The notes below the pieces were generated by a model. The model saw only the letters and a list, made by a program, of their open reading frames with translations. It was not told where the DNA came from and ran no database searches. Made by a program: the position numbers and the translations under genes. From contig JAGVKB010000040.1 in assembly GCA_020050835.1 (NCBI GenBank), forward strand, positions 1 to 64,000: a stretch of 64,000 nt of DNA, written 5' to 3'. The stretch comes from Candidatus Obscuribacterales bacterium (GTDB taxonomy: Bacteria > Cyanobacteriota > Vampirovibrionia > Obscuribacterales > Obscuribacteraceae). Below are positions 1-64,000 of this stretch, in pieces (the first letter of the stretch is position 1; every line of letters begins with the position of its first letter).

Positions 1-975
1 CAAAGATGGTTGCAGCTCGGTCCAGTTACGCTTCAACCTTCCGAAATTGCCAAGCTAGTTGTTATATTCACACTGGCAACCTGGTTTCGCGGCCGTCCGA
101 TCAGGAGTTTTTTCGATATATTCAAAGCGCTGCTGATCATGTTACCGCCGGCGGTGCTGGTGTTCAAACAGCCGGACCTCGGCACTTCACTGACATTCGG
201 AGCAGTCTTTCTGGCCGTCATCTTCTGGGCCGGAGCGACACTAACCGACATTTTAGTCTTGCTTTCGCCGCTGCTCAGTCTAATCATCAACGCTTTGAAC
301 TATGATGCCTGGCTGCTTTTCATCGTCGGCTTAGGCACTTTGCTGGCTGTTTTCTGGCGCAGGCGAGGTTGGTCGGTCATTGTCCGCCTGGCCATGTGTG
401 CAATTGTGATTGCCGCCAACTACGGCGCCGGTGAGTGCCGCTCACACCTCTGGGGGATGCTGAAGGAGTACCAGCAGAAGCGCCTGACGAGCTTCGTCAA
501 TCCCTATGAAGATCCGCGCGGTTCAGGCTATCACATCCTCCAGAGCCTGATTGCAATCGGGAGTGGGGGATTGAACGGTGCCGGTCTTGGTCGGGGAAAT
601 CAAAGCCAGGGAGCGTTCATTCCGGAGCGGCATACCGACTTCATTTTTGCCGCAGTCGGCGAAGAGCTAGGGTTCCGTTTTTCGGTCCTGGTGGTGATAG
701 CATACGCGACGATCTGCATACGCGCGCTCATGATCGCCTATGGCAGCCGCGAGGAGCCGGGCGGAAGCTTTATGGCGATCGGGCTGATGGCAATGTTTCT
801 GTTTCACGTCTTCCTCAATATCGGCATGACGATGGGTATCATGCCGGTGGCCGGCGTTCCGCTGCCATTCCTGAGCTACGGCGGAACAGCGCTGATTGTA
901 GACATGATTGGCATCGGATTGCTGCTATCTATCCGGTCGCTGCATCCGGCGCCAAGAAAAGACGTTTGGAAGTAA
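1..975 (+). CDS. rodA: RodA, SEDS-family peptidoglycan glycosyltransferase (5' end outside window)
   Basis: Integral membrane SEDS protein that polymerises lipid II for cell elongation, normally with a class B PBP. The frame is open from base 1 and has no start codon, so the gene begins upstream; about 325 residues are visible. Recognisable SEDS features are the QRWLQLGPVTLQPSE segment at the left edge, the periplasmic-loop motif GAFIPERHTDFIFAAVGEEL around residue 205, and the last-helix signature NIGMTMGIMPVAGVPLPF followed by SYGG near residue 280. NIGMT..MPV and the QSQ before the HTDF motif favour RodA over FtsW. Eight or more hydrophobic segments are visible. The gene converges with the next minus-strand gene, 10 bp away. 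Confident in family; RodA versus FtsW is likely but not certain. Confidence 0.93.
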   Translation, partial: QRWLQLGPVTLQPSEIAKLVVIFTLATWFRGRPIRSFFDIFKALLIMLPPAVLVFKQPDLGTSLTFGAVFLAVIFWAGATLTDILVLLSPLLSLIINALNYDAWLLFIVGLGTLLAVFWRRRGWSVIVRLAMCAIVIAANYGAGECRSHLWGMLKEYQQKRLTSFVNPYEDPRGSGYHILQSLIAIGSGGLNGAGLGRGNQSQGAFIPERHTDFIFAAVGEELGFRFSVLVVIAYATICIRALMIAYGSREEPGGSFMAIGLMAMFLFHVFLNIGMTMGIMPVAGVPLPFLSYGGTALIVDMIGIGLLLSIRSLHPAPRKDVWK

Positions 976-985
976 TTGCCGACTC

Positions 986-1561
986 TTATGCGTCGAGTGA
1001 AGGTGACTTCTTGGGGGAGAAATTGGTTACGAGCTTTCCGGCCTGATCCTGCTCAAAGGCTTGCAGTTCGGAAGCCGATACGGACATGCTAGAAAGCCGG
1101 CCTGAATGCCCGAGTGTAACCATGCTGTCCAGCAATGAAAGTGCATCTTCGCAATAGCGGGCTAGAGCCCGTCCCTGCGGCAAGATCTGTTCGACCGTGG
1201 CGGTCAGGAAGAAATGCGACTCGACACCGGCGATAGTGCCGGATTCGGCATCGTGACTTTGCCCGCTGTGCCAGCTGGAGCGAAAACGCAGTCTCAATGG
1301 AGAACCAGGGCTGGCTAAAAGAATTAGGCTGCGATGAAAGCCCTGATTGTTAACCACAATCTCACCAACCAACTCTTCAAAACTGGCTGGACCATTTGGA
1401 AGCAATCCTTGAATTCGACCAGGGCTGGTTCCCAGTTCTTGCGCTAAAAGCTCCACCAAGCCGACGAATGCCGCCACACCTTGCAAGTCAATCGTCTTTC
1501 CCGCCGACCCTTGAGGCTTTTGACCACCAGCACTGCTGTGTGTATTTTCGTTCGAAGTCAT
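986..1561 (-). CDS. Hypothetical protein, 191 aa, soluble
   Basis: I do not recognise this protein. It opens with a hydrophilic Ser/Asn/Gln-rich stretch of about 25 residues. A mixed alpha/beta-looking middle follows (VAAFVGLVELLAQELGTSPG near residue 30), then strand-rich sequence containing LRLRFRSSWHSGQSHD and a loop with ESHFFLTATVEQILPQG. No signal peptide, membrane helix or catalytic motif is evident. The start at 1561 is ATG. The gene is monocistronic: it is convergent with rodA and divergent from the prenyltransferase gene at 1679, so the 117 bp between them must carry both promoters. Codon usage looks like that of the neighbours, which supports a real gene. Confidence 0.7.
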   Translation of the reverse strand: MTSNENTHSSAGGQKPQGSAGKTIDLQGVAAFVGLVELLAQELGTSPGRIQGLLPNGPASFEELVGEIVVNNQGFHRSLILLASPGSPLRLRFRSSWHSGQSHDAESGTIAGVESHFFLTATVEQILPQGRALARYCEDALSLLDSMVTLGHSGRLSSMSVSASELQAFEQDQAGKLVTNFSPKKSPSLDA

Positions 1562-1678
1562 GATTGTTTTTCACTGTCCTCTTGTTAACAACTCAATGAG
1601 TAGCTTTGAACCGCTGTATTAGCGGGCATTTCGGCCGTTGGAGCCGTATACCTTGAGCTGCACAACTTTCAACCACGG

Positions 1679-2722
1679 GTGACCATTAGTCAACCCCCCA
1701 TTGCACAGGTTATCATGTGGCAGGCAACTATGTTCTCGATAATTTTCTCCCTTTTATACTCCCAGCCTGGAATAAGCACCTTGAAAACCAAGTCCAACCA
1801 AGAGCTAGATTTAGTTTCCGAGCCAAATGTTGGCTCCACAACAGTCCGGGACTCAGCCCATCGAGAACGCCGGACTCTGATTCAAGAGTGGTCGGAGATG
1901 ATTAAGATCGAACATACGGTCTTTGCCTTGCCGTTCGCCTTGTCAGGGCTGGTACTTGCTTGCCCGACTCTACCAAGTCTGCCGACAGTGGTCTGGACCA
2001 TCCTGGCATTTGCCGGAGCCAGAGCAGCAGCGATGACGCTTAATCGATTGATTGATGCGAATATTGATGCGCTGAATCCTCGCACCAGCGACAGGGCGGT
2101 CGCCGCCGGGCGAATAGGCAGAGGTCAAGCCGCCATCTTTGCGGTAGCCAGCTTTGCCCTGATGCTTCTAGCAGCAAGCAAGCTGCCGGCACTTTGTCTG
2201 TGGCTTTCACCGATAGCGATACTTTGGTTGTCCTTTTACTCCTACACCAAACGTTTTACCTGGCTTTGTCATCTCGTGCTCGGAGTCGCCCTGGGTGGTG
2301 CAGCGCTGGGAGGTTGGGTAGCAGCTTCAGGTCAGCTAAGCGGAATCGCACCATGGCTTTTGGCACTGGCTGTATCTACCTGGGTAGCCGGCTTCGATCT
2401 GATCTATGCTTGCCAGGACGTTGATTTTGATCGCCACCAAAAGCTCCACAGCTTGCCGTCTCGTTTCGGAATCGCCACCGCCCTCAACCTGTCGAGCTTG
2501 CTTCATATTCTTACGGTTTCGTTGCTGGTAGCACTGGGAGTGGCTATGCAACTTGGGGTGATTTATTGGGCAGGCATTATCTTGGTGGCAGCAATGCTGT
2601 CCTGGGAGCATTCACTTGTTAAACCGACCGATCTATGCCGGGTAAACGCCGCATTTTTCAATATCAACGGCTTCGTAAGTATCGCTGCTTTTCTGGCGAT
2701 ATTGCTCGACAAGATACTTTAG
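1679..2722 (+). CDS. UbiA-family prenyltransferase (MqnP/UbiA-like)
   Basis: Membrane prenyltransferase of the UbiA superfamily, which transfers a polyprenyl chain onto an aromatic acceptor in quinone synthesis. The first Asp-rich motif is NRLIDANIDALNPRT (about residues 121-135) and the second is YACQDVDFDRHQKL (about residues 243-256). Both are the Mg-pyrophosphate-binding sites of this family. About eight hydrophobic helices follow the conserved entry segment MIKIEHTVFALPFAL. That entry is typical of the 4-hydroxybenzoate polyprenyltransferase-like enzymes that serve as MqnP in the futalosine menaquinone route; assignment to that route is inference. The GTG start at 1679 gives a roughly 70-residue N-terminal extension lacking family similarity, so translation may begin later, for instance at an ATG near 1712 or closer to 1880. 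Ends 8 bp from the convergent kinase gene. Confidence 0.88.
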   Translation: MTISQPPIAQVIMWQATMFSIIFSLLYSQPGISTLKTKSNQELDLVSEPNVGSTTVRDSAHRERRTLIQEWSEMIKIEHTVFALPFALSGLVLACPTLPSLPTVVWTILAFAGARAAAMTLNRLIDANIDALNPRTSDRAVAAGRIGRGQAAIFAVASFALMLLAASKLPALCLWLSPIAILWLSFYSYTKRFTWLCHLVLGVALGGAALGGWVAASGQLSGIAPWLLALAVSTWVAGFDLIYACQDVDFDRHQKLHSLPSRFGIATALNLSSLLHILTVSLLVALGVAMQLGVIYWAGIILVAAMLSWEHSLVKPTDLCRVNAAFFNINGFVSIAAFLAILLDKIL

Positions 2723-2730
2723 ACAGTGGA

Positions 2731-4908
2731 CTAAGCAGAACGCGCAGAAAGCCCGTCATCTAGAGAATAAGTCAATACGTCTCCGTCGACGGTGCCAAGC
2801 GAAAGCACGTCACTGCTGACGAACGGCGCAGCTTCAAGCCGTCGCTTAGTATCCATCTGCCACTTTTGTTCACCGGTCCTGGCATCGAAGCATTGCACCC
2901 AGCCTTCGCGCGTCACAACATATACGCGCCCGCCGTGAGACACCAGGTTGGCCACCACTCGACCGCGCACCGGCGCCTTCCAGAGTAGATGTCCATCATA
3001 TTTCTCGCAACAATACAGCCAGCGGTCCTCGCTGCAGAAAATTACAGTCGTGAAATGAATCACCCCCCGTGAGATGATCGGCTTATTCGTATCGTATTGC
3101 CAGATCAAGCGCCCGGTTTCAAGATCCAGGGCATAAAACGAGCCATCCATGCTACCCATGTACACGCTGTCAACCGAAGCCAGCGGCGACGAGACGAGCG
3201 CTCCATTTGTCTTGAATCGCCAACGTTGCGCCCCGCTATTTACATTTACCGCATGCAGATACTGATCCTTCGACGCCGCCAGCACCGTCGGGTTAACCAC
3301 TTCCGGATGCCCAACGATGGCGTCTTCAGCCGTATACCGCCAGTGCACAGTTCCATTCTTAGCAGCCAGTGCCACCAGATCACCGGCAAGTGTGCAGGCG
3401 ACAATCTGCTCTTGCCAGATAGCTGGGTTACAAACAATCGGCGAGCCGAGCTCCGCCTTCCAAATCAAGTTGCCGGAATTCGGAGCAAGCGCGTAGACAG
3501 CACCGTCCGTGCTGGCAAGCAAGATGCGCTCCTGGGTGATCAGAGCCGAGGAAAGAATCGGGCCACGCGTCTCAAAGGTCCACAATTTGCTACCGCTGTT
3601 AGCATCAAGCGCATAGCACGTACCGTCAGACGATCCGCAAAAAATGACCGTGCCTTCCTTATTTGTAACCGGAGTCGTTCTCCAGCCAATCGGCCCGAAA
3701 CTGTGAAATGCCCAAAGCAGCTCCAGGTGACACTTCGGCATGGAGACGGGCGGTGCGGGCTCGACTACCGGCGGTGGCGGTGGTGGCGACGCTGCGCTTT
3801 TCGGGCGGCTAAACTCCTCGAAAGGCCTAATGTATTCCTCGAATGTTCGTGGACGATCGTCGTTAACCGCAGGCTCCGATCCGATCGGACCGCTGTTGGA
3901 CTCCCTGGGAAAGCCGACATCCGTAAGATCTACCACTTTCGGCGGCGGCAGAACTGACTCCGCACCACCCGCCTCCGGCTCATCCGGCTGCGAAACTCGA
4001 GACTGGAAGAAGCCACTACCCTTTCCGCCCGGTCCAACTTTCGGACCCAATCCGAGCCGCGCAACACGCAATTCGAAGATCAAATCATCGAGAATGGCAA
4101 GCACTTCTGCCATCGATTGATATCGATCTGCTTGTTGCTTAGACATCATTTTCTGCACGACTTTGTCCAACGCTTCAGGCACAAGCGGATTCAACTTGCG
4201 CGCCGAAGGTATCGGCGCACTGGCATGCTTCATGGCCATTTCAATCATGCCGCGAGCTTTGAACGGCAATTGCCCGGATGCCATCTCGTAAAACAAGATG
4301 CCCATCGAATAAATATCCGAGCGATGATCCTGCGGATCGCCGCGACACAATTCCGGCGACATGTAAGCCGGAGTGCCCATGCCATGATGGCCGGAACGCC
4401 CTTTCGCTCGACCGGCCGCCAACCTGGCCAAGCCAAAGTCACCGATTTTTAAATCACCTTCCGTCGTAATGAAGATGTTGTCTGCTTTTATGTCCTGATG
4501 AACGATTCCTCTCTTATGCGCGTAAGCCAGACCGTTAGCCAATTGCTTCATCCAATTGAGACAATGCTCGATCGATAGTTGCTTACCGTTTATCCGGCTG
4601 GCAAGATTTCCGCCAGTCAGATATTCCATCGCCATGTAATGGTGCAGCTTGCCCTGACGCTCCTCTTTACCGATTTCGTAAATCGTCACGACGTTCGGAT
4701 GCTCGAGCTGAGCTGCCAGCCGGGCTTCTTGGACGAATCCTTCCAGGGTGTCTTTATTAGTAGTCAATTCAGGCAGAAGGATTTTGATCGCTACGTCGCG
4801 TTGAAGTAGCTCATCATGGCAGTGATAGACAACACCCATGCCCCCCTGACCAAGTTCTTTGATGACCGTATAATGGCCGCTCTCCAGCTTTTCTCCCAAA
4901 AGAAACAT
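2731..4908 (-). CDS. Cytosolic Ser/Thr protein kinase with C-terminal PQQ-type beta-propeller
   Basis: Hanks-type kinase (residues ~10-275) joined by a Pro-rich linker (~285-400) to a propeller (~405-725). Kinase landmarks: glycine loop GQGGMGVVYH (20-29), Lys42 in VAIKIL, catalytic loop HQDIKADN (137-144), DFGLA (157-161) and GTPAYMSPE (178-186). The catalytic loop reads HQD instead of HRD, so this is a non-RD kinase; such kinases usually do not depend on activation-loop phosphorylation (established knowledge). The propeller shows seven or eight blades with the repeating pattern YALD..SG.L.W (YALDANSGSKLWTF, YALAPNSGNLIWKA, YALDLETGRLIWQY and others). No transmembrane helix lies between kinase and propeller, unlike PknD-type receptors, so both domains should be cytoplasmic. 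ATG start. Divergent from kdsD. The ligand of the propeller cannot be read from sequence. Confidence 0.93.
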   Translation of the reverse strand: MFLLGEKLESGHYTVIKELGQGGMGVVYHCHDELLQRDVAIKILLPELTTNKDTLEGFVQEARLAAQLEHPNVVTIYEIGKEERQGKLHHYMAMEYLTGGNLASRINGKQLSIEHCLNWMKQLANGLAYAHKRGIVHQDIKADNIFITTEGDLKIGDFGLARLAAGRAKGRSGHHGMGTPAYMSPELCRGDPQDHRSDIYSMGILFYEMASGQLPFKARGMIEMAMKHASAPIPSARKLNPLVPEALDKVVQKMMSKQQADRYQSMAEVLAILDDLIFELRVARLGLGPKVGPGGKGSGFFQSRVSQPDEPEAGGAESVLPPPKVVDLTDVGFPRESNSGPIGSEPAVNDDRPRTFEEYIRPFEEFSRPKSAASPPPPPPVVEPAPPVSMPKCHLELLWAFHSFGPIGWRTTPVTNKEGTVIFCGSSDGTCYALDANSGSKLWTFETRGPILSSALITQERILLASTDGAVYALAPNSGNLIWKAELGSPIVCNPAIWQEQIVACTLAGDLVALAAKNGTVHWRYTAEDAIVGHPEVVNPTVLAASKDQYLHAVNVNSGAQRWRFKTNGALVSSPLASVDSVYMGSMDGSFYALDLETGRLIWQYDTNKPIISRGVIHFTTVIFCSEDRWLYCCEKYDGHLLWKAPVRGRVVANLVSHGGRVYVVTREGWVQCFDARTGEQKWQMDTKRRLEAAPFVSSDVLSLGTVDGDVLTYSLDDGLSARSA

Positions 4909-5135
4909 CGTTGCAAATATCCTGCTTTATTTACCTAACATTTACGCACAGAATGAGGGCAGCGAGCTACCAAATAATCCCCACAAAGATGATACAGATG
5001 TAATGCCCTAAAGTTATCTCAAGAATAACGGCAAATTCCCTCTTAAAATGAATCATTCTCCTGGCATCTCAGCATACGCGCCAGGCGCCTGGTAATCTAT
5101 TGCCAATTCGAACAAACAGCGTTTGAGAAATTCAT
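4909..5135. promoter_or_regulatory. Divergent intergenic region of kinase and kdsD genes
   Basis: These 227 bp must hold promoters for both flanking genes. The only distinct element is a perfect 12-bp palindrome, CCAGGCGCCTGG, at 5081-5092, about 45 bp before the kdsD start. It could be an operator or a chance palindrome. No convincing -35/-10 pair was identified. Confidence 0.35.
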
Positions 5136-6227
5136 ATGGATAGTTTTGACATCAACCCAGTAGCAACCACGCAAGCCAGCCGGACGACCAGCTTCGGTGG
5201 CGGAGCCGTCTACCAGGCGACACCCGATCGAGAGCTTCAAAACCAGCTGGATATGGCAGTCGAGTCGCCAGCAATTATTGAGGCAAAAAAGGTACTTCAG
5301 ACAGAAGCAGAAGCTATTTTGGATGTGCGTGAGCGCCTGTCGGACGAATTCGAACGCGCTATTCAACTATTGATGGAATGTGAAGGTAAAGTTGTCGTAA
5401 CCGGTATGGGCAAGTCCGGTCATATCAGCGCGAAGATCGCCGCTACGCTGGCCTCTACTGGCACTCCGGCATTCGTGGTTCACCCGGCCGAACTCAGACA
5501 TGGTGATTTCGGCATGCTGGAAGAGCGAGATCTGGTTCTAGCGTTGTCAAGTTCCGGTGAAACTCAAGAGATCAAATTAGCGCTCGACCCAATCAAGCGG
5601 CTGGGAATTCGAATCATCTCCTTGACCGGCAATATCGACTCCACATTGGCGAAACTCTCCGATGTTACGCTCGACGTGGCAGTTTCAAAAGAAGCCTGTC
5701 CATTCAACTTAGCACCGACTTCTTCCACCACCGCCATGTTGGCGATGGGTGATGCGCTGGCAATTGTGCTCATGACCAAGAAGAACTTTCAGGTGGAAGA
5801 TTACGCCCGCGCGCATCCCGGTGGCAGCCTCGGTCAGCGCCTGGTGACTGTCAAGGACATTATGCGATCCGGGCTCGAAGTGCCAGCTGTCTGTGTGGAT
5901 GCAACCTACGGTGACGTCCTGGTGGAAATAGATCGCAAACGGCTTGGATTTACAGCAGTCTGCGACTCAAACGGTAAACTCGCCGGAATCATCACCGACG
6001 GCGATCTGCGCAGAGCGCTGGTGAAATGGGGGCAGGATTCGTTCAGCAAAGGCGCTGGCGACCTCATGAGTCCAAATCCCAAGACCATTTCGAATGATTC
6101 GCTGGCAGCCGAAGCGCTTCGACTGATGGAACAGCATGAGATATCGGATCTACTGATCGTGGATAACGCGCGCCGGCCAACCGGTGCCATTCACTTGAAA
6201 GACCTGCTTCACGCTGGAATCATTTAA
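5136..6227 (+). CDS. kdsD: D-arabinose 5-phosphate isomerase (KdsD/KpsF), SIS plus two CBS domains
   Basis: Converts ribulose 5-phosphate to arabinose 5-phosphate, the first step to KDO for LPS core. The SIS domain spans about residues 75-215, with the sugar-phosphate motif GMGKSGHISAKIAATLASTG (90-109), then HPAELRHGDFG and the SSSGET motif. Two CBS domains fill residues ~245-363 (DIMRSGLEVPAV...GIITDGDLRRAL, then DLMSPNPKTI...HLKDLLHAGII). Total length of 363 exceeds E. coli KdsD (about 328) because of a roughly 40-residue polar N-terminus. An ATG at codon 40 (5253) could be the true start, since the Shine-Dalgarno at 5136 is weak (GAG only). KDO synthesis implies a Gram-negative-type outer membrane. 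Confidence 0.95.
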   Translation: MDSFDINPVATTQASRTTSFGGGAVYQATPDRELQNQLDMAVESPAIIEAKKVLQTEAEAILDVRERLSDEFERAIQLLMECEGKVVVTGMGKSGHISAKIAATLASTGTPAFVVHPAELRHGDFGMLEERDLVLALSSSGETQEIKLALDPIKRLGIRIISLTGNIDSTLAKLSDVTLDVAVSKEACPFNLAPTSSTTAMLAMGDALAIVLMTKKNFQVEDYARAHPGGSLGQRLVTVKDIMRSGLEVPAVCVDATYGDVLVEIDRKRLGFTAVCDSNGKLAGIITDGDLRRALVKWGQDSFSKGAGDLMSPNPKTISNDSLAAEALRLMEQHEISDLLIVDNARRPTGAIHLKDLLHAGII

Positions 6228-6276
6228 GAGCCAACTTACGCAGCGGGAAGTTTCGACAACCTCTACCAAAACTCAG

Positions 6277-6306
6277 GCGCCGCCGGGCTCGAGTACCCCG
6301 CGGCGC
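6277..6306. terminator. GC-rich hairpin between convergent kdsD and dps
   Basis: GCGCCGCCGGG and CCCCGCGGCGC flank an 8-nt loop, giving an 11-bp stem with one C-C mismatch. It lies 50 bp after kdsD and 30 bp after dps, so it can serve both strands. Neither side has a clear U-tract. Confidence 0.6.
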
Positions 6307-6335
6307 AGAGAGTTTATAGATTCGAACCTCTCGGA

Positions 6336-6836
6336 CTAGTTACCCTGCAGGTGCGCTTCAATAAACCACAAGCGCTTATCGACAGTGCGCGAGATCTCGG
6401 TGTAAAGGTCCGATGTGGTGGCATCACCTAATTCGGCGGTCTTGGCGATACCATCGCGCACCAATTTGGCATACTGTGCAAGTCTTTCAGCCAATGCATT
6501 CAAGTGCTCTACACTACCGATAGCTTCGGACGGATACTCCGGAAGTACGGAATTCTGTGCTGCTGCTCGCGCCGTGCCATTGGCATAGCCACCAAGGGTG
6601 GTGATTCGTTCGGCAACCATATCGGTGTACTCTTCAATCTCTCCGGAGATCTCATCGAACAGCAAATGCAATTGATAGAAGTCCCAACCTTTGACATTCC
6701 AGTGGGCTTGCTTCACTTGCGTCTTGAGATCCAGTGTTGTTGCCAGGGTTTTATTCAAGATGTCAACGGTCTTAATTCTATCGGCTTCCGGCAAGTCGAT
6801 GCGACTTTTGTATAACGGTTGGGTCTTCGCTGTCAT
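6336..6836 (-). CDS. dps: Dps-family ferritin-like DNA-protection protein
   Basis: Dodecameric mini-ferritin that oxidises and stores Fe(II) using peroxide and shields DNA. The Dps signature is complete: His45-Trp46 in QAHWNVKGWDF, His57, Asp61 and Glu65 in HLLFDEISGEIEEY, then DMVAERITTLGG (72-83). These are the inter-subunit ferroxidase ligands. Length of 166 is normal. The start ATG at 6836 has a good Shine-Dalgarno (GGAGAG, 5 nt spacing). It lies next to rubrerythrin and a PerR-type repressor on the same strand, forming a peroxide/iron-defence cluster. However, the 15-bp palindrome found before those two genes is not visible upstream of dps. Confidence 0.95.
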   Translation of the reverse strand: MTAKTQPLYKSRIDLPEADRIKTVDILNKTLATTLDLKTQVKQAHWNVKGWDFYQLHLLFDEISGEIEEYTDMVAERITTLGGYANGTARAAAQNSVLPEYPSEAIGSVEHLNALAERLAQYAKLVRDGIAKTAELGDATTSDLYTEISRTVDKRLWFIEAHLQGN

Positions 6837-6904
6837 ATTGTCTCTCCAGTTGCTGAATGCGAGATTCTGCTCTTAATTTTACTGCCAAAATTTCAGCCTG
6901 ACAT

Positions 6905-7049
6905 TTTTAGATAGGAGGCATTATTAACCAACACATCCAATCGCCCGTGCAAAGCACTAAATGTAGTGGCTACTACCAGCTCGATTGATTCCAACCGGCA
7001 GAGAGGCGCCGGTAATCAACACATCTTTTCCCTTGAGTTTCATTGTCAT
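6905..7049 (-). pseudogene. Decayed short-chain dehydrogenase/reductase (SDR) remnant
   Basis: Reading the minus strand, an ATG at 7049 with a strong Shine-Dalgarno (GGGAGG) opens MTMKLKGKDVLITGAS, a typical SDR N-terminus with the start of the TGxxxGxG nucleotide motif. It hits a stop at 6957-6959 after 30 codons. Directly after, shifted by one base, comes HGRLDVLVNNAS (6914-6949), the SDR NNAG motif with its usual upstream context. About 55 residues that should separate the two motifs are missing, and nothing recognisable follows. This is a gene broken by an internal deletion plus truncation. The retained ribosome-binding site suggests fairly recent loss. Confidence 0.75.
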
Positions 7050-7075
7050 TTCCTCCCTACTTGGAGCTCTTCCAA

Positions 7076-7549
7076 TTACGATGCCTGCCACTGATCGAGA
7101 GCCTTTTGATAGCGTTTGGCATGATAGGCCTCGACCCTGGCCAACGCTTGAAAGCGCTTGGCCGCTTGCTCGAAGACATTGGCATGCTCGCGCGACTCGT
7201 GAGCCTGCTCTTGAAACTCGGCGACTGCCGCTTCGTTGCCTTCTTCCCGAGCAATCTGCTCGAATTTCGGATACATCTGATTTGTTTCGTAAAGCTCGCC
7301 TTCAATCGCCAATTGGAGCAGCTTCTCAATAGTCATCTGCGCCTCCGGATAAATCAGCTCCAGATGAGCGAAAGCATGACCGGTCTCTTGATGAGCAGTC
7401 TCCTCAAACAGTTGCGCTACTTCCTGGCTGCCTAACCTTCGAGCGATTCGCGCAAAGTACAAATACTTTCGGTTTGCCATCGACTCACCGGCGAATGCGG
7501 ACTGCAAATTCTCCTGCGTCTTTGTCTTGATATTTTTCTGACATTTCAT
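7076..7549 (-). CDS. Rubrerythrin-type diiron protein without rubredoxin domain
   Basis: Four-helix-bundle diiron protein, probable H2O2 reductase. The iron ligands are visible as Glu22 (AGESMANRKY), ExxH at 55-58 (HQETGH), Glu85 in EGELYE, and a second-half motif AHESREHANVF (116-126). The 157-residue protein ends right after the bundle (QKALDQWQAS). It therefore lacks the C-terminal CxxCG rubredoxin domain of classical rubrerythrin, resembling erythrin/sulerythrin-type proteins. Its electron donor must be another protein. ATG start with GGGAGG Shine-Dalgarno. It follows perR with a 66-bp gap that contains its own operator copy (7581-7595), so it is probably transcribed separately and derepressed by peroxide. 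Confidence 0.92.
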   Translation of the reverse strand: MKCQKNIKTKTQENLQSAFAGESMANRKYLYFARIARRLGSQEVAQLFEETAHQETGHAFAHLELIYPEAQMTIEKLLQLAIEGELYETNQMYPKFEQIAREEGNEAAVAEFQEQAHESREHANVFEQAAKRFQALARVEAYHAKRYQKALDQWQAS

Positions 7550-7580
7550 AACTTCAATCCTCCCTAGATATCATCTACTG

Positions 7581-7595
7581 TTAGACTTAGTCTAA
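7581..7595. promoter_or_regulatory. PerR/Fur-type operator before rubrerythrin
   Basis: Perfect 7-1-7 inverted repeat TTAGACTTAGTCTAA, 31 bp upstream of the rubrerythrin start. The identical site, on the other strand, precedes the repressor gene at 8046-8060. The 7-1-7 layout with TTA/TAA ends matches Fur-superfamily boxes; the centre differs from the Bacillus PerR box. Confidence 0.85.
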
Positions 7596-7615
7596 TTTCG
7601 CGTTAAAAAAAGCCG

Positions 7616-8014
7616 TTAATCCTCCATTTGACCGAAAAAGGTGATCTGACAACCATGAACTTTGTACTTGCCGGCCAACTCCTGCGGCAGTTGAGGCACT
7701 TCCTGCCAGGGGATATCAAAAATTTTGCCGGTTTTAGTATCGACAAAATGATGATGCCGGTCGAGGTTGGCATCGTAACGAGCAGGACCAGGCTCAGTAA
7801 AGACTTCTCGAATCACACCGGACTGAACCAGAGTGTTGAGCGTGTTGTACACCGTCGCGCGGGACAAAGATACCGGGAGCCGGTCGGCAACGCTTTGCAG
7901 AATCTGATCAGCGGTCGGATGGCAGCAAGTGTTCATCACATATTCAGCAATTACCACTCTTTGTGGCGTGGGCTTCACACCATGGCTGGTAAGCAGCTCT
8001 TCGACCGAATTCAT
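7616..8014 (-). CDS. perR: Fur-superfamily repressor, PerR/Irr-like
   Basis: Winged-helix metalloregulator of 132 residues. The DNA-binding domain (1-80) has the family opening TPQRVVIAEYV and recognition helix SRATVYNTLNTL. The dimerisation domain carries the regulatory-metal motif HHHF (about residues 91-94) and HGCQITFFG near the C-terminus. The CxxC structural-zinc pairs of typical Fur/PerR are absent, which is more like the Irr subgroup. The PerR label therefore rests on gene context (rubrerythrin, dps) rather than on the protein alone. A 15-bp palindrome overlapping its own probable -10 element (8046-8060) indicates autoregulation, and the same box precedes rubrerythrin. ATG start with AGGAAG upstream. 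Confidence 0.88.
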   Translation of the reverse strand: MNSVEELLTSHGVKPTPQRVVIAEYVMNTCCHPTADQILQSVADRLPVSLSRATVYNTLNTLVQSGVIREVFTEPGPARYDANLDRHHHFVDTKTGKIFDIPWQEVPQLPQELAGKYKVHGCQITFFGQMED

Positions 8015-8045
8015 CTATTCTTCCTGCATTGAACTGCTTCTGCAA

Positions 8046-8076
8046 TTAGACTAAGTCTAAAAGCAGAATTTGTCAA
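8046..8076 (-). promoter_or_regulatory. perR promoter with overlapping operator
   Basis: On the minus strand a perfect -35 TTGACA (8071-8076) is followed after 17 bp by TAGTCT (8048-8053) as -10. The 15-bp palindrome TTAGACTAAGTCTAA (8046-8060) covers the -10. A repressor bound there would block RNA polymerase directly. The -10 is a weak match to TATAAT. Confidence 0.8.
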
Positions 8077-8103
8077 GCCAGGCATTTAAAGCCTGCACTA
8101 TAG

Positions 8104-8913
8104 CTATCTTAGATGGCTGTGGAAGGCATTATTATGCAATTCGTTCGTCCAGGATTTTTGACCCTTATCGGACTTCCACATGTCTATAACCGTCTTCAGT
8201 GGGTTGATGTGGTAAGGACCACCTTCGTTTGAAGCTTGATAATTACCGCCCCAGCGCTCATTTGAGCCATTGAATCCGTTCAACAGGCTTTGATTGTCCA
8301 TCTTATAACCACTCATATGCGGATCTCGGCCAGGAAGCATGTCATTGCCGGTTGGAGCGAAGCGATATGCTATCTGCCCTTGATGTTGAACATCCATATT
8401 AGCCAGAGCCTTGTGCAAATTGTCGCCACGAACCGAACCTGGGGCCAGATCGCTAGAGTCCAAGAGCGACCCGCGCTGGAAATGCTTTTGCTCGTCCGAA
8501 TGAGACTTCTCCAGAAGCCGATGCAACATCTGACCTCTCAAATCGGAATTGCTATGCTCGTTGGAATGTGAACCGGACTGATCGCCTTCCTGCAATCTGT
8601 TGAGCAGTGCGCCGCGAACATGGCTGCCAGCATGATTACCGGGTTGAGCTTTCTCATCGACCAGCTGGAAACCACCCAGCATATCATTGCTGTGCGTGGT
8701 CTTGAGCTGATTACCGTTCTGGGCATCGCCTAATTGAATATTTCCCAATGCATTCTTGACGCTGTCTGCCAGATTCTGCAGTCCCTTGCCGAGATCGTTA
8801 ACGCCCTTCATGAGGTCCAAACTGCTGTTGGAGAGATTGTCAGTCTCGTTGTGAGTGCTGTCGTGGTGATCATTTGGAGCTTCCGGCGTCTTAAAGGTGT
8901 TTTGTTCAGTCAT
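8104..8913 (-). CDS. Hypothetical hydrophilic protein with RG-containing repeats, 269 aa
   Basis: Not recognised. The protein is very hydrophilic (rich in Asn, His, Ser, Gln, Gly), with no signal peptide and no membrane helix, so it is probably cytosolic and largely disordered. Residues 30-60 form a likely amphipathic helix (DLMKGVNDLGKGLQNLADSV). Between residues 97 and 170 a short motif recurs four times, with arginines at 100, 126, 147 and 162: SHVRGALLNRL, SDLRGQMLHRL, HFQRGSLLDSS and GSVRGDNLHKAL. The C-terminus is His/Asn-rich with a WGG element. The ATG start at 8913 has a GGGAG Shine-Dalgarno. It lies upstream of the perR promoter on the same strand, with 90 bp between the end of this gene and the perR start; co-regulation is not evident. 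Confidence 0.75.
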   Translation of the reverse strand: MTEQNTFKTPEAPNDHHDSTHNETDNLSNSSLDLMKGVNDLGKGLQNLADSVKNALGNIQLGDAQNGNQLKTTHSNDMLGGFQLVDEKAQPGNHAGSHVRGALLNRLQEGDQSGSHSNEHSNSDLRGQMLHRLLEKSHSDEQKHFQRGSLLDSSDLAPGSVRGDNLHKALANMDVQHQGQIAYRFAPTGNDMLPGRDPHMSGYKMDNQSLLNGFNGSNERWGGNYQASNEGGPYHINPLKTVIDMWKSDKGQKSWTNELHNNAFHSHLR

Positions 8914-9086
8914 TTTAGCTTTAGCTCCCGAGAAACTGCTTCTCCAGACCGCTTACGAAATCAGCTGATCTCATAACTAAGTTACTAGACTCTTAGCAAC
9001 TTGAACAGGGTTTATGACTAACTTTCTTATTCGTATGTGGCGAAAGCAGGCTTGAGTTTGCTTCAAAGACCGCATCGGACCAGCTG

Positions 9087-10571
9087 TTATCGCTTGGCGG
9101 AAATTGCCTTCTTAGCCTTCGCGTCCAAGCGGTCGGCATCGGCTTTGCGTCCCAATTTACGCAATAGGACTGCATAATCTCTTTGCACCGTAGACAATTC
9201 CGGTTCTCCGGGAACCATTATCCGTTCGGCGATCGCCACCGCTCTCTTCATCCACGGCTCGGCTTCTGCATCTTTGCCTGACAGCATAAATGTCTCAGCT
9301 AAGTTGAACAAACAAAGCGAGACGTCTCGTCCATCTGGTCCCTGCATTTTTTCATACACAACCAGAGCCTTCTTAAATTGCGCCTCTGCAGCAGGGAATT
9401 TGCGCATCGCCAGGTAGACGTTACCCAATCTGTACAAACAATTCGCCCCAGCCGAACTATCAACTTTGCCAAGCCTGGACAAAATGGCCAGAGCTCTGGT
9501 CAATTGTTCTTCTGATTTGACCAAATTTCCGGCGCTGCGATAGTGCTCGCCCATGCTGATCAAGATGTCGGCGACTTCAGGATGCTCCGGTCCCCAGTAC
9601 CGCTCAGCCATCGAGAGCGCCCGTTCGTAGGTAGGTTCGGCTTCTTTCAACTTACCTTGATCGTCATAGACAATCGCTAGACTATTCAAATTGTGCGCGA
9701 CAAGCGGATGACACGGACCAAGCGCCTGCTCGAGCGCCAATTGAGACCGCACCACCAGCGGCTCAGCTTCTGAGTAGCGACCTTGCTCCGCCAACAGCTT
9801 GGCGAGATTATGCAGCTTGCCAGCGACCTCGACGCTGTTGGCTCCAAAGGTCTCTTCCGAAGCATCAAGAGAACGCCGGTAAAGCTCTTCGGCCGGCCCG
9901 GTTTTGTGCTGCATCTCATAGCTCATCGCCAATTTATCCATTACTGTAATAGTGTCTCGATGCTGCGGCCCGCTTACTCGCGTCAATACGTCCAAAGACT
10001 TGACGAGCAGCGGCTCCGCCTTTTCGACCCGTCCTTCCCTGGCATAGATTTCGGCAAGACTGGCTAGACATCGAGCTGAGTCCGGATTGTCCTTCTTCCC
10101 GGATCGATCAGTAATAGCAAGTGCACGCTGCACAAGCTCTTCGGCCTCTTTATTCTTTCCTTGTGCGCTCATGACACCACTTAAATCATTGAGTGCTGCT
10201 GCCACGCCGTGATGGTCAGGACCAAGCAACTTCAACCGCGAAGCGACGAGCTGGCGATAGAGAGGCTCGGCATCGCGCGGTCTTCCCTCTTCAGCGTAAA
10301 AGAAAGCTAATCGATTCAAACTCTGATCGAAAGTAGGATCGGCCTCGCCTTTGCTTTCGGTCAGTTTCAGCTGTTGTAAAAGCTTCTGTTCGGTTTGAGC
10401 AACTGCCGGCTCGGTCTGACTCCCTGTCTTGGTTGCCGGTGGAACACTCTGTCCAAGATCGCTGCAAGCGGCCAGCACCAGCAAAGCTACTATTGCTGCT
10501 GAGAATAGGAGAATGTATTGGTGTCCGGCTCTAGTCTTGACTCTGCCGGCTGAAGTTAGATTGCAACCCAT
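9087..10571 (-). CDS. TPR lipoprotein (kinesin-light-chain-like repeats), 494 aa
   Basis: Probable outer- or inner-membrane lipoprotein exposing a TPR solenoid. The N-terminus has a basic segment, a hydrophobic core (ILLFSAAIVALLVLAAC) and lipobox LAAC with Cys36. Residues ~75-480 carry about nine 42-residue TPRs of the kinesin-light-chain type. These show the repeating A.PL..R.L.I.....G..HP.VA..L..LA..Y...G...EAE pattern, for example AEPTYERALSMAERYWGPEH. Such repeats mediate protein-protein contacts; no partner can be named. Its ATG overlaps the methyltransferase stop codon (TAATG), so the two are translationally coupled. It resembles the plus-strand TPR protein at 36092 in repeat type. Confidence 0.88.
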   Translation of the reverse strand: MGCNLTSAGRVKTRAGHQYILLFSAAIVALLVLAACSDLGQSVPPATKTGSQTEPAVAQTEQKLLQQLKLTESKGEADPTFDQSLNRLAFFYAEEGRPRDAEPLYRQLVASRLKLLGPDHHGVAAALNDLSGVMSAQGKNKEAEELVQRALAITDRSGKKDNPDSARCLASLAEIYAREGRVEKAEPLLVKSLDVLTRVSGPQHRDTITVMDKLAMSYEMQHKTGPAEELYRRSLDASEETFGANSVEVAGKLHNLAKLLAEQGRYSEAEPLVVRSQLALEQALGPCHPLVAHNLNSLAIVYDDQGKLKEAEPTYERALSMAERYWGPEHPEVADILISMGEHYRSAGNLVKSEEQLTRALAILSRLGKVDSSAGANCLYRLGNVYLAMRKFPAAEAQFKKALVVYEKMQGPDGRDVSLCLFNLAETFMLSGKDAEAEPWMKRAVAIAERIMVPGEPELSTVQRDYAVLLRKLGRKADADRLDAKAKKAISAKR

Positions 10572-11437
10572 TAATCGTTCTTGTTGGTTGTGAGGATCTG
10601 TTTTGACTTTTGTTCGACTTCTCGCCGTTTTAGTATATCCGTTCTCGAATCAAGCCCGCTGAAATCGCGATACGGAACGCCCGAGCGCGAATCAAGCTTC
10701 TCGAGCTCGCTTTCGAAGATTGGACCGACAACATCTGAAGGCGGACTTGAACCGGCAACGGCAGCTAGCGTGCCGCCCGACTTTGCTCCTACCGCAGCAG
10801 TTCTAAATATCTCAAACCCGCATTCGCGAAAGCCACCACGAACCGCCGATGCTGCGCTGTAGGTGAGCACCTTTCCACGCCGCCGTTCAAGCAGTCGATG
10901 ATAGTGGCGAAACAGCTCGATAGTCCAGAGTTCAGGAACTCTATTAGGAGAGAATGGGTCGTGGAAAATCAGATCGAAATCGCCGGACAACTTTGGAATT
11001 TCAAGGCGAAGATCCGCTTGCCTAATCTCGATGTTGCAATGAACGGACTTGCTAATTTGACCAAAAGTCTTCCCTAGACTCGGGTTTCTTTCAAACTTTC
11101 CCTTTAACACCGAGAGTTGCCGGTCCTCTAGAACTGTCTCAATGCATGTCAGTATTGTGGAATCCAGGTCAATTCCCAGAACATTGACGCAGCCTGCGAC
11201 ATTAGGCGCTTCCGCCAGCGCTGCCAGCAGCACCCAGGTGTTGTAGCCAAGCCCAAAGCATATATCAAGCACATTCAATCGGCCGCGCGATCGAAATACC
11301 TCAACCGCTGCCGATGGATAAAGATAGCTCGCTCTCGCTTCGGTAATCGCGCCGGCTCGATTGTGATAAAGCTCTCCCGTTTCAGAGTCCCGGCACGATA
11401 ATGAACCATCCTCGGTAGTTATCAGGCTAATCGACAC
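10571..11437 (-). CDS. MnmC-like SAM-dependent methyltransferase
   Basis: Class I methyltransferase of the MnmC/DUF752 type, related to the methyltransferase half of the tRNA wobble-uridine enzyme MnmC. The SAM motif is VLDICFGLGYNTWVLLAA, the acidic motif is LGIDLD, and the catalytic-region motif FDLIFHDPFSPNRVPELWT matches the D-P-F-S-P signature of that family. No oxidase domain is present, so it is stand-alone. I place the start at GTG 11437, preceded by AAGGAAG at 7 nt. The longer frame to 11554 would overlap the divergent fasciclin gene and lacks family-like sequence. That choice gives about 288 residues. Coupled to the downstream TPR lipoprotein by a TAATG overlap. The true substrate (tRNA or other) is uncertain. 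Confidence 0.85.
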   Translation of the reverse strand: MSISLITTEDGSLSCRDSETGELYHNRAGAITEARASYLYPSAAVEVFRSRGRLNVLDICFGLGYNTWVLLAALAEAPNVAGCVNVLGIDLDSTILTCIETVLEDRQLSVLKGKFERNPSLGKTFGQISKSVHCNIEIRQADLRLEIPKLSGDFDLIFHDPFSPNRVPELWTIELFRHYHRLLERRRGKVLTYSAASAVRGGFRECGFEIFRTAAVGAKSGGTLAAVAGSSPPSDVVGPIFESELEKLDSRSGVPYRDFSGLDSRTDILKRREVEQKSKQILTTNKND

Positions 11438-11548
11438 TTTTAACTTCCTTATAAAAGATCGCCTTACCCAGTTTTTACACTCAGAGCGAGTCTCTTGACA
11501 GTGCACTGATGTACTATTGGTCAATCGAGGGTGGAGAAGGAGACCATC

Positions 11549-12112
11549 ATGCAACTTCGAAATATTAGCTCTCTAGCAGTTTTGCCGCTTGCGCTGGGGT
11601 TAATCCTATCGTCAGCCGGTCAAGACGCTTATGCCAAATCGACTCATGCCAAGCGGCATCATAAGCATGCTCATAGCTGCCCGTCGAGCTGTCCATCAGA
11701 AAAGGACATTGTATGCACCTTGATGTGCGAAGGTTCTTTCAAGAATTTGACCAGCCTGCTCAAGAAATCAGGATTGCTGCGGACTCTGGAAGGAAAGGGA
11801 CAATTCACTCTTTTCGCTCCGGACGACAAAGCATTCTGGAAGCAACGCAAAGGATTCATTGCTGATCTCTCGCAAGATCCGAAGCGTTTGAAAACCGTAC
11901 TTACTTACCATGTATTACCGCGCAAAGTGATGTCCAGCGATCTAGCAAATGCTCGCGCTGCAAAGACTGTCGAAGGCGAAGCTGTAATGCTGGACTCCAA
12001 GAGTGGTGCGGTGGAAGTAGATGGTGCGCTCGTGACCAAGGCTGACATCAAGTGTAAAAATGGCGTCATTCACGTAATTGACGACGTCTTGATGCCAGAA
12101 CGCGGTAAATAA
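11549..12112 (+). CDS. Secreted fasciclin (FAS1) domain protein
   Basis: Extracytoplasmic single FAS1-domain protein, a family usually involved in adhesion. ATG 11549 is preferred over GTG 11531 because it follows a GGAGAAGGAGA ribosome-binding site. A signal peptide covers residues 1-29 (SLAVLPLALGLILSSAG, cleavage near AYA-KS). A His/Lys/Cys-rich stretch follows (HAKRHHKHAHSCPSSCPSE), which could bind metal. The FAS1 domain (about 50-185) shows H1-like FTLFAPDDKAFW and H2-like LTYHVLPRKV, closing with GVIHVIDDVLMP. Divergent from the methyltransferase gene and followed by a good intrinsic terminator at 12151. Confidence 0.93.
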   Translation: MQLRNISSLAVLPLALGLILSSAGQDAYAKSTHAKRHHKHAHSCPSSCPSEKDIVCTLMCEGSFKNLTSLLKKSGLLRTLEGKGQFTLFAPDDKAFWKQRKGFIADLSQDPKRLKTVLTYHVLPRKVMSSDLANARAAKTVEGEAVMLDSKSGAVEVDGALVTKADIKCKNGVIHVIDDVLMPERGK

Positions 12113-12150
12113 TCAGACCGAACACGCGTATCAATTAGTCAATAACTCAG

Positions 12151-12180
12151 AGGCTCTGCTTGGTCACAAGCGGAGCCTTT
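12151..12180 (+). terminator. Intrinsic terminator after the fasciclin gene
   Basis: AGGCTCTGCTTG / CAAGCGGAGCCT form a 12-bp stem with one T-G wobble and a GTCA loop, followed by TTT. It starts 38 bp after the fasciclin stop codon. Confidence 0.85.
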
Positions 12181-12290
12181 GGCAATTCGGGCAGTCAGCC
12201 CGAACTTTCATGCCGCTCTTAGAGCGCCAGCGGCAAGCGAACACTGTGAGAACGGATTGACCGCTTGATTTGATCGGACAAGCGCGTTCT

Positions 12291-12443
12291 CTAGTGCACG
12301 ACGCCGAACAGATAGTAGCTCAGACAGAGCAAGGCTAAGACGATTGAGCCGGACTTCAATTCACGATAGCGGCCGGTCGCGACCTTCAAGATTGGATAGA
12401 CGATCAATCCGGCAGTAATACCGTTGGCGATGCTCTTTTTGCC
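12291..12443 (-). pseudogene. C-terminal remnant of an AzgA-type (NCS2) purine permease
   Basis: Fifty codons on the minus strand, ending in a normal stop, read GKKSIANGITAGLIVYPILK and then VATGRYRELKSGS followed by a hydrophobic helix VLALLCLSYYLFG. This is the C-terminal end of AzgA-like hypoxanthine/adenine/guanine permeases (SIANGI.AG...YP..K). An in-frame stop lies directly upstream and the coding sequence of the next gene begins 5 bp away, so about 90% of the permease is gone. The 3' end is intact, which suggests a deletion joined the CrtC-like gene to it. A loose inverted repeat GAGAACG...CGTTCTC at 12247-12292 could be the old terminator. Confidence 0.72.
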
Positions 12444-12447
12444 TCAA

Positions 12448-13599
12448 TTACAAATCAACTGGATCCTGATAGCCAGCCAACTCAACAAAGGCCTCTCCCT
12501 TAACTGTAGCCTGTCCAAACTTACCTTCGACCGTCGAGGCGCCCTCCCAGTAAGTGTCTAAATTGGTAATCAACTCTTGATCTAAAAGAGCCGGTCTTAA
12601 GGTCAACTCGACTTGCGCGATTGGAATCGTAATTTGCCAGCCGCTCGGATAAGTAACTCCACTGGCAGGACTCTTCCAGTCGCCCAACTTTTTTACACTA
12701 AAGTCTTTGGCAGTGAAGAAGCGAGTCGAACCCTTCTTGCCAACAAAGGTACCAGCAGAATTTGAATCAATCGTACCATCCAGATTCCGCAGCACATAGA
12801 GCATCAATTCGGTCCCTTCATCCAATTGAACTGCATACCAATCCCAGCCGACAATGCGTTCTCCCAGCATCTTAGTGCCAAACTCATGATCCATCCAGGA
12901 TAATCCGACAACTGGAACGGTCTGCGTTCCAATCGTAAGCGTTCCCTCCGCTTTCATCCGGCTGAGGGAATAGTAATGAGACGCACAGCCAGCGCAGCTA
13001 GCCTTCCTGCTTACGCCGTCAGCGCCATGAATGACCGGCTCTTTCAATGGTGTCAGAAGAAGGTCCAGCGTGTAAGCGAGATATTTTGCATTCAGATGAT
13101 GTTGATTCCCGACCAGTTCGACCGACCAATCTCCGTTCCACACTTTGTAAGTATCCGACTTCGCGCCGGAGCCGCGCGCGCCTGACGGATCGATTTTCTC
13201 TCGATAAGAGAAGCGCTTTCCATTTAAATCCGAAATGGCAAAATGAGCCACGTATATATTGTTTGAGTCGAGTTTGATGGACGTGTCATCGTCGTCGAGG
13301 GCACGGCGAAAGAAAGTAAGCTCGTAGCCAAATCGGCGTCCGTCTTCAGCAGCCAGGTGTCCGCTGTAATACCACCATTCCGTCTTGAAGTTATTGTGAG
13401 TGGCGTGGTCCTTCGGAAAACTGAACTTATATCCGGGCAACGCTTGTTGAAAGCCACCAGCAAACGCCTGAAGCCCCGGTAATAGAAATGCCAGCAGTAA
13501 GACTACGGCTTGCCAAAATCGCTTGAATTCCAAGTAGTCACGCATGCCCCAGCCAATCGGATTACCCAGCTTCGACAAAGCAATCTCATTTCCACTCAC
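12448..13599 (-). CDS. Secreted CrtC/AttH-like (carotenoid 1,2-hydratase-fold) protein
   Basis: Predicted secreted protein of the COG5621/AttH family, a double lipocalin-like fold shared with hydroxyneurosporene synthase (CrtC). Conserved landmarks are FPKDHATHNNFKTEWWYYSG (about residues 61-80), FGYELTFFR, then SWMDHEFGTKML and VGWDWYAVQLDEGTELMLY in the second half. The hydrophobic leader VVLLLAFLLPGLQAFA (about 32-47) looks like a signal peptide. The GTG at 13599 overlaps the upstream hydrolase stop (GTGA), indicating coupling, but the ATG at 13545 gives a more normal signal-peptide length. The actual substrate is unknown; nothing else here suggests carotenoid synthesis. Confidence 0.87.
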   Translation of the reverse strand: MSGNEIALSKLGNPIGWGMRDYLEFKRFWQAVVLLLAFLLPGLQAFAGGFQQALPGYKFSFPKDHATHNNFKTEWWYYSGHLAAEDGRRFGYELTFFRRALDDDDTSIKLDSNNIYVAHFAISDLNGKRFSYREKIDPSGARGSGAKSDTYKVWNGDWSVELVGNQHHLNAKYLAYTLDLLLTPLKEPVIHGADGVSRKASCAGCASHYYSLSRMKAEGTLTIGTQTVPVVGLSWMDHEFGTKMLGERIVGWDWYAVQLDEGTELMLYVLRNLDGTIDSNSAGTFVGKKGSTRFFTAKDFSVKKLGDWKSPASGVTYPSGWQITIPIAQVELTLRPALLDQELITNLDTYWEGASTVEGKFGQATVKGEAFVELAGYQDPVDL

Positions 13600-14663
13600 T
13601 GCGACAACTCTGGTAAGGCAGGGCCGGATGTAGCCGGGAGAGTGTCATCAACTTTCTGCCAGGCTTCATCAATGGCCTTCATTATCTCGTTTACCCTTAC
13701 CAATTCAATCTGATGGCCGGCCCCTGGAATTACAATCATACTGGAATTGGGGATCGCTCTGTGTAAGCGCTCCGCATGGAGACTGGGGGGGACTACGATA
13801 TCCAGATCGCCGGTCACAATTACAACCGGTACCTTGATTTCGCCATAGTGCGGCGAATTGTCTTCGAGCGTCCGATTGAGCGTCAGCTCATCCTGGGCGT
13901 AAGCCTTAATCTGTCCCGGTCTCAGCACAAGCGCTGAGTAACTCTCCACATATTTGCGCGGTGCGGTCTGAGGCCAGAACGCTTGGGAGGTGCTCAATTC
14001 GACCCAAGGCCGTGACGTGGCCACAAAAGATGAAATCAACAAATCGCCCAGCACCGGCACCAGCTCGATTAGATCCTGAGTATGAGGGCCGGTATCGGCA
14101 GTCTTGTATGCCACTGCCGACAACAAAACGATCGCCGCTGTGTCGGCCGGATACTTGAGCGCATAGTCTAGCACCAGCGCACCGCCCCACGAATGACCGA
14201 CGATGATCGGCTTTTCAATACCGAGTTTTCTAAGCGCCTCATGAATCAGTCGAGCCTGAACCTCTACGGTCGCTATTTGATCGGACTCACGCTGACTATA
14301 GCCGTGTCCGGGACGATCGAAGGCTACCGCTCGATACTTGGCGCCAGCTGCGCCGAGCAGGGAGACGTTGAAGTCCAGGACCATGCCGTCATTGCCATGG
14401 ATGAAAACGACCGGTCGACCACTTCCCTCGCTCATGTAATGCAGGCGAACACCGTCGACCGTGACAAATTGACCGAGAGGGGGATGCTGACATTCCGCAA
14501 TCAGGGCAGCAACATAAGCCAGTGCTTGAATCAGAGCGAGCAGAAAGGCAAGAGATCCAAGCAAGATAAAGACTCTTATCTTTGCAGACTCCAAGACGAC
14601 TTCACGCCTAACAGCCGCGTTGTCAGCTTCAAAATCCTGTCGGCCCGATTCAGAGTCTGTCAC
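13596..14663 (-). CDS. Membrane-anchored alpha/beta hydrolase
   Basis: Single N-terminal transmembrane helix (about residues 30-55, VFILLGSLAFLLALIQALAY) followed by an alpha/beta hydrolase domain (about 65-345). Landmarks are the oxyanion segment VVFIHGNDG, the FDRPGHGYS loop, nucleophile elbow VGHSWGGAL (Ser), acid residue in TGDLDIVVPP and catalytic His in GAGHQIEL. The triad is complete, so it should be active as an esterase/lipase or haloperoxidase-like enzyme; the substrate cannot be read. It is immediately upstream of, and overlaps by 4 bp, the CrtC/AttH-like gene, so the two probably act together outside the cytoplasmic membrane. Confidence 0.9.
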   Translation of the reverse strand: MTDSESGRQDFEADNAAVRREVVLESAKIRVFILLGSLAFLLALIQALAYVAALIAECQHPPLGQFVTVDGVRLHYMSEGSGRPVVFIHGNDGMVLDFNVSLLGAAGAKYRAVAFDRPGHGYSQRESDQIATVEVQARLIHEALRKLGIEKPIIVGHSWGGALVLDYALKYPADTAAIVLLSAVAYKTADTGPHTQDLIELVPVLGDLLISSFVATSRPWVELSTSQAFWPQTAPRKYVESYSALVLRPGQIKAYAQDELTLNRTLEDNSPHYGEIKVPVVIVTGDLDIVVPPSLHAERLHRAIPNSSMIVIPGAGHQIELVRVNEIMKAIDEAWQKVDDTLPATSGPALPELSQ

Positions 14664-14724
14664 GAATGCACCTGCCTAGGGCTACCGGTTGGCCACTGCA
14701 AGTCTCACGAACGTAAGTTTACTG

Positions 14725-15900
14725 CTAAACACTTTCACCGGCAGCAGAGCCTGAAGACCAGGCCCACTGGAAATTATACCCACCCAACCAGCCGGTCACA
14801 TCGACCACCTCGCCGACAAAGTACAGACCTGGTACCTTCTTGCTCTCCATAGTTTTCGACGACAACTCATCAGTATCGACTCCGCCACGCGTCACCTCTG
14901 CCTTGCGATATCCGACCGTACCGGCCGGCACAATGCTCCAGCAGTGCAGTTGCGCGGCGATAATCGCGAGATTCTTGGAAGAGAGGCGAACAACCGGTAG
15001 ATCGGTCAGATATAGCTCGCTAAACTTCTCGGCGAAGCGTTTGGGAAGTCTTTCGCTGAGAACATTCTTGAGATGAGCCTTCGCTCCGTCCTTGGCCTTC
15101 GCCGATAGCCATTGATAGGCATCAAAGTCCGGCATCAGGTCGATCGAAAGCGGATCGCCAGCATTCCAATAGAGCGATGCCTGAAGACTGGCCGGACCGC
15201 TCAATCCGTTGTGAGTGATCAAAATGTTTTCGCGAAATGAAGCATCATTGCAAGTCACAATTGTATCGAGCGAGACACCCGACAGCTCGGTAAACTCCCG
15301 TAATTGTTTGTCAGTAAGGTTGAACCCATCCAGAGCCGGCTTCAGTTCGACGATGTGAAGTCCAAACTGCCGTGCCAGGTCGTAACCAAATGCGGTGGCA
15401 CCGGTTTGGGGAACCGAAAGCCCGCCGGTAGCCACTACCAAAGAACTGCAAGTAAATCGACCCTGGCTCGTATCAAGGTTAAACTTGCCGTCCTTTCGTA
15501 CACTTTTGATCTTGCAGCTCAATCGAAATTCAGCTCCGGCTCGTTCGCATTCCAATACCAAAAGATCAACAATCTGTTGCGCCGACCCATCGCAAAATAA
15601 CTGGCCCAGCTTCTTCTCGTGAAAGGCAACTCGATGTTGCCTGACAAGCGCTATGAAATCGGCTGGAGTGTAGCGAGCAAGCGCGGACTTGCAAAAATGC
15701 GGGTTCTTAGATACATAGTTTTCCGGACCGGCATTGATATTGGTGAAGTTGCAGCGCCCACCGCCGGAGATCAAAATCTTGCGCCCGATTCTGTCGCTAT
15801 GATCTAGCAGCGCGACCGAACGCCCGCGCCTGGCTGCATGAATTGCGCACATCATGCCAGCCCCGCCCGCACCGATCACTATCACATCGAAGGACTGCAT
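14725..15900 (-). CDS. BaiN/HI0933-family NAD(P)/FAD flavoprotein
   Basis: FAD-dependent oxidoreductase of the HI0933/YhiN/BaiN family. The N-terminal dinucleotide motif is VIGAGGAGMMCAIHAARRG, the family signature ISGGGRCNFTN lies around residues 45-55, and a second FAD contact, VVATGGLSVPQTGATAFGYD, lies in the middle. The C-terminal FAD motif is GLYFVGEVVDVTGWLGGYNF. Length of 391 is typical. BaiN homologues act in bile-acid dehydroxylation in clostridia, but most members, including probably this one, have no assigned substrate. Start ATG 15900. It follows the glycine-rich gene by 80 bp on the same strand. Confidence 0.93.
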   Translation of the reverse strand: MQSFDVIVIGAGGAGMMCAIHAARRGRSVALLDHSDRIGRKILISGGGRCNFTNINAGPENYVSKNPHFCKSALARYTPADFIALVRQHRVAFHEKKLGQLFCDGSAQQIVDLLVLECERAGAEFRLSCKIKSVRKDGKFNLDTSQGRFTCSSLVVATGGLSVPQTGATAFGYDLARQFGLHIVELKPALDGFNLTDKQLREFTELSGVSLDTIVTCNDASFRENILITHNGLSGPASLQASLYWNAGDPLSIDLMPDFDAYQWLSAKAKDGAKAHLKNVLSERLPKRFAEKFSELYLTDLPVVRLSSKNLAIIAAQLHCWSIVPAGTVGYRKAEVTRGGVDTDELSSKTMESKKVPGLYFVGEVVDVTGWLGGYNFQWAWSSGSAAGESV

Positions 15901-15980
15901 TTGGAGCCTGCCTCAATTCGAATTGAAAGTCACAATCGGAGCGACATTGACCCTTCATTCACAGCCGATAACCGTTCGAA

Positions 15981-17108
15981 TCACTTAGCCCAGGGCACGC
16001 TGTTGATGTCCTTGGGAAGCGGACTGCCACTGCCGCCCCAGAAGTTGGTAACCGGAGCCTTTTGCTGCATCATTGGTATCGCAGCTGGTGCGGTCGTCGC
16101 ATAATAACCACCGGAAGCGCTGGGATCGGCAGTTGATGGCGCGTAATAGTTGCCAGACGGTTTACTCGGTGCTGATTGAATGACATTGGTGGGAGTTACG
16201 ACCCCGGTCTGCGAGCCGCCAGACATGAATGCCGCTGATGCACCAAGCCCGGCCGCTCCGAACGAGCCGCCGTACCAGCCCCACGGACCTCCACCCCAGC
16301 CACCGAGACCGCTGTAGCCACCCCAGCCACCGGGACCACCGTAGCCGCCCCAGCCACCGAGACCACCGTAGCCGCCCCAGCCACCGAGACCACCGTAGCC
16401 GCCCCAGCCACCGAGACCACCGTAGCCGGCCCGGCCGCTGAGATTGCCGTAGCCTCTCCAGCCACCGCCCCAATAGCCACCACCAAACGGACTAATCGCG
16501 CTGGCCAGCCCGAGCGGTCCACCGATGCCAAAACCGCTTCCGAAGGAGCCAGCGCCACCTCCCATGAACGCCGCCGAGGCACCAAGAGCGGCCACGCCGA
16601 ACGACGTAGGACCGCCGAAACCATAACCATAACCGTATCCGGGTCCAGGACCGCCCCAACCGCCGAGCCAGCCGCCGTAGCCATAGCCGATTCCGGTTGT
16701 AAACGGCAAAGTGGCGGCGAAAGCATTAATGCCTGCATTCGATTGGGCTGAGCCCGACAAGAGAGTCGGCGCACGAAAGGTTTCGGTCGGTCTCTCGTTG
16801 GGCTTTGGTTGATTGGCAAAGTAGCCAGGAACAACGAAATAACTTTGTTGAGTCGGTTGAAACTGTCCGGCAGCCCCGGCTTGACCATTGGACGGCATAG
16901 AGTCGGTTGCCGTGCTGCTCGAAGTCGAGGATTTGATCAGAGTCTCACGAGCCTTGAAACGATTCCACTCGCCGCCGCCTCCGAATTCTGGCTCTGCCAG
17001 CGCGAGACCAGCAATGGTAACAGCAAGTAAGCTGCCCAGCATAAGCGACAAACCAAACACTGGTGTCCGGCTCGACTGAATGTTTTCAGACCGGTTTAAT
17101 CGATGCAT
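15981..17108 (-). CDS. Secreted Gly/Trp/Tyr-rich repeat protein
   Basis: Low-complexity protein with an N-terminal signal sequence (FGLSLMLGSLLAVTIAGLALA, cleavage near ALA-EP). After a polar region, residues ~130-315 are very rich in Gly, Tyr, Trp and Phe (GYGYGYGFGG, GWGGYGGLGGWGGYGG). A tandem nonapeptide array inside this is encoded at 16291-16452. The C-terminus is Pro/Ser/Gln-rich. Composition resembles structural, adhesive or self-assembling proteins, perhaps a phase-separating or fibre-forming surface component; that is inference. I prefer the ATG at 17108 over 17174 because it places the signal peptide near the N-terminus. A CsgG-family pore gene lies about 1.6 kb upstream on the same strand. 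Confidence 0.8.
   Translation of the reverse strand: MHRLNRSENIQSSRTPVFGLSLMLGSLLAVTIAGLALAEPEFGGGGEWNRFKARETLIKSSTSSSTATDSMPSNGQAGAAGQFQPTQQSYFVVPGYFANQPKPNERPTETFRAPTLLSGSAQSNAGINAFAATLPFTTGIGYGYGGWLGGWGGPGPGYGYGYGFGGPTSFGVAALGASAAFMGGGAGSFGSGFGIGGPLGLASAISPFGGGYWGGGWRGYGNLSGRAGYGGLGGWGGYGGLGGWGGYGGLGGWGGYGGPGGWGGYSGLGGWGGGPWGWYGGSFGAAGLGASAAFMSGGSQTGVVTPTNVIQSAPSKPSGNYYAPSTADPSASGGYYATTAPAAIPMMQQKAPVTNFWGGSGSPLPKDINSVPWAK
16291..16452 (-). repeat. 27-bp tandem repeat encoding GGYGGLGGW units
   Basis: Six consecutive 27-bp units (16291, 16318, 16345, 16372, 16399, 16426). Units 3-5 are identical and the outer ones are degenerate. The repeats stay in frame, so copy-number change would alter protein length without frameshift. 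Confidence 0.9.
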
Positions 17109-17185
17109 AACTATGTCTCTTTGATCTGAATTCCGCTGAAATTCTACCCGGTCTCGACTGCTATCCACCGGCATCGCTTGCGGAA

Positions 17186-18139
17186 TTAGGAGCGAGTTGC
17201 TCCGACCTTCGTCCCTTTATAGACCGGAGTCAGCCAACGATTGTACTTTGGCATTTCACCGCGGCAAATTTGCAGATAAGTGTCTTTAATCTTGGCGCTG
17301 ATCGCTCCGACGTCTCCGGTGCCAATTCGCCTTCTGTCCACTTCAATCACCGGCGTAACTTGTGCACCAGTGCCGCTGAAAAACAGCTCGTCAGCTAAAT
17401 AGAGTTCGCTGCGATCAATTTCACGAACTTCTGTCTTCCAGCCAAATTCAGCCTCAGCTATCTCCATTACCGAAGCTCGCGTGATACCTTCGAGTATATT
17501 GGCGCTGACCGGCGTGGTTATAAGCTTGCCCTGCCGCACCATAAACAAGTTCATGGCGCTTCCTTCCGAGACATGACCGTTTTCGGAAAGAACGATGCAA
17601 TCGTCGAAGCCGGCCCGGACAGCATCGGTTTTCGCCAACGCCGTGTTGGCATAAGCCCCGACAATCTTGCCCCTGGCCGGAATGGCATTGTCTTCCACGC
17701 GGCGCCAACTAGAGATTTGGACCTTTAGGCCGGGAGCACCGTGAAAGTAGTCGCCGAAAGGTACTGTGAACATGCAAAACTCACTGGGATTGTCATGCAA
17801 TCCTGGTCCGATTCGTTGCGCCGCCTTATAAGCAGATGGCCGAATATAGGTATCGGTTCGTGGTGCATTCCGCTTAACCAGCTCGACAGCGAGTTTACAC
17901 AATTCATCGATTGAGTATTTGAGCGACAGGTCCAGGATCTTCATGCTGTCGAACAGACGCTCAATATGCTCGCGCAGGCGAAAGATGTACATCTCCTCCT
18001 GCTTGTCATTCCAGTATGCACGAATACCCTCGAACACAGCCGTCCCATAGAGAAAGGCATGGGTCATTATGTTGACCTTCGCATCCTCGATCGGCACGAA
18101 TTTCCCTTCGAAATAGGCGTATGTCTTCGTCTCGCTCAC
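17186..18139 (-). CDS. ilvE: Branched-chain amino-acid aminotransferase
   Basis: Class IV PLP aminotransferase, last step of Leu/Ile/Val synthesis. Landmarks are the opening YAYFEGKFVPIEDAKVNIMT, GTAVFEGIRAY, substrate-side YIRPSAYKA, the PLP lysine in ARGKIVGAYANTALAKTDA, and phosphate-binding VSEGSAMNLF and EGITRASVMEIA. FSGTGAQVTPVIEVDRR is also typical. Length of 317 is normal. ATG start at 18139. It lies 37 bp downstream of the small TPR gene and 77 bp upstream of the glycine-rich gene, within a minus-strand run; functional linkage to these neighbours is not apparent. Confidence 0.97.
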   Translation of the reverse strand: MSETKTYAYFEGKFVPIEDAKVNIMTHAFLYGTAVFEGIRAYWNDKQEEMYIFRLREHIERLFDSMKILDLSLKYSIDELCKLAVELVKRNAPRTDTYIRPSAYKAAQRIGPGLHDNPSEFCMFTVPFGDYFHGAPGLKVQISSWRRVEDNAIPARGKIVGAYANTALAKTDAVRAGFDDCIVLSENGHVSEGSAMNLFMVRQGKLITTPVSANILEGITRASVMEIAEAEFGWKTEVREIDRSELYLADELFFSGTGAQVTPVIEVDRRRIGTGDVGAISAKIKDTYLQICRGEMPKYNRWLTPVYKGTKVGATRS

Positions 18140-18176
18140 TATTGACTCCTCTTACCTTCGTTATACACTCAGTCTG

Positions 18177-18635
18177 CTAACTGTGCTCCTTGCAAAACTT
18201 CAGCCGATCTTCGACGACCTTTTTCTTATTTGTGTCATCTGAGTACTGCAAGTACTTCTCAAATGACTGCGAAGCGGCTGCGTATTCTTTGTCGCTCTCC
18301 TGCATTGCTCCCAGCTCATAGAAGCCATTAGCATAAGTCGGTTCAGCGCTTGTGGCAGCCGAAAACTCGTTTTTCGCATCCTGCAGCTTGCCCTTTTTCT
18401 TAAGAGCGGTTCCGAGCGCAGTGTGGCAAGCAGCGGAGCTCGGATTGGACTTCACTTTACCGCGAAACCAGTCTATCGCCTGGTCGACATTGCCGATCGA
18501 AAGCTCATAGTAACCCTTCTCCAGCTTCTTGTTCCAGTCGACCGGCTTGGACGACTTCGCCAGAGCTGCAGTCGTGCCAGCAAACGAGCCTGTGGCAATA
18601 ACGGCGGCCAGAGCACAATGAAACAGCAGTTTCAT
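18177..18635 (-). CDS. Small secreted TPR protein, 152 aa
   Basis: Exported protein with a signal peptide (LLFHCALAAVIATGSFAG, cleavage near ALA-KS) and about three TPRs. The repeats are GYYELSIGNVDQAIDWFRGK, a 34-residue repeat with HTALGTALKKKGKLQDAKNEF, and GFYELGAMQESDKEYAAASQ. It ends with a short basic/acidic helix. Start ATG 18635. The gap to the CsgG-like gene is only 35 bp, so the two are probably co-transcribed. A periplasmic TPR adaptor next to a CsgG-type pore is reminiscent of accessory proteins in curli-like export, though no similarity to CsgE or CsgF is visible. Confidence 0.85.
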   Translation of the reverse strand: MKLLFHCALAAVIATGSFAGTTAALAKSSKPVDWNKKLEKGYYELSIGNVDQAIDWFRGKVKSNPSSAACHTALGTALKKKGKLQDAKNEFSAATSAEPTYANGFYELGAMQESDKEYAAASQSFEKYLQYSDDTNKKKVVEDRLKFCKEHS

Positions 18636-18670
18636 GCCAATTCACCTACCTTGTTTGATTGGAATCAAGC

Positions 18671-19783
18671 TTATTTAATCCGGGTTGCGGCTCCATTGCC
18701 GCTGCTCAGACCGGTCGGGCTTCCGACGCCCGCTGCTCCAGGCATTGATTGGATAATTACCGCCGAAACGTCTGTTGTGACCTTTCGAACATTATCGCCA
18801 ACTCTCAAGCCACCGCCTTTAATCACATTGCCGGTAGCCGAATCGGGATCAACCTGTGTGAGCGTAACAACTCCGATCGTGGCAGTCAGCTCTTTGATTA
18901 CTTTACCTGAGGTAGGATCCTTCACCGTTTTGTAAGCGCGCTCAACTTGCAGATTGTCACCAACCACGAGCCCGTTACCTTTACCGACATTGAGAATGAC
19001 AGTACCGCCTGTCACATCGGCAATCTTGCCTTGTACATTCATCGCTGCGACAGATTGGTTATCGGGAATCTTGGAAGCCAGACCGACTAATTGCGTGCAG
19101 ATCGCATCGACCGCTGCCAAAGTAGCTTCACCGGCAATTGTGCTGGCGAATCCGGAGCTACCCATATCAAATGAGCCGCTGCCACCGCCACCACCACCGC
19201 CGCCACCGCCGAACATCGAGACTCCGCCGCGCTTGGATTCACCAGAGCCATTTACTGCAGCGAGAATTTCACTGGTGTTGATGTCGACCATGCGAGCATC
19301 AATTGCCACTTTACACTTGCCTTTTCTGACGCCCAGTCCACCGAAACCGAACCCACCGACATATGGAATGTAGCTCGAGGCTGCGCTGGCTGCCGCGCCG
19401 ACGTTCATGTTTTTGTTCTCGAAACCGAATTGAGTAACCGTTCCGACGATAATGGCATCGACACTCAAGAGCTTACCGATCTTGCAAGCAGTCGCTGGAT
19501 CAGCGCGATCGCTGACCGAAAGGTTTTGCTCCTTCAATATGCTGTCGAGCATTTCGCGCTCGATTACAGAGTAGGTTCCATCGTTAACAAGGCGGGTGAT
19601 GATCAGACTGACTATCCCCTTACCTACGTCCAAAGTGCCGACTTCACTAGATACCGCACCATAGGAAAATGGCATGATGGCAACGCGACGCTTCGAGCTC
19701 GCATTGACCGGAAGCTGGCAGAAACAAGCTGCCACCATTAATAGTGTCAGAAGATAGGCTAGCGATCTGCGCAATCTCATCAT
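18671..19783 (-). CDS. CsgG-family outer-membrane pore-like protein with FlgT-C-like tail
   Basis: CsgG-type periplasmic/outer-membrane protein. The start is placed at ATG 19783 (GAGGGA at 6-7 nt) rather than 19813. The leader MMRLRRSLAYLLTLLMVAAC ends in a possible lipobox (VAAC). An alternative cut at VNA-SS is possible. CsgG core: VAIMPF, then SLIITRLVNDGTYSVIEREM, KIGKLLSVDAIIVGTVTQFG and KCKVAIDARMVDINTSEILA. A Gly-rich insert (ten Gly in a row) precedes a helix. The C-terminal ~90 residues (IADVTGGTVILNVGKGNGLV, VVGDNL, GGLRVGDNVRK) resemble the FlgT C-terminal beta domain. E. coli CsgG is a nonameric secretion channel; whether this protein forms a pore is inference. Confidence 0.9.
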   Translation of the reverse strand: MMRLRRSLAYLLTLLMVAACFCQLPVNASSKRRVAIMPFSYGAVSSEVGTLDVGKGIVSLIITRLVNDGTYSVIEREMLDSILKEQNLSVSDRADPATACKIGKLLSVDAIIVGTVTQFGFENKNMNVGAAASAASSYIPYVGGFGFGGLGVRKGKCKVAIDARMVDINTSEILAAVNGSGESKRGGVSMFGGGGGGGGGGSGSFDMGSSGFASTIAGEATLAAVDAICTQLVGLASKIPDNQSVAAMNVQGKIADVTGGTVILNVGKGNGLVVGDNLQVERAYKTVKDPTSGKVIKELTATIGVVTLTQVDPDSATGNVIKGGGLRVGDNVRKVTTDVSAVIIQSMPGAAGVGSPTGLSSGNGAATRIK

Positions 19784-19908
19784 ACTTTTCCCTCGAATAT
19801 TAGCTGTAACCACGAACTGTGACCCCTAAATGTACCGACTTAACTCTTTCAGCTTTTAGGAAGCCGAGCGTAAAGTGCACTCAGCTCTAGATTTTACTGG
19901 ATCCTCAC

Positions 19909-20850
19909 TTATTTAGCCGGGCGAGACCTGAGCTCTGCCTCCTGCGCTTCAATCGCTTTCTTTTGAGCTTCCAGCGCCTTCCTCTGCGCTTCCAGTGACT
20001 TCAGACGAGCATCAGCGTCGCTGACCTTTGTTGCCTGCTGGGCCGGCGAAGCCGGTTTAATTTTGACTAACTTTCCAGGAGCGGCCATTGCCGCTCGATA
20101 GCTCGTCATGCGTTGCCTAGCCAGCGCAAAGCGCTTCGATTTGGGGTTTACCGCTGAAAGCAGCTTGATGGCCTGCGAGTAGCTGTGTCGCTTAGCGAGC
20201 GCCTCTGCTTCCTTTACGAATTGAAACGCATCCTTTTCCATTTGGAAATCGTCTATCAGCGCTCGGACGGCTTTGAAATGCGGTGTGTCCGGGCTGATCG
20301 GCAAGAGAGCGGAGATCGCCTCATCGTACTGATCCTTATCCGCGAGCGTTTCGGCTCCTATGATGCGGTCCCGCGTGTTAATTTCGATCGTAACAGCGTC
20401 CTGAATCGGGTTGATTGCGCGCTGAGCCATCCCGGCAGCCACTTCACGTACAGCCGAGTCCACCATCGCCTTATTAAGCGGCGCTCCGGGCTGAAGCGAA
20501 AAGTCCTGCTTATTCGTCTGCACCGACACAGTATTTACGACCTGACCATCAGTAGTCTTGATTAATACGGAACCGTTGACTTTCACATTGCCAGACACGA
20601 TATCGGTTTGCTCGACAATGTTGCAAACAACGTACCAGTCAGGATTGACTGTCGACAAAACGACATTGGGATTACCATCCAGACCGGCAGCGATTTGATC
20701 GGCGGCCGTCTGCTCCTGCCCGCTGCCTCCGCCTGGAACCACCGCAATTCTGACCGGAGGCGCCGCCTGCACTGACAGCACCGAAAAGAGACCCAAAAGC
20801 CCGAACAAAAACGATCCCCAAAGATACCGAGAGATTCTCAGGCGTTTCAA
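19909..20850 (-). CDS. Secreted protein with CsgG/TolB-like N-terminus, TPR-like middle and coiled-coil tail
   Basis: Start chosen at TTG 20850, preceded by AGGGGGTG at good spacing. The longer ATG frame (20916) adds a very basic extension before the signal peptide (LWGSFLFGLLGLFSVLSVQA). The mature protein opens VRIAVVPGGG and has a strand-rich domain with NPDWYVVCNIVEQTDIVSGN, comparable in style to CsgG/FlgO-type domains. Residues ~165-270 contain two helical repeats (YDEAISALLPISPDTPHFK, YSQAIKLLSAVNPKSKRF). The C-terminus is a charged coiled coil (LKSLEAQRKALEAQKKAIEA). It lies 125 bp upstream of the CsgG-like gene, same strand. Family assignment is weak; exported location is confident. 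Confidence 0.75.
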   Translation of the reverse strand: MKRLRISRYLWGSFLFGLLGLFSVLSVQAAPPVRIAVVPGGGSGQEQTAADQIAAGLDGNPNVVLSTVNPDWYVVCNIVEQTDIVSGNVKVNGSVLIKTTDGQVVNTVSVQTNKQDFSLQPGAPLNKAMVDSAVREVAAGMAQRAINPIQDAVTIEINTRDRIIGAETLADKDQYDEAISALLPISPDTPHFKAVRALIDDFQMEKDAFQFVKEAEALAKRHSYSQAIKLLSAVNPKSKRFALARQRMTSYRAAMAAPGKLVKIKPASPAQQATKVSDADARLKSLEAQRKALEAQKKAIEAQEAELRSRPAK

Positions 20851-21127
20851 GATACACCCCCTGCTTGCAGGACGGCACAGCCGCCGCCTGGCGCGAACAA
20901 TCATACGTAGCCTCAAAACAGGCTCAAATGTGCATTATGTCACGTTGCAAGCTCGTGATGATGAACGATAAGTCACCTGCAAGCTGCCGGTGATGGTATC
21001 TCGTTTCCGAGATGGAGCGCCACTGTAGAGGCTGGGCCGTGCCCGGACAGGGCGATGCATGGCCTCACCCAACAGGCAGTAAATTCGGAGTCGCTGTACT
21101 AGTTGTCGGTCGCGCTAAGCGCTTGCT

Positions 21128-23848
21128 TCAAGCTCTGGCATTAACTTCCTGTTTGATTAGATCTTTGACCGCTGTCAGCGCCTGATCGAGCTTAGAAGGA
21201 TCCTTGCCACCGGCTTGAGCCAATTGCGGTCGGCCGCCGCCGCCGCCACCACAGATAGTGGCGGCTTGCTTGACCAGATTGCCGGCATTTATACCCCGCT
21301 TGACCAATTGATCTGAAACAGCCGCAACAATTGAGACTTTGTCTGGACCAAGGTTCGTACCGACAGCCACCACCAGATCATCGCCCTTGCTTCTAATATG
21401 CTCGGCTAACAGCTTCAATCCGTCAGCGCTCACATTGGAAACTTTGGCGGCGATCACGCGAAGGTCGCCATGCTTCTCTGCGCCGGCCAACAGCTCTGGC
21501 GCAAATGACAGCGCAATCTGCTCTTCAAGCTGTTGAGCCTGTTTGTCCCTCTGCTTAATTTGATCCTGCAGGCGATCGATCTGCGCCAGCAGATCGGACG
21601 GGTTTACCTTCAGTCTGTTAGCCGCTGTAGACAGTATGTTCAAGTGCTGGGCGATGAAACGCCAGGCCTTTGGTCCAGCCAGCGCTTCAATTCGGCGTAC
21701 GCCCGACGAGATACTTCCTTCCGAGATAATCTTGATCGGCCCGATCTCGCCGGTAGAGCTCACGTGCGTACCGCCGCAAAACTCCAAACTGAAATCGCCC
21801 ATCTTCACGACGCGCACTATTTCCCCGTACTTCTCACCGAACATCGCCACCGCACCGGTTCGCTTCGCCTCCTCGAGCGGCATCTCGACCGTTGTCACCG
21901 GAAGATTCAAGCGAACCCACTCATTCATCAGGTTTTCTACCGAGGCGATCTCTTTATCGTTGAGCTGGCGTTCAAAACTAAAGTCGAATCGCATCGCATC
22001 CGGTCCAACTTGAGAGCCGGCTTGAGCGACGTGCTTGCCCAAAAGCTCACGCACCGCCGCATGAAACAGGTGCGCCGTACTGTGATGCAACACCGTAGAC
22101 TGACGCCTTTCCTTGTCTACGACCGCCTTGAGCTTTTGCCCAGGCTCGACGATACCGGATAAAGCCTTTACCTTGTGGACGTGCAGACCTTCATGTTTTT
22201 TCGTATCCACCACTGACAGCGTCGACTCCGCCCCGGATAACAATCCGCAATCGCCTATTTGTCCGCCCGATTCGGCGTAAAAGGGAGTTGAGTCCAGCAC
22301 CAGTTCTGCCTCTTCACCTTCCTCTATTCGCTCCACCTCTTTTCCCTGCTTAACCACCGCAATAATCTTACCTTCGTCTTCGGTGGTAGCGTAGCCGGTG
22401 AACTTCGTAGTGCCATAATCCCTGAGCAAGCGCCCGAAGGCCTCCTCACCGGTGATGATGACGTTGAACTTGTTGACTGACGAGACAGTCTCGTGCTCCT
22501 TTTTCGCCTCGGCGAATCCAGCCATATCTACCGTCTTGCCTCGTTCTAGGGCAATTTCGGCTGTGAGCTCGATTGGAAATCCGAAGGTCGCATAGAGATT
22601 GAAGGCAGCGCTGCCGGAGATCTGTTTTTCTTCCTCCGACAAGAGCGACTCGAGCAGGCCGATGCCGCGATCGATCGTTTTGGCAAAGCGATCCTCTTCA
22701 TCCCGGACGACCGAGGCGATTACTTCCTCTTGTCCGGCCAACTCCGGGTAGGGTTGCTGATAAAGTTCGACCACCTTCGGAACCAGCTTGTATATGAACG
22801 GCTCCGTCAAGCCCAAGAGCCGGCCGAACCGAGCGGCTCGCCGAATGATGAATCGGAGCACGTAGCCACGCCCGATGTTGCTTGTGCGAACACCATCGGA
22901 AACCAACATCGTGACGCAGCGTGCATGGTCCGTCACGATTTTCAAATATAGATTAATCTTGTCGGAATTGGAGGCTGCCGGGTCAGGTCTTCTTCCCAAT
23001 TCGGATTTGTATTCAGCGCCAGCAAGCACCGCCAATTCTTCCAGCACCGGAAAGAGCAGATCGGTCTCGAAGGTGTTGCCTTTTTCTTGCAAAATGGTCG
23101 ATATACGTTCTAGACCGGCGCCAGTATCGACGTTCTTGTTGGCTAGCGGGGAGAAATTCCCGTCGGCATCCTTAAAAAGCTCCATGAACACAAGGTTCCA
23201 GATCTCCAGGTAACGGTCGCATTCACATTTGCCGATACCACATTTGTCTTGATCGGAATTGCAGCCATATTCTTGGCCGCGGTCATAATAAATCTCAGTG
23301 CAAGGCCCGCATGGTCCGGTTGGACCAGGCGGTCCCCAGAAATTGTCCTTGCGTCCAAGTCGAAAGATCCTTTCCAGAGGAACGCCGACTTTCTTGCTCC
23401 AGAGCTCAAAAGCCTCTTCATCGGCTGGATTGGTATTGTCACCACCAAAAATCGTAACCGAAAGCCGCTCGGGCTCAAGACCAAGCTCGCCGGTGACAAA
23501 TTCCCAGGCCCAAGGAATTACTTCTTTCTTGAAGTAATCACCAAAGCTGAAATTGCCGAGCATTTCGAAAAAGCTGTGGTGCCGAGCGGTACGCCCGATA
23601 TTTTCAATATCCGAATCCTTGCCGCCGGCACGCGTCACCTTCTGTACGGTCACTACGCGAGGAGGATCGGTCGGCGGCGCCTGACCTAGGAAAATCGGCA
23701 CGAATGGAACCATGCCAGCCGAGGTCAGCAAAAGAGTGGGATTATCCGGAATCAAGCTTGCGCTTGGCAGGTGCAAGTGCCCTTTCTTATCCCGAAAGTA
23801 TGAGACGAACCTTTCTCGTATCTGTGTTCCAGTCAAATGCATCGCCAA
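21128..23848 (-). CDS. alaS: Alanyl-tRNA synthetase
   Basis: Class II aminoacyl-tRNA synthetase charging tRNA-Ala, with all domains present. The aminoacylation domain (1-~400) has QIRERFVSYF and SAGMVPFVPIF. The editing domain carries HSTAHLFHAAVRELLG (Hx3H) and FCGGTHVSSTGEIG (zinc ligands). A coiled coil (NPSDLLAQIDRLQDQIKQRD) and a DHHA1 C-terminal domain (ICGGGGGGRPQLAQAGGKDP) follow. Length of 906 is normal. ATG start. The cysteine cluster CNSDQDKCGIGKCECDRY in the N-terminal half is the insertion seen in many bacterial AlaRS. The 211 bp downstream (20917-21127) hold only small hairpins, for example ATCTCG/CGAGAT at 20998-21013. Confidence 0.98.
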   Translation of the reverse strand: MAMHLTGTQIRERFVSYFRDKKGHLHLPSASLIPDNPTLLLTSAGMVPFVPIFLGQAPPTDPPRVVTVQKVTRAGGKDSDIENIGRTARHHSFFEMLGNFSFGDYFKKEVIPWAWEFVTGELGLEPERLSVTIFGGDNTNPADEEAFELWSKKVGVPLERIFRLGRKDNFWGPPGPTGPCGPCTEIYYDRGQEYGCNSDQDKCGIGKCECDRYLEIWNLVFMELFKDADGNFSPLANKNVDTGAGLERISTILQEKGNTFETDLLFPVLEELAVLAGAEYKSELGRRPDPAASNSDKINLYLKIVTDHARCVTMLVSDGVRTSNIGRGYVLRFIIRRAARFGRLLGLTEPFIYKLVPKVVELYQQPYPELAGQEEVIASVVRDEEDRFAKTIDRGIGLLESLLSEEEKQISGSAAFNLYATFGFPIELTAEIALERGKTVDMAGFAEAKKEHETVSSVNKFNVIITGEEAFGRLLRDYGTTKFTGYATTEDEGKIIAVVKQGKEVERIEEGEEAELVLDSTPFYAESGGQIGDCGLLSGAESTLSVVDTKKHEGLHVHKVKALSGIVEPGQKLKAVVDKERRQSTVLHHSTAHLFHAAVRELLGKHVAQAGSQVGPDAMRFDFSFERQLNDKEIASVENLMNEWVRLNLPVTTVEMPLEEAKRTGAVAMFGEKYGEIVRVVKMGDFSLEFCGGTHVSSTGEIGPIKIISEGSISSGVRRIEALAGPKAWRFIAQHLNILSTAANRLKVNPSDLLAQIDRLQDQIKQRDKQAQQLEEQIALSFAPELLAGAEKHGDLRVIAAKVSNVSADGLKLLAEHIRSKGDDLVVAVGTNLGPDKVSIVAAVSDQLVKRGINAGNLVKQAATICGGGGGGRPQLAQAGGKDPSKLDQALTAVKDLIKQEVNARA

Positions 23849-24200
23849 TCTCCCTGATTGCTAACGCAGCCAGCGAGCGACAATCGCCGCGCACATGGCT
23901 CTATAGGCAAGAACTCCAGTATACCAGTAGCGGGTGAAGCCTGTTGCAATCGGGGTTTCAATCCTGTAGGAGACGATATCATACAGACATATTTCGATCT
24001 GAACGTTCGAAATGCCAGGCATCTCATTAACTAGCGTTATAGAAATGGAATACATTTGGGCATAAGGTAGCTAGAGTTCATGTATTTCGACGCATCCCTC
24101 ATTTGAGGGAGCCGGAACAGAATCTCTCTAGGACGCAGTCCCGGCCGGACGTCCTCAGCAGCGACCGATTGAATCTTCGGCTGGGGAGGGGAGCAGTTTC
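23849..24200. other. 352-bp divergent intergenic region (alaS / FHA gene)
   Basis: No gene or gene remnant was recognised on either strand. It must contain the alaS promoter (left) and the FHA-gene promoter (right). The only clear structure is a short hairpin TCCCTC-ATTT-GAGGGA at 24095-24110, about 90 bp before the FHA start. No T-box or other known leader fold was seen in front of alaS. Confidence 0.4.
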
Positions 24201-24686
24201 GTGGGTGATACACGCAACATTTGTAGATCGTGCGGCAAGGTTCTGCAACCCGGTCAAATTTGCATGGATTGCACAGTCACTGATTTGAAGCTTACCGAAA
24301 CAGTAGCCGAAAGTTGGGCTCAACGTAGCACGCAACAGAATCAGCTGCCTTTTGAGGCTTACCTGACGGAAGAACTCGAGCAAAAGCGGATCTCGATACC
24401 GGGGCCAAAGTGCAAGATCGGTCGCGATCCGACCAATCAGGTAGTCATAAGAGACGATCAATATACTTCAAGATTTCATGCTTGGATTACCTGTGAAGAC
24501 GGACATTTCTTCATTGAAGATCTCGGCAGCACAAATGGGACACTTCTCAATGGAAGCCCGTTGATCAATCGCAGACCGCTGGTCAACGGCGACCAAGTTC
24601 GAATTGGCAGAACCGAGTATACGTTCCATTTCGATGCAGCTGGACTGACCGGACGCCCAACCAGGCAAAGTAGAGCCGTTCAATAA
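24201..24686 (+). CDS. FHA-domain protein with N-terminal zinc ribbon
   Basis: Phosphothreonine-binding adaptor, cytosolic, 161 residues. The N-terminus has a four-Cys zinc ribbon (CRSCGKVLQPGQICMDC, Cys8-x2-Cys11 and Cys21-x2-Cys24). The FHA domain (about 60-150) contains CKIGRDPTNQVVIRDD, the conserved SRFHAWI (Ser/His phosphothreonine pocket) and DLGSTNGTLLNG, ending QVRIGRTEYTFHF. The GTG start has an excellent Shine-Dalgarno (GGGGAGGGGAG). FHA proteins read Ser/Thr-kinase signals, and the kinase-propeller protein at 2731 is a candidate partner in this window, but that link is speculative. The 199 bp after it, before nadK, hold no recognisable gene. Confidence 0.92.
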   Translation: MGDTRNICRSCGKVLQPGQICMDCTVTDLKLTETVAESWAQRSTQQNQLPFEAYLTEELEQKRISIPGPKCKIGRDPTNQVVIRDDQYTSRFHAWITCEDGHFFIEDLGSTNGTLLNGSPLINRRPLVNGDQVRIGRTEYTFHFDAAGLTGRPTRQSRAVQ

Positions 24687-24885
24687 CTCTAGCGGCAAAT
24701 GTTAGTTGGAGGAGGGAATCGTCGACAATTCCTCTGGCAAACAGCGGCATGGTTGACCCGATCAGAGAGTGTCTCCTGACAATAGAATTGCCCACCTGAA
24801 TCTGATAACCTTCACTCGCTGAGTGCTTTGTTTCCCCAGACACTTGTCCAGGCATCTGAACAAACAGAGAAGGGTATGAATCCAG

Positions 24886-25788
24886 GTGAAGCTCCGTAAG
24901 GTTCTGATCGTTTACAAGAAATCGACCTTTCAGATTCAAGCGGTCGAGCGCAGGGAATCACGGTTCATCAGGCTCTTGGAAGAAGGGCACGACAGCGTCA
25001 CGCGCGTAAAAGTTGCGCATGCCGAACACTACGATGTGCTCGATACACTCAAATCAATCCTGACAGACCGAGGCATTGAGGTCAAAGCGCTCGCCAGGGC
25101 AGACCTTAACCGGACGGTCAAGAACGTCGACCTTGTCATCTCTGTAGGCGGCGACGGCACATTTCTAGACGCTTCTCACTTTCTAGATGTCGTGCCGCTA
25201 TTAGGTGTCAACTCGTCCAAGTCCTCCAGCTTCGGTCATTTTTGCCTGGCTAATGAGACCAATCTTGCAGCCACGCTGGACCAGATTGAAAACGATCAAA
25301 TCGAACCGCTCAAACTGCTCAGGCTCGAACTCGAGCTCAATGGCGAACTGCTGCCGGAGCTGGTATTAAACGAAGTGTTGATCTGTCATAGTAATCCGGC
25401 TGGAACCAGCCGATACTTTTTGCAGATCGATCAATCTCGTGAGGAACAACGCTCAGGCGGAATCTGGATCGGACCTCCTGGTGGATCCACTGGTGCGATC
25501 AAAGCTGCAGCCGGGACTGTCCTGCCGATCGCCGAAAGAAACTTTCAATATATTGTGCGTGAGCCTGGCCCGCGCCCCTATGAAAGCTGGTCACTATTGC
25601 GCGGTCTGCTTTCCGAGGACACAGAGATCAAGATAACCTCGCAGATGCGGACCGGCTCTCTCTATATCGACGGGCAACATATAGATTATGGATTCGGTCT
25701 GGGCGACGAGCTCACAGTCAGAGTCAGCAAGAAGAATCTGATTTCGTACGTCGCGCCGGACGTAAACGATATCTTTCAAAAGAAGTAG
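24886..25788 (+). CDS. nadK: NAD kinase family protein
   Basis: ATP/polyphosphate-dependent NAD kinase making NADP. The defining GGDGTFL motif lies around residues 86-92 (VISVGGDGTFLDASHFL), followed by the conserved LLGVNSSKSSSFGHF turn. The NE-x-hydrophobic motif is LVLNEVLICHSNPAGTSRY, with the C-terminal Gly-rich segment GGIWIGPPGGSTGAIKAAAG. Length of 300 is normal. GTG start at 24886. An AGAAGGG lies slightly far (about 11 nt), and an ATG ten bases earlier opens only a 7-codon frame. It lies 11 bp before murT, probably in one operon. Confidence 0.9.
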   Translation: MKLRKVLIVYKKSTFQIQAVERRESRFIRLLEEGHDSVTRVKVAHAEHYDVLDTLKSILTDRGIEVKALARADLNRTVKNVDLVISVGGDGTFLDASHFLDVVPLLGVNSSKSSSFGHFCLANETNLAATLDQIENDQIEPLKLLRLELELNGELLPELVLNEVLICHSNPAGTSRYFLQIDQSREEQRSGGIWIGPPGGSTGAIKAAAGTVLPIAERNFQYIVREPGPRPYESWSLLRGLLSEDTEIKITSQMRTGSLYIDGQHIDYGFGLGDELTVRVSKKNLISYVAPDVNDIFQKK

Positions 25789-25799
25789 GTAAAGGGCCG

Positions 25800-27170
25800 G
25801 TGTCAATGTCGGATAATCTAGCTATTCTGGCCGGAAAAATTTCCGCCAATGCGATTAGAGCGCTGGGAGCCGGGCTAGGCTCCAATCTGCCCGGTCGGGT
25901 GGCGCGCAAGTTATCTCCGACAGTCTTGAACAGGCTGGCCGTGCAGAGCCGCTCAGGCGTCGTCGCTGTCTCAGGCACCAACGGCAAAAGCACGACCTCC
26001 GGATTTATCTACTCAATTCTCAGGCGCGCTGGTTTCAAGACTGTTCACAACAAGCAAGGAGCGAACCTGGTAACCGGCATCACCGCAACAATAGTCGAAG
26101 CTGCCTCAATCGACGGCAAGCTCGATGCCGATTACTGCCTGTTCGAAGTCGACGAAGCTTCACTACCAGTAGTGGCATCAGAGACACCGATCAAAGCCGT
26201 CGTAGTTACAAATCTCTTTCGCGATCAGCTTGACCGATTTGGCGAGTTGGATACGACCGCCAAACTTCTCAACAAAGGAATCGCCCGCAATCAATCCCCG
26301 GCAATTCTCAATGCCGACGATCCAAATGTCGCTCAATTAGCCGAAGGCAGCCGGCGTCTGTTTTACGGCATCGAATCGCTTGCACAAAACAATCAACAGC
26401 CGATTACACGTGGAGCGATGGAACTATCTTATTGCCCGAAGTGCGGTGCCGAGTATTCTTACGATCTGATCTTTTACGGTCAGCTGGGACACTACGCCTG
26501 CGCTCAATGCCGGCACTCCAGACCGAGACCGGATATCTGCGCAACAGATGTCTGCATAGGAAAGTCTTCCACCCGCTTTGTCCTTCGTATCGGCGAAGAA
26601 AGCTTCAATGCGCAGATCACAATTCCTGGTCTCTTCAATGTGTACAATGCGCTTGCAGCCTCAGCTGCAGCCGCCTGGCTTGGTATTGCCGGAGTCACTA
26701 TCGTCGAAGGGCTCAAGCACTACAACACTTTGTTCGGACGCTCGGAGCAATTAGTTGTAAACAACAGGAAATTGCTCATTCAACTGATCAAAAATCCCGC
26801 CGGCGCTTCGCAAGTGATTGGCTCTGCAGCTGCGGATCCAAACGGCAGAATCTTAATTGCCATCAACGATAATCTAGCCGACGGCAGGGATATCTCCTGG
26901 CTTTGGGATGCTGAATTCGAGCAGCTTGAAAAACATCCCAACCCAATTGTAGTCAGCGGACAAAGGGCTGATGATATGGCTGTGCGTTTGAAATATGCGG
27001 GATTTCCGCCCGAAAGAATAGCGGTAACGCATCAGCTCGAGCGAGCACTCAAAGAGTCCATCGGTCAGGTAGGCCCAGACCAGACGTTGTGGATAATGCC
27101 AACTTACACCTGCCTGCTTGAGCTGCAAAAAATCTTGAAGTCGATGGGCCATTCATTGTCCGGCACGTAA
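25800..27170 (+). CDS. murT: MurT-like Mur ligase (lipid II isoglutaminyl synthase subunit)
   Basis: Mur-ligase-family enzyme that with the glutaminase GatD amidates the D-Glu of lipid II. The ATP loop SGTNGKSTTSGFIYSILRR lies around residue 58. The Mur central domain carries NLFRDQLDRFGELDTTA. The MurT-specific Cys4 zinc ribbon inserted in the central domain is YCPKCG and CAQCRH (about residues 213-243). The C-terminal DUF1727-type domain includes NPAGASQVIGSAAADPNG. Length of 456 fits MurT. GTG 25800 or ATG 25806 may be used. GatD normally sits next to MurT, but here the following gene is on the other strand and unrelated, so the partner must be encoded elsewhere. Confidence 0.9.
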   Translation: MSMSDNLAILAGKISANAIRALGAGLGSNLPGRVARKLSPTVLNRLAVQSRSGVVAVSGTNGKSTTSGFIYSILRRAGFKTVHNKQGANLVTGITATIVEAASIDGKLDADYCLFEVDEASLPVVASETPIKAVVVTNLFRDQLDRFGELDTTAKLLNKGIARNQSPAILNADDPNVAQLAEGSRRLFYGIESLAQNNQQPITRGAMELSYCPKCGAEYSYDLIFYGQLGHYACAQCRHSRPRPDICATDVCIGKSSTRFVLRIGEESFNAQITIPGLFNVYNALAASAAAAWLGIAGVTIVEGLKHYNTLFGRSEQLVVNNRKLLIQLIKNPAGASQVIGSAAADPNGRILIAINDNLADGRDISWLWDAEFEQLEKHPNPIVVSGQRADDMAVRLKYAGFPPERIAVTHQLERALKESIGQVGPDQTLWIMPTYTCLLELQKILKSMGHSLSGT

Positions 27171-27187
27171 GCGGCATCTGCCGCTTG

Positions 27188-28312
27188 CTACATCGGATTC
27201 TTCTTCAACTTTGCCAACCCTTCCAAAGCCGGTTGCAATTGCGGATTGGTTTCCAAAGCTTTCTTGTATTGCACCTCCGCACCGGAAGAATCTCCCTTAC
27301 TGAGCAAGAAGTTGCCGTATTCAACCCGAGCATTCAAGTCTCTGGGGGACAACTTCAGCGCCTCTTTGAATTCCAAATCTGCAGCCTTTTGATCGCCCGA
27401 TTTGTCAAGCGCCAATGCCAAACGCCGATGTGCTGGAGCAAACTGCGGGAATACCTTGATTGCCTTTTGCTGCTCGGCGATCGCTTCTTTGAAATTGCCT
27501 TTCTTCATGAGCATCCAGCCCATTCCGCTATGGGCATTCGGGTGATTAGGCACCAATTTCAGGGCTTTCTTGAACGCCTCGATCGCTTCATCGGTACTGC
27601 CTGCCTCAGCCTGAATGTTTCCCAAATTGATGTAGGCTTCCGGCAAGTTCTTATTTAACTCGAGGGCGCGATTCTCTTCGGCAATTGCTTCCTTGGTTTG
27701 TCCCTTTTGCGCCAGGACGACTCCGAGATTGACGTGCGGTGCTGGGTTGTCTGTCGCTAGCTCTGCGGCCTTCCGGTAGGCGGCAATCGCTTCGTCTGTC
27801 TTACCGAGCGACGTAAGGATCATTCCGAGATCTAGATGAGATCTGAAACTGCTTGGCTTAAGAGCAACCGCTTGCTTAAATTCTGCCAGCGCCTCTTCCG
27901 CCTTACCTTGATTGCTGTAAATCTGTCCTAAGATGACATGCGGCAAGAAATACTGAGGATCAAGCCGAATTGCAGTCTTCTCTTCCAGAACTGCCGTGTC
28001 ATAGTCTTCTTTTGCCGCCAGAGCAGCTCCCAACCGTTCATGAGCCTTAGAATTGTCCGGCGCGACTCTCGTCGCTTCCCTGAATGCGACAATGGCCGGC
28101 TCTACTTTCATTCTAGCGAGCTGCGCGTCACCTTCCTTGATGTGGGTCTCGACTGCATCATCAGCAGACAGAGCAGGCAAAATCAGAGTCTCTGCCATTA
28201 TTACGGCTGCAACCAAAGACTTGGAAAGCTTCAATGTCCTATACCCCACGTCACTAAACAGTCCGCATATTATAGCCACAAGACAAGATCGGATACAGGA
28301 AAGCGCTATCAC
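27188..28312 (-). CDS. Exported TPR protein, 374 aa
   Basis: TPR solenoid of about nine canonical 34-residue repeats (for example EDYDTAVLEEKTAIRLDPQY, GKAEEALAEFKQAVALKPSS, GSTDEAIEAFKKALKLVPNH) filling residues ~55-370. The N-terminus contains a hydrophobic segment ending in ILPALSA-DD, which looks like a signal-peptide cleavage site. From ATG 28312 the leader is unusually long, and a GTG at 28249 or a TTG near 28237 would give a standard one. Such repeats serve as protein-docking scaffolds; no specific partner is suggested. Convergent with murT (17 bp) and divergent from the giant repeat gene. Confidence 0.87.
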   Translation of the reverse strand: MIALSCIRSCLVAIICGLFSDVGYRTLKLSKSLVAAVIMAETLILPALSADDAVETHIKEGDAQLARMKVEPAIVAFREATRVAPDNSKAHERLGAALAAKEDYDTAVLEEKTAIRLDPQYFLPHVILGQIYSNQGKAEEALAEFKQAVALKPSSFRSHLDLGMILTSLGKTDEAIAAYRKAAELATDNPAPHVNLGVVLAQKGQTKEAIAEENRALELNKNLPEAYINLGNIQAEAGSTDEAIEAFKKALKLVPNHPNAHSGMGWMLMKKGNFKEAIAEQQKAIKVFPQFAPAHRRLALALDKSGDQKAADLEFKEALKLSPRDLNARVEYGNFLLSKGDSSGAEVQYKKALETNPQLQPALEGLAKLKKNPM

Positions 28313-28676
28313 ATCCAGTCAATTTGTCACGGTAATACCTATAGACAGCCGCGCTTCAAGATCACCCGATACGGTGATGTACACGGATTATGAGCGCGAC
28401 CTAATCTATTAGAAGCGCTTAAAACCGCATTCATACTGGTTTCCAGGAAAAATGAACGGGGAATAATAAGGGATGAGGTAGCGGACGCCGGATTTGCACT
28501 TGCAACTCCGAAACACCGCATTTGGTGCAGCCCCCCCTGCACTACTTCAGTTGTTGCGCGTGAAAAGGCAGAATTACTAAGCGGCAGATCTGAGTCTTCT
28601 CAGATCATCGCATCACAGAGCCTCGGCAGAGGCTCTAGATTGTCTTGGCTTCCCTGACAGAAATCGGTGCGCGGAA
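28313..28676. other. 364-bp intergenic region upstream of the giant repeat gene
   Basis: Separates the divergent TPR gene and the giant gene. No gene remnant was recognised. Its right-hand part carries three successive hairpins (listed separately at 28525-28636). The left half is comparatively A/T-rich and presumably holds the two divergent promoters. Confidence 0.5.
28525..28636 (+). promoter_or_regulatory. Triple-hairpin leader before the giant repeat gene
   Basis: Three perfect hairpins follow each other. GTGCAG/CTGCAC has a six-C loop (28525-28542). GATCTGAG/CTCAGATC has a TCTT loop (28587-28606). AGAGCCTC/GAGGCTCT has a GGCA loop (28617-28636). The last ends 40 bp before the start codon. 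No U-tract follows any of them, so they are not obvious terminators. They may structure the mRNA leader or protect it from decay. Confidence 0.6.
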
Positions 28677-31600
28677 ATGAAAGTATCAATGACAGATTGC
28701 GCTCTTTGTTTGTGCCTATGTACTCAACTCATTTGCTCTTCCGCAGTAACTGCACAGGTAGTCGACCCGGGCGTACAGCCCCCGACGCAGGCCGGCAACT
28801 TAGATCTCACTTCGCAAGAAAGGACTTTCAATCCAAATTTGCAAAACTCTGTAGTGATTCAAGTTGGTTCTGGCAGCCAGACCGTGCTGCCGAACGATCT
28901 GTTGACGGCAGCAGAGTTCGTGGCTGTCCGTCAAGTCGTGAAAACCGGATCACAGTTCATCCAGCTAGATTCAATGGGCGCAGCAGTCGGCGGCAGTTTC
29001 AGAATCACACCCGGACTCTTGCAGCACGCCGAGAACCTGGTCGTCCCAACCGGAGTAACAGCTCTCGTCGATGCAGCCAAAAGTGCCAATCTCGCCCTTG
29101 CCGGAAATCTTACCAATGCCGGGCAAATTCTCACCTATTCATCCAATCATGCCGTTGACAGCATCGCCATAAGCACGCAAAACATCTTCAACCAACCAGG
29201 AGCGCTCATCTCGTCTAATGGATTGCTGGCCACCGCCTTTGGCGCAAACAGCGTCGTGTCTCAATTGAGCATGTCACTAAACGCCGCTCAAAATATTGTC
29301 AATGCCGGACAAATAGTCAGCTCGGGAAGTCTGACGATGACGGCGGGTGGGTCGATCGTAAACGCCCTGCCGGCAAGCATCGCCGGACCAAATCCAGTCC
29401 TTCAAGCGATGCAAAATGTAAATCTTACAGCCAATACTCTCGTCAATTCAGGTACCGTCACATCCACTCTCAATAACATCAACATAGCCTCTCGACTACT
29501 GAGCAACCTCAATGTCATAAACTCGGGTGGAGTAATGAGCGCCTTGTCCGGCGCAATCAACTTCCGAGACCCTACATTCAGCGCCTTGGCAAACCTGTCC
29601 GTCAACGGGGGTGATTTGATAGCGCAGGAGCTTAATCTTCACAGCGGAATCGGCGTGGTCGAACTAAATGTCAACGACCTGATCGGCAGTATCAACATAA
29701 ATGCTTGCGAGACTCACGTGAATGCAGCCACCGAGAATCTGGTTCTGGGAAACATCGAATTGAGCGGTGATCCCAGTTTCATTAATACCGCCGGCAATGT
29801 CACTATCGGCAGCAGCATGATCTTTGCCGGCCAAAGTCTTTCGGTGTTAGCGAGCGGAGACGTAACGACAACCGCTTCCAATCTCACAATCGATACGAGC
29901 TCTAGCAGCGCCAGCGGCGGCAACATTTTGATCGCTGCCGGTGCGAATCTGAGCTCAGATGGCACCACACTGACGGTCTCACAGAGCGGACTGAGCACAG
30001 GCGGCTCGGCTACCGGCGGCAAGATCGATTTTGCCGCATCACCGCTTCTGACCCTGACGTCAAGAGGCTTAGCAGCCGGCACGAGCAACGGCGGCAACAT
30101 CACCCTGGTAGCATATGCCGGCAGCGGAGTGAATGCTGGCACTATCTCCTTGCCGACCGGCAACGCGCTGACGATTAGATCCGGCGGATCGAATACCGGC
30201 AGCAATGGAAACGTCACTATTATCGCCGGCGCCAATCGAGGCAGCGGTAACAGCATAAGCCTGGGCTCCATCAACAGCAGCGGCGGCACAAACGGCACCG
30301 GACAGATCACCCTGTCCACCAGCTCCCCAACCATCTCCGGCGGCAATATCCTGGTGAACATCGCCAGCGGCGCTGCAAGCGGCGGCACCTTTACACCCGG
30401 CGTAGTGCAAGCTGCATCTGTTGTCGCGAACAATCTAACCACCACCGGCAGCAACATTACTGTTTCGGCTGGCTCGAACGCTACCCTCGGTGCGCTGACT
30501 CTCCTGGGCGATCGCACGCCCGGACTGGCCAATCCCACCATTCAGGTCGATGTAAACCAGGTAACCGACACTGCAACCACCTTCGTGGTTGGCGGGCCCA
30601 GTCTATGCACCAATTGCGCCCCATCAGGTATGTCAGCCAGCGCCTCATCAGGCGGTGTTAACGGCAACGCCGGCACTATCTCGATTCGCAATTTCGGAAC
30701 TGGCGGGATTAAGGTAACAAATCCAGCCTTGCTGACGGTACCGGTTCTCACACTCAACGGCGCGGGTGGAACCATCATTCTGGATGCCGCAGCCGGAGCG
30801 ACCGCCGGAGCGGTCGACCTCGCCGGGGGCATATATTCGGCTGACGCAGTAGGGACGGGAACCGGAGGAAAGATTGATGTGCGCGGCTCCACCATTACTA
30901 ACACAAGCAACACGACCGCTTGGACCTTTTCCGCAAAAGGAGGAAACAACGGAGGTGGAGGCGGACAGGTGGCGCTTGCGACCAAAGACAGCACCAGTGG
31001 CATCGCTTTCGGCACTGCCGTCAAACAGATCACTGCGCTCAACGTTCAAAGTGGAACTGGTGGCGGAGATGGCGGAACAGTCACACTCTCAGCCGGACAA
31101 GAATTGTTAGTGGCCACGAGCAGAATCAACTCCAGACCGCAAGGAGTAAACGGAAATGGCCCGACCTTCAATCTAAGGGCTGGGACCGCAGGGTCAGGAT
31201 TGCTGCAGATCAGCGGTGCTCTCAATGCTAACGGAGCCGGTTCGGGCGCTGGCGGTACGGTCAACATCGAATACAACGATGCTGCCAATCCATTTATAGT
31301 AGGTTCAACTGTTACCGGCAGCGGAATCAGTGGAAACATCACGGCCGATGCACCCGGCTCAGGTAGCGGAGGCGCCATTAGTATTAGCAATTCAGCCGCC
31401 GCGCCGCTTGCAGTTGCACTTACCGGTTTACTCTCAGCCTCTTCTGCCAGCGGTCCCAAAGGCACGCTGACGTTTAGTCATTCGAGCAACGATGTCAACG
31501 TAAGCGGTGCAGGATCGCTTTCCGGACTGGTAAATGCCAGTGCCCGGTCCGTGACAGTTAGCACTGCAGTTGGCGATCTAACTTTCGGGCAGGTCTCCTC

Positions 31601-34600
31601 CTTCAATGGGCTGATCTCCCTGGCAGCTAATGCCGGCAATCTTTCACTAACCTCCAACCTGACAGCTACCGGTGACAGCCTCAGCCTGACGAGCGGATCG
31701 ACTGGCAACGTGACTACAGCATCCGGCACAAACGTCTCCGGAAGTTCCGTCAATATCAACTCGGGCGCCATCAATATAAATGGACAGGTCACAGCAAATG
31801 CCGGTAATGTTTCTCTGCAAAGCAATGAGACTGACAATACCTTAAACGTTTTGATTGCTCCCGCAAGCAATGTCTCAGCTCTCGGCGTAGACTCCAGGAT
31901 AGCTTTCAATCAGTCTGCCAGTGGCTCTATCTCAGTTTCAGGCGGTGCGCTGGTAGCAACCGACTCACTAGAATTCAATGGCGGCAGCAACACTGTCAAT
32001 GTCTCGGTCAACTCTCTTTCCGGGACTGTCAATGCAAACGGTTCGGATATCGATTTAGCCGCCTTCACCGGAAGCCTGACAGCCGGCACTATCGCATCGA
32101 GCAACGGTGACGTTGTATTAACTGCGACCAATGGTGATTTATTTCTGACTGGCGATGTCACGGCAGCCGGCGGCGATCTAAATCTGACGGCCGGACCGGC
32201 AGGCTCACTCACTCAGTCCGCCAGCACTTCAGCTACGGGAGACGCCGTGTCCATCACCTCCGGCTCAGTCGACCTTCAAGGGACTCTAGGAGCAACAGCC
32301 GGCAACGTCTCGGTACAAAGCAATGCAGCCGATGCCTCATTGAATATCATCATGGGTTCTGCGGCGACACTTAGTGCTCTTGGTCTAGGGGCCAGCATAT
32401 CACTCAATCAAACTGCTGGCGGGGCAGTTGCCGTGAATGGTGGAACGCTTTCAGCGAGTAACTCCATTCAAGTCAATGGCGGACCAGACACAGTTGCACT
32501 AGCAGTTTTGGCCACGGCCGGAACAGTCAGTGCAACTGGGGTCTCAGTCTCTATCATCGTAGGCTCCGGAGATCTGTCAACCGGTGCGGTTTCATCGGCA
32601 GCCGGAAACGTGGCAATAATTGCCTCCGCCGGAAGCATTTTCTTGAACGATAACGTGACGGCAAGCGGTGGCGACCTAACTCTGGTTACAAGTGCAACCG
32701 GTGCGCTCAATCAAACCTCCGGTAAATTCGCATCTGGTAGCTCTGCTTCAATCTCCTCTGCTTTGCTCAATATCAACGGCACGATTACAGCCGAAGCAGG
32801 AGAGCACTCCGTCCAAAGCAATGCCATCGACGGACAGCTCTCAATCTTGCTTGGAAGCGGAGCATCATTGAAAGCAAACGGTGCAGCTGCAAATCTCACC
32901 TTTAATGCCACTACAACCGGTGTCATCTCCGTCACCGGACCAGACGGCTCGCTGACAGCAAGCAACGAAGTCCGCTTTAACGCCGGCAGCGGGGCGGTCG
33001 ACGTAAGTACCGGCACCATTTCCGGACAAGTTTCTAGCAATGGCTCCAAGGTGACCCTAGCGACAGCATCAGGTGGTATCACCGTGGCCAATACTACGGC
33101 CAGCAATGGTTCGATCGTCATTCGTACCACTGGAAGCGCTCTTACGCCATTGAGAATCGCAGACAATGCCGTCCTTTCTGCAACGGAAGGAGATATAGAG
33201 CTGGTTGATTCGAACTCCACCTCAGGAGCAATCGTGTTTGGACAGGGCGCAAATGTTTCAGCTACCACCACCGGCACAACGCTCGGCAGAGTCAATGTCG
33301 CAATCGGCTCTGTTCCGGCATCACCGGTCGCCGGTACTGCCCCCACAAATGTGCAACTCACCCTTTCGAATGGAGGAACCGTCTATTGGGGCGGTGGACT
33401 GATCGCCTCACTTCCGTCCAACCAGGTAACGTCAAACGGTGGACGGGTGATCTTCAGCAACGGTGAATCATCGGCCGGCACGATCACTTTGAGCGGCAAC
33501 GTCGACATTACCTCCACTGCAGTCAACAACACACCACCGCCACTGACATTAATCGCCAGTTTGGACTTTACGGATCCAAACGTGGTGGCGAACATTCTAG
33601 ACCTTCAATCTCAAGGTAAGATCGGCGGCACTCTGCAAGTCAGGCATGGTATTGCAGTCGGCGGCGATGCAATTATCGGTTCGGCGCTGCTCGCACCGAC
33701 TCTGACGGCTAAAAACCTTCCAGCCAACGTCACTCTCACAATGCAGGACTTCGATGCGACTAAACCGATCAATATCTCACTGACCAACCAGAGTTCGACC
33801 AGGCAAGTACGAATTAACGGCACCGAGCAGTTTGTAGGACCTTCAGCCCAATCGAACGTCTTTATAACAATTACGTCTAACCAATCGGAGCCTGTACTTG
33901 TAATTGGCAAGACAGGATCGATTACCAGTGACGGTGGACTCTCGATCGCAGCTTCAGGCGACATCAGGATTAGTGGACCGATCTCCGCGTCGGCGCTCTC
34001 AATCAGCACAACCGCTCGAAACGGTGACATCTTGATTGATGCCGATGTCACAACGACCGGGATGTTATCTCTAAGCGCGAATGGCTCGGGAGATATTCGC
34101 TGGCTAGGCGGAATGCTGAGCGCTCAAACCATAGCGCTTTCATCCCAGACCGGCAACATCGGCGCTGCACACCGCTACCTACAGTTTAGCGCGCAGAACC
34201 TCTCTGCCAACACAGGCGGTGGAAATGTGTACATAAAGGGTCTGGTAGATTTTAGTCTACTGGCCTCATCGGCAGAACAACACTTCATGCTGAAGGCTAT
34301 CGGCAATATCAGCTTGCCTAACAGCCTGTCTGCAAAAATAGTAGAAATCACAGCAGATTCGGCAGCCGGGGAGATAAATGTCGGCGGAAACATATCCGCC
34401 TCTTCTCGCGCATCGTTAATAACGACCGGTGCCGGCAGCATCGAGTACACGGCTGGAACCATCACGTCCGATGAAGTGCTGCTCCAGAGCGAACGAGGAT
34501 ACATAGGAACCAGCGCCGCGCCAATTCGGGTGGCAGCTTCAGAGCTGACTGCCCTGGCCGGCGGCGGTGTATTTTTGAGCTCCATCGGCGATATTGAGCT

Positions 34601-35969
34601 AGGTAATTCAAAAGCAGGCGGAGAATTCAAGCTCTCGTCAACAGGTGGCATCACGGCCCGCGACATTCTTACCCTGCATGGCTCGATAACGCTAATCGCC
34701 GGCGCTGGTACCCTGAAGATCCAAAATGGCAGCCTCTTGAAGGCGAATGAAGGAAACATTCTGCTGCAAAACACAAACACGCTAAACGGCGAAATCGAGG
34801 TCGGGAAGAATGCTGTTGTTTGGGCTTATACGGATTGCAACCCGAACCTAGGGAATGTCACTTTGGCGATTGGGTCGGTGCCCACGAGCCCAGTTGCCGG
34901 CACGAAACCATCAAGCGTAACTGTGGTTAGCCAAGCGGGAGGCAAGGTCTACTTCGGAACAAATGGCATTACTGCCGGAAAGAATGTATTACTGCTAGCG
35001 CTCGCCCGTGACATTGTTTTCAGTACTGGCACCCGATCATCTTCTGCAATAAAACTTGGCAACGGCGTGACTATCATCGCTGATCCACCAATTGCTAGCG
35101 AGCCAATTGCGACTTCAACCATTATGAAGTTGCCGGTTACTCAAGTTCAAGGTTCAGCGCAGATAACCATACCGATGCTGCCAACAGGGACTACCTCAAT
35201 TGTAAATGCCCGCGACATTCTTGCTCCGATTCCCAGGAGTTCTAATCAACCACTCTCAGCTTCGTCCCTCGAATTCAGCGAATCGCTTGACACTACTGGC
35301 GCCACCGGAGTAGCACCGGAATCACCAAGCAGCGCTTCAGACTTGCAGCAAATTGCTTATGTTCAACCGGCCACACCATCCCAATCACTAATGATGCACA
35401 GAACAGGCGCACTGACAGAACGCACTCTGGGTCGGAATCAAGTTGAGCCTGGTCTGGTCGAAGAGTCCCCCGGCACCTTCCGCCTGGCCGAAGAAGAAGC
35501 GTTAGTATCCGCAGAAAGATCAGCGGTACTTAAACTTGGCAATTGTGAGGTGGCGATCGCCGCAGGAACTTTTGTCCTGTTGAGCCATGAGAAAGGCTTA
35601 GTTCGCATACGCAATATTTATGAACGTTCTGCCAATTCCGTCAAAGTCAACATCCACAACGGACATACTATTTCGACTAGCGTCGGAGAAGAGCTGATCG
35701 TCGGTGAGTCTGCAGACTCGGTAAGAACTGCGCTCAATGAAGATGGCATAGGCAGACGCAGGACCAAGATCTCGACATTGGCAGGAGGTAAAACGATCTG
35801 CCGCAGCGAAGCCTCACTTGTAACTGTTCTCCAACGAAATGAGTTGCTGCGGAACTTAATCACTAGTAGCAGAAATCAGGATAAAGCAGTCGCCAACAAA
35901 TTGGTAAAAATGGCTGCCTGTCTAATGATATCAACGCAATCCCATGGCATCTATAGCAGCTCGAAGTAG
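28677..35969 (+). CDS. Giant secreted beta-strand repeat protein (2430 aa) with FecR-like tail
   Basis: Probable cell-surface or extracellular filamentous protein. A signal peptide covers residues 1-26 (CALCLCLCTQLICSSAVTAQ). An N-terminal region (about 40-330), rich in short strands, resembles haemagglutinin-type beta-helix starts (NLTNAGQILTYSSN). The bulk (330-2200) is Gly/Ser/Thr/Asn/Ala-rich strand repeats of the form G.I.L...G.v..., typical of right-handed beta-helices. It includes exact 166-residue repeats at residues 1042, 1208 and 1374. A second duplicated module contains VAIGSVPASPVAGT (about residue 1540) and LAIGSVPTSPVAGT (about 2060). The last ~145 residues are not repetitive: AAGTFVLLSHEKGLVRIRNI and VGEELIVGE resemble a FecR-type domain. 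No autotransporter barrel or LPxTG anchor is visible. Adhesion is the likely role (inference). Confidence 0.9.
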   Translation: MKVSMTDCALCLCLCTQLICSSAVTAQVVDPGVQPPTQAGNLDLTSQERTFNPNLQNSVVIQVGSGSQTVLPNDLLTAAEFVAVRQVVKTGSQFIQLDSMGAAVGGSFRITPGLLQHAENLVVPTGVTALVDAAKSANLALAGNLTNAGQILTYSSNHAVDSIAISTQNIFNQPGALISSNGLLATAFGANSVVSQLSMSLNAAQNIVNAGQIVSSGSLTMTAGGSIVNALPASIAGPNPVLQAMQNVNLTANTLVNSGTVTSTLNNINIASRLLSNLNVINSGGVMSALSGAINFRDPTFSALANLSVNGGDLIAQELNLHSGIGVVELNVNDLIGSININACETHVNAATENLVLGNIELSGDPSFINTAGNVTIGSSMIFAGQSLSVLASGDVTTTASNLTIDTSSSSASGGNILIAAGANLSSDGTTLTVSQSGLSTGGSATGGKIDFAASPLLTLTSRGLAAGTSNGGNITLVAYAGSGVNAGTISLPTGNALTIRSGGSNTGSNGNVTIIAGANRGSGNSISLGSINSSGGTNGTGQITLSTSSPTISGGNILVNIASGAASGGTFTPGVVQAASVVANNLTTTGSNITVSAGSNATLGALTLLGDRTPGLANPTIQVDVNQVTDTATTFVVGGPSLCTNCAPSGMSASASSGGVNGNAGTISIRNFGTGGIKVTNPALLTVPVLTLNGAGGTIILDAAAGATAGAVDLAGGIYSADAVGTGTGGKIDVRGSTITNTSNTTAWTFSAKGGNNGGGGGQVALATKDSTSGIAFGTAVKQITALNVQSGTGGGDGGTVTLSAGQELLVATSRINSRPQGVNGNGPTFNLRAGTAGSGLLQISGALNANGAGSGAGGTVNIEYNDAANPFIVGSTVTGSGISGNITADAPGSGSGGAISISNSAAAPLAVALTGLLSASSASGPKGTLTFSHSSNDVNVSGAGSLSGLVNASARSVTVSTAVGDLTFGQVSSFNGLISLAANAGNLSLTSNLTATGDSLSLTSGSTGNVTTASGTNVSGSSVNINSGAININGQVTANAGNVSLQSNETDNTLNVLIAPASNVSALGVDSRIAFNQSASGSISVSGGALVATDSLEFNGGSNTVNVSVNSLSGTVNANGSDIDLAAFTGSLTAGTIASSNGDVVLTATNGDLFLTGDVTAAGGDLNLTAGPAGSLTQSASTSATGDAVSITSGSVDLQGTLGATAGNVSVQSNAADASLNIIMGSAATLSALGLGASISLNQTAGGAVAVNGGTLSASNSIQVNGGPDTVALAVLATAGTVSATGVSVSIIVGSGDLSTGAVSSAAGNVAIIASAGSIFLNDNVTASGGDLTLVTSATGALNQTSGKFASGSSASISSALLNINGTITAEAGEHSVQSNAIDGQLSILLGSGASLKANGAAANLTFNATTTGVISVTGPDGSLTASNEVRFNAGSGAVDVSTGTISGQVSSNGSKVTLATASGGITVANTTASNGSIVIRTTGSALTPLRIADNAVLSATEGDIELVDSNSTSGAIVFGQGANVSATTTGTTLGRVNVAIGSVPASPVAGTAPTNVQLTLSNGGTVYWGGGLIASLPSNQVTSNGGRVIFSNGESSAGTITLSGNVDITSTAVNNTPPPLTLIASLDFTDPNVVANILDLQSQGKIGGTLQVRHGIAVGGDAIIGSALLAPTLTAKNLPANVTLTMQDFDATKPINISLTNQSSTRQVRINGTEQFVGPSAQSNVFITITSNQSEPVLVIGKTGSITSDGGLSIAASGDIRISGPISASALSISTTARNGDILIDADVTTTGMLSLSANGSGDIRWLGGMLSAQTIALSSQTGNIGAAHRYLQFSAQNLSANTGGGNVYIKGLVDFSLLASSAEQHFMLKAIGNISLPNSLSAKIVEITADSAAGEINVGGNISASSRASLITTGAGSIEYTAGTITSDEVLLQSERGYIGTSAAPIRVAASELTALAGGGVFLSSIGDIELGNSKAGGEFKLSSTGGITARDILTLHGSITLIAGAGTLKIQNGSLLKANEGNILLQNTNTLNGEIEVGKNAVVWAYTDCNPNLGNVTLAIGSVPTSPVAGTKPSSVTVVSQAGGKVYFGTNGITAGKNVLLLALARDIVFSTGTRSSSAIKLGNGVTIIADPPIASEPIATSTIMKLPVTQVQGSAQITIPMLPTGTTSIVNARDILAPIPRSSNQPLSASSLEFSESLDTTGATGVAPESPSSASDLQQIAYVQPATPSQSLMMHRTGALTERTLGRNQVEPGLVEESPGTFRLAEEEALVSAERSAVLKLGNCEVAIAAGTFVLLSHEKGLVRIRNIYERSANSVKVNIHNGHTISTSVGEELIVGESADSVRTALNEDGIGRRRTKISTLAGGKTICRSEASLVTVLQRNELLRNLITSSRNQDKAVANKLVKMAACLMISTQSHGIYSSSK
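31800..33293 (+). repeat. 498-bp (166-residue) direct repeats inside the giant gene
   Basis: Units begin at 31800, 32298 and 32796, each opening AG(N/E)xSxQSNxxD. The first two align residue for residue over 166 positions without gaps (for example GGDLNLTAGPAGSLTQ against GGDLTLVTSATGALNQ). The third keeps the frame for about 100 residues and then diverges. The spacing is exactly 498 bp each time. Confidence 0.9.
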
Positions 35970-35973
35970 TCCG

Positions 35974-36000
35974 ACAACCCTGGTAGTAAGTTGTTTTTTT
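35974..36000 (+). terminator. Weak intrinsic terminator after the giant gene
   Basis: ACAAC/GTTGT stem of 5 bp with an 11-nt loop, followed by a run of T up to 36000. It starts 5 bp after the stop codon. The stem is short, so read-through into the TPR gene at 36092 is likely. Confidence 0.45.
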
Positions 36001-36091
36001 AATAATAGTTTCTTCAATTGGCTTTGCTGAATGGCCTATTGGTAGACTTAAGTTGGGAGAAATTGCCCAGTAATAGACTACATAACCATTC

Positions 36092-37681
36092 ATGCGTTTC
36101 AAGCAGCTAATCCTATACATCTCCATGCTGACGGCAACTTCGCTTATGTGTGTCTACCGGAGTGCATCAGCGGACCTTAAGACCTGGGATGAATTCAATG
36201 ACGCCGGTATTAAGGCTTACCAGCTCAAGGACTACGAAACTGCCGAGAAAAACTTCAACTCGGCTCTGAAAGAAGCTGAAAGTACGAAAACGAACGATGC
36301 GCGCCTTGTACAAACGATGACCAATCTAGGACTGGTATATGCCGCTGAAGGGAAGAGAGAAGCCGCTGAAAGGCAATTCAAGCGAGCATTAACGATTGGC
36401 GAAAGTTCTGCCAGCGCCACAGACAGATCATTGATCCCAACCCTGCACAATCTCGCCCAGCTTTATCGAGAGCAACAGAAGTATGAAGCCGCTGCAGATC
36501 ACTACAGGCGAGCAATCGCTATCCAGGAGAAAGCTGACGGGCTGGAACATCCTTCAGTAGCTGTCGACTTGAACAACCTGGCCATGATGTATCGCGAACA
36601 GGAAAGGTTCAAAGATGCGGAACCGTTGCTTAGGCGAGCATTGGCGATCGTAGAGAAGACTTATGGTGCGCAGAATTTGGGCGTCGCCACCACGCTTGAC
36701 AATCTTGCAGTGGTGATGCGAGCTGACGATAACTACGTTGAAGCAGAAGCGCTTTACCGGCGCGCTCTAGCCATCAGAGAGAAGGCTTCGGGCGAACATT
36801 CTGCAGAAGTAGCAATGAGTCTCAACAATCTAGCAAGATTGCTTAGAGAGCGGGAGAGGTTCAACGAGGCGGAGCCCCTTCTAAAACGCGTGCTGGCAAT
36901 TGCCTCGAAGTCAGCCGATCAATCGGGATTGATTACGGCTCTAAACAATCTCGCCACGGTTCTCAAAGAAGAAGGAAAGTATGCCGAAGCGGAATTGCCG
37001 TACAAACAAGTGTTAGCAATCAAAGAAAAGGACGCGAGCAAGAATCTCCGAGAGCTGGTTGTAGCCTTGACCAATCTGGGTACTCTTTATACAGCCGAAG
37101 GAAAGCTGACGGATGCCAAACCGATTCTAACTCGTGCCTTGCAGGTCTGCCAAAAGGCATCCGGTCCAGATGATCCCGACGTAGCAACCTGTCTGGACAA
37201 TTTGAGCGAACTAGACAGGCTGCTCGGCCATTTCCATGATTCCGAAGCCTCACTTGAAAAGGCGATTAAGATCAGAGAAAAGGCGCTGGGCGCTGACGAT
37301 CCATCCGTCGCAGCCACTGCTACAGACCTCGGTCTGGTCTATCGCGAAGACGGGCGTCAAACAAATGCTGAAAACGCCTTCAAAAAGGCCGTTACGATTC
37401 GAGAGAAGCATGCGGATAATCCACTCGACCTGGCAACCAGCCTCAACAACCTGGCCAGATTGCTCAGGGACGAAGGTAAATATGAGGAAGCAGAAGTGCT
37501 CTACAAACGTGTGCTCAGTATTCGAGAGGGTGCGCTCGGCAAGAACGACTTGGAAGTTGCAGCAGTTCTAAGGAATTATGCATTTCTCCTGCGGCAGATG
37601 AATCGAGCGGCTGAAGCAGAAAAGTTGAATTCTAGAGCAAAGTCAATCGAAGCCAGGGTCGATTCAGGAAGTCTGCAGTAA
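36092..37681 (+). CDS. Exported TPR protein (kinesin-light-chain type), 529 aa
   Basis: Signal peptide at residues 1-28 (LILYISMLTATSLMC..SASA-DL). The rest is about eleven 42-residue TPRs of the kinesin-light-chain class. The repeated unit is Y.EAE.L.KRaLaI.EKa.G..hp.vA..LnNLA.L.R..g (for example SLNNLARLLRERERFNEAEP). The array runs from about residue 35 to the end. It follows the giant surface protein by 122 bp in the same direction with only a weak terminator between, so it may be co-expressed and act as a periplasmic or surface scaffold for it. No clear Shine-Dalgarno near the ATG. Same repeat class as the lipoprotein at 9087. Confidence 0.9.
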   Translation: MRFKQLILYISMLTATSLMCVYRSASADLKTWDEFNDAGIKAYQLKDYETAEKNFNSALKEAESTKTNDARLVQTMTNLGLVYAAEGKREAAERQFKRALTIGESSASATDRSLIPTLHNLAQLYREQQKYEAAADHYRRAIAIQEKADGLEHPSVAVDLNNLAMMYREQERFKDAEPLLRRALAIVEKTYGAQNLGVATTLDNLAVVMRADDNYVEAEALYRRALAIREKASGEHSAEVAMSLNNLARLLRERERFNEAEPLLKRVLAIASKSADQSGLITALNNLATVLKEEGKYAEAELPYKQVLAIKEKDASKNLRELVVALTNLGTLYTAEGKLTDAKPILTRALQVCQKASGPDDPDVATCLDNLSELDRLLGHFHDSEASLEKAIKIREKALGADDPSVAATATDLGLVYREDGRQTNAENAFKKAVTIREKHADNPLDLATSLNNLARLLRDEGKYEEAEVLYKRVLSIREGALGKNDLEVAAVLRNYAFLLRQMNRAAEAEKLNSRAKSIEARVDSGSLQ

Positions 37682-37714
37682 GGCAAGATGAGCAGCTCAA
37701 CGGTCTTGCTGCGG

Positions 37715-38167
37715 TTAGTCGTCTTCCAGCACCAGACAATCGGCATAGATGATACCGGGCATGAGCGGGGCCACTTTATGCATCCCCTCTTTGGACAGAT
37801 CAAGCACCCTGTTTTTTATAAATGGACCTCGGTCATTTATTTTTACGATGCAAGCCCTGCCGGTCTTCGGATTTTCAACCAGAACCTTACTAAAAAAGGG
37901 CAGGCGTCGATGAGCAGCCGTCAACTTGCGAAGGTCGAACCGCTCACCAGAAGCTGTTCTTCGTCCGTGAAAGCGTTCACCGTACCAGGATACGTTTCCA
38001 CTAAAACTGCCCTTGGATTTGACCTTATCCGGACTGCTGTTGCCGGCCTTCGGCGATACCGAAGTATCAGAGCTCGCCCAAGCTCCGTCAGCCAGCAAGC
38101 AGCTCAGAAGGAGAGCGACACCACATGCGATACTGACCACTGCGCTCTCTTGCGACTTACTGCTCAC
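37715..38167 (-). CDS. RlpA-like double-psi beta-barrel protein
   Basis: Short exported protein (150 aa) made of a leader (SIACGVALLLSCLLADGAWA) and one RlpA/DPBB domain (about 55-145). The domain signatures are GNVSWYGERFHGRRTASGER, then LPFFSKVLVENPKTGRACIV, KINDRGPF and RVLDLSKEGMHKV. It lacks the SPOR domain of Pseudomonas RlpA, which is a lytic transglycosylase acting on glycan strands without stem peptides. Whether this short version is catalytic is unclear. The leader could be cleaved by signal peptidase I at AWA-SS, or a Cys within LLSC could be lipidated. GTG start with GGAG upstream. Convergent with the TPR gene. Confidence 0.9.
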   Translation of the reverse strand: MSSKSQESAVVSIACGVALLLSCLLADGAWASSDTSVSPKAGNSSPDKVKSKGSFSGNVSWYGERFHGRRTASGERFDLRKLTAAHRRLPFFSKVLVENPKTGRACIVKINDRGPFIKNRVLDLSKEGMHKVAPLMPGIIYADCLVLEDD

Positions 38168-38296
38168 GAAACCCGGCTCCGAAAATCCGACACAGCTGAC
38201 TCCAGAGATCTACTATCTTTAGTTTACAGCTGATTGTTGTTGCACGCCAAAGCACGCGCTTCCGACTTTCGTCTACAAATGGGCGTAGATAGGTTC

Positions 38297-38338
38297 GAAG
38301 CCGGCAGTGCTGGCGCTCGCCAGCCGGTATGGCGCTTC
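38297..38338 (-). terminator. Hairpin downstream of the thioredoxin-fold gene
   Basis: An inner CTGGCG/CGCCAG stem lies within outer GAAGC/GCTTC arms, starting 10 bp beyond the stop codon on the minus strand. The U-tract is poor. Confidence 0.5.
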
Positions 38339-38347
38339 AATTTGTTA

Positions 38348-39271
38348 TTACTTGACACTCTTGCCAATGAATTCTTTGAGCTGGTTAGCACTCATGCCAC
38401 CGGTCTTACTATTGACTGAGGACAAAGAGAGCGTCCCATTGTCTCCGGATACGTTCATGACCTTAACTGTCGGATAACCTTTGACTCCATCTTGAATCTG
38501 CTTCGACAAAGTCCCGGCTTGCCCTGGTAACTCTTTGGCTTGATCTACATCCAAATGAACATAGACAGCCTTTTGATTGATCTGTGCATCCTTTTCGATT
38601 TCAGGCCAGGCATTTCTTTCCATAGTCCTGCAAGGCCCGCACCAGCTGGCACCGACGTGCACGACCAGAGGCAGATTATTCTCCTTAGCCAGCTTAACAG
38701 CCTGTTCCAGCTCGTTCGTCTTGTAATGCGGTTTCAGGTTCACGTCCGGTTTGGGATCCGGCCGGCGATCATCGGTATCCGGCTTGTTTTCTGGTCCATC
38801 TGCCGGTGGTCTATCCTTATCCGCAGGAGCCTTCTTGTGTTTCTCGTAGTACTTCTTGACCGCTTCAGGCTCGTCATAGAAAGAATTTTGCTTGAAGTTT
38901 TGTTCGTCGAATTCGCGAGCCGCATCCCCAGTATGGGCGAGCAACTCATTCTTTTCACCGAGCTTGGAAGGCTTTGCGGAAGCAGCGTCATTGGATTCAG
39001 CACCGCTGCCTGTAGCCGGCTTCTTCGCACCGCTATCAGCTTTGAGCAACCCATCTAAAGTAAGCAGCGGCAACTGCCAAGACGCCGTCTTAGATTCGGT
39101 CGCCATCATTTGCTCGATATCCTTCGATATTCTTTCCTGCTCTTGCCGGTTGGTTGCACTAGAGCTAACCAGGCTAGCAACGGTTACAACCGTCTCTGGT
39201 TGTTTGTCAGTATTTTTTTCTGAGTCGGGAGTAACAGCCGGCGGTTGCGAAAAGGTAGATTCCATACTCAT
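38348..39271 (-). CDS. Thioredoxin-fold protein with long disordered N-terminus
   Basis: The start is set at ATG 39271, which has an AGGAG Shine-Dalgarno at 7 nt; the longer frame to 39418 has none. Residues 1-190 are Ser/Thr/Lys/Pro-rich and probably disordered, with a low-complexity acidic/Pro stretch (DKDRPPADGPENKPDTDDRR). The C-terminal ~110 residues are a thioredoxin domain with redox motif ASWCGPCRTM, DVDQAKELPG and the cis-Pro segment VKGYPTVKVM. No signal peptide or membrane helix is seen, so it is probably cytoplasmic, unlike most thioredoxin-like proteins with long N-terminal extensions. Its partner is unknown. Confidence 0.88.
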   Translation of the reverse strand: MSMESTFSQPPAVTPDSEKNTDKQPETVVTVASLVSSSATNRQEQERISKDIEQMMATESKTASWQLPLLTLDGLLKADSGAKKPATGSGAESNDAASAKPSKLGEKNELLAHTGDAAREFDEQNFKQNSFYDEPEAVKKYYEKHKKAPADKDRPPADGPENKPDTDDRRPDPKPDVNLKPHYKTNELEQAVKLAKENNLPLVVHVGASWCGPCRTMERNAWPEIEKDAQINQKAVYVHLDVDQAKELPGQAGTLSKQIQDGVKGYPTVKVMNVSGDNGTLSLSSVNSKTGGMSANQLKEFIGKSVK

Positions 39272-39496
39272 GGAAGTACTCCTGGTAAGGCTGGCGGACA
39301 GTTGGTAAATTGAAAGTCTTAAGATATGAAATGATTGTGACTTTTTCGTGACAGATAGACTCTCGCAACTCTGCCGCGAGCAACAATAGCCAGGATGCAG
39401 GGCAGACGAGACGCACAACTCCGCCGCTAGCTCTGAACCGCATTTTCTCGCGGTTTTACTAGAAATAGTCCCAGGAAACCGTCAGCGGTTGATCGA

Positions 39497-40177
39497 TCAA
39501 TAACTTGATTTGACTGGCTGTGCACCACCGACAATTGCAATGCCAGCCGAAGTGCCGAGTCTCGTAGCGCCAGCTTCAAGCAACAGCTTTGCCTTCTCGT
39601 AGTCACGGATACCGGCACTGGCCTTGATTCCAAGGTTAGCACTGCCGATAGTGCGCTTCATCAGTTGGATATCTTCGACAGTAGCGCCCTTTCCATCCTT
39701 GACGAAACCGGTAGAAGTCTTTACCATTCCTGCCCCGGCCCGGACACAAGCCTCAGTGGCAGCCACTTTTTCTTCATCGCTCAGCAAGTCACATTCGATG
39801 ATTACTTTCACCAAATGATCTTTCGAGACCTTAACGATCGAACGGATCTCCTCGACGATAAAGTCCGTTTCGCGGTCTTTTAGAGCGCCGATATTGATTA
39901 CCATATCGAGCTCTTCGGCGCCCTCTGAGATAGCCCTCTGAGCCTCGGCTATCTTGATGTCCATCAGATTGGCGCCAAGCGGAAAGCCGATTACGGTTGC
40001 CACAGCCACCTTGCTGGAAGAAAGCTCTTTAACCGCCTGCCGTACATGATACGGATTTACACAGACTGCAAAAAAACTGTATTCCTTAGCTTCGTGACAA
40101 AGCTTGGCAATATCATCGCGGCTCGCGGATGGGCTTAGCAAGGTATGGTCAATATATTTGGCGATCTCGTGATTCAC
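39497..40177 (-). CDS. deoC: Deoxyribose-phosphate aldolase
   Basis: Class I aldolase cleaving 2-deoxyribose 5-phosphate to glyceraldehyde 3-phosphate and acetaldehyde in nucleoside salvage. Landmarks are IAKYIDHTLLSP at the N-terminus, the proton-relay region VKVIIECDLLSDEEK, the Schiff-base lysine in GAGMVKTSTGF (about residue 153), and the second lysine in IKASAGIRDYEKA (usually KASGGI; here Ala replaces one Gly). It ends with LEAGATRLGTSAG. Length of 226 is normal. ATG start. It lies 50 bp downstream of carB on the same strand, and both genes feed nucleotide metabolism. Confidence 0.97.
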   Translation of the reverse strand: MNHEIAKYIDHTLLSPSASRDDIAKLCHEAKEYSFFAVCVNPYHVRQAVKELSSSKVAVATVIGFPLGANLMDIKIAEAQRAISEGAEELDMVINIGALKDRETDFIVEEIRSIVKVSKDHLVKVIIECDLLSDEEKVAATEACVRAGAGMVKTSTGFVKDGKGATVEDIQLMKRTIGSANLGIKASAGIRDYEKAKLLLEAGATRLGTSAGIAIVGGAQPVKSSY

Positions 40178-40227
40178 TGAATGTACCCCCTCAGCTTTTT
40201 GTTTTCGGGTCGAATGTCGGCTAGAAA

Positions 40228-43200
40228 TTACGAAGGCGAAGTAACCCCGGGGAGAGTTTCACGGCTGGAATTTTCCCAGTAGGCGATATTGCTGTGATAC
40301 TCCTGAAGACTCTTCACTCCCAGACTGCCGTGTTGAAGCGCTGCAATGCCGGAGGCAGTAGCCTTGGCTCCGGACAAGGTGGTGACAACCGGCACGTTGT
40401 AGTTGATAGAAGCTCGGCGGATAAGCTGATCATCGTGATGGGCCGTGCGGCCGGACGGAATATTGATAACGAGATGAATCTCGCCATTCTTTATGCGATC
40501 AACGACGTTGGGCCGTCCTTCCGAGACTTTATTAACCACCATCACCGGTATGCCACCAGCTTTAATCTCAGCAGCGGTACCACGGGTGGCGAATAACTCG
40601 AATCCCAGCTGGTAGAGATTTTGAGCGACCGGCACTACGTCCTGCTTATAGACATCTGACACCGAGATGAACACCTTTCCCTTGGTGGGAAGGACATGAC
40701 CAGCTCCCAGTTGGGCTTTGGCGAACGCCAAACCGAACTGCGACGCTACCCCCATCACCTCACCGGTCGAGCGCATTTCAGGACCCAGAGAGATCTCCGT
40801 ACCAGGGAATCGCTTAAACGGAATAACCACCGACTTGACTGCGACATGCGGCGGCAGCAGTCTGCTGGTGATTCCTAGCTCTGATAGGCGCCGGCCTACC
40901 ATGACCTTAGCGGCCAGCTTGGCCCAGGGAACACCGGTCGCTTTTGAGACGAACGGGATAGTCCGGCTGGCACGTGGATTGACTTCAAGCACATAGAGCT
41001 CATCACCTCTCAAGGCAAATTGAATATTCATCAGCCCGACTACCCTTAGCTCTTTGGCTAGAGCAAGCGTTGCTTTCCTGATCTCCTCGATGATTCTGAG
41101 CGGAATGCTTTGCGTCGGCAATACACATGTGCTGTCTCCAGAGTGGACACCTGCTTGTTCAATGTGCTCCATGATGCCAGCGATAATAGTTTCGCTGCCG
41201 TCGGAGATCGCATCGACATCTATCTCGATGGCGTTTTCGAGGAATTCATCGATTAGAACCGGTCGGTCCGGCTCAATCTTGAAGCCGAGCGTCAGCCACT
41301 TCGTCAACTCATCGGGAGTGTAGATGATTTGCATCGCACGACCGCCTAGTACGTAGCTCGGTCTGACCAGAACCGGATAGCCGACCTTGTCTGCCAGCTT
41401 ATGAACTTCCTCCGCGCGATTGGCGATGGCACCGGCCGGCTGGCGGAGCCCCAGCTGCTGAATCATCTGTCCGAAACGAGCTCTATCTTCGGCGATATCG
41501 ATTGAATCCGGCGACGTGCCAAGTATCTTCACGCCTCTTGATGCGAGACCATGCGCCAGTTTCAAAGGTGTCTGACCTCCCAATTGGACAATTACGCCGA
41601 ACGGTTGCTCCACCATCGCGATGTTCGACACATCTTCCAGCGTGAGCGGCTCGAAATACAGCCGATCCGATACGTCATAGTCGGTCGAGACAGTCTCAGG
41701 ATTGGAATTGACCATAATCGATTCGAAGCCGAGCTCGCGCAAAGCTAGGCTCGCTTGCACACAACAATAGTCGAACTCAATGCCTTGACCAATTCGATTG
41801 GGTCCGCCGCCCAAAATCATCACCTTCTGGCGATCGCTTGGCGGCACCTCCGTCTCATCTTCGTACGTTGAATACATATACGGGGTGGATGCCATGAACT
41901 CGGCGGCGCACGTATCAATCGTTTTGTAGGCAGGAACGACATTCAGTTTGCGCCGGTACTGGAAAACCTCTTCTTCTGTGATTGATTTGCCGGTAAGCAA
42001 CAAAGCGAGCTGATGGTCCCCGAAGCCAAAACGCTTGAGACGGAACAGATCGTTTCGTCCAAGATCGGCCAGCGAAACTTGCTTAGACGTTAATTTCTTG
42101 CTTTCCTCCCAGAGCTCGTACAAGTTATCCAAAAACCAGGCGTCGATATGACTAAGTTCGTGAATCTCTTCAAGCGAGATGCCATTCTCGAACGCGCCGA
42201 ACAGATCAGTCAGGCGATGGTGACTGGGAACAGATAAGCGCCTTCGCCATTCCGTGAGATCAGCAACGGACCTGACCGAAACGCCGCCGAATCCTGGCAA
42301 GCCGAGCTCCAAGCCGCGTAAAGCCTTTTGCATCGACTCCTGGAAAGTGCGTCCAATCGCCATTACCTCTCCAACCGATTTCATCTGGGTGGTGAGCACG
42401 GTGTCAGAGCCTCGAAACTTCTCGAAATTGAAGCGAGGAATTTTGGTGACTACATAATCGATTGCCGGCTCAAAAGATGCCGGGGTGTTCTTCGTGATGT
42501 CGTTAGGAATCTCATCGAGCGTGAGGCCAACTGCCAGTTTTGCAGCGATTTTAGCGATCGGATAGCCAGTCGCTTTGCTGGCCAGGGCCGAAGATCTGGA
42601 GACCCGTGGGTTCATTTCAATCACGACGATCCGCCCGTCATCGGGATGGACTCCAAATTGAATATTGGAGCCACCAGTGTCGACACCGACAGCCCGGATT
42701 ATTTTGATGGCAGCAGTTCGGAGCGCTTGATACTCGCGGTCGGTCAGGGTTTGAACCGGTGCCACCGTAATCGAGTCACCGGTGTGTATCCCCATTGGAT
42801 CGAGATTTTCAATCGAGCAGATTATCACGACGTTGTCGAGCCGATCTCGCATTACTTCGAGTTCGATCTCCTTCCAGCCGAGAACTGATTCTTCAAGCAA
42901 GATTTCATGAACCGGACTTGCATTCAGGCCGGTCTGGGCGATCTCATCCAGCTCTTCCTGGTTGTAAGCGATGCCACCACCGGCACCACCGAGCGTGAAG
43001 GCCGGTCTGATAATAATCGGAAAGCCGATCGTGCCGGCTATCTCCTTGACCTCGGAAAGCTCTCTGGCGATGCCTGACTTCGGAACACTGAGCCCGATCT
43101 CCAGCATCTTGGTCTTGAACAACTCTCGATCTTCAGCCAGCTTGATTGCATCCAGCTTGGCTCCAATCAACTCGACGTTGAATTCGGCTAAAGTCCCTGA

Positions 43201-43512
43201 TTCGGCCAACTCAACGGCAACGTTAAGACTGGTTTGACCACCCATTGTTGGCAGTAATGCTTGCGGGCGTTCACGAGCAATTACCTCACGAGCCACCTCG
43301 GCGGTGACAGGCTCGACATACGTGCGATCGGCGACTTCGGGGTCGGTCATAATCGTGGCCGGATTGGAGTTAATCAACACGACCTGAAAACCCTCATCCT
43401 TGAGAGCCTTACAGGCCTGAGTGCCGGAGTAATCGAACTCACAAGCCTGCCCAATAGTGATCGGTCCTGCCCCCAGAACCAGAATTTTCTGAATATCCGT
43501 CCGTTTTGGCAT
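40228..43512 (-). CDS. carB: Carbamoyl-phosphate synthase large chain
   Basis: Makes carbamoyl phosphate for pyrimidine and arginine synthesis with the small subunit CarA (not in this window). Two homologous ATP-grasp halves are complete: [20 protein letters not shown] at the start and [20 protein letters not shown] near residue 565. Typical motifs include [32 protein letters not shown] and [20 protein letters not shown] in half one, with the equivalent [18 protein letters not shown] in half two. The C-terminal MGS-like regulatory domain follows (about 955-1094). Length of 1094 is normal. ATG start with weak Shine-Dalgarno. A 7-bp inverted repeat (CCCTGGT/ACCAGGG, 43529-43557) sits just upstream in the leader. 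Confidence 0.98.
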
Positions 43513-43753
43513 ACTTTCGCCGGTTTCTCCCTGGTTAGTCCAGCTACCTTACCAGGGAAAGTGTACCTGGCGGTGCTCAAATAACCTCAATAATAAACAA
43601 GGCCGGTAAGGTGAATTCTTCATCCTTAAGTTTTAAAAAGCTTCGAAAATTGGTACATAAGACTCGGGTGCAGAGATGGGTTTTCCGAGGGCCGAGCCTA
43701 CCGGTGCAATTGCTCGACCGCGCGAGATTCCCGCTGGGGCAAGGACAAAGTAC

Positions 43754-44773
43754 ATGTGGCAGCCTAGGAAGCTTCTCGGCACGATTTTGCCGATCGCAAG
43801 TGCAGTAGCGGTCATAGCTCTGAACTTCTGCCTGGCTGCCCCCACCAGTGCAGAGGTAATTCGTCAAGACGACTCCGACCTCGGTCGCCAACTCAAAATT
43901 CCAGTTACAGTCTGGTCTGATCCGACCGCAAAGCCAAGAGCAGTAGTCGTTGCGATTCACGGCATGGCCATGCATGGTGGAACCTTCGATGCATTAGCTC
44001 AAAACCTGGTTTCCCAGGGATTCCTGGTGGCAGCTCCAGACCTGAGAGGTTATGGACGCTGGCAAGTTGGAGCACAGAGCCTTGCGCCCAATCTCGAAAT
44101 CAACTACGAACAGAGTCAAGCCGACCTGGTGTCGCTAATCAAGCAGCTCAATCACAATTTCCCCAGCCAGCCTTTATTTTGTGTCGGTGAGAGCATCGGT
44201 GCCGACCAGGCTATCCGGGCCGCCGCCTCAAGCTCGCAATACATCAACGGTCTAGTCCTTTCCAGCCCAGCCATCAAGCGAAGGCGAATGCCACCCAAAC
44301 AGCTCATTGCCGATCTGGCAGCTTTTGCTACCAACCCTCGCAGGCAGCTGGACCTCACTCCGTATATCCGGCGCTGCGCCTCGGAAGACCCTAAGGTTGT
44401 CGAAGCGATGCTTGATGACCCGCTCGTACGCAAGCATATGAGCACCGGAGAGCTGCTCAAAAGCCAGTCATTCATGCACAACACGCTGAGACATGTGAAG
44501 CTGGTACCAGACAAAGTCCCGGTTCTTGTCATTCAAGGGGACGGCGACCGATTGCTCAAGTCTAACGCCGTCGTTCTTCTGCTGACCAGGCTCAAGTCCA
44601 GTGATCAGGTAGTCCGGTGGTTTCACGAGCGTGGACACATCTTGCTAGAGACGTCGCTCGTCAAGGCTGATACCGTCAAAACAGTCCAAGGTTGGCTCGT
44701 CCAGCATGCCAAGAGCCAAGCGGCGGTCGATCCGATTCATAGCACCAATCGCGTCGTTGCCGATCTGGACTAA
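43754..44773 (+). CDS. Exported alpha/beta hydrolase (lysophospholipase-like)
   Basis: The start is placed at ATG 43754 (AAGGAC upstream), which puts the signal peptide first: KLLGTILPIASAVAVIALNF, cut near TSA-EV. The longer frame from 43676 is not favoured. The hydrolase domain shows VVAIHGMAMHGGTFDALAQN (oxyanion region), APDLRGYGRW, the nucleophile elbow CVGESIGADQAIRAA (Ser), the acid in QGDGDRLLKSN and the His in FHERGHILLE. This pattern is that of monoacylglycerol lipase/lysophospholipase-type serine hydrolases. The triad is complete. Divergent from carB and convergent with the protease gene. Substrate unknown. Confidence 0.9.
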   Translation: MWQPRKLLGTILPIASAVAVIALNFCLAAPTSAEVIRQDDSDLGRQLKIPVTVWSDPTAKPRAVVVAIHGMAMHGGTFDALAQNLVSQGFLVAAPDLRGYGRWQVGAQSLAPNLEINYEQSQADLVSLIKQLNHNFPSQPLFCVGESIGADQAIRAAASSSQYINGLVLSSPAIKRRRMPPKQLIADLAAFATNPRRQLDLTPYIRRCASEDPKVVEAMLDDPLVRKHMSTGELLKSQSFMHNTLRHVKLVPDKVPVLVIQGDGDRLLKSNAVVLLLTRLKSSDQVVRWFHERGHILLETSLVKADTVKTVQGWLVQHAKSQAAVDPIHSTNRVVADLD

Positions 44774-44794
44774 GTCAAGCAAAACTCCTGCAAT

Positions 44795-46375
44795 CTAGCG
44801 AAAGGCGCGATAATACTTCGCGCCGTCGGCGCCGAGCTTGATGACGGATCCGCCAACAGAAGCGACGGCACCCAACATTCGATACTTCGAGCTTAGTCCG
44901 GCCAGTCCACCAGCAATCAATAAGGCATCGGCTCCCACTCTAATGCCAGTGGCATAAACTTCGCCGCGAGTGCCATCGGTTAATGCTTGTCTGAATTTGC
45001 CAAAGTCCTCACTGGCTAAATCAAATACTCCCAGCGAAGTAGAGGCCAGCGCCCCCAGCGGTGACGGTGTTGCTGCTCTCATTATGCTGAACTGATTGTA
45101 GACATTGAAACCGTGCGCCAGCGTATGAGTAAGCCTGGGAGGGTCCTCTCGTTTCAAATCGGGTATCGTCACTATCGGAGCAAGTTCCGGCGAAGGCGCT
45201 TTCACTTCTGCTACCGCTTGAGGCTTCTCGGTAGCGTTGTTACTGTTGTCGGAGAGGTTGCTGCCCTGTCGCTGCCGAAAACCACCGAGATAGCTTTTCT
45301 TCTCCGGAGCCGCTAGCGGCAAGCTCTCGGACGGTGTAGCAGGTAAACCGCCGGGCGCTGCTCCAACTGGAACCCGAGGCAAGCCGCTATCCAGATTGGG
45401 GACTACTGCACCAAGCGAACTGCGTTTAAACGGATTCACAACCCAACTCGTAGCCAGCGGTCGGGTCGGGTAAGGGCCTGGCGAGGGCGGGTAATACGGT
45501 CTGGCATCCAGCGGCAAAGTCGTTGCCGGCTGCACCGGGAATCTCTCTCTGGTGCGATTGAGTAGATTCAAAAAATCTGAAATCGGAGTTGATTCTGAGG
45601 CGGTACCCGGCCGTTTGGCACTCGGGCTGGCATCAGTGGTAGCGATGATCCCGATCACCCTGCCGTCTTTAGAGATGAGCGGACCGCCGGAATTCCCCGG
45701 CTCGACGTGAATAGTCGCATCTATAACGTCTCGATCGGCCCTTTCACCCGGACCCAACTTTGTGGCATCTACCACCTTATAGAGCGGTTGTATCTTGTTG
45801 TAAGTGCCTGGCGAAATATACATGTCCTGCCAGCCTCGGGGGTATCCGATCGCAACTACCCCATCGCCGACATTTAGATTTGGATCGCCCAGCGGAAGAG
45901 CTTTGAAGCGCCGATTGCCATCCGAATTGACTTTGACGATTGCCAGGTCATGCTCCCTGTCTATCTCTTCGACGGTGGCGCTGTATCGCTTTCCATCGGA
46001 AGTCTGCACAACCAGCGATTTCACACCCATGACCACATGATAATCGGTAGCCAGCCTGCCATCTTCTGTAACGAAGAAACCGGACCCGGTCATCGATTCG
46101 ATTACCTTGCGCCCCTGGCCGTCGACTCCTTCCCGCTGCCCGACAATTTTGACGACGCCATCTTTGGCATTTTGATAAATGTTGACCAGATTCCAATCAG
46201 CCGGAACGGGCGTACGGTCATATTCAACCGCATCCTTTCCTACCTTCAGAATCGGCAATTGAACTTCACGGCCGGCAGCCGGCTGTTGCAAGCTCCAATT
46301 GAGCGCCTCTTGATTATCCGGACTGCCTGCATTACCGAGTTCATTCTGCAGAGCGTAGCGAAATTCTTCCGTCAT
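44795..46375 (-). CDS. Trypsin-like (HtrA/Deg-type) serine protease without PDZ domain
   Basis: Serine protease domain at residues ~60-250 with a complete triad: His in LATDYHVVMGV, Asp in DREHDLAIVKV and Ser in VEPGNSGGPLISKDG. GSGFFVTEDG and AIGYPRGW are typical of Deg proteases. No PDZ domain follows. Instead a Pro/Ser-rich linker (~270-400) leads to a C-terminal region (~415-526) with Gly/Ala-rich hydrophobic helices (ADALLIAGGLAGLSSKYRML, GAVASVGGSVIKLGADG). There is no signal peptide, so it either acts in the cytoplasm or leaves by another route. The hydrophobic tail is similar in style to the large proteins at 50-64 kb. ATG start with GGAG upstream. Confidence 0.9.
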   Translation of the reverse strand: MTEEFRYALQNELGNAGSPDNQEALNWSLQQPAAGREVQLPILKVGKDAVEYDRTPVPADWNLVNIYQNAKDGVVKIVGQREGVDGQGRKVIESMTGSGFFVTEDGRLATDYHVVMGVKSLVVQTSDGKRYSATVEEIDREHDLAIVKVNSDGNRRFKALPLGDPNLNVGDGVVAIGYPRGWQDMYISPGTYNKIQPLYKVVDATKLGPGERADRDVIDATIHVEPGNSGGPLISKDGRVIGIIATTDASPSAKRPGTASESTPISDFLNLLNRTRERFPVQPATTLPLDARPYYPPSPGPYPTRPLATSWVVNPFKRSSLGAVVPNLDSGLPRVPVGAAPGGLPATPSESLPLAAPEKKSYLGGFRQRQGSNLSDNSNNATEKPQAVAEVKAPSPELAPIVTIPDLKREDPPRLTHTLAHGFNVYNQFSIMRAATPSPLGALASTSLGVFDLASEDFGKFRQALTDGTRGEVYATGIRVGADALLIAGGLAGLSSKYRMLGAVASVGGSVIKLGADGAKYYRAFR

Positions 46376-46613
46376 TCGGCCTTACTCTCCACGTAGACAG
46401 ATCATGATAGTTATGGTCTCGATTTTGGTCACTGGGGAAACTACGCAGCCTTCCACCAGACCGCGCCCCAACCAAAATAGCCCCGAACAATTAAGACAGC
46501 ACCCGAGTATCGCTATCCGTTGATCTTCGCCAACCTAGTTCGCCTATATCCAATCGCCAGCAAAACTGGACAAAACATCGGGATGAAAAATCATCCGGTT
46601 CGGGCGAGCAAGC

Positions 46614-46653
46614 GGAAAACTACAAGCAGCTTAGCCCTTCCTGCTTGTTTTCC
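46614..46653 (-). terminator. Hairpin after the gamma-carbonic anhydrase gene
   Basis: GGAAAAC...AAGCAG pairs with CTGCTTGTTTTCC with a three-base bulge, 22 bp beyond the minus-strand stop. A second perfect hairpin GGATGA-AAAA-TCATCC lies just beyond (46581-46596). The rest of the ~300 bp (46376-46674) shows no gene. Confidence 0.6.
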
Positions 46654-46674
46654 TGACGGGCCGAACCTTCTCAA

Positions 46675-47190
46675 CTATTCGAGGTTCATGGCACGATAAA
46701 TGCTTGAATACCTGACATAGTTTTGCCAACCTTGCTCGATTCGCTGGCGATCCTCTGCTCGAACCTGACGAACTACTTTGCCGGGAACCCCCATCACGAG
46801 ACTGCCCTGCGGAATGACTGTACCGGGAGCCACTACCGCTCCCGCTGCCACAACAGAGCCCGCACCGATCACCGCTGCATCCAGGACAATCGCGCCCATT
46901 GCAATCAGACAATCTGGTTCGATGTGACATGCATGCAAAATCGCGCCGTGACCGGCAGTAACTCTCTCATCGACTATTAGCGGATTGCGTTGAGTGACAT
47001 GCAGGAGGCAACCGTCTTGAATGTTTGATTTGGCGCCGATTCTAATTGAATTGATATCGGCTCGTACGACCGATTGAAACCAGATGCTCGCTCCCTCCTC
47101 GACGGAGACCTGTCCGATCAACACCGCTGTGGGTGCAATAAATGCGCTGTCACTTACAACCGGCTGAAAGTCATTGAATGGGTAAAGCAT
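46675..47190 (-). CDS. Gamma-class carbonic anhydrase-like left-handed beta-helix protein
   Basis: Trimeric hexapeptide-repeat protein of the gamma-CA/YrdA/PaaY family. From ATG 47190 it has about 171 residues, the normal family size; the frame upstream to 47289 lacks similarity. Features include VSDSAFIAPTAVLIGQVSVE, the conserved ASIWFQSVVRADINSIRIG with the structural Arg-Asp pair, NIQDGCLLHV (first zinc His), GHGAILHACHIEPDCLIAMG (second and third zinc His) and VVAPGTVIPQGSLVMGVPGK. Zinc ligands are in place, so carbonic anhydrase activity is possible, although many family members are inactive or act as acyl transferases. Confidence 0.92.
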   Translation of the reverse strand: MLYPFNDFQPVVSDSAFIAPTAVLIGQVSVEEGASIWFQSVVRADINSIRIGAKSNIQDGCLLHVTQRNPLIVDERVTAGHGAILHACHIEPDCLIAMGAIVLDAAVIGAGSVVAAGAVVAPGTVIPQGSLVMGVPGKVVRQVRAEDRQRIEQGWQNYVRYSSIYRAMNLE

Positions 47191-47273
47191 TTTGTGGTGA
47201 CTAATTTCCTTTCTTGCCAAGCGATCAAACAAAGAATGTGATACAACGATGCAAAGAAGCCTTGAGGAGAGTG

Positions 47274-47435
47274 ATGAAACTCTTCCCACTAAGCTTATCG
47301 CAACGTCTTCAAGAAGTGCAGAGCTACTTCCAAATCGACGAAATCAGTCAAACTCAGGATTCCGGCTTCAAAGAATATACCGCCGGAGATGACCGACATG
47401 CCTACGTTTCATACATTTGTGTCTTACCTGCTTGA
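47274..47435 (+). CDS. Possible small protein, 53 aa
   Basis: Short frame starting at ATG 47274 with a good Shine-Dalgarno (TGAGGAGAG, 3-4 nt). The protein opens MKLFPLSLSQRLQEVQSYFQ and ends YVSYICVLPA. It has no recognised domain. It sits between the divergent gamma-CA gene and the next small gene, in a plausible promoter-proximal position. Support is only the ribosome-binding site and coding-like composition, so it may be spurious. Confidence 0.4.
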   Translation: MKLFPLSLSQRLQEVQSYFQIDEISQTQDSGFKEYTAGDDRHAYVSYICVLPA

Positions 47436-47511
47436 CACCCTGGCTCCGATCAATGCGAGCTTTGAGGACGCCAAGAGTGTACAATTAAGCCTGAACGAGG
47501 AGGGATATTGA

Positions 47512-47796
47512 ATGATGCCCTTGTATGAACAACCGATGCGTAAATTACTGGGTGTGCTTCAGCCGACAATTTCTTGGCTCAATGAGCGCGGTCCAGTCGA
47601 TGTCGGCGAAGTTCCAGCGAACCATATCGATGCAATCAAACAGCTGGAGCGCATCGGCATAGTGCACAAACGGAACAATCGTTGCTACGAGCTTCAAAAA
47701 ATCCGTTTGAAGAAATTGATGGGATCGCTCGGGATTGACAGCCTGGCACCGCAGGTGAGCGTAGAAGATCCCGTTATTAAAAGCGAGTTGAATTAG
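47512..47796 (+). CDS. Small conserved-looking protein upstream of mutS2, 94 aa
   Basis: Hydrophilic 94-residue protein with an excellent Shine-Dalgarno (GAGGAGGGA) before ATG 47512. The sequence suggests a small winged-helix-like fold: helix MRKLLGVLQPTISWLNER, then VDVGEVPANHIDAIKQLERI and a wing-like IVHKRNNRCYELQ, followed by a basic helix KIRLKKLMGSLG. It could be a DNA-binding protein, but no family is recognised. It ends 11 bp before mutS2, which has no strong ribosome-binding site of its own, so mutS2 translation is probably coupled to it. Confidence 0.75.
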   Translation: MMPLYEQPMRKLLGVLQPTISWLNERGPVDVGEVPANHIDAIKQLERIGIVHKRNNRCYELQKIRLKKLMGSLGIDSLAPQVSVEDPVIKSELN

Positions 47797-47807
47797 TCTA
47801 TTCCAGT

Positions 47808-50249
47808 GTGGAGATCCGCACCAGAACACGTCGAGCGTTAGAGTGGAGCAGCTTGAAGGAATTCCTTGCTGCCGAGGCTTGTACCGCTTGGGGCTATGAG
47901 CGGTGCCTAGATCTGGAGCCAGAATCTGAACCGGCCGTAATTGAAATACTCCTTGACGAAGCAGCAGAAGGTCTAAGCTTGCTTCAAGCCAGGTCTGTAC
48001 TCGCACTCGAAGACTTGCCGGATCTGCGCGAAATCCTGCCTCGCCTGGAAGCTGGAGCCGCACTTTCTGGGGGTGAGCTTCTTGCAATCAAGACAGTCCT
48101 GGTACGCTCACGTAAGTCGAAATCCAGCATCTCCTTGTTAGAACAGACTATCTTTCCTCGCTTGACAGCGCTACTTCCGACTTTGTTTTGCCCGGAAGGT
48201 TTGGTGACAGATATTGATGCAGCCATCTCCCCTGCCGGTGAAGTACGGGACGATGCCAGCCCGCTTTTATCCTCCTTACGTAAGGATATAAAGCGAATTG
48301 AGAATCAGATAAAAGATGAGCTGACAAGAATCATTCACTCATCGACTCTTTCCAAGGCTCTTCAGGAGCCACTCTTCACGCAAAGATCAAATCGCTATGT
48401 ACTGCCGGTTACAGCCAGCCACCGTCATTCGATCGAGGGCATCGTTCACGACAGCTCGGCTTCCGGCTTGACAATTTATGTAGAACCGAAAGCCGTTGTC
48501 GAGATGTCCAACACAGTGCGTCTCAAGGAAGTGGAGATTGAGCGCGAAATACAGCGAATCCTACTTGATTTAAGTAGTAAGGCACGGCTGCATTCCGACG
48601 AGATCTCCAACAGCTTCGAGACGCTCGTAGAGCTTGACTTCATAATGGCCAGAGCACGTCTGGCGGCGAAGTATGGCGGCTTTCGCCCGGAGATTTCGAA
48701 AGAGAATATTCTTCAATTGAAATCGGCTAAGCATCCGTTGCTTATCCTTCAGCATCCGGAGCGTGCATCACAGATAGTACCAAACGATATCACTCTCGGT
48801 GGCAACAACCGCACAATGGTGGTTACCGGTCCTAACACAGGCGGCAAGACCGTCCTTTTGAAGACAGCAGGACTGCTGTCTTTTATGGTGAAATCAGGAC
48901 TTTTGATTCCGGCTGCGCCGGGATCGAAAGCGGTGATTTTTTCAGACATTTTCGCAGACATCGGCGATGAGCAATCTCTCTCTCAGAGCCTATCGACGTT
49001 TTCTTCGCATATGACCAATATCGTCGAAATAATCAATCGCGCAAACGCGCAGACGCTGGTTCTCCTCGATGAAATTGGGGCCGGCACCGATCCACGAGAA
49101 GGAGCGGCATTGGCCAGATCGGTCTTGGAATTCTTGAATGACGCCGGGACCAAAACAATCTCGACCACCCATTACGGTGAACTGAAAACACTGGCCTATA
49201 CACAACCTGGATTCATCAATGCCAGTCTCGACTTCGACGAAACAGCGCTTTCGCCGACCTACCGTCTTCGGACCGGTGTGCCCGGCAGTTCGAAAGCCAC
49301 TACTATCGCCCAGCGACTGGGGCTGAAATCCAGCGTGATTGAAAAGGCCACTCTTTACTTAGACAGCAACGCCAAGGACATTCAGAAGCTTACCGAGGAG
49401 CTGGAAGCCAGATTGAATGCGCTGGCAAAAGAGGAAGAGTCGGCCAAATCCGCAACGCTCTCAGCCGCTGCGCTCGAGGCCAAAGCCCGGGCAGAGCTTG
49501 CTGACTTGGACGCGGAGCGCGAGTTATTGCGCCGGACACTGGCTGGCGAGATAGAAGAAGATTTCAAGCGAGTCCGCGAGCAAATTCGCGCTCTCATAGC
49601 AAACCTCCAGAAGCAGCCCAGTATGCAGACTGTGCAACAGGCTCAAAAGGAGATGGAGAAGATCAAGCAAGATCTCAACTGGCTAAACCCAAAAGAGAGC
49701 GGAAAACAATTTATAAAGGTATCGGTTGGACAGACCGTGCGGATAAAGTCTCTAAATAAGATTGGGCTCGTTGAAGCTGTCCCAGCAGACGACCGGGAAG
49801 GACAACCGGATGGAATGATTTCGGTACGTGCCGGCAACATGAAGGTGAAAGTGCAAGCAGGCGACCTTGAGCTTGTGAGCGATTTTGCCTCCAAGCAAGC
49901 AAGCGACCGCAACGTTGCCCGATCGAAATCGGGTGGAACTCCCTCCAGGTCACCTGGGACAAGACAGACCGAAGTAAGCTCCGGTCCAATCGTCTTCGTT
50001 CGAACCACTTCTAATACTATAGATTTGCGCGGTAAGCGAGTGGATGCAGCTTTAAGCGAGGTTGAACGATTTCTCGACGATGCCTACCTTTCAAGTCGTA
50101 GCCCACTCATGATCATTCACGGGCACGGTACGGGTGCGGTCAAGGCGGTTGTTCGGCAATATCTTTCGGAATCGTCCTATCCGAACACCTTCCGCCCGGG
50201 AGAGCTCTATGAAGGGGGCGATGGAGTGACAGTCGTAGACTTACAATAG
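47808..50249 (+). CDS. mutS2: MutS2, Smr-domain MutS paralogue
   Basis: Endonuclease/ATPase of the MutS2 family, linked to suppression of recombination and to rescue of collided ribosomes. The N-terminal core domains are followed by the ATPase domain with Walker A VTGPNTGGKTVLLKTAG (about residues 338-354), FADIGDEQSLSQSLSTFSSH and Walker B LVLLDEIGAGTDPREGAA. A long coiled coil (about 520-615) and the KOW-like segment follow. The C-terminal Smr nuclease domain (735-813) has TIDLRGKRVDAALSEVE and MIIHGHGTGAVKAVV. All parts are present; 813 residues is normal. GTG start with poor Shine-Dalgarno, 11 bp after the small gene. Confidence 0.97.
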   Translation: MEIRTRTRRALEWSSLKEFLAAEACTAWGYERCLDLEPESEPAVIEILLDEAAEGLSLLQARSVLALEDLPDLREILPRLEAGAALSGGELLAIKTVLVRSRKSKSSISLLEQTIFPRLTALLPTLFCPEGLVTDIDAAISPAGEVRDDASPLLSSLRKDIKRIENQIKDELTRIIHSSTLSKALQEPLFTQRSNRYVLPVTASHRHSIEGIVHDSSASGLTIYVEPKAVVEMSNTVRLKEVEIEREIQRILLDLSSKARLHSDEISNSFETLVELDFIMARARLAAKYGGFRPEISKENILQLKSAKHPLLILQHPERASQIVPNDITLGGNNRTMVVTGPNTGGKTVLLKTAGLLSFMVKSGLLIPAAPGSKAVIFSDIFADIGDEQSLSQSLSTFSSHMTNIVEIINRANAQTLVLLDEIGAGTDPREGAALARSVLEFLNDAGTKTISTTHYGELKTLAYTQPGFINASLDFDETALSPTYRLRTGVPGSSKATTIAQRLGLKSSVIEKATLYLDSNAKDIQKLTEELEARLNALAKEEESAKSATLSAAALEAKARAELADLDAERELLRRTLAGEIEEDFKRVREQIRALIANLQKQPSMQTVQQAQKEMEKIKQDLNWLNPKESGKQFIKVSVGQTVRIKSLNKIGLVEAVPADDREGQPDGMISVRAGNMKVKVQAGDLELVSDFASKQASDRNVARSKSGGTPSRSPGTRQTEVSSGPIVFVRTTSNTIDLRGKRVDAALSEVERFLDDAYLSSRSPLMIIHGHGTGAVKAVVRQYLSESSYPNTFRPGELYEGGDGVTVVDLQ

Positions 50250-50406
50250 TAAGGAAGAGCAGCGAAGCCACCAGACCGACAGGCGGAATTTTATCTTTAG
50301 CTTCGTATTTCTCCCATGCTCTGCGCACTTTACCGATCCCAGCTGTCGAAAAAACACTAGCGCCGGTATAGATGCAATTGTGTAGCGAATCACTTGCCTC
50401 CGCCGG
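50250..50406 (-). pseudogene. Possible N-terminal remnant of a CbiM/NikM-type permease
   Basis: On the minus strand, starting about 50406, the frame reads LPAEASDSLHNCIYTGASVF and then GIGKVRRAWEKYEAKDKIPP, followed by VGLVASLLF. This resembles the start of ECF cobalt/nickel permeases (H-I-P-x-E-x, a helix, a basic K-rich stretch, then P-x-x-G-V-x-A-A-F-x-F). Similarity stops exactly where the convergent mutS2 coding sequence ends, so the remaining ~80% is missing and there is no Met immediately before the motif. This is a pattern judgement on about 50 residues and needs a database check. Confidence 0.33.
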
Positions 50407-50535
50407 CAGTCCGGAAATATAAAAATTTTCCCCGAACCGATGGCAGGTACGTAGTTTCCCCAAATACAAGGTAGGGAATGAAAGATAAGCTAGGCAAGCT
50501 CGGCGAATTGGCATCTGTTCGAGGGAAGTTAAACC

Positions 50536-53500
50536 ATGTCAGGTTTTGATGATTTACGCAATAAGGTTGAGGGTACACCAGTTCAGCCTTCCGGGACGGA
50601 CAACTTAAGGCAGGAGTACTTGACGGTACCGCGCCAACCAGGCACGGACGCGCCAATCCCCCCCGGCCGAATCGCCGCACCCGGCAGCGACCGCCTGCAA
50701 CCAAACAGCATTTACAGCCAGAGTTTTGACAATCCGATTGTCCATCTAAATAACGCTCGGGCCTGGATGAAGACCGAAGGGCTCTACTCCGAGAAAGCAC
50801 AGCGGGAATATCTGGCCGCCATCAGAGCCGCCGACACGATCGATCAACGCGAAGTCGCTCAAGAACGCAAGCGCGTTGCCGATCTGCTCAACACCGAACA
50901 AGATCCAAACAAGCGCCGCCAGCTGGTGCAATGGGACGCAACGCTGCACGACATGCAACGTGCCCCGGGCTTCACCAGAGCGAATCTTGGCATGCAATGG
51001 ATCAGAGCCGGCAAACAAGCCGACGGTATTCGTCTATTAGTGGAAGCTGGCAACAAAGATCCCGAGATGCGGACGGATCCAAACTTCATCAAGCACATGC
51101 GCCTGCTAAACATGCAGGTTCCGACCGACCGCGTTCCTAGCGGTCCGGGCATTGTGCCCACACCAGGCGACGGTCGCCCGGTTGCGCCTACCGATCAAAC
51201 CGGCAAACCGACCGGTGCAGTTCGTCCGGAAGGTAATTTCGACAATCCGATGGTTCACCTCGCTACTGCCAACTCGGCTCTCGAGCAAGGCAGAGTGCTG
51301 ACACCGCAAATTCGTGCCGAATATTTGGCAGCTATCAAAGCGGCCGATCAGATGGATCGCACATACATTCAATCCAGAATGAAGACTCTCGATGAGGAGT
51401 CCAGGAAAACTTTCGATAAGCCGACCGAAGAGCTGATCGTTAAGCTCACGAATGAGAGAGACGCTCTCAAGGCAGCGCTCGAGAAGGAGCATCCCGATAG
51501 CTATAAAAAGCTCGGCGAACTGGATGAAAAATGGAGCAAAGCAAAGACCGACGATGAACGCAACAAAATCGTCGCCGAAATGCGTAAGGTTGAATTCGCC
51601 GGTCCGCTGCTCGACAAGCAGAAAGAATTAGAGACCCAGGAAGCAAATCCCAAGCACACTAAGTTTATCGAGCTGCAGGCAGAGTTCGCGGCGCTTCAGC
51701 AGTTGGACAACTCATCTAGCCTGACGCGCTTTGCCTATGCATTTGCTTTAGCCAATAATGCCAAGCAAGCAGATAGCTTGCTCAACCGCAATCTAACGGA
51801 TCCGCAAAGAGCGGCATTAAATGCGATGGCCGAGCAGCAGAACCTGAACGCGGACCAGAAGACTTTCCTGAAAGGGGTCGCCACTCAGCCAAGCCTGACC
51901 GAAGAACAAAGAACCAAACTCAAAGAGCTGGCCAACGGGCAAAACCTCTCGGCAGAACAAAAGGCCATCCTCAACAAGATGACCGGACAGTTCAATCTGA
52001 CCGACTCTCAAAAGACTCAGCTCCAGCAGGTTGCCGCTCAAGACAGGCAACAGGCAGCCGGTCTGCTCGATCAAATCGTCAAGATCGATCCGGACGCCGC
52101 ATCGGAACGGGCTTTTGTCATGCTCGCCAAAGAAGTCGGCTACAAGATACCCGAAGCTCAAGTCAGCGACAAGGTGAAGGACCAGGCTCCCACAGTCGCC
52201 GATCTGACTAAGACCGGTCATCCGATCAACCTGCTGGAACAAGCGCATGCTACCCAGAAAGAAAAAGACTTCGCGCAAGCCAAGCCAGTCTATCAGCAGG
52301 CAGTAGAGGCTGCCGACAAGCTGGACCCTGAGGCGCTGAAGAAAAAGGTCGACTTTTACAAGTCAGCGGTCAAAGACGAGAATCTCGATGCCGCATCGAG
52401 ACAGCAAGCGCTGCAACTGGCGATGGAATACATTTCGCTGCAGCATTCACCGTTCGTCACTCGCTTCCAATATGCGATTGGGTTGAGTAATGCGGCCATA
52501 GACAAGAAACCAGGCGGCGATGCAGCGCTGGCTAAGCAGCTGCTAGACAAGGCCAAAGAGCTGGATCCAGAAGCAGCTGATTCGGAACTCTACCGATTCG
52601 TCAAGGACAAGTTGGAGAAAGGTCAGAAGATAAGCGACGACGACCTCAAGAAGTTTGCTCCGCAGCAAGCAAGCAATTCAGAAGGTGCTCCAATCTCGAC
52701 TGAGCTGCAACAAGTCAAGGCTTCAATGGACAAGGTCAAGGAAGCCCAAAACAATAAGAACGCGGTAAGTGCTGAAGCTGCCTTCAAAGAAGCGATTGCA
52801 GCCGCCGACAAGATGGACATGGCTCCATACAAACAACAGCTCGAACTCGTCAAGAAACAAGTCGAATCTCTTTCGGGCACCGCCGAAGGTATCACCAAGA
52901 GCGGCGAACTCTTGCAAGTCAAGAAAGCGCTTGAAGCTAGAATTCAGCTACCGGTAGATTTGCGCCTGGAGATGGCGAAGTTTTACATTCAGAATCAGAA
53001 GCCGGATCTGGCCAAGGCGATGCTTGAAGACAAGGAGTTCTTGAAGAACTATCCCGATGCAGCCAAGCGTCCTGACTTCAAGCTAGTGAAGCAATTTGCC
53101 GATGAGTACTGCAAGTCTACGCTTGATAAGGCCATGGAATGGGCCGCGAAAGAAGGCAAAGGACTCGTATCAGACTTCGGCTCAGGCGGCCTGGCTGCGG
53201 CGATCTTCGCCATGAATCCCGAAGCCGCATTTTCAAAACGCCTGCTTCTGGCGGTTGGAGCAGCAGCGCTCGCCAAGCCTGGAATGCAGATGATGATGGG
53301 TGAAAAGGCTACGCTGGGAGACGCTGGCTGGGGAGCCGGCATGGGACTGATGTTCATCGCCGGCGGAGAGGCCAAGAGCCGACTAACCAGTCGCCTGGCT
53401 GCCGGTATCGACGAGACTCTCTTGAAAGAACAGCTGCTGAGGGCTGGTGTCAAAGAATCGCTCATCAAGGACTTCGCGGTTCAGCAAGATCTGCGAAACG

Positions 53501-55863
53501 TAGATGCAATCGGGAGACTCCTCAAGCAACAGTTCGGCGAACAGATCGCTTTGACCGGCGAAAAGGGTCTGAAAGATCAAGCTCTCAAGCTAGGCATCTC
53601 GGAAGCCGCAGTAACACAAGCGCTCGAAGGCAAGACCGGACGGGCGGCAGTTGACGCTTGGGTCAAGTTGCTTGAAGGTCACTCTATCAGCGCTCTGGAC
53701 AATAAAGTCTTGCTCGCTAGCGCTGAGAAGCTGGGGCTCGATGCAGCCGCAATCAAAGAATTTGGTCTGAAGCAAGAAGCGCAACGCGTAGACGTGATCG
53801 CATCAATGCTCAAAGAAAGGCTGGGCGACAAAGTCGACGGCAAGAAGCTGATACCTCACGCCGAAGCGCTCGGCATCGCCAAAGCTGAAGCGACTGCGCT
53901 GGAAGGCAAGACCGGTACAGAAGCCGTAGATGCATTCGCAACACTGCTCAAGCAACGCGCTGAAGCAGGTAGCTTAAACATGTCGCTCCTGACCGAGAAG
54001 GCAAATCTGCTCGGCGTCGACAAGTTCCAGATGACCAAAGCTTTTGCTGCGCAAGAACGGGCATCAATCGATCTCCTGGGCGATCTGCTCAAGAAAGATC
54101 TGACCAAGGTAGATGCTGCCGGACTGGCAACGCACGGTAAAGCGATGGGCATCGCCGAAGCCGAACTGAAGAAACTCGAGGGCAAGTCCGGCGCCGAGCT
54201 AGTCGATACGTTCACTACCATGTTGAAAGCCAAGGCAGAAACCGGGCTGAGCTTGGGTTCAATCAATGAACTCGCCGCCACCATGGGAGTTTCTCAATCC
54301 GCCTTGAGAGATATCGTGTCCAAGCGAAAGATCGAGGTGCTCGGTACTGTCGAGAAACTGCTCGCCCAGAACATCGACGATCAAAGAAGATTGGCAAAGG
54401 AAGCATACGGAGTCGCGACGCAGTACAAGCTCGAAGGACTGGCTGAGGGTAACGGGCAAAAGCTGGCCGCCCACCTGAAAAAGCTGGGAGTGGCAGAAAG
54501 CGATCTGATGCTCAAGCTCGAGCAAATGAGGGGAGCAGAAGCTAGTAAAACAGCCGTAGCTCTGATCAAAGACACGATTGCAACCAGAGAAAAACTCACC
54601 GGCGAAGCGTTGGCGGCGGAGTTAAAGGACAAGCCATGGTTGCAGCGAGTACTCCGGCGCCCGGCCGGCGCCGCTGAAACGAGCGCATATGCGATGGGTA
54701 AGAAAGAGCTTGACGCTCTAAGATCTCAGGTCGAAGCGGGCCGCGTTGAAAGGCTCGGCTCGTGGGCGAAATCCTGGTTGCCCTGGAACAAGGGACAGGA
54801 AGGAACTATCTATCGCGAATACGCCGATCTCTGGGCCAAAGCCGCAACGCTGCAAGGTCGAAGCTTCGGTCCAGTTCCCTGGCAGTACTTGAACCCCAAC
54901 CACATCTTAAACGTCAAGGACGCTGATGGCTGGAGGCTGCTTGTAAACGGGAAACTACCTGGAAAGTTTAGAGACTTCAACGCATTTGGAAGCCTTAACG
55001 ATTTGCATGCTCGTTCGTTCTGGAACAAATACAAAGTAGACTTCGCCACAATCGGTGCGATGTCACTCATGTATCGCGGTGCCTCTAACGGATTGGACGT
55101 AGTCAGACCGAACGAAAAAACCGGCAAGACGATTTCGGTTGGAGACGCGCTCGTAAATACTGGTGTCGGCTCACTTGGAGATGCCACATTGGGCGCCTTC
55201 ATGATGCCGGTGTTCCGCGAAATTGGCGGAGCGTTCACCAGGAGAGGAAGCCTGGCAGAGTCGCTCGCTCCGACCAGAGCGCCCTGGCAACAGATCAAAC
55301 CTGGGGTCTGGTCGAAGCTTACCTTGCCCTATAACTCGGCAAGTTATGTGATCGGAGAGGGCATGGGGTACGTCGGCAATAAGGTCGGACAGTTTGGCGG
55401 CTATTTAGGCGGTCGCGCCTCGCTGTCACCAGAGTTCATCGCTCGCAATCCAGGTTTCGCTAACTTCTATAGTCGCATACCGATGGGACTCAGCACAGTT
55501 CCCGGAAATGCAGCAATATTCAGCCCGCGCTTGCAAGAAGTTCCCGGCACGTGGAGCCTGTACAGCTCGACTGCGGCAATCATAGACGCCAATAATCAGC
55601 CTCTGAAAGATGAGAACAAGCCGGTTGATCCGCTCGATGAGATGGAGATGGAAGTCGATCCGCACGATGTCTACAAGCACAAGCAGATGGAGCTCTTCGA
55701 GATACTGGGGCTGCTGCAGCAACAGCAAGAGAAGGAAGAAGGCGGAGAGGAACAACCAGCGAACCCGCCGGAAGCGCCGGCTCCGAAGCCGGCTCCAGAC
55801 AAAAAGTCTCCGACGCCGCCACCGCCGGTAGAAAATCCTCCCTCCGGAGGAGCCCCGGAGTAA
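50536..55863 (+). CDS. Very large FDNP-module repeat protein, 1775 aa
   Basis: I recognise no known family. Residues 1-60 are polar/disordered. Four helical modules follow, the first two opening FDNPIVHLNNAR (residue 64) and FDNPMVHLATAN (235), the others near 561 (GHPINLLEQAHA) and 717. Each has an AAIRAADTID-like helix and a TRFAYAFALA-like helix, recalling paired TPRs. Five perfect-length 17-residue repeats lie at residues 419-503. A Gly/Ala/Met-rich hydrophobic zone (LAAAIFAMNPEA, GAGMGLMFIAGGEAKSRL) spans ~875-960. Three 92-residue helical repeats begin at residue 1010. A conserved C-terminal domain contains SLMYRGASNGLDVVRPNEK (~1510), and a Pro-rich tail ends it. No signal peptide. Good Shine-Dalgarno (GAGGGAAG). 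Followed by a 14-bp hairpin. Confidence 0.9.
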   Translation: MSGFDDLRNKVEGTPVQPSGTDNLRQEYLTVPRQPGTDAPIPPGRIAAPGSDRLQPNSIYSQSFDNPIVHLNNARAWMKTEGLYSEKAQREYLAAIRAADTIDQREVAQERKRVADLLNTEQDPNKRRQLVQWDATLHDMQRAPGFTRANLGMQWIRAGKQADGIRLLVEAGNKDPEMRTDPNFIKHMRLLNMQVPTDRVPSGPGIVPTPGDGRPVAPTDQTGKPTGAVRPEGNFDNPMVHLATANSALEQGRVLTPQIRAEYLAAIKAADQMDRTYIQSRMKTLDEESRKTFDKPTEELIVKLTNERDALKAALEKEHPDSYKKLGELDEKWSKAKTDDERNKIVAEMRKVEFAGPLLDKQKELETQEANPKHTKFIELQAEFAALQQLDNSSSLTRFAYAFALANNAKQADSLLNRNLTDPQRAALNAMAEQQNLNADQKTFLKGVATQPSLTEEQRTKLKELANGQNLSAEQKAILNKMTGQFNLTDSQKTQLQQVAAQDRQQAAGLLDQIVKIDPDAASERAFVMLAKEVGYKIPEAQVSDKVKDQAPTVADLTKTGHPINLLEQAHATQKEKDFAQAKPVYQQAVEAADKLDPEALKKKVDFYKSAVKDENLDAASRQQALQLAMEYISLQHSPFVTRFQYAIGLSNAAIDKKPGGDAALAKQLLDKAKELDPEAADSELYRFVKDKLEKGQKISDDDLKKFAPQQASNSEGAPISTELQQVKASMDKVKEAQNNKNAVSAEAAFKEAIAAADKMDMAPYKQQLELVKKQVESLSGTAEGITKSGELLQVKKALEARIQLPVDLRLEMAKFYIQNQKPDLAKAMLEDKEFLKNYPDAAKRPDFKLVKQFADEYCKSTLDKAMEWAAKEGKGLVSDFGSGGLAAAIFAMNPEAAFSKRLLLAVGAAALAKPGMQMMMGEKATLGDAGWGAGMGLMFIAGGEAKSRLTSRLAAGIDETLLKEQLLRAGVKESLIKDFAVQQDLRNVDAIGRLLKQQFGEQIALTGEKGLKDQALKLGISEAAVTQALEGKTGRAAVDAWVKLLEGHSISALDNKVLLASAEKLGLDAAAIKEFGLKQEAQRVDVIASMLKERLGDKVDGKKLIPHAEALGIAKAEATALEGKTGTEAVDAFATLLKQRAEAGSLNMSLLTEKANLLGVDKFQMTKAFAAQERASIDLLGDLLKKDLTKVDAAGLATHGKAMGIAEAELKKLEGKSGAELVDTFTTMLKAKAETGLSLGSINELAATMGVSQSALRDIVSKRKIEVLGTVEKLLAQNIDDQRRLAKEAYGVATQYKLEGLAEGNGQKLAAHLKKLGVAESDLMLKLEQMRGAEASKTAVALIKDTIATREKLTGEALAAELKDKPWLQRVLRRPAGAAETSAYAMGKKELDALRSQVEAGRVERLGSWAKSWLPWNKGQEGTIYREYADLWAKAATLQGRSFGPVPWQYLNPNHILNVKDADGWRLLVNGKLPGKFRDFNAFGSLNDLHARSFWNKYKVDFATIGAMSLMYRGASNGLDVVRPNEKTGKTISVGDALVNTGVGSLGDATLGAFMMPVFREIGGAFTRRGSLAESLAPTRAPWQQIKPGVWSKLTLPYNSASYVIGEGMGYVGNKVGQFGGYLGGRASLSPEFIARNPGFANFYSRIPMGLSTVPGNAAIFSPRLQEVPGTWSLYSSTAAIIDANNQPLKDENKPVDPLDEMEMEVDPHDVYKHKQMELFEILGLLQQQQEKEEGGEEQPANPPEAPAPKPAPDKKSPTPPPPVENPPSGGAPE
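51790..52044 (+). repeat. Five tandem 17-residue (51-bp) repeats
   Basis: Consecutive units NLTDPQRAALNAMAEQQ, NLNADQKTFLKGVATQP, SLTEEQRTKLKELANGQ, NLSAEQKAILNKMTGQF and NLTDSQKTQLQQVAAQD, each exactly 17 residues. Consensus (N/S)Lxx-x-Q(K/R)xxLxxx(A/M)xxQ, an amphipathic helix per unit. The DNA has diverged, so protein-level selection keeps the period. Confidence 0.9.
53563..54390 (+). repeat. Three ~92-residue helical repeats
   Basis: Units start at 53563 (KGLKDQALKLGI), 53842 (KKLIPHAEALGI) and 54118 (AGLATHGKAMGI). Each contains LEGK(T/S)GxxxVDxxxxxLK near position 20-37 and a second helix pair ending (R/I)xDxxxxLLK. Unit lengths are 93 and 92 residues for the first two. Confidence 0.85.
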
Positions 55864-55895
55864 TCCGGCTTCCTTTGGACAGTCCAATTCGAATC

Positions 55896-55927
55896 GACGC
55901 ACGAAAGCTGCACAGCTTTCGTGCGTC
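55896..55927 (+). terminator. Strong hairpin after the 1775-aa gene
   Basis: Perfect 14-bp stem GACGCACGAAAGCT/AGCTTTCGTGCGTC with a GCAC loop, 33 bp after the stop codon. It lacks a U-tract but is stable enough to stop or protect the transcript. Confidence 0.75.
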
Positions 55928-56379
55928 AGCTTGTGCGGCTGTTGACCAGCCATCCACTGACAACCACTCCATAGACTGCTATTACTACTAACGTTAATCA
56001 GTCGTTGATGGTTCAATAGGAAGGTGGGCGGCTGCCAGAGCCGCCCCTACAAAACCTCCAGACGCTTCTCCATCTAGTCGTTCTAGTCAATCCACCCATT
56101 CTGGTCCTTCTGGACCCTCTGACCCTTCTGGTCTTCCGAACCATCTGGATCTTCCGGACTTCTCGACCATCTGGACCTTCCAATCCTTCCGACCCTTCAA
56201 CTTCAGTTCCGGCTGGACTTTCAGCGATTAACCTTAGTACTGTCTAAAACTCAACGGCTGCGTATACATTCCTTTACGGCAACACCGACTTACTACGTGA
56301 AAGTACTACTTAAGACCGGTGCCAACCGAAAGTAATCCGGAAAGCGGAACAAGCCCCCACAAATCGAGGAATCAATTCA
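55928..56379. other. 452-bp intergenic region with hairpin and 9-bp-period tract
   Basis: Between the first two large paralogues. It contains an 8-bp hairpin GGGCGGCT-GCCAG-AGCCGCCC at 56026-56046, then a strongly C/T-rich tract from 56100 to about 56220 with a 9-bp period (units like TCTGGTCCT, TCTGGACCC, TCTGACCCT, TCTGGTCTT). No open frame with a start codon covers it. Downstream DNA to 56379 should hold the promoter of the next gene, whose Shine-Dalgarno is GAGGAA. Confidence 0.65.
56100..56220. repeat. Degenerate 9-bp minisatellite, collagen-like on either strand
   Basis: About twelve 9-bp units on the theme TCTGGACCT. Read on the plus strand it gives SGPSGPSDPSG; read on the minus strand it gives short runs such as EGSEGPEGPE and EGLEGPDG in different frames. 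There is no start codon and frames break, so it is either a decayed Gly-x-y-coding segment or a simple DNA minisatellite. Confidence 0.65.
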
Positions 56380-58995
56380 ATGGGCGACACGAGAGTTCAA
56401 GACAAGGCGGAAGATAAGAAGGCACAAGGGCAGGAAGATCCCAGCGCCAATCTTCGCGACAACGCCTACCAGGCGATGAAGGGTGCCGGCAGTGACAGAA
56501 CTGGCAACCAGACCTCAGCCAAACCCAAGTTTGATAATCCCTTCGATCACATAGCCTTAGCTGGAACAGCACTTCGTGAGATTGATAGCTTGAAAGACCT
56601 TCCTGCCAAGGATAAGGTTCAAGTCACTGACAACAAAGGAAATGTTCGAGAAGTCACCGTCGAGCAGCGCCGGGCAGAGCTCTTGAAGGCTGCAGAGCAG
56701 CAATTTTCGGCCGGCATTAATGCAGCCGATCGCATAGACCAAAACAAAGTTTCGCTCACAATTATTACCCTCAAAGAGAAGATCGCCAAAGAGACAAATC
56801 CGGCCGAGAAGAAGAAGCTCGAAGATTATGCTTACGTAGTCGATTCGATGAAACATGCGCCGGGCGTAACTCGCTTTGCTTACGCCAGCTTTCTGGCGGA
56901 CGAAGGGGACTTCGTCAAAGCGAAGAAGTATCTCGATGAAGTGAAAAAAGTCGACGTCGAAGGCAGGCTCGACCCTGTTTTCGTAAAGCTTTCGGAGAGA
57001 GTCGAAAACGAGCTGAAAGCCAGGCAGAACATGATTACCGAAGGCAACAACCCACTTGTTGCCTTGAATTCGGCGAATGAAAAACGCAACGCCGGTGATG
57101 CGGCCGGAGCAGAAGCCGAATACAAGCGGGCAATTGAGCTCGCAGCAAAGGTAGATCCCAAAGTTGTCGAAGCGAATCTCAAGACGATCGAGCAATTGAA
57201 AGCCGCCAACGCTAACAAGCCGGACGCGATCAAAGAGCTCGATCAACAGAAACAAGCCTGGACAGCTATTGCGAATTCAGGATCGATAGCAGCTGTTAAC
57301 TATGCCGACTTCCTGGTTGAAAAGGCTCGATACAAAGAGGCCAAGGAGCTTCTGGTCAGTGTCGGTCACAATAATCCTGACCTGGTCAAAGGGGACAAAC
57401 ATTTTGCCGAACTTCTGCAAAAGGCACGCGACGAAGGCAAAAAGCCGGAGCCGTTCGACAACCCGTTCGTTCACTTGAGTAATGTTCAAGATCTAGCCAA
57501 GAAAGAAGACATGCAAGGCGTCAAGCGAGAGCTTGAGGCAGCGGTGAGAGCTTCCGAAAAGATCGACCGCAAGATGATGCAAGAAAATCGGAAGGTCATT
57601 GAGGAGCAACTTAAGGAAGAAAGAGATCCGGAAAGGAGAAAGAATTTACAGCAGCTGCGCGAAACATATGATCAATTTGATCATGCCTTGGCCTTTACCA
57701 AGACTTGCCTTGCCCGCTTCGAACTCGCCAACAAGAACTACAGTCGGGCCCAACAGCTGCTCGGACAGGTAGAATCATCCGACTGGGCATTCACGCGCAA
57801 ACCGGAGATCAAATTCGACGAGCTGAAAGAAGGCTCGAAAGAGCCGTCCACCTGGGACAAAATCTGGTCCGGTACAAAGACTGTTCTTAAAGAGCTGGTC
57901 TGCGATGGCGTAGCTATCCTTGCCGGAGCCGGTGCTGTTCTTTTGACCGGCTGGTCAGGACCGGCAGCGCTGGTCGCTGGCGGATGCGCAGGCGCCGCGG
58001 CCTACACCGGCATGAAAACTCTTGTTTTCGGCGATAAGTTCTCCTGGGATATGCCGCTCTGGGGCGCCGTCGATGGCGTCACCGGTGGAACTGCCGCGAT
58101 CGCACGAACTGCTTTGTGCAGAGTCGGCGGGCAAATCGTCACGAAAGAAGTGGCTGCGAACATGGCCACCAAGACCGGAGTCGACCTGGCGAAAATTACA
58201 GCCAAGGAAGGCACCATGGCTTACGGCAAAGCGGTTGAGCAACTCGGCAAAGAGGGGCTCAAGCAGCTTGCTAAGAAGGAAAACCTTTCACTCTGGACTC
58301 GCATGACCAGTCATGTTCCATTGACCGGAGCGGTCCTCGGCAACGCCGAATATCGAGCAGGAGTCAATGCGCTGAGGGGAGTAACCGCTCGCAACGTTGC
58401 AGCCAACGCCTTCGTCGACGGTGGTACCGCCCTTGCCGGCTCGATGGTGTACCGCGGAGTGCATGATGGTGTCGACTATAAGAACGGCAAATATCAAAAC
58501 TTTAGCGACTTTGCTTCGAACTACGGCAAACATGTACTATTCGACTCGACCAAGGGTGCAGGCGTAGGAGCATTCTCGACCAGCTTTGGTTATGGCTCGC
58601 TGACATCACTGGGATTGAACGGTGGACGCGAGTACCTTACCGGCGGCAACAAGACATTCGGTGACTGGGCAGGTAAGACCGCTTTCGGCACAATTAACGA
58701 CATGGTATTGGGCACACCCTCTACTTTCCTGCTCCATGGCAGACTTGGCGGAGCGTTAGAACGCTTCCCCGGAACGCATTTCATGAATTCGCTTCAAGGC
58801 GGCTTCATTGCCAGCACTCCCCAGTTTTACCAAGCCTGGGAAGTAAAACAGCAGGCAGATGCTATTGAGAAGGGTTTAGCAGAAATGCAAAAGCAGCCCG
58901 AGACTCAAGACGAGCTGCAACGTAGATACTTCAGTCTTCCTGGTACGGATGAATATCCAACCAAGCCAATCGATGAAGATGAAGAGAAAAAGTAA
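56380..58995 (+). CDS. FDNP-module repeat protein, 871 aa (paralogue of flanking large genes)
   Basis: Same family as the genes at 50536 and 61776; no known family recognised. Polar N-terminus (MGDTRVQ... then LRDNAYQAMKGAG), then three helical modules: FDNPFDHIALAG (residue ~50), NNPLVALNSANE (~223) and FDNPFVHLSNVQ (~360). Each carries an (A/S)A(D/E)(R/K)(I/V)D helix and a later TRFAYASFLA-like helix. Residues ~505-545 form a glycine-zipper hydrophobic stretch (GVAILAGAGAVLLTGWSGPA). Then come FSWDMPLWGAVDGVTGGTAA, a helical region and the conserved C-terminal domain (SMVYRGVHDGVDYKNGKYQN, REYLTGGNKTFGDWAGK). An acidic tail ends it. No signal peptide. Start ATG with GAGGAA upstream. Followed by an 11-bp hairpin at 59102. 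Confidence 0.9.
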   Translation: MGDTRVQDKAEDKKAQGQEDPSANLRDNAYQAMKGAGSDRTGNQTSAKPKFDNPFDHIALAGTALREIDSLKDLPAKDKVQVTDNKGNVREVTVEQRRAELLKAAEQQFSAGINAADRIDQNKVSLTIITLKEKIAKETNPAEKKKLEDYAYVVDSMKHAPGVTRFAYASFLADEGDFVKAKKYLDEVKKVDVEGRLDPVFVKLSERVENELKARQNMITEGNNPLVALNSANEKRNAGDAAGAEAEYKRAIELAAKVDPKVVEANLKTIEQLKAANANKPDAIKELDQQKQAWTAIANSGSIAAVNYADFLVEKARYKEAKELLVSVGHNNPDLVKGDKHFAELLQKARDEGKKPEPFDNPFVHLSNVQDLAKKEDMQGVKRELEAAVRASEKIDRKMMQENRKVIEEQLKEERDPERRKNLQQLRETYDQFDHALAFTKTCLARFELANKNYSRAQQLLGQVESSDWAFTRKPEIKFDELKEGSKEPSTWDKIWSGTKTVLKELVCDGVAILAGAGAVLLTGWSGPAALVAGGCAGAAAYTGMKTLVFGDKFSWDMPLWGAVDGVTGGTAAIARTALCRVGGQIVTKEVAANMATKTGVDLAKITAKEGTMAYGKAVEQLGKEGLKQLAKKENLSLWTRMTSHVPLTGAVLGNAEYRAGVNALRGVTARNVAANAFVDGGTALAGSMVYRGVHDGVDYKNGKYQNFSDFASNYGKHVLFDSTKGAGVGAFSTSFGYGSLTSLGLNGGREYLTGGNKTFGDWAGKTAFGTINDMVLGTPSTFLLHGRLGGALERFPGTHFMNSLQGGFIASTPQFYQAWEVKQQADAIEKGLAEMQKQPETQDELQRRYFSLPGTDEYPTKPIDEDEEKK

Positions 58996-59101
58996 AGACC
59001 AAAACGCTACCAAGCATTACCGCGATACCTTAGTTTTTAGTTAGACTAATCCCCCGGCAATCACCGTAGAACAATGGCAAATCGAAGGTCTGACCGTCCA
59101 T

Positions 59102-59131
59102 CGGCGCAGCTCAAATACCGGAGCTGCGCCG
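59102..59131 (+). terminator. Hairpin between the 871-aa gene and the glycosyltransferase
   Basis: Perfect 11-bp stem CGGCGCAGCTC/GAGCTGCGCCG with an 8-nt loop, 107 bp after the stop codon and 36 bp before the next ATG. No U-tract. It could equally be a leader structure of the glycosyltransferase gene. Confidence 0.6.
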
Positions 59132-59167
59132 GATGCTACTTGATAACAATAGCCTATACTTGAGTAC

Positions 59168-60019
59168 ATGACTGAATTGTCAGTAGTCATTCCCGCTTAT
59201 AACGAAGAGCGCCGCCTGCCGAAGACGCTCGACTCTGTTTATCAATATCTATCCGGTCTCGGAAAGGAATTCGAGATTGTGGTAGTTGATGACGGCAGCC
59301 TCGACACAACCGCCTCGGTGGTAGAAGGTTATGCAGCTACCAGACCACAGATACGATTACTCTCTTACAGCCCAAACAAGGGCAAGGGTCACGCGGTAAG
59401 GGTCGGCATGTTGGCCGCGCGCGGAGAGCTCATCTTGTTTGACGATGCTGATGGCAGCTCGCCGATTCACGAAGAGCGGCTGCTCACTGATGCCATTGCC
59501 GGCGGTTACGACCTAGCAATTGCCTCACGCGCCAAACCAGATGACAACAGAACAGTAAAAGCGCTTCCCTATCGTAAGTATATTGGGAATGCCTTTAATA
59601 TGATCGTTCAGTGCCTCCTGCTTCCAGGTCTGTACGATACGCAATGCGGATTCAAAATATTCAAGCGAGAAGTGGCGCACGACCTGTTTTCGGTCGCACA
59701 CTTGAACGGTTTTGCATTTGACGTTGAAGTGCTCTTCATCGCCAGGCTGCGCGGCTACAAAGTTTCCGAAATTCCAATCAATTGGTCCAACGTCGAAGGC
59801 TCGAAGGTCAACGTTTTGCTGGATTCTCCCAAAATGTTGTTAGAAGTTTTGTGGATAGCCGCCGGAGCATGGTTTGGCCGTTACAGGCAGCTACGCAGCT
59901 CCCTGAGCAGCAGTGCCGGCTCGAACGGCTCATCCATGAGACAATCAGCAGAGAGACTCGACGCCGGACACACACAGTTTCCGACATCACAATCCGGCTC
60001 CAATTCCGACAGAGACTAG
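59168..60019 (+). CDS. Family 2 glycosyltransferase, dolichyl-phosphate glucosyltransferase-like
   Basis: GT-A glycosyltransferase transferring a sugar from a nucleotide sugar, probably onto a polyprenyl phosphate. Motifs: SVVIPAYNEERRLPKTLDSV (N-terminal nucleotide-binding strand), VVVDDGSLDTT, SPNKGKGHAVRVGMLAARGE, the metal-binding LFDDADGSSPI (DxD-type, residues ~97-100), DTQCGFKIFKREV, and EVLFIARLRGYKVSEIPINW. This set matches the ALG5/dolichyl-phosphate beta-glucosyltransferase-like group. There is a weakly hydrophobic C-terminal segment but no clear transmembrane helices. 283 residues. It is followed 14 bp later by a polytopic membrane protein and probably forms a lipid-linked-sugar pair with it. 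Confidence 0.93.
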   Translation: MTELSVVIPAYNEERRLPKTLDSVYQYLSGLGKEFEIVVVDDGSLDTTASVVEGYAATRPQIRLLSYSPNKGKGHAVRVGMLAARGELILFDDADGSSPIHEERLLTDAIAGGYDLAIASRAKPDDNRTVKALPYRKYIGNAFNMIVQCLLLPGLYDTQCGFKIFKREVAHDLFSVAHLNGFAFDVEVLFIARLRGYKVSEIPINWSNVEGSKVNVLLDSPKMLLEVLWIAAGAWFGRYRQLRSSLSSSAGSNGSSMRQSAERLDAGHTQFPTSQSGSNSDRD

Positions 60020-60033
60020 TCAGGCTGAATCCG

Positions 60034-61596
60034 GTGGTTAAACCACGCCTCTATCCATTACCAGACTTCGGAGATGTGATCTTTCTCCTGGTCTTGAATC
60101 TTTTGGTCTTCGCTCTTCCACACTTCATGCTCGGTGATGGTTCCACCGGTTGGCATCTGGTGACCGGACAGTCGATCCTCGAGACGCACCGTGTCCCGAC
60201 TCAAGACATCATATCTTACACATTTCCCGGTGCTCCCTGGGTGGCATATGAATGGCTATTCGATCTCTTTGCAGCGCTGACAGAAAAATTCGCCGGGCTG
60301 AATGGGCTTGTCGTCGCATGTAGTTCGATCATCGCCCTGGTAATGCTACTGGTTTATGAGCGTTGCCGCCGGGTCGGATTGAATTTCCCGATGGCTGCCT
60401 TCCTGGTGATCGTCGGCTCTCTTGCTTCCTCTGTGCACTGGTTGGCGCGACCCCATATTTTCTCCATTCTAGGCGTGTACATATTCGCGACCAGCCTTGA
60501 ATCCTTTCAGCAAGGAAAGCTAAGCAAATGGAAGATGCTTGGAATTTTGAGCGCCTGCACTGCAGTCTGGGTGAATTTGCATCCTGGCTTCTTGCTGGGC
60601 TTTGCGCTGACGATCATTTATTTGGCTTGCGCCCTGGCAACCGGCATCTTGATCAAACGTGATACCGGCGGCGGTGACGCACTGACAAAGGCAAAATGGT
60701 TTGGCGCGACGTTTGTTTCTTTGCTCATTGCCAGCATGGTTAATCCGTACGGAGCACAATTGTTCGGCTATATCGGGCATTATCTGCAAAACAGTGAAGT
60801 GCTTCACGCGACAAATGAATTTGCATCACCGGTTTTCCACGGTCAGGTTCAACAGTCCTGCCTGGAGATCATATTTTTGTTGGTTATCATCGGCTTGGCA
60901 ATGACGGCAAAGAGGCCATCATTGCCCCAGCTCATGTCATGCCTGGCTTTCGGGCATCTGGCGCTGTCCGGCATCAGAAATGCACCGGTGTTTGTGATTG
61001 TCGCCTTGCCTTTCATTGCTGACCTGTTCAGCCAGGTGAGATTGCCGTTTTCAACTGGCATGGCTGAGGCGACTCCGGCTCACTGGCTGGAATCGCTTGG
61101 ACAACGCTTCCGGCGCTTTTGCGAAGGTTTCGACCAGAACGAAGAGGCTTGCCAGATGCATATCCTTCCGGTCGTTGCAGTTGTCGTGCTTATGATTGCC
61201 TCGGCAAATTCCGGTTCGCTATGCGGAGAAAGGATACTGGACTGTACCCCCAGTCCTAGTACGATGCCGACAAAAACGCTGGACTATATTCGAGACAACC
61301 ACCTTGATCCAAAACAAGGATTTAACTATGACAATTGGGGCGGCTACATCCGTTATCGTCTCGGGATACCAGTATTCATCGATGACCGGCTTGATTTTTA
61401 CGGCAAGAACTTCTACTTTGAATACGGCATGATCGTGCAGTTGGAACCGGGTTGGGCGCAACTGCTGGACAAGCACAAGATAGGCTGGATTCTCTTTCCG
61501 AAGAACAATCAGTTATCTAGACAATTGAAAGAGGATCGCCGATGGAAGCTTGTTTGCGAAGATCAGGCAGCAGACCTCTTTGAGCGAGTCAACTGA
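60034..61596 (+). CDS. Polytopic membrane protein, glycosyltransferase-C-like
   Basis: About 520 residues with roughly ten hydrophobic helices (for example FLLVLNLLVFALPHFMLG, AAFLVIVGSLASSVHWLA, FLLGFALTIIYLACALATG). The early loop MLGDGSTGWHLVTGQSIL, with an Asp and a conserved-looking TGWHL, followed by TFPGAPWVAYEWLFDL, resembles the first periplasmic loop of GT-C enzymes (ArnT/PMT style). The C-terminal ~120 residues are soluble (GFNYDNWGGYIRYRLGIPVF, IDDRLDFYGKNF). The start is uncertain. The open frame extends back to 59782 inside the upstream gene, but that part is a shadow; GTG 60034 is the best candidate. Its substrate is probably the lipid-linked sugar made by the preceding gene (inference). 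Confidence 0.82.
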   Translation: MVKPRLYPLPDFGDVIFLLVLNLLVFALPHFMLGDGSTGWHLVTGQSILETHRVPTQDIISYTFPGAPWVAYEWLFDLFAALTEKFAGLNGLVVACSSIIALVMLLVYERCRRVGLNFPMAAFLVIVGSLASSVHWLARPHIFSILGVYIFATSLESFQQGKLSKWKMLGILSACTAVWVNLHPGFLLGFALTIIYLACALATGILIKRDTGGGDALTKAKWFGATFVSLLIASMVNPYGAQLFGYIGHYLQNSEVLHATNEFASPVFHGQVQQSCLEIIFLLVIIGLAMTAKRPSLPQLMSCLAFGHLALSGIRNAPVFVIVALPFIADLFSQVRLPFSTGMAEATPAHWLESLGQRFRRFCEGFDQNEEACQMHILPVVAVVVLMIASANSGSLCGERILDCTPSPSTMPTKTLDYIRDNHLDPKQGFNYDNWGGYIRYRLGIPVFIDDRLDFYGKNFYFEYGMIVQLEPGWAQLLDKHKIGWILFPKNNQLSRQLKEDRRWKLVCEDQAADLFERVN

Positions 61597-61693
61597 ACGA
61601 GAAGTGAAAAGCACGCTTTTGACTCAAATTCCAATCATGTCGAAAAATGCTTGAAGAAGTATAGACATTTGTAGGCACCAATTCCGTACCAAG

Positions 61694-61771
61694 TGGTCTC
61701 CTCACACAGGTCGGGTATTAGCTGAACCCAGGCTGGGACTCAGTTAGCACTTCAATTGCGCGAGGAGACCA
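61694..61771 (+). promoter_or_regulatory. Potential Shine-Dalgarno-sequestering stem before the third paralogue
   Basis: TGGTCTCCTC (61694-61703) is perfectly complementary to GAGGAGACCA (61762-61771), which contains the GAGGAG ribosome-binding site for the ATG at 61776. The 58-nt interior can fold into a second hairpin (CCCA-GGC-TGGG with flanking AGCTGA/TCAGTT, about 61720-61750). In the folded state the start site would be hidden. The other two paralogues show no equivalent. Confidence 0.65.
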
Positions 61772-61775
61772 ACAA

Positions 61776-64000
61776 ATGGGTGATGAAAGACCGCCAGAAT
61801 TTCCGAAATTTCCAGAATTTCCGGCTCTAAGAGATAATCGCGTCCGCAATCACGACAGCCAGCATCTGCGGGATGACGCCTACAAAGCTATGGCACAGGC
61901 GGGCATAGACAAGATCTTCCCGCGCAGCGAGTTAAAACCGAAGTTTGACAATCCGTACAAACACATCGAAAAGGCAACTGAGGCGATTGCGGAGCTGGAA
62001 AGTCTAAAATCCATTCCTTTCGGTCACAGTCTTCAGATCAGGGATGCTCAAGGACGCACACGCGAACTATCGATCGAGCAATACCGTGGACTGCTAGTAC
62101 TTTCAATCGAAAGAGAGTTTCGCTCGGCGATCGATGCAGCAGACCGAATTGAACAAAATAAAGTTTCTGTGTCGGTAATCAACCTTCAAGAAAGAATTGC
62201 AAAGGAGCAAAATCCTGTCGAGCGAAGGCGTCTCGAGTCGTTCGTATTTGTTTTAGACTCGATGAAACACGCATCCAGCGTGACACGAGCCACCTATGCC
62301 AACTTCTTGACTGACCATGGCGAGCTTAGCCGGGCAAAGGATTTGTTAGATGAGGCTTCTGAAATGGATGTCGAAGCAAAGCACAATCCGTGGTTCGTGC
62401 ACTCCTTGGAAAAGCTGACTAACGAGCTGAAAGTTCGTCAGAATACGATTGCTGACGATAAGAATCCTTTGATCGCACTGGAAGCAGCATCGGAAAAGCG
62501 CAAGGCAGGAGACGCCAGTGGAGCAGAGTCTGAGTTCAAGAGAGCTGTCGAGTTGGCAAAGACGGTTGATCCTAAGGTCGTCGAGGAAAACCTTAAAAGA
62601 CTCGACAAGCTTAAGTCTGAGATTTCTTGGAATCCAGCCGCCACAAAAGAGTTGGACTTGCAGAAACAAGCCTGGATCGCCATGGCCAATGCCGGTTCGA
62701 TTGCAGCAGTCTCGTACGCCGACTTTCTGGTGGAAAAGGGCCGTTACAAGGAAGCACTCCCTCTTTTGGTGAGTGTTGGTCATAACAATCCAGAGTTGGT
62801 CAAAGGAGACAAAACCTTCCAGGAGCTCTTGCAGAAGGCTCGCAATGGAGGTAAAGAGCCAGAGCCTTTCGACAATCCCTTCGTACACTTAAGCAACATC
62901 CAAGGTCTGGCGGACAAGGAAGATATGCAGGGGGTACGCAAGGAGCTAGAAGCTGCGATCAAAGCCGCCGACAAAATCGACCGGCAAAAGATGCAAGACA
63001 ATAAGCGGGTGGTGCTGGAGCAGCTCAATGAAGAAAAGGATCCCGAGCATAGAAGCAACCTCCGAGCCTTGCACGAGGCATACGATCAGTTCGATCATTC
63101 TTCTGCGTTTACAAGGATCTGCCTGGCCCGCTTCGAAATCGCCAACAGAAACTACGAGCGAGCGCAGGCGCTGCTGGCTGAAGTGGAATCGTCAGATCCT
63201 AACTTTTCACGCAGACCGGAGCTCAAATTCGATGAACTCAAAGAAGCATCGCAAGAACCGTCTACATTGTCTCGCATCTGGTCGGCAACTACTTCCTTTC
63301 TAAAAGAATTGGCTTGCGATGGAGTGGCGATAGCAGTTGGCGCCGGCGCTGCTCTTTTGACCGGCTGGACCGGACCAGGAGCAGTAGCAGTGGGCGGAGC
63401 AGCTGGCGCAACTGCTTATACCGGCATGAAAACGCTGGTTTTCGGCGAGAAATTTTCCTGGGATATGCCGCTCTGGGGAGCGGTAGATGGTATTACCGGT
63501 GGCACCGCGGCGCTGGCCAGGACGGCGCTGGCTCGAGTCGGCGGGCAAATAGTCACCAAGGAAGTCGCGGCCAACCTCGCCTGCAAGACTGGAGTCGAGT
63601 TAGCCAAGATTACCGCAAAAGAAGGGACCATGGCCTACGGCAAAGCGGTCGCGCAGTTAGGCAGGGAGGGACTCAAAGAGCTGGCGAAGCGAGAGAATCT
63701 ATCGCTCTGGAGCCGCATGACTAGTAGAATTCCACTGACCGGCGCGTTTCTAGGCAATGATCAATATCGTGCCGCCCTAAATGCCGTCCGAGGCGTTACG
63801 GCTCGTAATGTGGCGACGCATGCTCTGGTTGATGGCGGCACAGCCTTTGCCGGGTCGTTGGTGTATCGTGGTGCGCATGGACTGGCCGACTACCACAACG
63901 GCAAATACCAGGACTTCGGCGACTTCCTTTCGAACTACGGCAGGTCTGTTGCATTTGATACGACAAAGGGTGCAGGAATTGGTGCATTCGCCACCAGTTT
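61776..64000 (+). CDS. FDNP-module repeat protein, third paralogue (3' end outside window)
   Basis: The frame opens at ATG 61776 (GAGGAG Shine-Dalgarno) and stays open for 741 codons to the window edge. It aligns along its length with the 871-aa protein: LRDDAYKAMAQAG near the N-terminus, modules FDNPYKHIEKAT (61935), KNPLIALEAASE (62460) and FDNPFVHLSNIQ (62868). Then come hydrophobic GVAIAVGAGAALLTGWTGPG, FSWDMPLWGAVDGITGGTAA, the long ITAKEGTMAYGKAVAQLG helix region and the C-terminal domain start (SLVYRGAHGLADYHNGKYQD). A distinct N-terminal tripeptide repeat, EFPKFPEFP, replaces the polar leader of its sister. No signal peptide. Nucleotide similarity is high around the hydrophobic stretch, indicating a tandem duplication. 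Confidence 0.92.
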   Translation, partial: MGDERPPEFPKFPEFPALRDNRVRNHDSQHLRDDAYKAMAQAGIDKIFPRSELKPKFDNPYKHIEKATEAIAELESLKSIPFGHSLQIRDAQGRTRELSIEQYRGLLVLSIEREFRSAIDAADRIEQNKVSVSVINLQERIAKEQNPVERRRLESFVFVLDSMKHASSVTRATYANFLTDHGELSRAKDLLDEASEMDVEAKHNPWFVHSLEKLTNELKVRQNTIADDKNPLIALEAASEKRKAGDASGAESEFKRAVELAKTVDPKVVEENLKRLDKLKSEISWNPAATKELDLQKQAWIAMANAGSIAAVSYADFLVEKGRYKEALPLLVSVGHNNPELVKGDKTFQELLQKARNGGKEPEPFDNPFVHLSNIQGLADKEDMQGVRKELEAAIKAADKIDRQKMQDNKRVVLEQLNEEKDPEHRSNLRALHEAYDQFDHSSAFTRICLARFEIANRNYERAQALLAEVESSDPNFSRRPELKFDELKEASQEPSTLSRIWSATTSFLKELACDGVAIAVGAGAALLTGWTGPGAVAVGGAAGATAYTGMKTLVFGEKFSWDMPLWGAVDGITGGTAALARTALARVGGQIVTKEVAANLACKTGVELAKITAKEGTMAYGKAVAQLGREGLKELAKRENLSLWSRMTSRIPLTGAFLGNDQYRAALNAVRGVTARNVATHALVDGGTAFAGSLVYRGAHGLADYHNGKYQDFGDFLSNYGRSVAFDTTKGAGIGAFATS

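Follow-up and report, generated by a model that had tools for sequence, protein, structure and literature searches.

A giant protein family with TPR-like modules, confined to its bacterial order, is encoded beside a GT2 glycosyltransferase gene in an Obscuribacterales bacterium

The window, i.e., the whole stretch of 64,000 nucleotides analysed here, originates from an uncultured Candidatus Obscuribacterales bacterium, a non-photosynthetic relative of cyanobacteria which carries three related giant genes, designated P1, P2 and P3. The genes of the region are as follows.

47808-50249, + strand: MutS2, the syntenic left neighbour of the giants
50536-55863, + strand: P1 (1775 aa), with four TPR-like modules, a split hydrophobic C-core, an inserted helical repeat array and a Pro-rich tail
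56380-58995, + strand: P2 (871 aa), with three modules and a hydrophobic C-core
59168-60019, + strand: GT2 glycosyltransferase (PF00535), polyprenyl-phosphate-sugar synthase-like
60034-61596, + strand: polytopic membrane protein, seven hydrophobic segments in the hydropathy profile; its context alone makes it GT-C-like
61776-64394 of the contig (the window ends at 64000), + strand: P3 (872 aa, 741 aa of which lie inside the window), with three modules

The listed start of the membrane protein ORF (59782) is over-extended, and 60034 was used instead. P3 is a paralog of P2 (64–65% identity); a dN of 0.27 with saturated dS suggests purifying selection on the pair. No RNA family was found in an Rfam search of the giant-gene region. 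Promoter-like sites are more numerous in the region than in shuffled sequences (14 vs. 5.7), but were left uninterpreted, as most of them fall within genes.

The first-pass annotation had described the three plus-strand genes as built on a common modular plan. This was substantiated using a profile constructed from ten modules, which recovers all of them, four in P1 and three each in P2 and P3, with iE values from 2.5e-50 to 5.4e-32 and 104–164 bits each, well above what chance would give.

50725-51120, + strand: P1 module 1, residues 64-195, FDNPIVHL; the most conserved module in the P1 family
51238-52149, + strand: P1 module 2, residues 235-538, FDNPMVHL; enlarged by insertions
52216-52632, + strand: P1 module 3, residues 561-699, GHPINLL variant
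52696-53115, + strand: P1 module 4, residues 721-860, lacking FDNP
56530-57021, + strand: P2 module 1, residues 51-214, FDNPFDHI
57046-57438, + strand: P2 module 2, residues 223-353, NNPLVAL
57454-57843, + strand: P2 module 3, residues 359-488, FDNPFVHL; modelled with pLDDT 94.8
P3 residues 57-220, 229-359 and 365-494, + strand: P3 modules 1, 2 and 3, from the ten-module profile

The same profile detected 100 further module domains in 67 proteins from 46 loci, comprising relatives and paralogs; some of these loci cover one and the same gene, and paralog counts rest on profile searches. The N-terminal modules are common to P1 and P2 (profile-profile E-value of 2.9e-9). A module length of 130 to 170 residues, as proposed initially, applies to all copies except P1 module 2, which reaches 304 aa due to its insertions. 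Likewise, the proposed FDNP opening is literally present in six of the ten modules, but reads NNP in P2 module 2, KNP in P3 module 2 and GHP in P1 module 3, and is missing in P1 module 4. Among the 27 outside domains which include the motif position, 11 have F/YDNP and 22 have the proline, whereas the TR position is occupied by R or K in 76 of 98 domains, and A or G at the YA position is likewise better kept than FDNP. Consequently, FDNP does not define the module. FDNP cannot be regarded as the core of conservation either, and the distance from FDNP to TR varies among module domains. No paper on an FDNP motif was found in the literature.

The suggestion of TPR-like paired helices is supported by Pfam TPR matches, by profile matches to TPR/PPR designs and by structure prediction. 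P3 passes the Pfam cut-offs for TPR_19 (29.5 bits, cut-off 25) and TPR_14 (28.7 bits, cut-off 23.5); P1 and P2 do not reach these cut-offs, and TPR models match up to five of 11 homologs each. AlphaFold2 modelled a single module, using all ten modules as input, with six helices at a pLDDT of 94.8 and a pTM of 0.85. Searching PDB profiles with the module gave designed TPR/PPR proteins and a kinesin-light-chain TPR-like design; no match was obtained with the whole P2 family. In Foldseek, the full P2 model matched mostly TPR proteins. The isolated module matched no single PDB chain at E < 0.001 and no solved structure closely; its best structural match (TM-score approx. 0.41) was 14-3-3 rather than a TPR protein. 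The repeat unit comprises about 130 residues forming three hairpins, i.e., six helices, with an Asn-Pro entry and a longer central hairpin. Antiparallel helix pairs with TPR residues are shared with the TPR superfamily (TPR_19, TPR_14, TPR_2), but the size of the unit and its entry differ. As a regular array of 34-residue repeats is not seen in the module, we limit the claim to “TPR-like”; many accepted TPR-like proteins lack regular repeats too. The first reading recognized no named domain and assumed a distinct, perhaps lineage-specific repeat family. Indeed, Pfam, NCBIfam, PHROGs and PADLOC hold no model for the signature itself, and the giants matched nothing but TPR models in these libraries. 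Lineage specificity also stands, but the match to the existing TPR superfamily is in part an outcome that had been named beforehand as speaking against a distinct family. The module is therefore a member of the TPR superfamily without a family model of its own.

The C-terminal halves contain a hydrophobic region, termed C-core.

53119-53418, + strand: P1 C-core, first part, residues 862-961, Gly/Ala-rich helices; 5.7e-11 to a compact paralog on C75
53569-54405, + strand: P1 tandem array, residues 1012-1290, six helical repeats of about 46 aa, LG[IVL]...LEGKTG..AVDA..LLK
54952-55389, + strand: P1 C-core, second part, residues 1473-1618, containing YRGASNG
57895-58014, + strand: P2 Gly/Ala-rich hydrophobic hairpin, residues 506-545, LTGWSGPAA...; conserved
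58447-58467, + strand: YRGVHDG motif in the P2 C-core

The six-repeat array, absent from the first-pass annotation, sits inserted within the C-core of P1. The Gly/Ala-rich hydrophobic zone described initially was found again, with a mean Kyte-Doolittle value of approx. 1.6 over 49 P2 homologs and a conserved hairpin; hydrophobicity of the C-core is moderate only. The motif YRGxxxG occurs in P1 and P2, but P3 has YRGAHGL instead. P1 shares the C-core with the compact paralog (L158:8542-9933), for which the matches to P1 reach 5.7e-11 and 6.3e-10, while those to P2 and P3, in the same region, are weak. With a P1-core profile, L037, a P2-type protein, was recovered at 7.8e-5, against 0.15 for the best of the shuffled and reversed controls; the direct profile-profile comparison of the P1 and P2 C-cores was not significant (0.018–0.024). 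In the full P2 model, the C-core has a pLDDT below 50, and this half remained unmodelled because the alignment contained three sequences only. A glycine-zipper label for the hydrophobic zone was rejected, since GxxxG is not enriched against shuffles in the window proteins (z of 0.5 and −0.3); a z of 3.9 appeared only in pooled homologs, which are not independent.

Within its own family, 38 of 50 genomes carry a homolog of the 871-aa protein, as do all three genomes of the sister family, but none of 329 elsewhere in the class does (E ≤ 1e-6); the giant-protein family is confined to its bacterial order. Scanning named genomes with MutS2 gave at least one close relative. No paper linking Melainabacteria to these TPR proteins was found in the literature. 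Across the family, the giants occupy one chromosomal place between MutS2 and GT2, usually in the order P1-P2-GT2, and a same-strand giant lies directly upstream of GT2, within approx. 220 bp, in 34 of 40 GT2 loci. This linkage of giants and GT2 was not part of the first-pass annotation. Three genomes carry the giants in the opposite orientation to MutS2, with GT2 adjoining on the other strand in two of them; even in such inverted blocks P1 remains directly upstream of P2. In the sister family, the P2 homolog is found beside neither GT2 nor MutS2. Two reduced genomes of genus g3 kept GT2 and the membrane protein without giants, MutS2 also being missing at the locus; the glycosyltransferase therefore does not need the giants. 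P1 and P2 each diverge fast, with identities of 18–48% between genera, while GT2 keeps 55–78%. GT2 shows similarity to PgfS and to undecaprenyl- and dolichyl-phosphate sugar transferases, with scores that fall far short of the equivalog cut-offs (best NCBIfam match: PgfS, 72.1 bits, cut-off 500). In part of the giant-GT2 loci, the gene after GT2 encodes a membrane protein or is YfhO-like; the YfhO-like neighbor, seen in one genus-level group, weakly matches PgfM1/PgfM2.

With regard to localization, neither a signal peptide-like segment, in agreement with the first reading, nor an N-terminal membrane segment was found in P1 and P2. An unconventionally exported apparatus, also considered at that stage, gains no support, as this genome has no match to contractile sheath (PF04984; 0 of 50 family genomes), VirB4 (PF03135; 2 of 50 family genomes) or WXG100 (PF06013).

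Taken together, the giants are probably a membrane-attached scaffold. P1 and P2 would be scaffold paralogs with an alpha-alpha superhelix (TPR-like) architecture, with P3 as a recent P2 duplicate. Their modules may remain cytoplasmic and interact with one another or with partner proteins, while the C-core could be lodged at or within the inner membrane as an inserted hairpin instead of spanning it fully. Acting together, P1 and P2 might organize a membrane-bound assembly with which the polyprenyl-phosphate sugar transferase and its polytopic partner would be co-expressed, in the service of surface glycosylation. We infer such a scaffold pair, membrane-associated and co-expressed with polyprenyl-phosphate-sugar glycosylation, only tentatively, and glycosylation as the process served is the least certain step. 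This reading draws on the TPR-like modules, the conserved P2 hairpin, the links between the P1 and P2 C-cores, the synteny with GT2, the constant order of P1 and P2, the signs of purifying selection and the similarities of GT2. Counting against it are the low model confidence and moderate hydrophobicity of the C-core, the genomes with GT2 but no giants, the inverted blocks, the separate position in the sister family and the fast divergence of P1 and P2 compared with GT2. A TPR scaffold linked to an envelope-building pathway is known in LapB/YciM, to which P3 is weakly similar far below threshold (12.6 bits, equivalog cut-off 474); the giants differ by their size, the lack of an N-terminal anchor and the C-terminal hydrophobic core.

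Alternatively, P1 and P2 might not organize the adjacent system but be its substrates, i.e., large surface proteins O-glycosylated in Pro/Thr/Gln-rich linkers and tails, and several P1 proteins do carry P/T/S- or Q/P-rich linkers and tails. In Streptococcus mutans, the adhesin Cnm is O-glycosylated by co-transcribed pgf genes (cnm-pgfS-pgfM1; PMC5856776), and the cluster cnm-pgfS-pgfM1-pgfE-pgfM2 resembles the present locus in that a large-protein gene, a GT2 gene and a polytopic membrane protein gene are consecutive on one strand (PMC5856776). The present locus has no epimerase gene directly beside it. The PgfS and PgfM1/PgfM2 similarities fit this analogy. Nevertheless, we consider a substrate role rather unlikely: the giant upstream of GT2 lacks a signal peptide, no dedicated non-Sec exporter was found in the sheath, VirB4 and WXG100 searches, scores are far from the Pgf equivalog cut-offs, and GT2 is kept in genomes without giants.

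TPR arrays also serve as membrane-surface scaffolds in MamA-type coat proteins. A cytoplasmic or organelle coat of this kind, with GT2 nearby by position only, is somewhat less improbable than a substrate role, since the giants have no signal peptide, their arrays could self-assemble, and some genomes lack them or have them in inverted orientation to GT2. Furthermore, one module is fused to unrelated C-termini in other giant proteins, which would make it a generic binding domain. Yet position alone hardly explains the close co-directional packing with GT2 in 34 of 40 loci. MamA is comparable by its TPR arrays; no magnetosome genes were seen in the window. Size, modular build and Gly/Ala-rich hydrophobic helices could also belong to exported effectors or polymorphic-toxin-like proteins, the hydrophobic zone helping to cross a target membrane. 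This is very improbable given the absence of toxin-type matches in Pfam, PADLOC or PHROG, the negative sheath, VirB4 and WXG100 searches in this genome, and the fixed place beside MutS2 and GT2, which argues for a core gene. Finally, TPR sequences converge easily, and the giants might be unrelated ordinary TPR proteins alike only in appearance; the high score of each module, the common longer-than-TPR unit, the probably common C-core and the fixed neighborhood leave hardly any room for this, which is excluded for P2 and P3 by 65% identity and unlikely for P1.

Returning to the scaffold, the giants are conserved in a little-studied non-photosynthetic order, yet unnamed in every protein-family library used. 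Its confident structural model makes the module directly testable. In the widest reading, which we regard as a speculative one, this fast-evolving TPR-like pair, with its unnamed six-helix module and unnamed hydrophobic core, would be an order-specific membrane-seated scaffold machine organizing polyprenyl-phosphate-dependent cell-surface glycosylation in Obscuribacterales-type bacteria. Having kept their place beside MutS2 and GT2 while their own sequence drifts fast, the giants are candidates for a lineage-defining envelope or cell-organization structure.

An ORF listing confirmed the positions of the three plus-strand genes for the giant proteins P1, P2 and P3 (1775, 871 and 872 aa); P3 runs beyond the window end to contig position 64394. 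A profile of their ten N-terminal modules recovered all ten (domain E-values 2.5e-50 to 5.4e-32) and detected 100 additional module domains in 67 proteins, with some loci overlapping. Hence, the module is shared and conserved as a whole, yet its signature is looser than the first-pass annotation had claimed, and FDNP spacing is conserved only in part, since literal FDNP occurs in six of the ten modules, one module spans 304 aa and, outside the window, FDNP is less well conserved than the Arg/Lys and Ala in the second helix pair.

The proposed TPR-like nature of the paired helices was corroborated. P3 scores above the Pfam cut-offs for the TPR superfamily, homologues of the giants match TPR_14, TPR_19 and TPR_2, and the module profile matches designed TPR and PPR proteins in PDB. 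AlphaFold2, with an input alignment of the ten window modules only, predicted six helices in three antiparallel hairpins (pLDDT 94.8, pTM 0.85). A Foldseek search with the isolated module model returned no closely similar solved structure (best TM-scores about 0.41, to 14-3-3 proteins, which share the alpha-alpha superhelix class), and one with the full P2 model retrieved mostly TPR proteins. Therefore, the module is a TPR-like, six-helix unit; no library searched names it, but its novelty is limited by the TPR superfamily match.

The hydrophobic C-terminal part (C-core) of P2 contains a hydrophobic Gly/Ala-rich hairpin conserved across 49 homologues. Elsewhere in the genome, L158:8542-9933 encodes a compact paralogue of 463 aa that combines one module with an unbroken C-core. 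As the latter matches P1 in two parts about 530 residues apart (residues 862-961 and 1493-1563), P1 looks like an L158-type domain split by an insert, which contains tandem repeats:

Window 53569-54405, plus strand (P1 residues 1012-1290): six helical repeats of ~46 aa inside the C-core insert

These are of two alternating types (pattern LG[IVL]...LEGKTG..AVDA..LLK) and gave only weak sub-threshold Pfam matches. A P1-core profile matched a P2-type relative at 7.8e-5 (best reversed or shuffled control, 0.15), but direct comparison of the P1 and P2 C-core profiles was not significant; any kinship between the two cores is moderate.

The P2 family was found (E ≤ 1e-6) in 38 of the 50 genomes from the family to which the window belongs, in 3/3 of the sister family in the same order and in 0/329 other class members, and nowhere outside these two families in a 386-genome phylum sample, as expected for the suspected lineage-specific family. 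Three P2-negative genomes (G011, G008, G015) keep a giant at the same place, matching the P1, P2 or module profile. Genus g22 has a single giant of ~1360-1450 aa there; the module profile gave a weak match to it in one genome and none in two. Judged from sequence, the giant protein drifts fast.

Several further proteins were observed. In locus L008 (contig C73), two adjoining genes (3729-6989 and 7138-13197) encode giants of 1086 and 2019 aa. These carry one module at the N-terminus, a hydrophobic segment and C-terminal ends that are hydrophobic, and the larger has long coiled-coil-like stretches. The protein of L159:1-1587 (C20) has one module together with a weak thioredoxin-like domain and a repeat tail rich in Gly, Asn and Pro; no signal peptide was seen. 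A second locus of paired genes occurs in two genomes (L127:5432-15449 and L128:3942-13832), where P2-type genes and genes for a Gly-rich partner (~690 aa, no Pfam match) alternate. The window itself encodes an HtrA/trypsin-like protease (44795-46375, minus strand) that lacks an obvious signal peptide and whose C-terminus is hydrophobic and Gly/Ala-rich, and a 2430-aa protein (28677-35969, plus strand) that marginally matches a filamentous-haemagglutinin-type repeat (18.6 bits against a cut-off of 18).

The recurrent gene order is MutS2, P1, P2, the glycosyltransferase gene GT2, often a membrane protein, then IMPase and IleS. A same-strand giant lies directly upstream of GT2 in 34 of 40 GT2 loci, and inversion of the block relative to MutS2 (L044/L125, L126, L032; L044 being 'Candidatus Melainabacteria bacterium palsa_1080') leaves P1 directly upstream of P2. 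In two reduced genomes of genus g3 (L184, L186), the giants and MutS2 are absent from this locus, which keeps GT2, the membrane protein and a small upstream gene. The window carries a duplication of the P2 gene: the copies P2 and P3 (64-65% identical, dN 0.27, dS saturated) flank GT2 and the membrane protein. The ORF listed for the latter begins at 59782, inside GT2; the lengths of homologues point to a GTG start near 60034 and make 59782-60033 a probable over-extension.

GT2 shows similarity to polyprenyl-phosphate sugar transferases, PgfS among them, at scores that in every case stay far below the equivalog cut-off, and a YfhO-like gene follows GT2 in one genus-level group. In S. mutans, PgfS is co-transcribed with a membrane protein and a surface protein, which is modified (PMC5856776); similarly, the window has co-oriented giants, GT2 and membrane protein. 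The giants might accordingly be either substrate of or scaffold for a glycosylation machinery. No N-terminal hydrophobic segment was found in them, and profile searches gave no support for export, a possibility raised before, through contractile, type IV or WXG100-type systems. Given giants without an export signal, we prefer the scaffold; together with the hydrophobic C-core, this makes modules in the cytoplasm and a C-core at the inner membrane the simplest arrangement. Peptides or partner proteins are the usual ligands of tandem TPR-like arrays. The giants are a real, conserved, order-specific and unnamed family of the TPR kind that may act as a scaffold for glycosylation.
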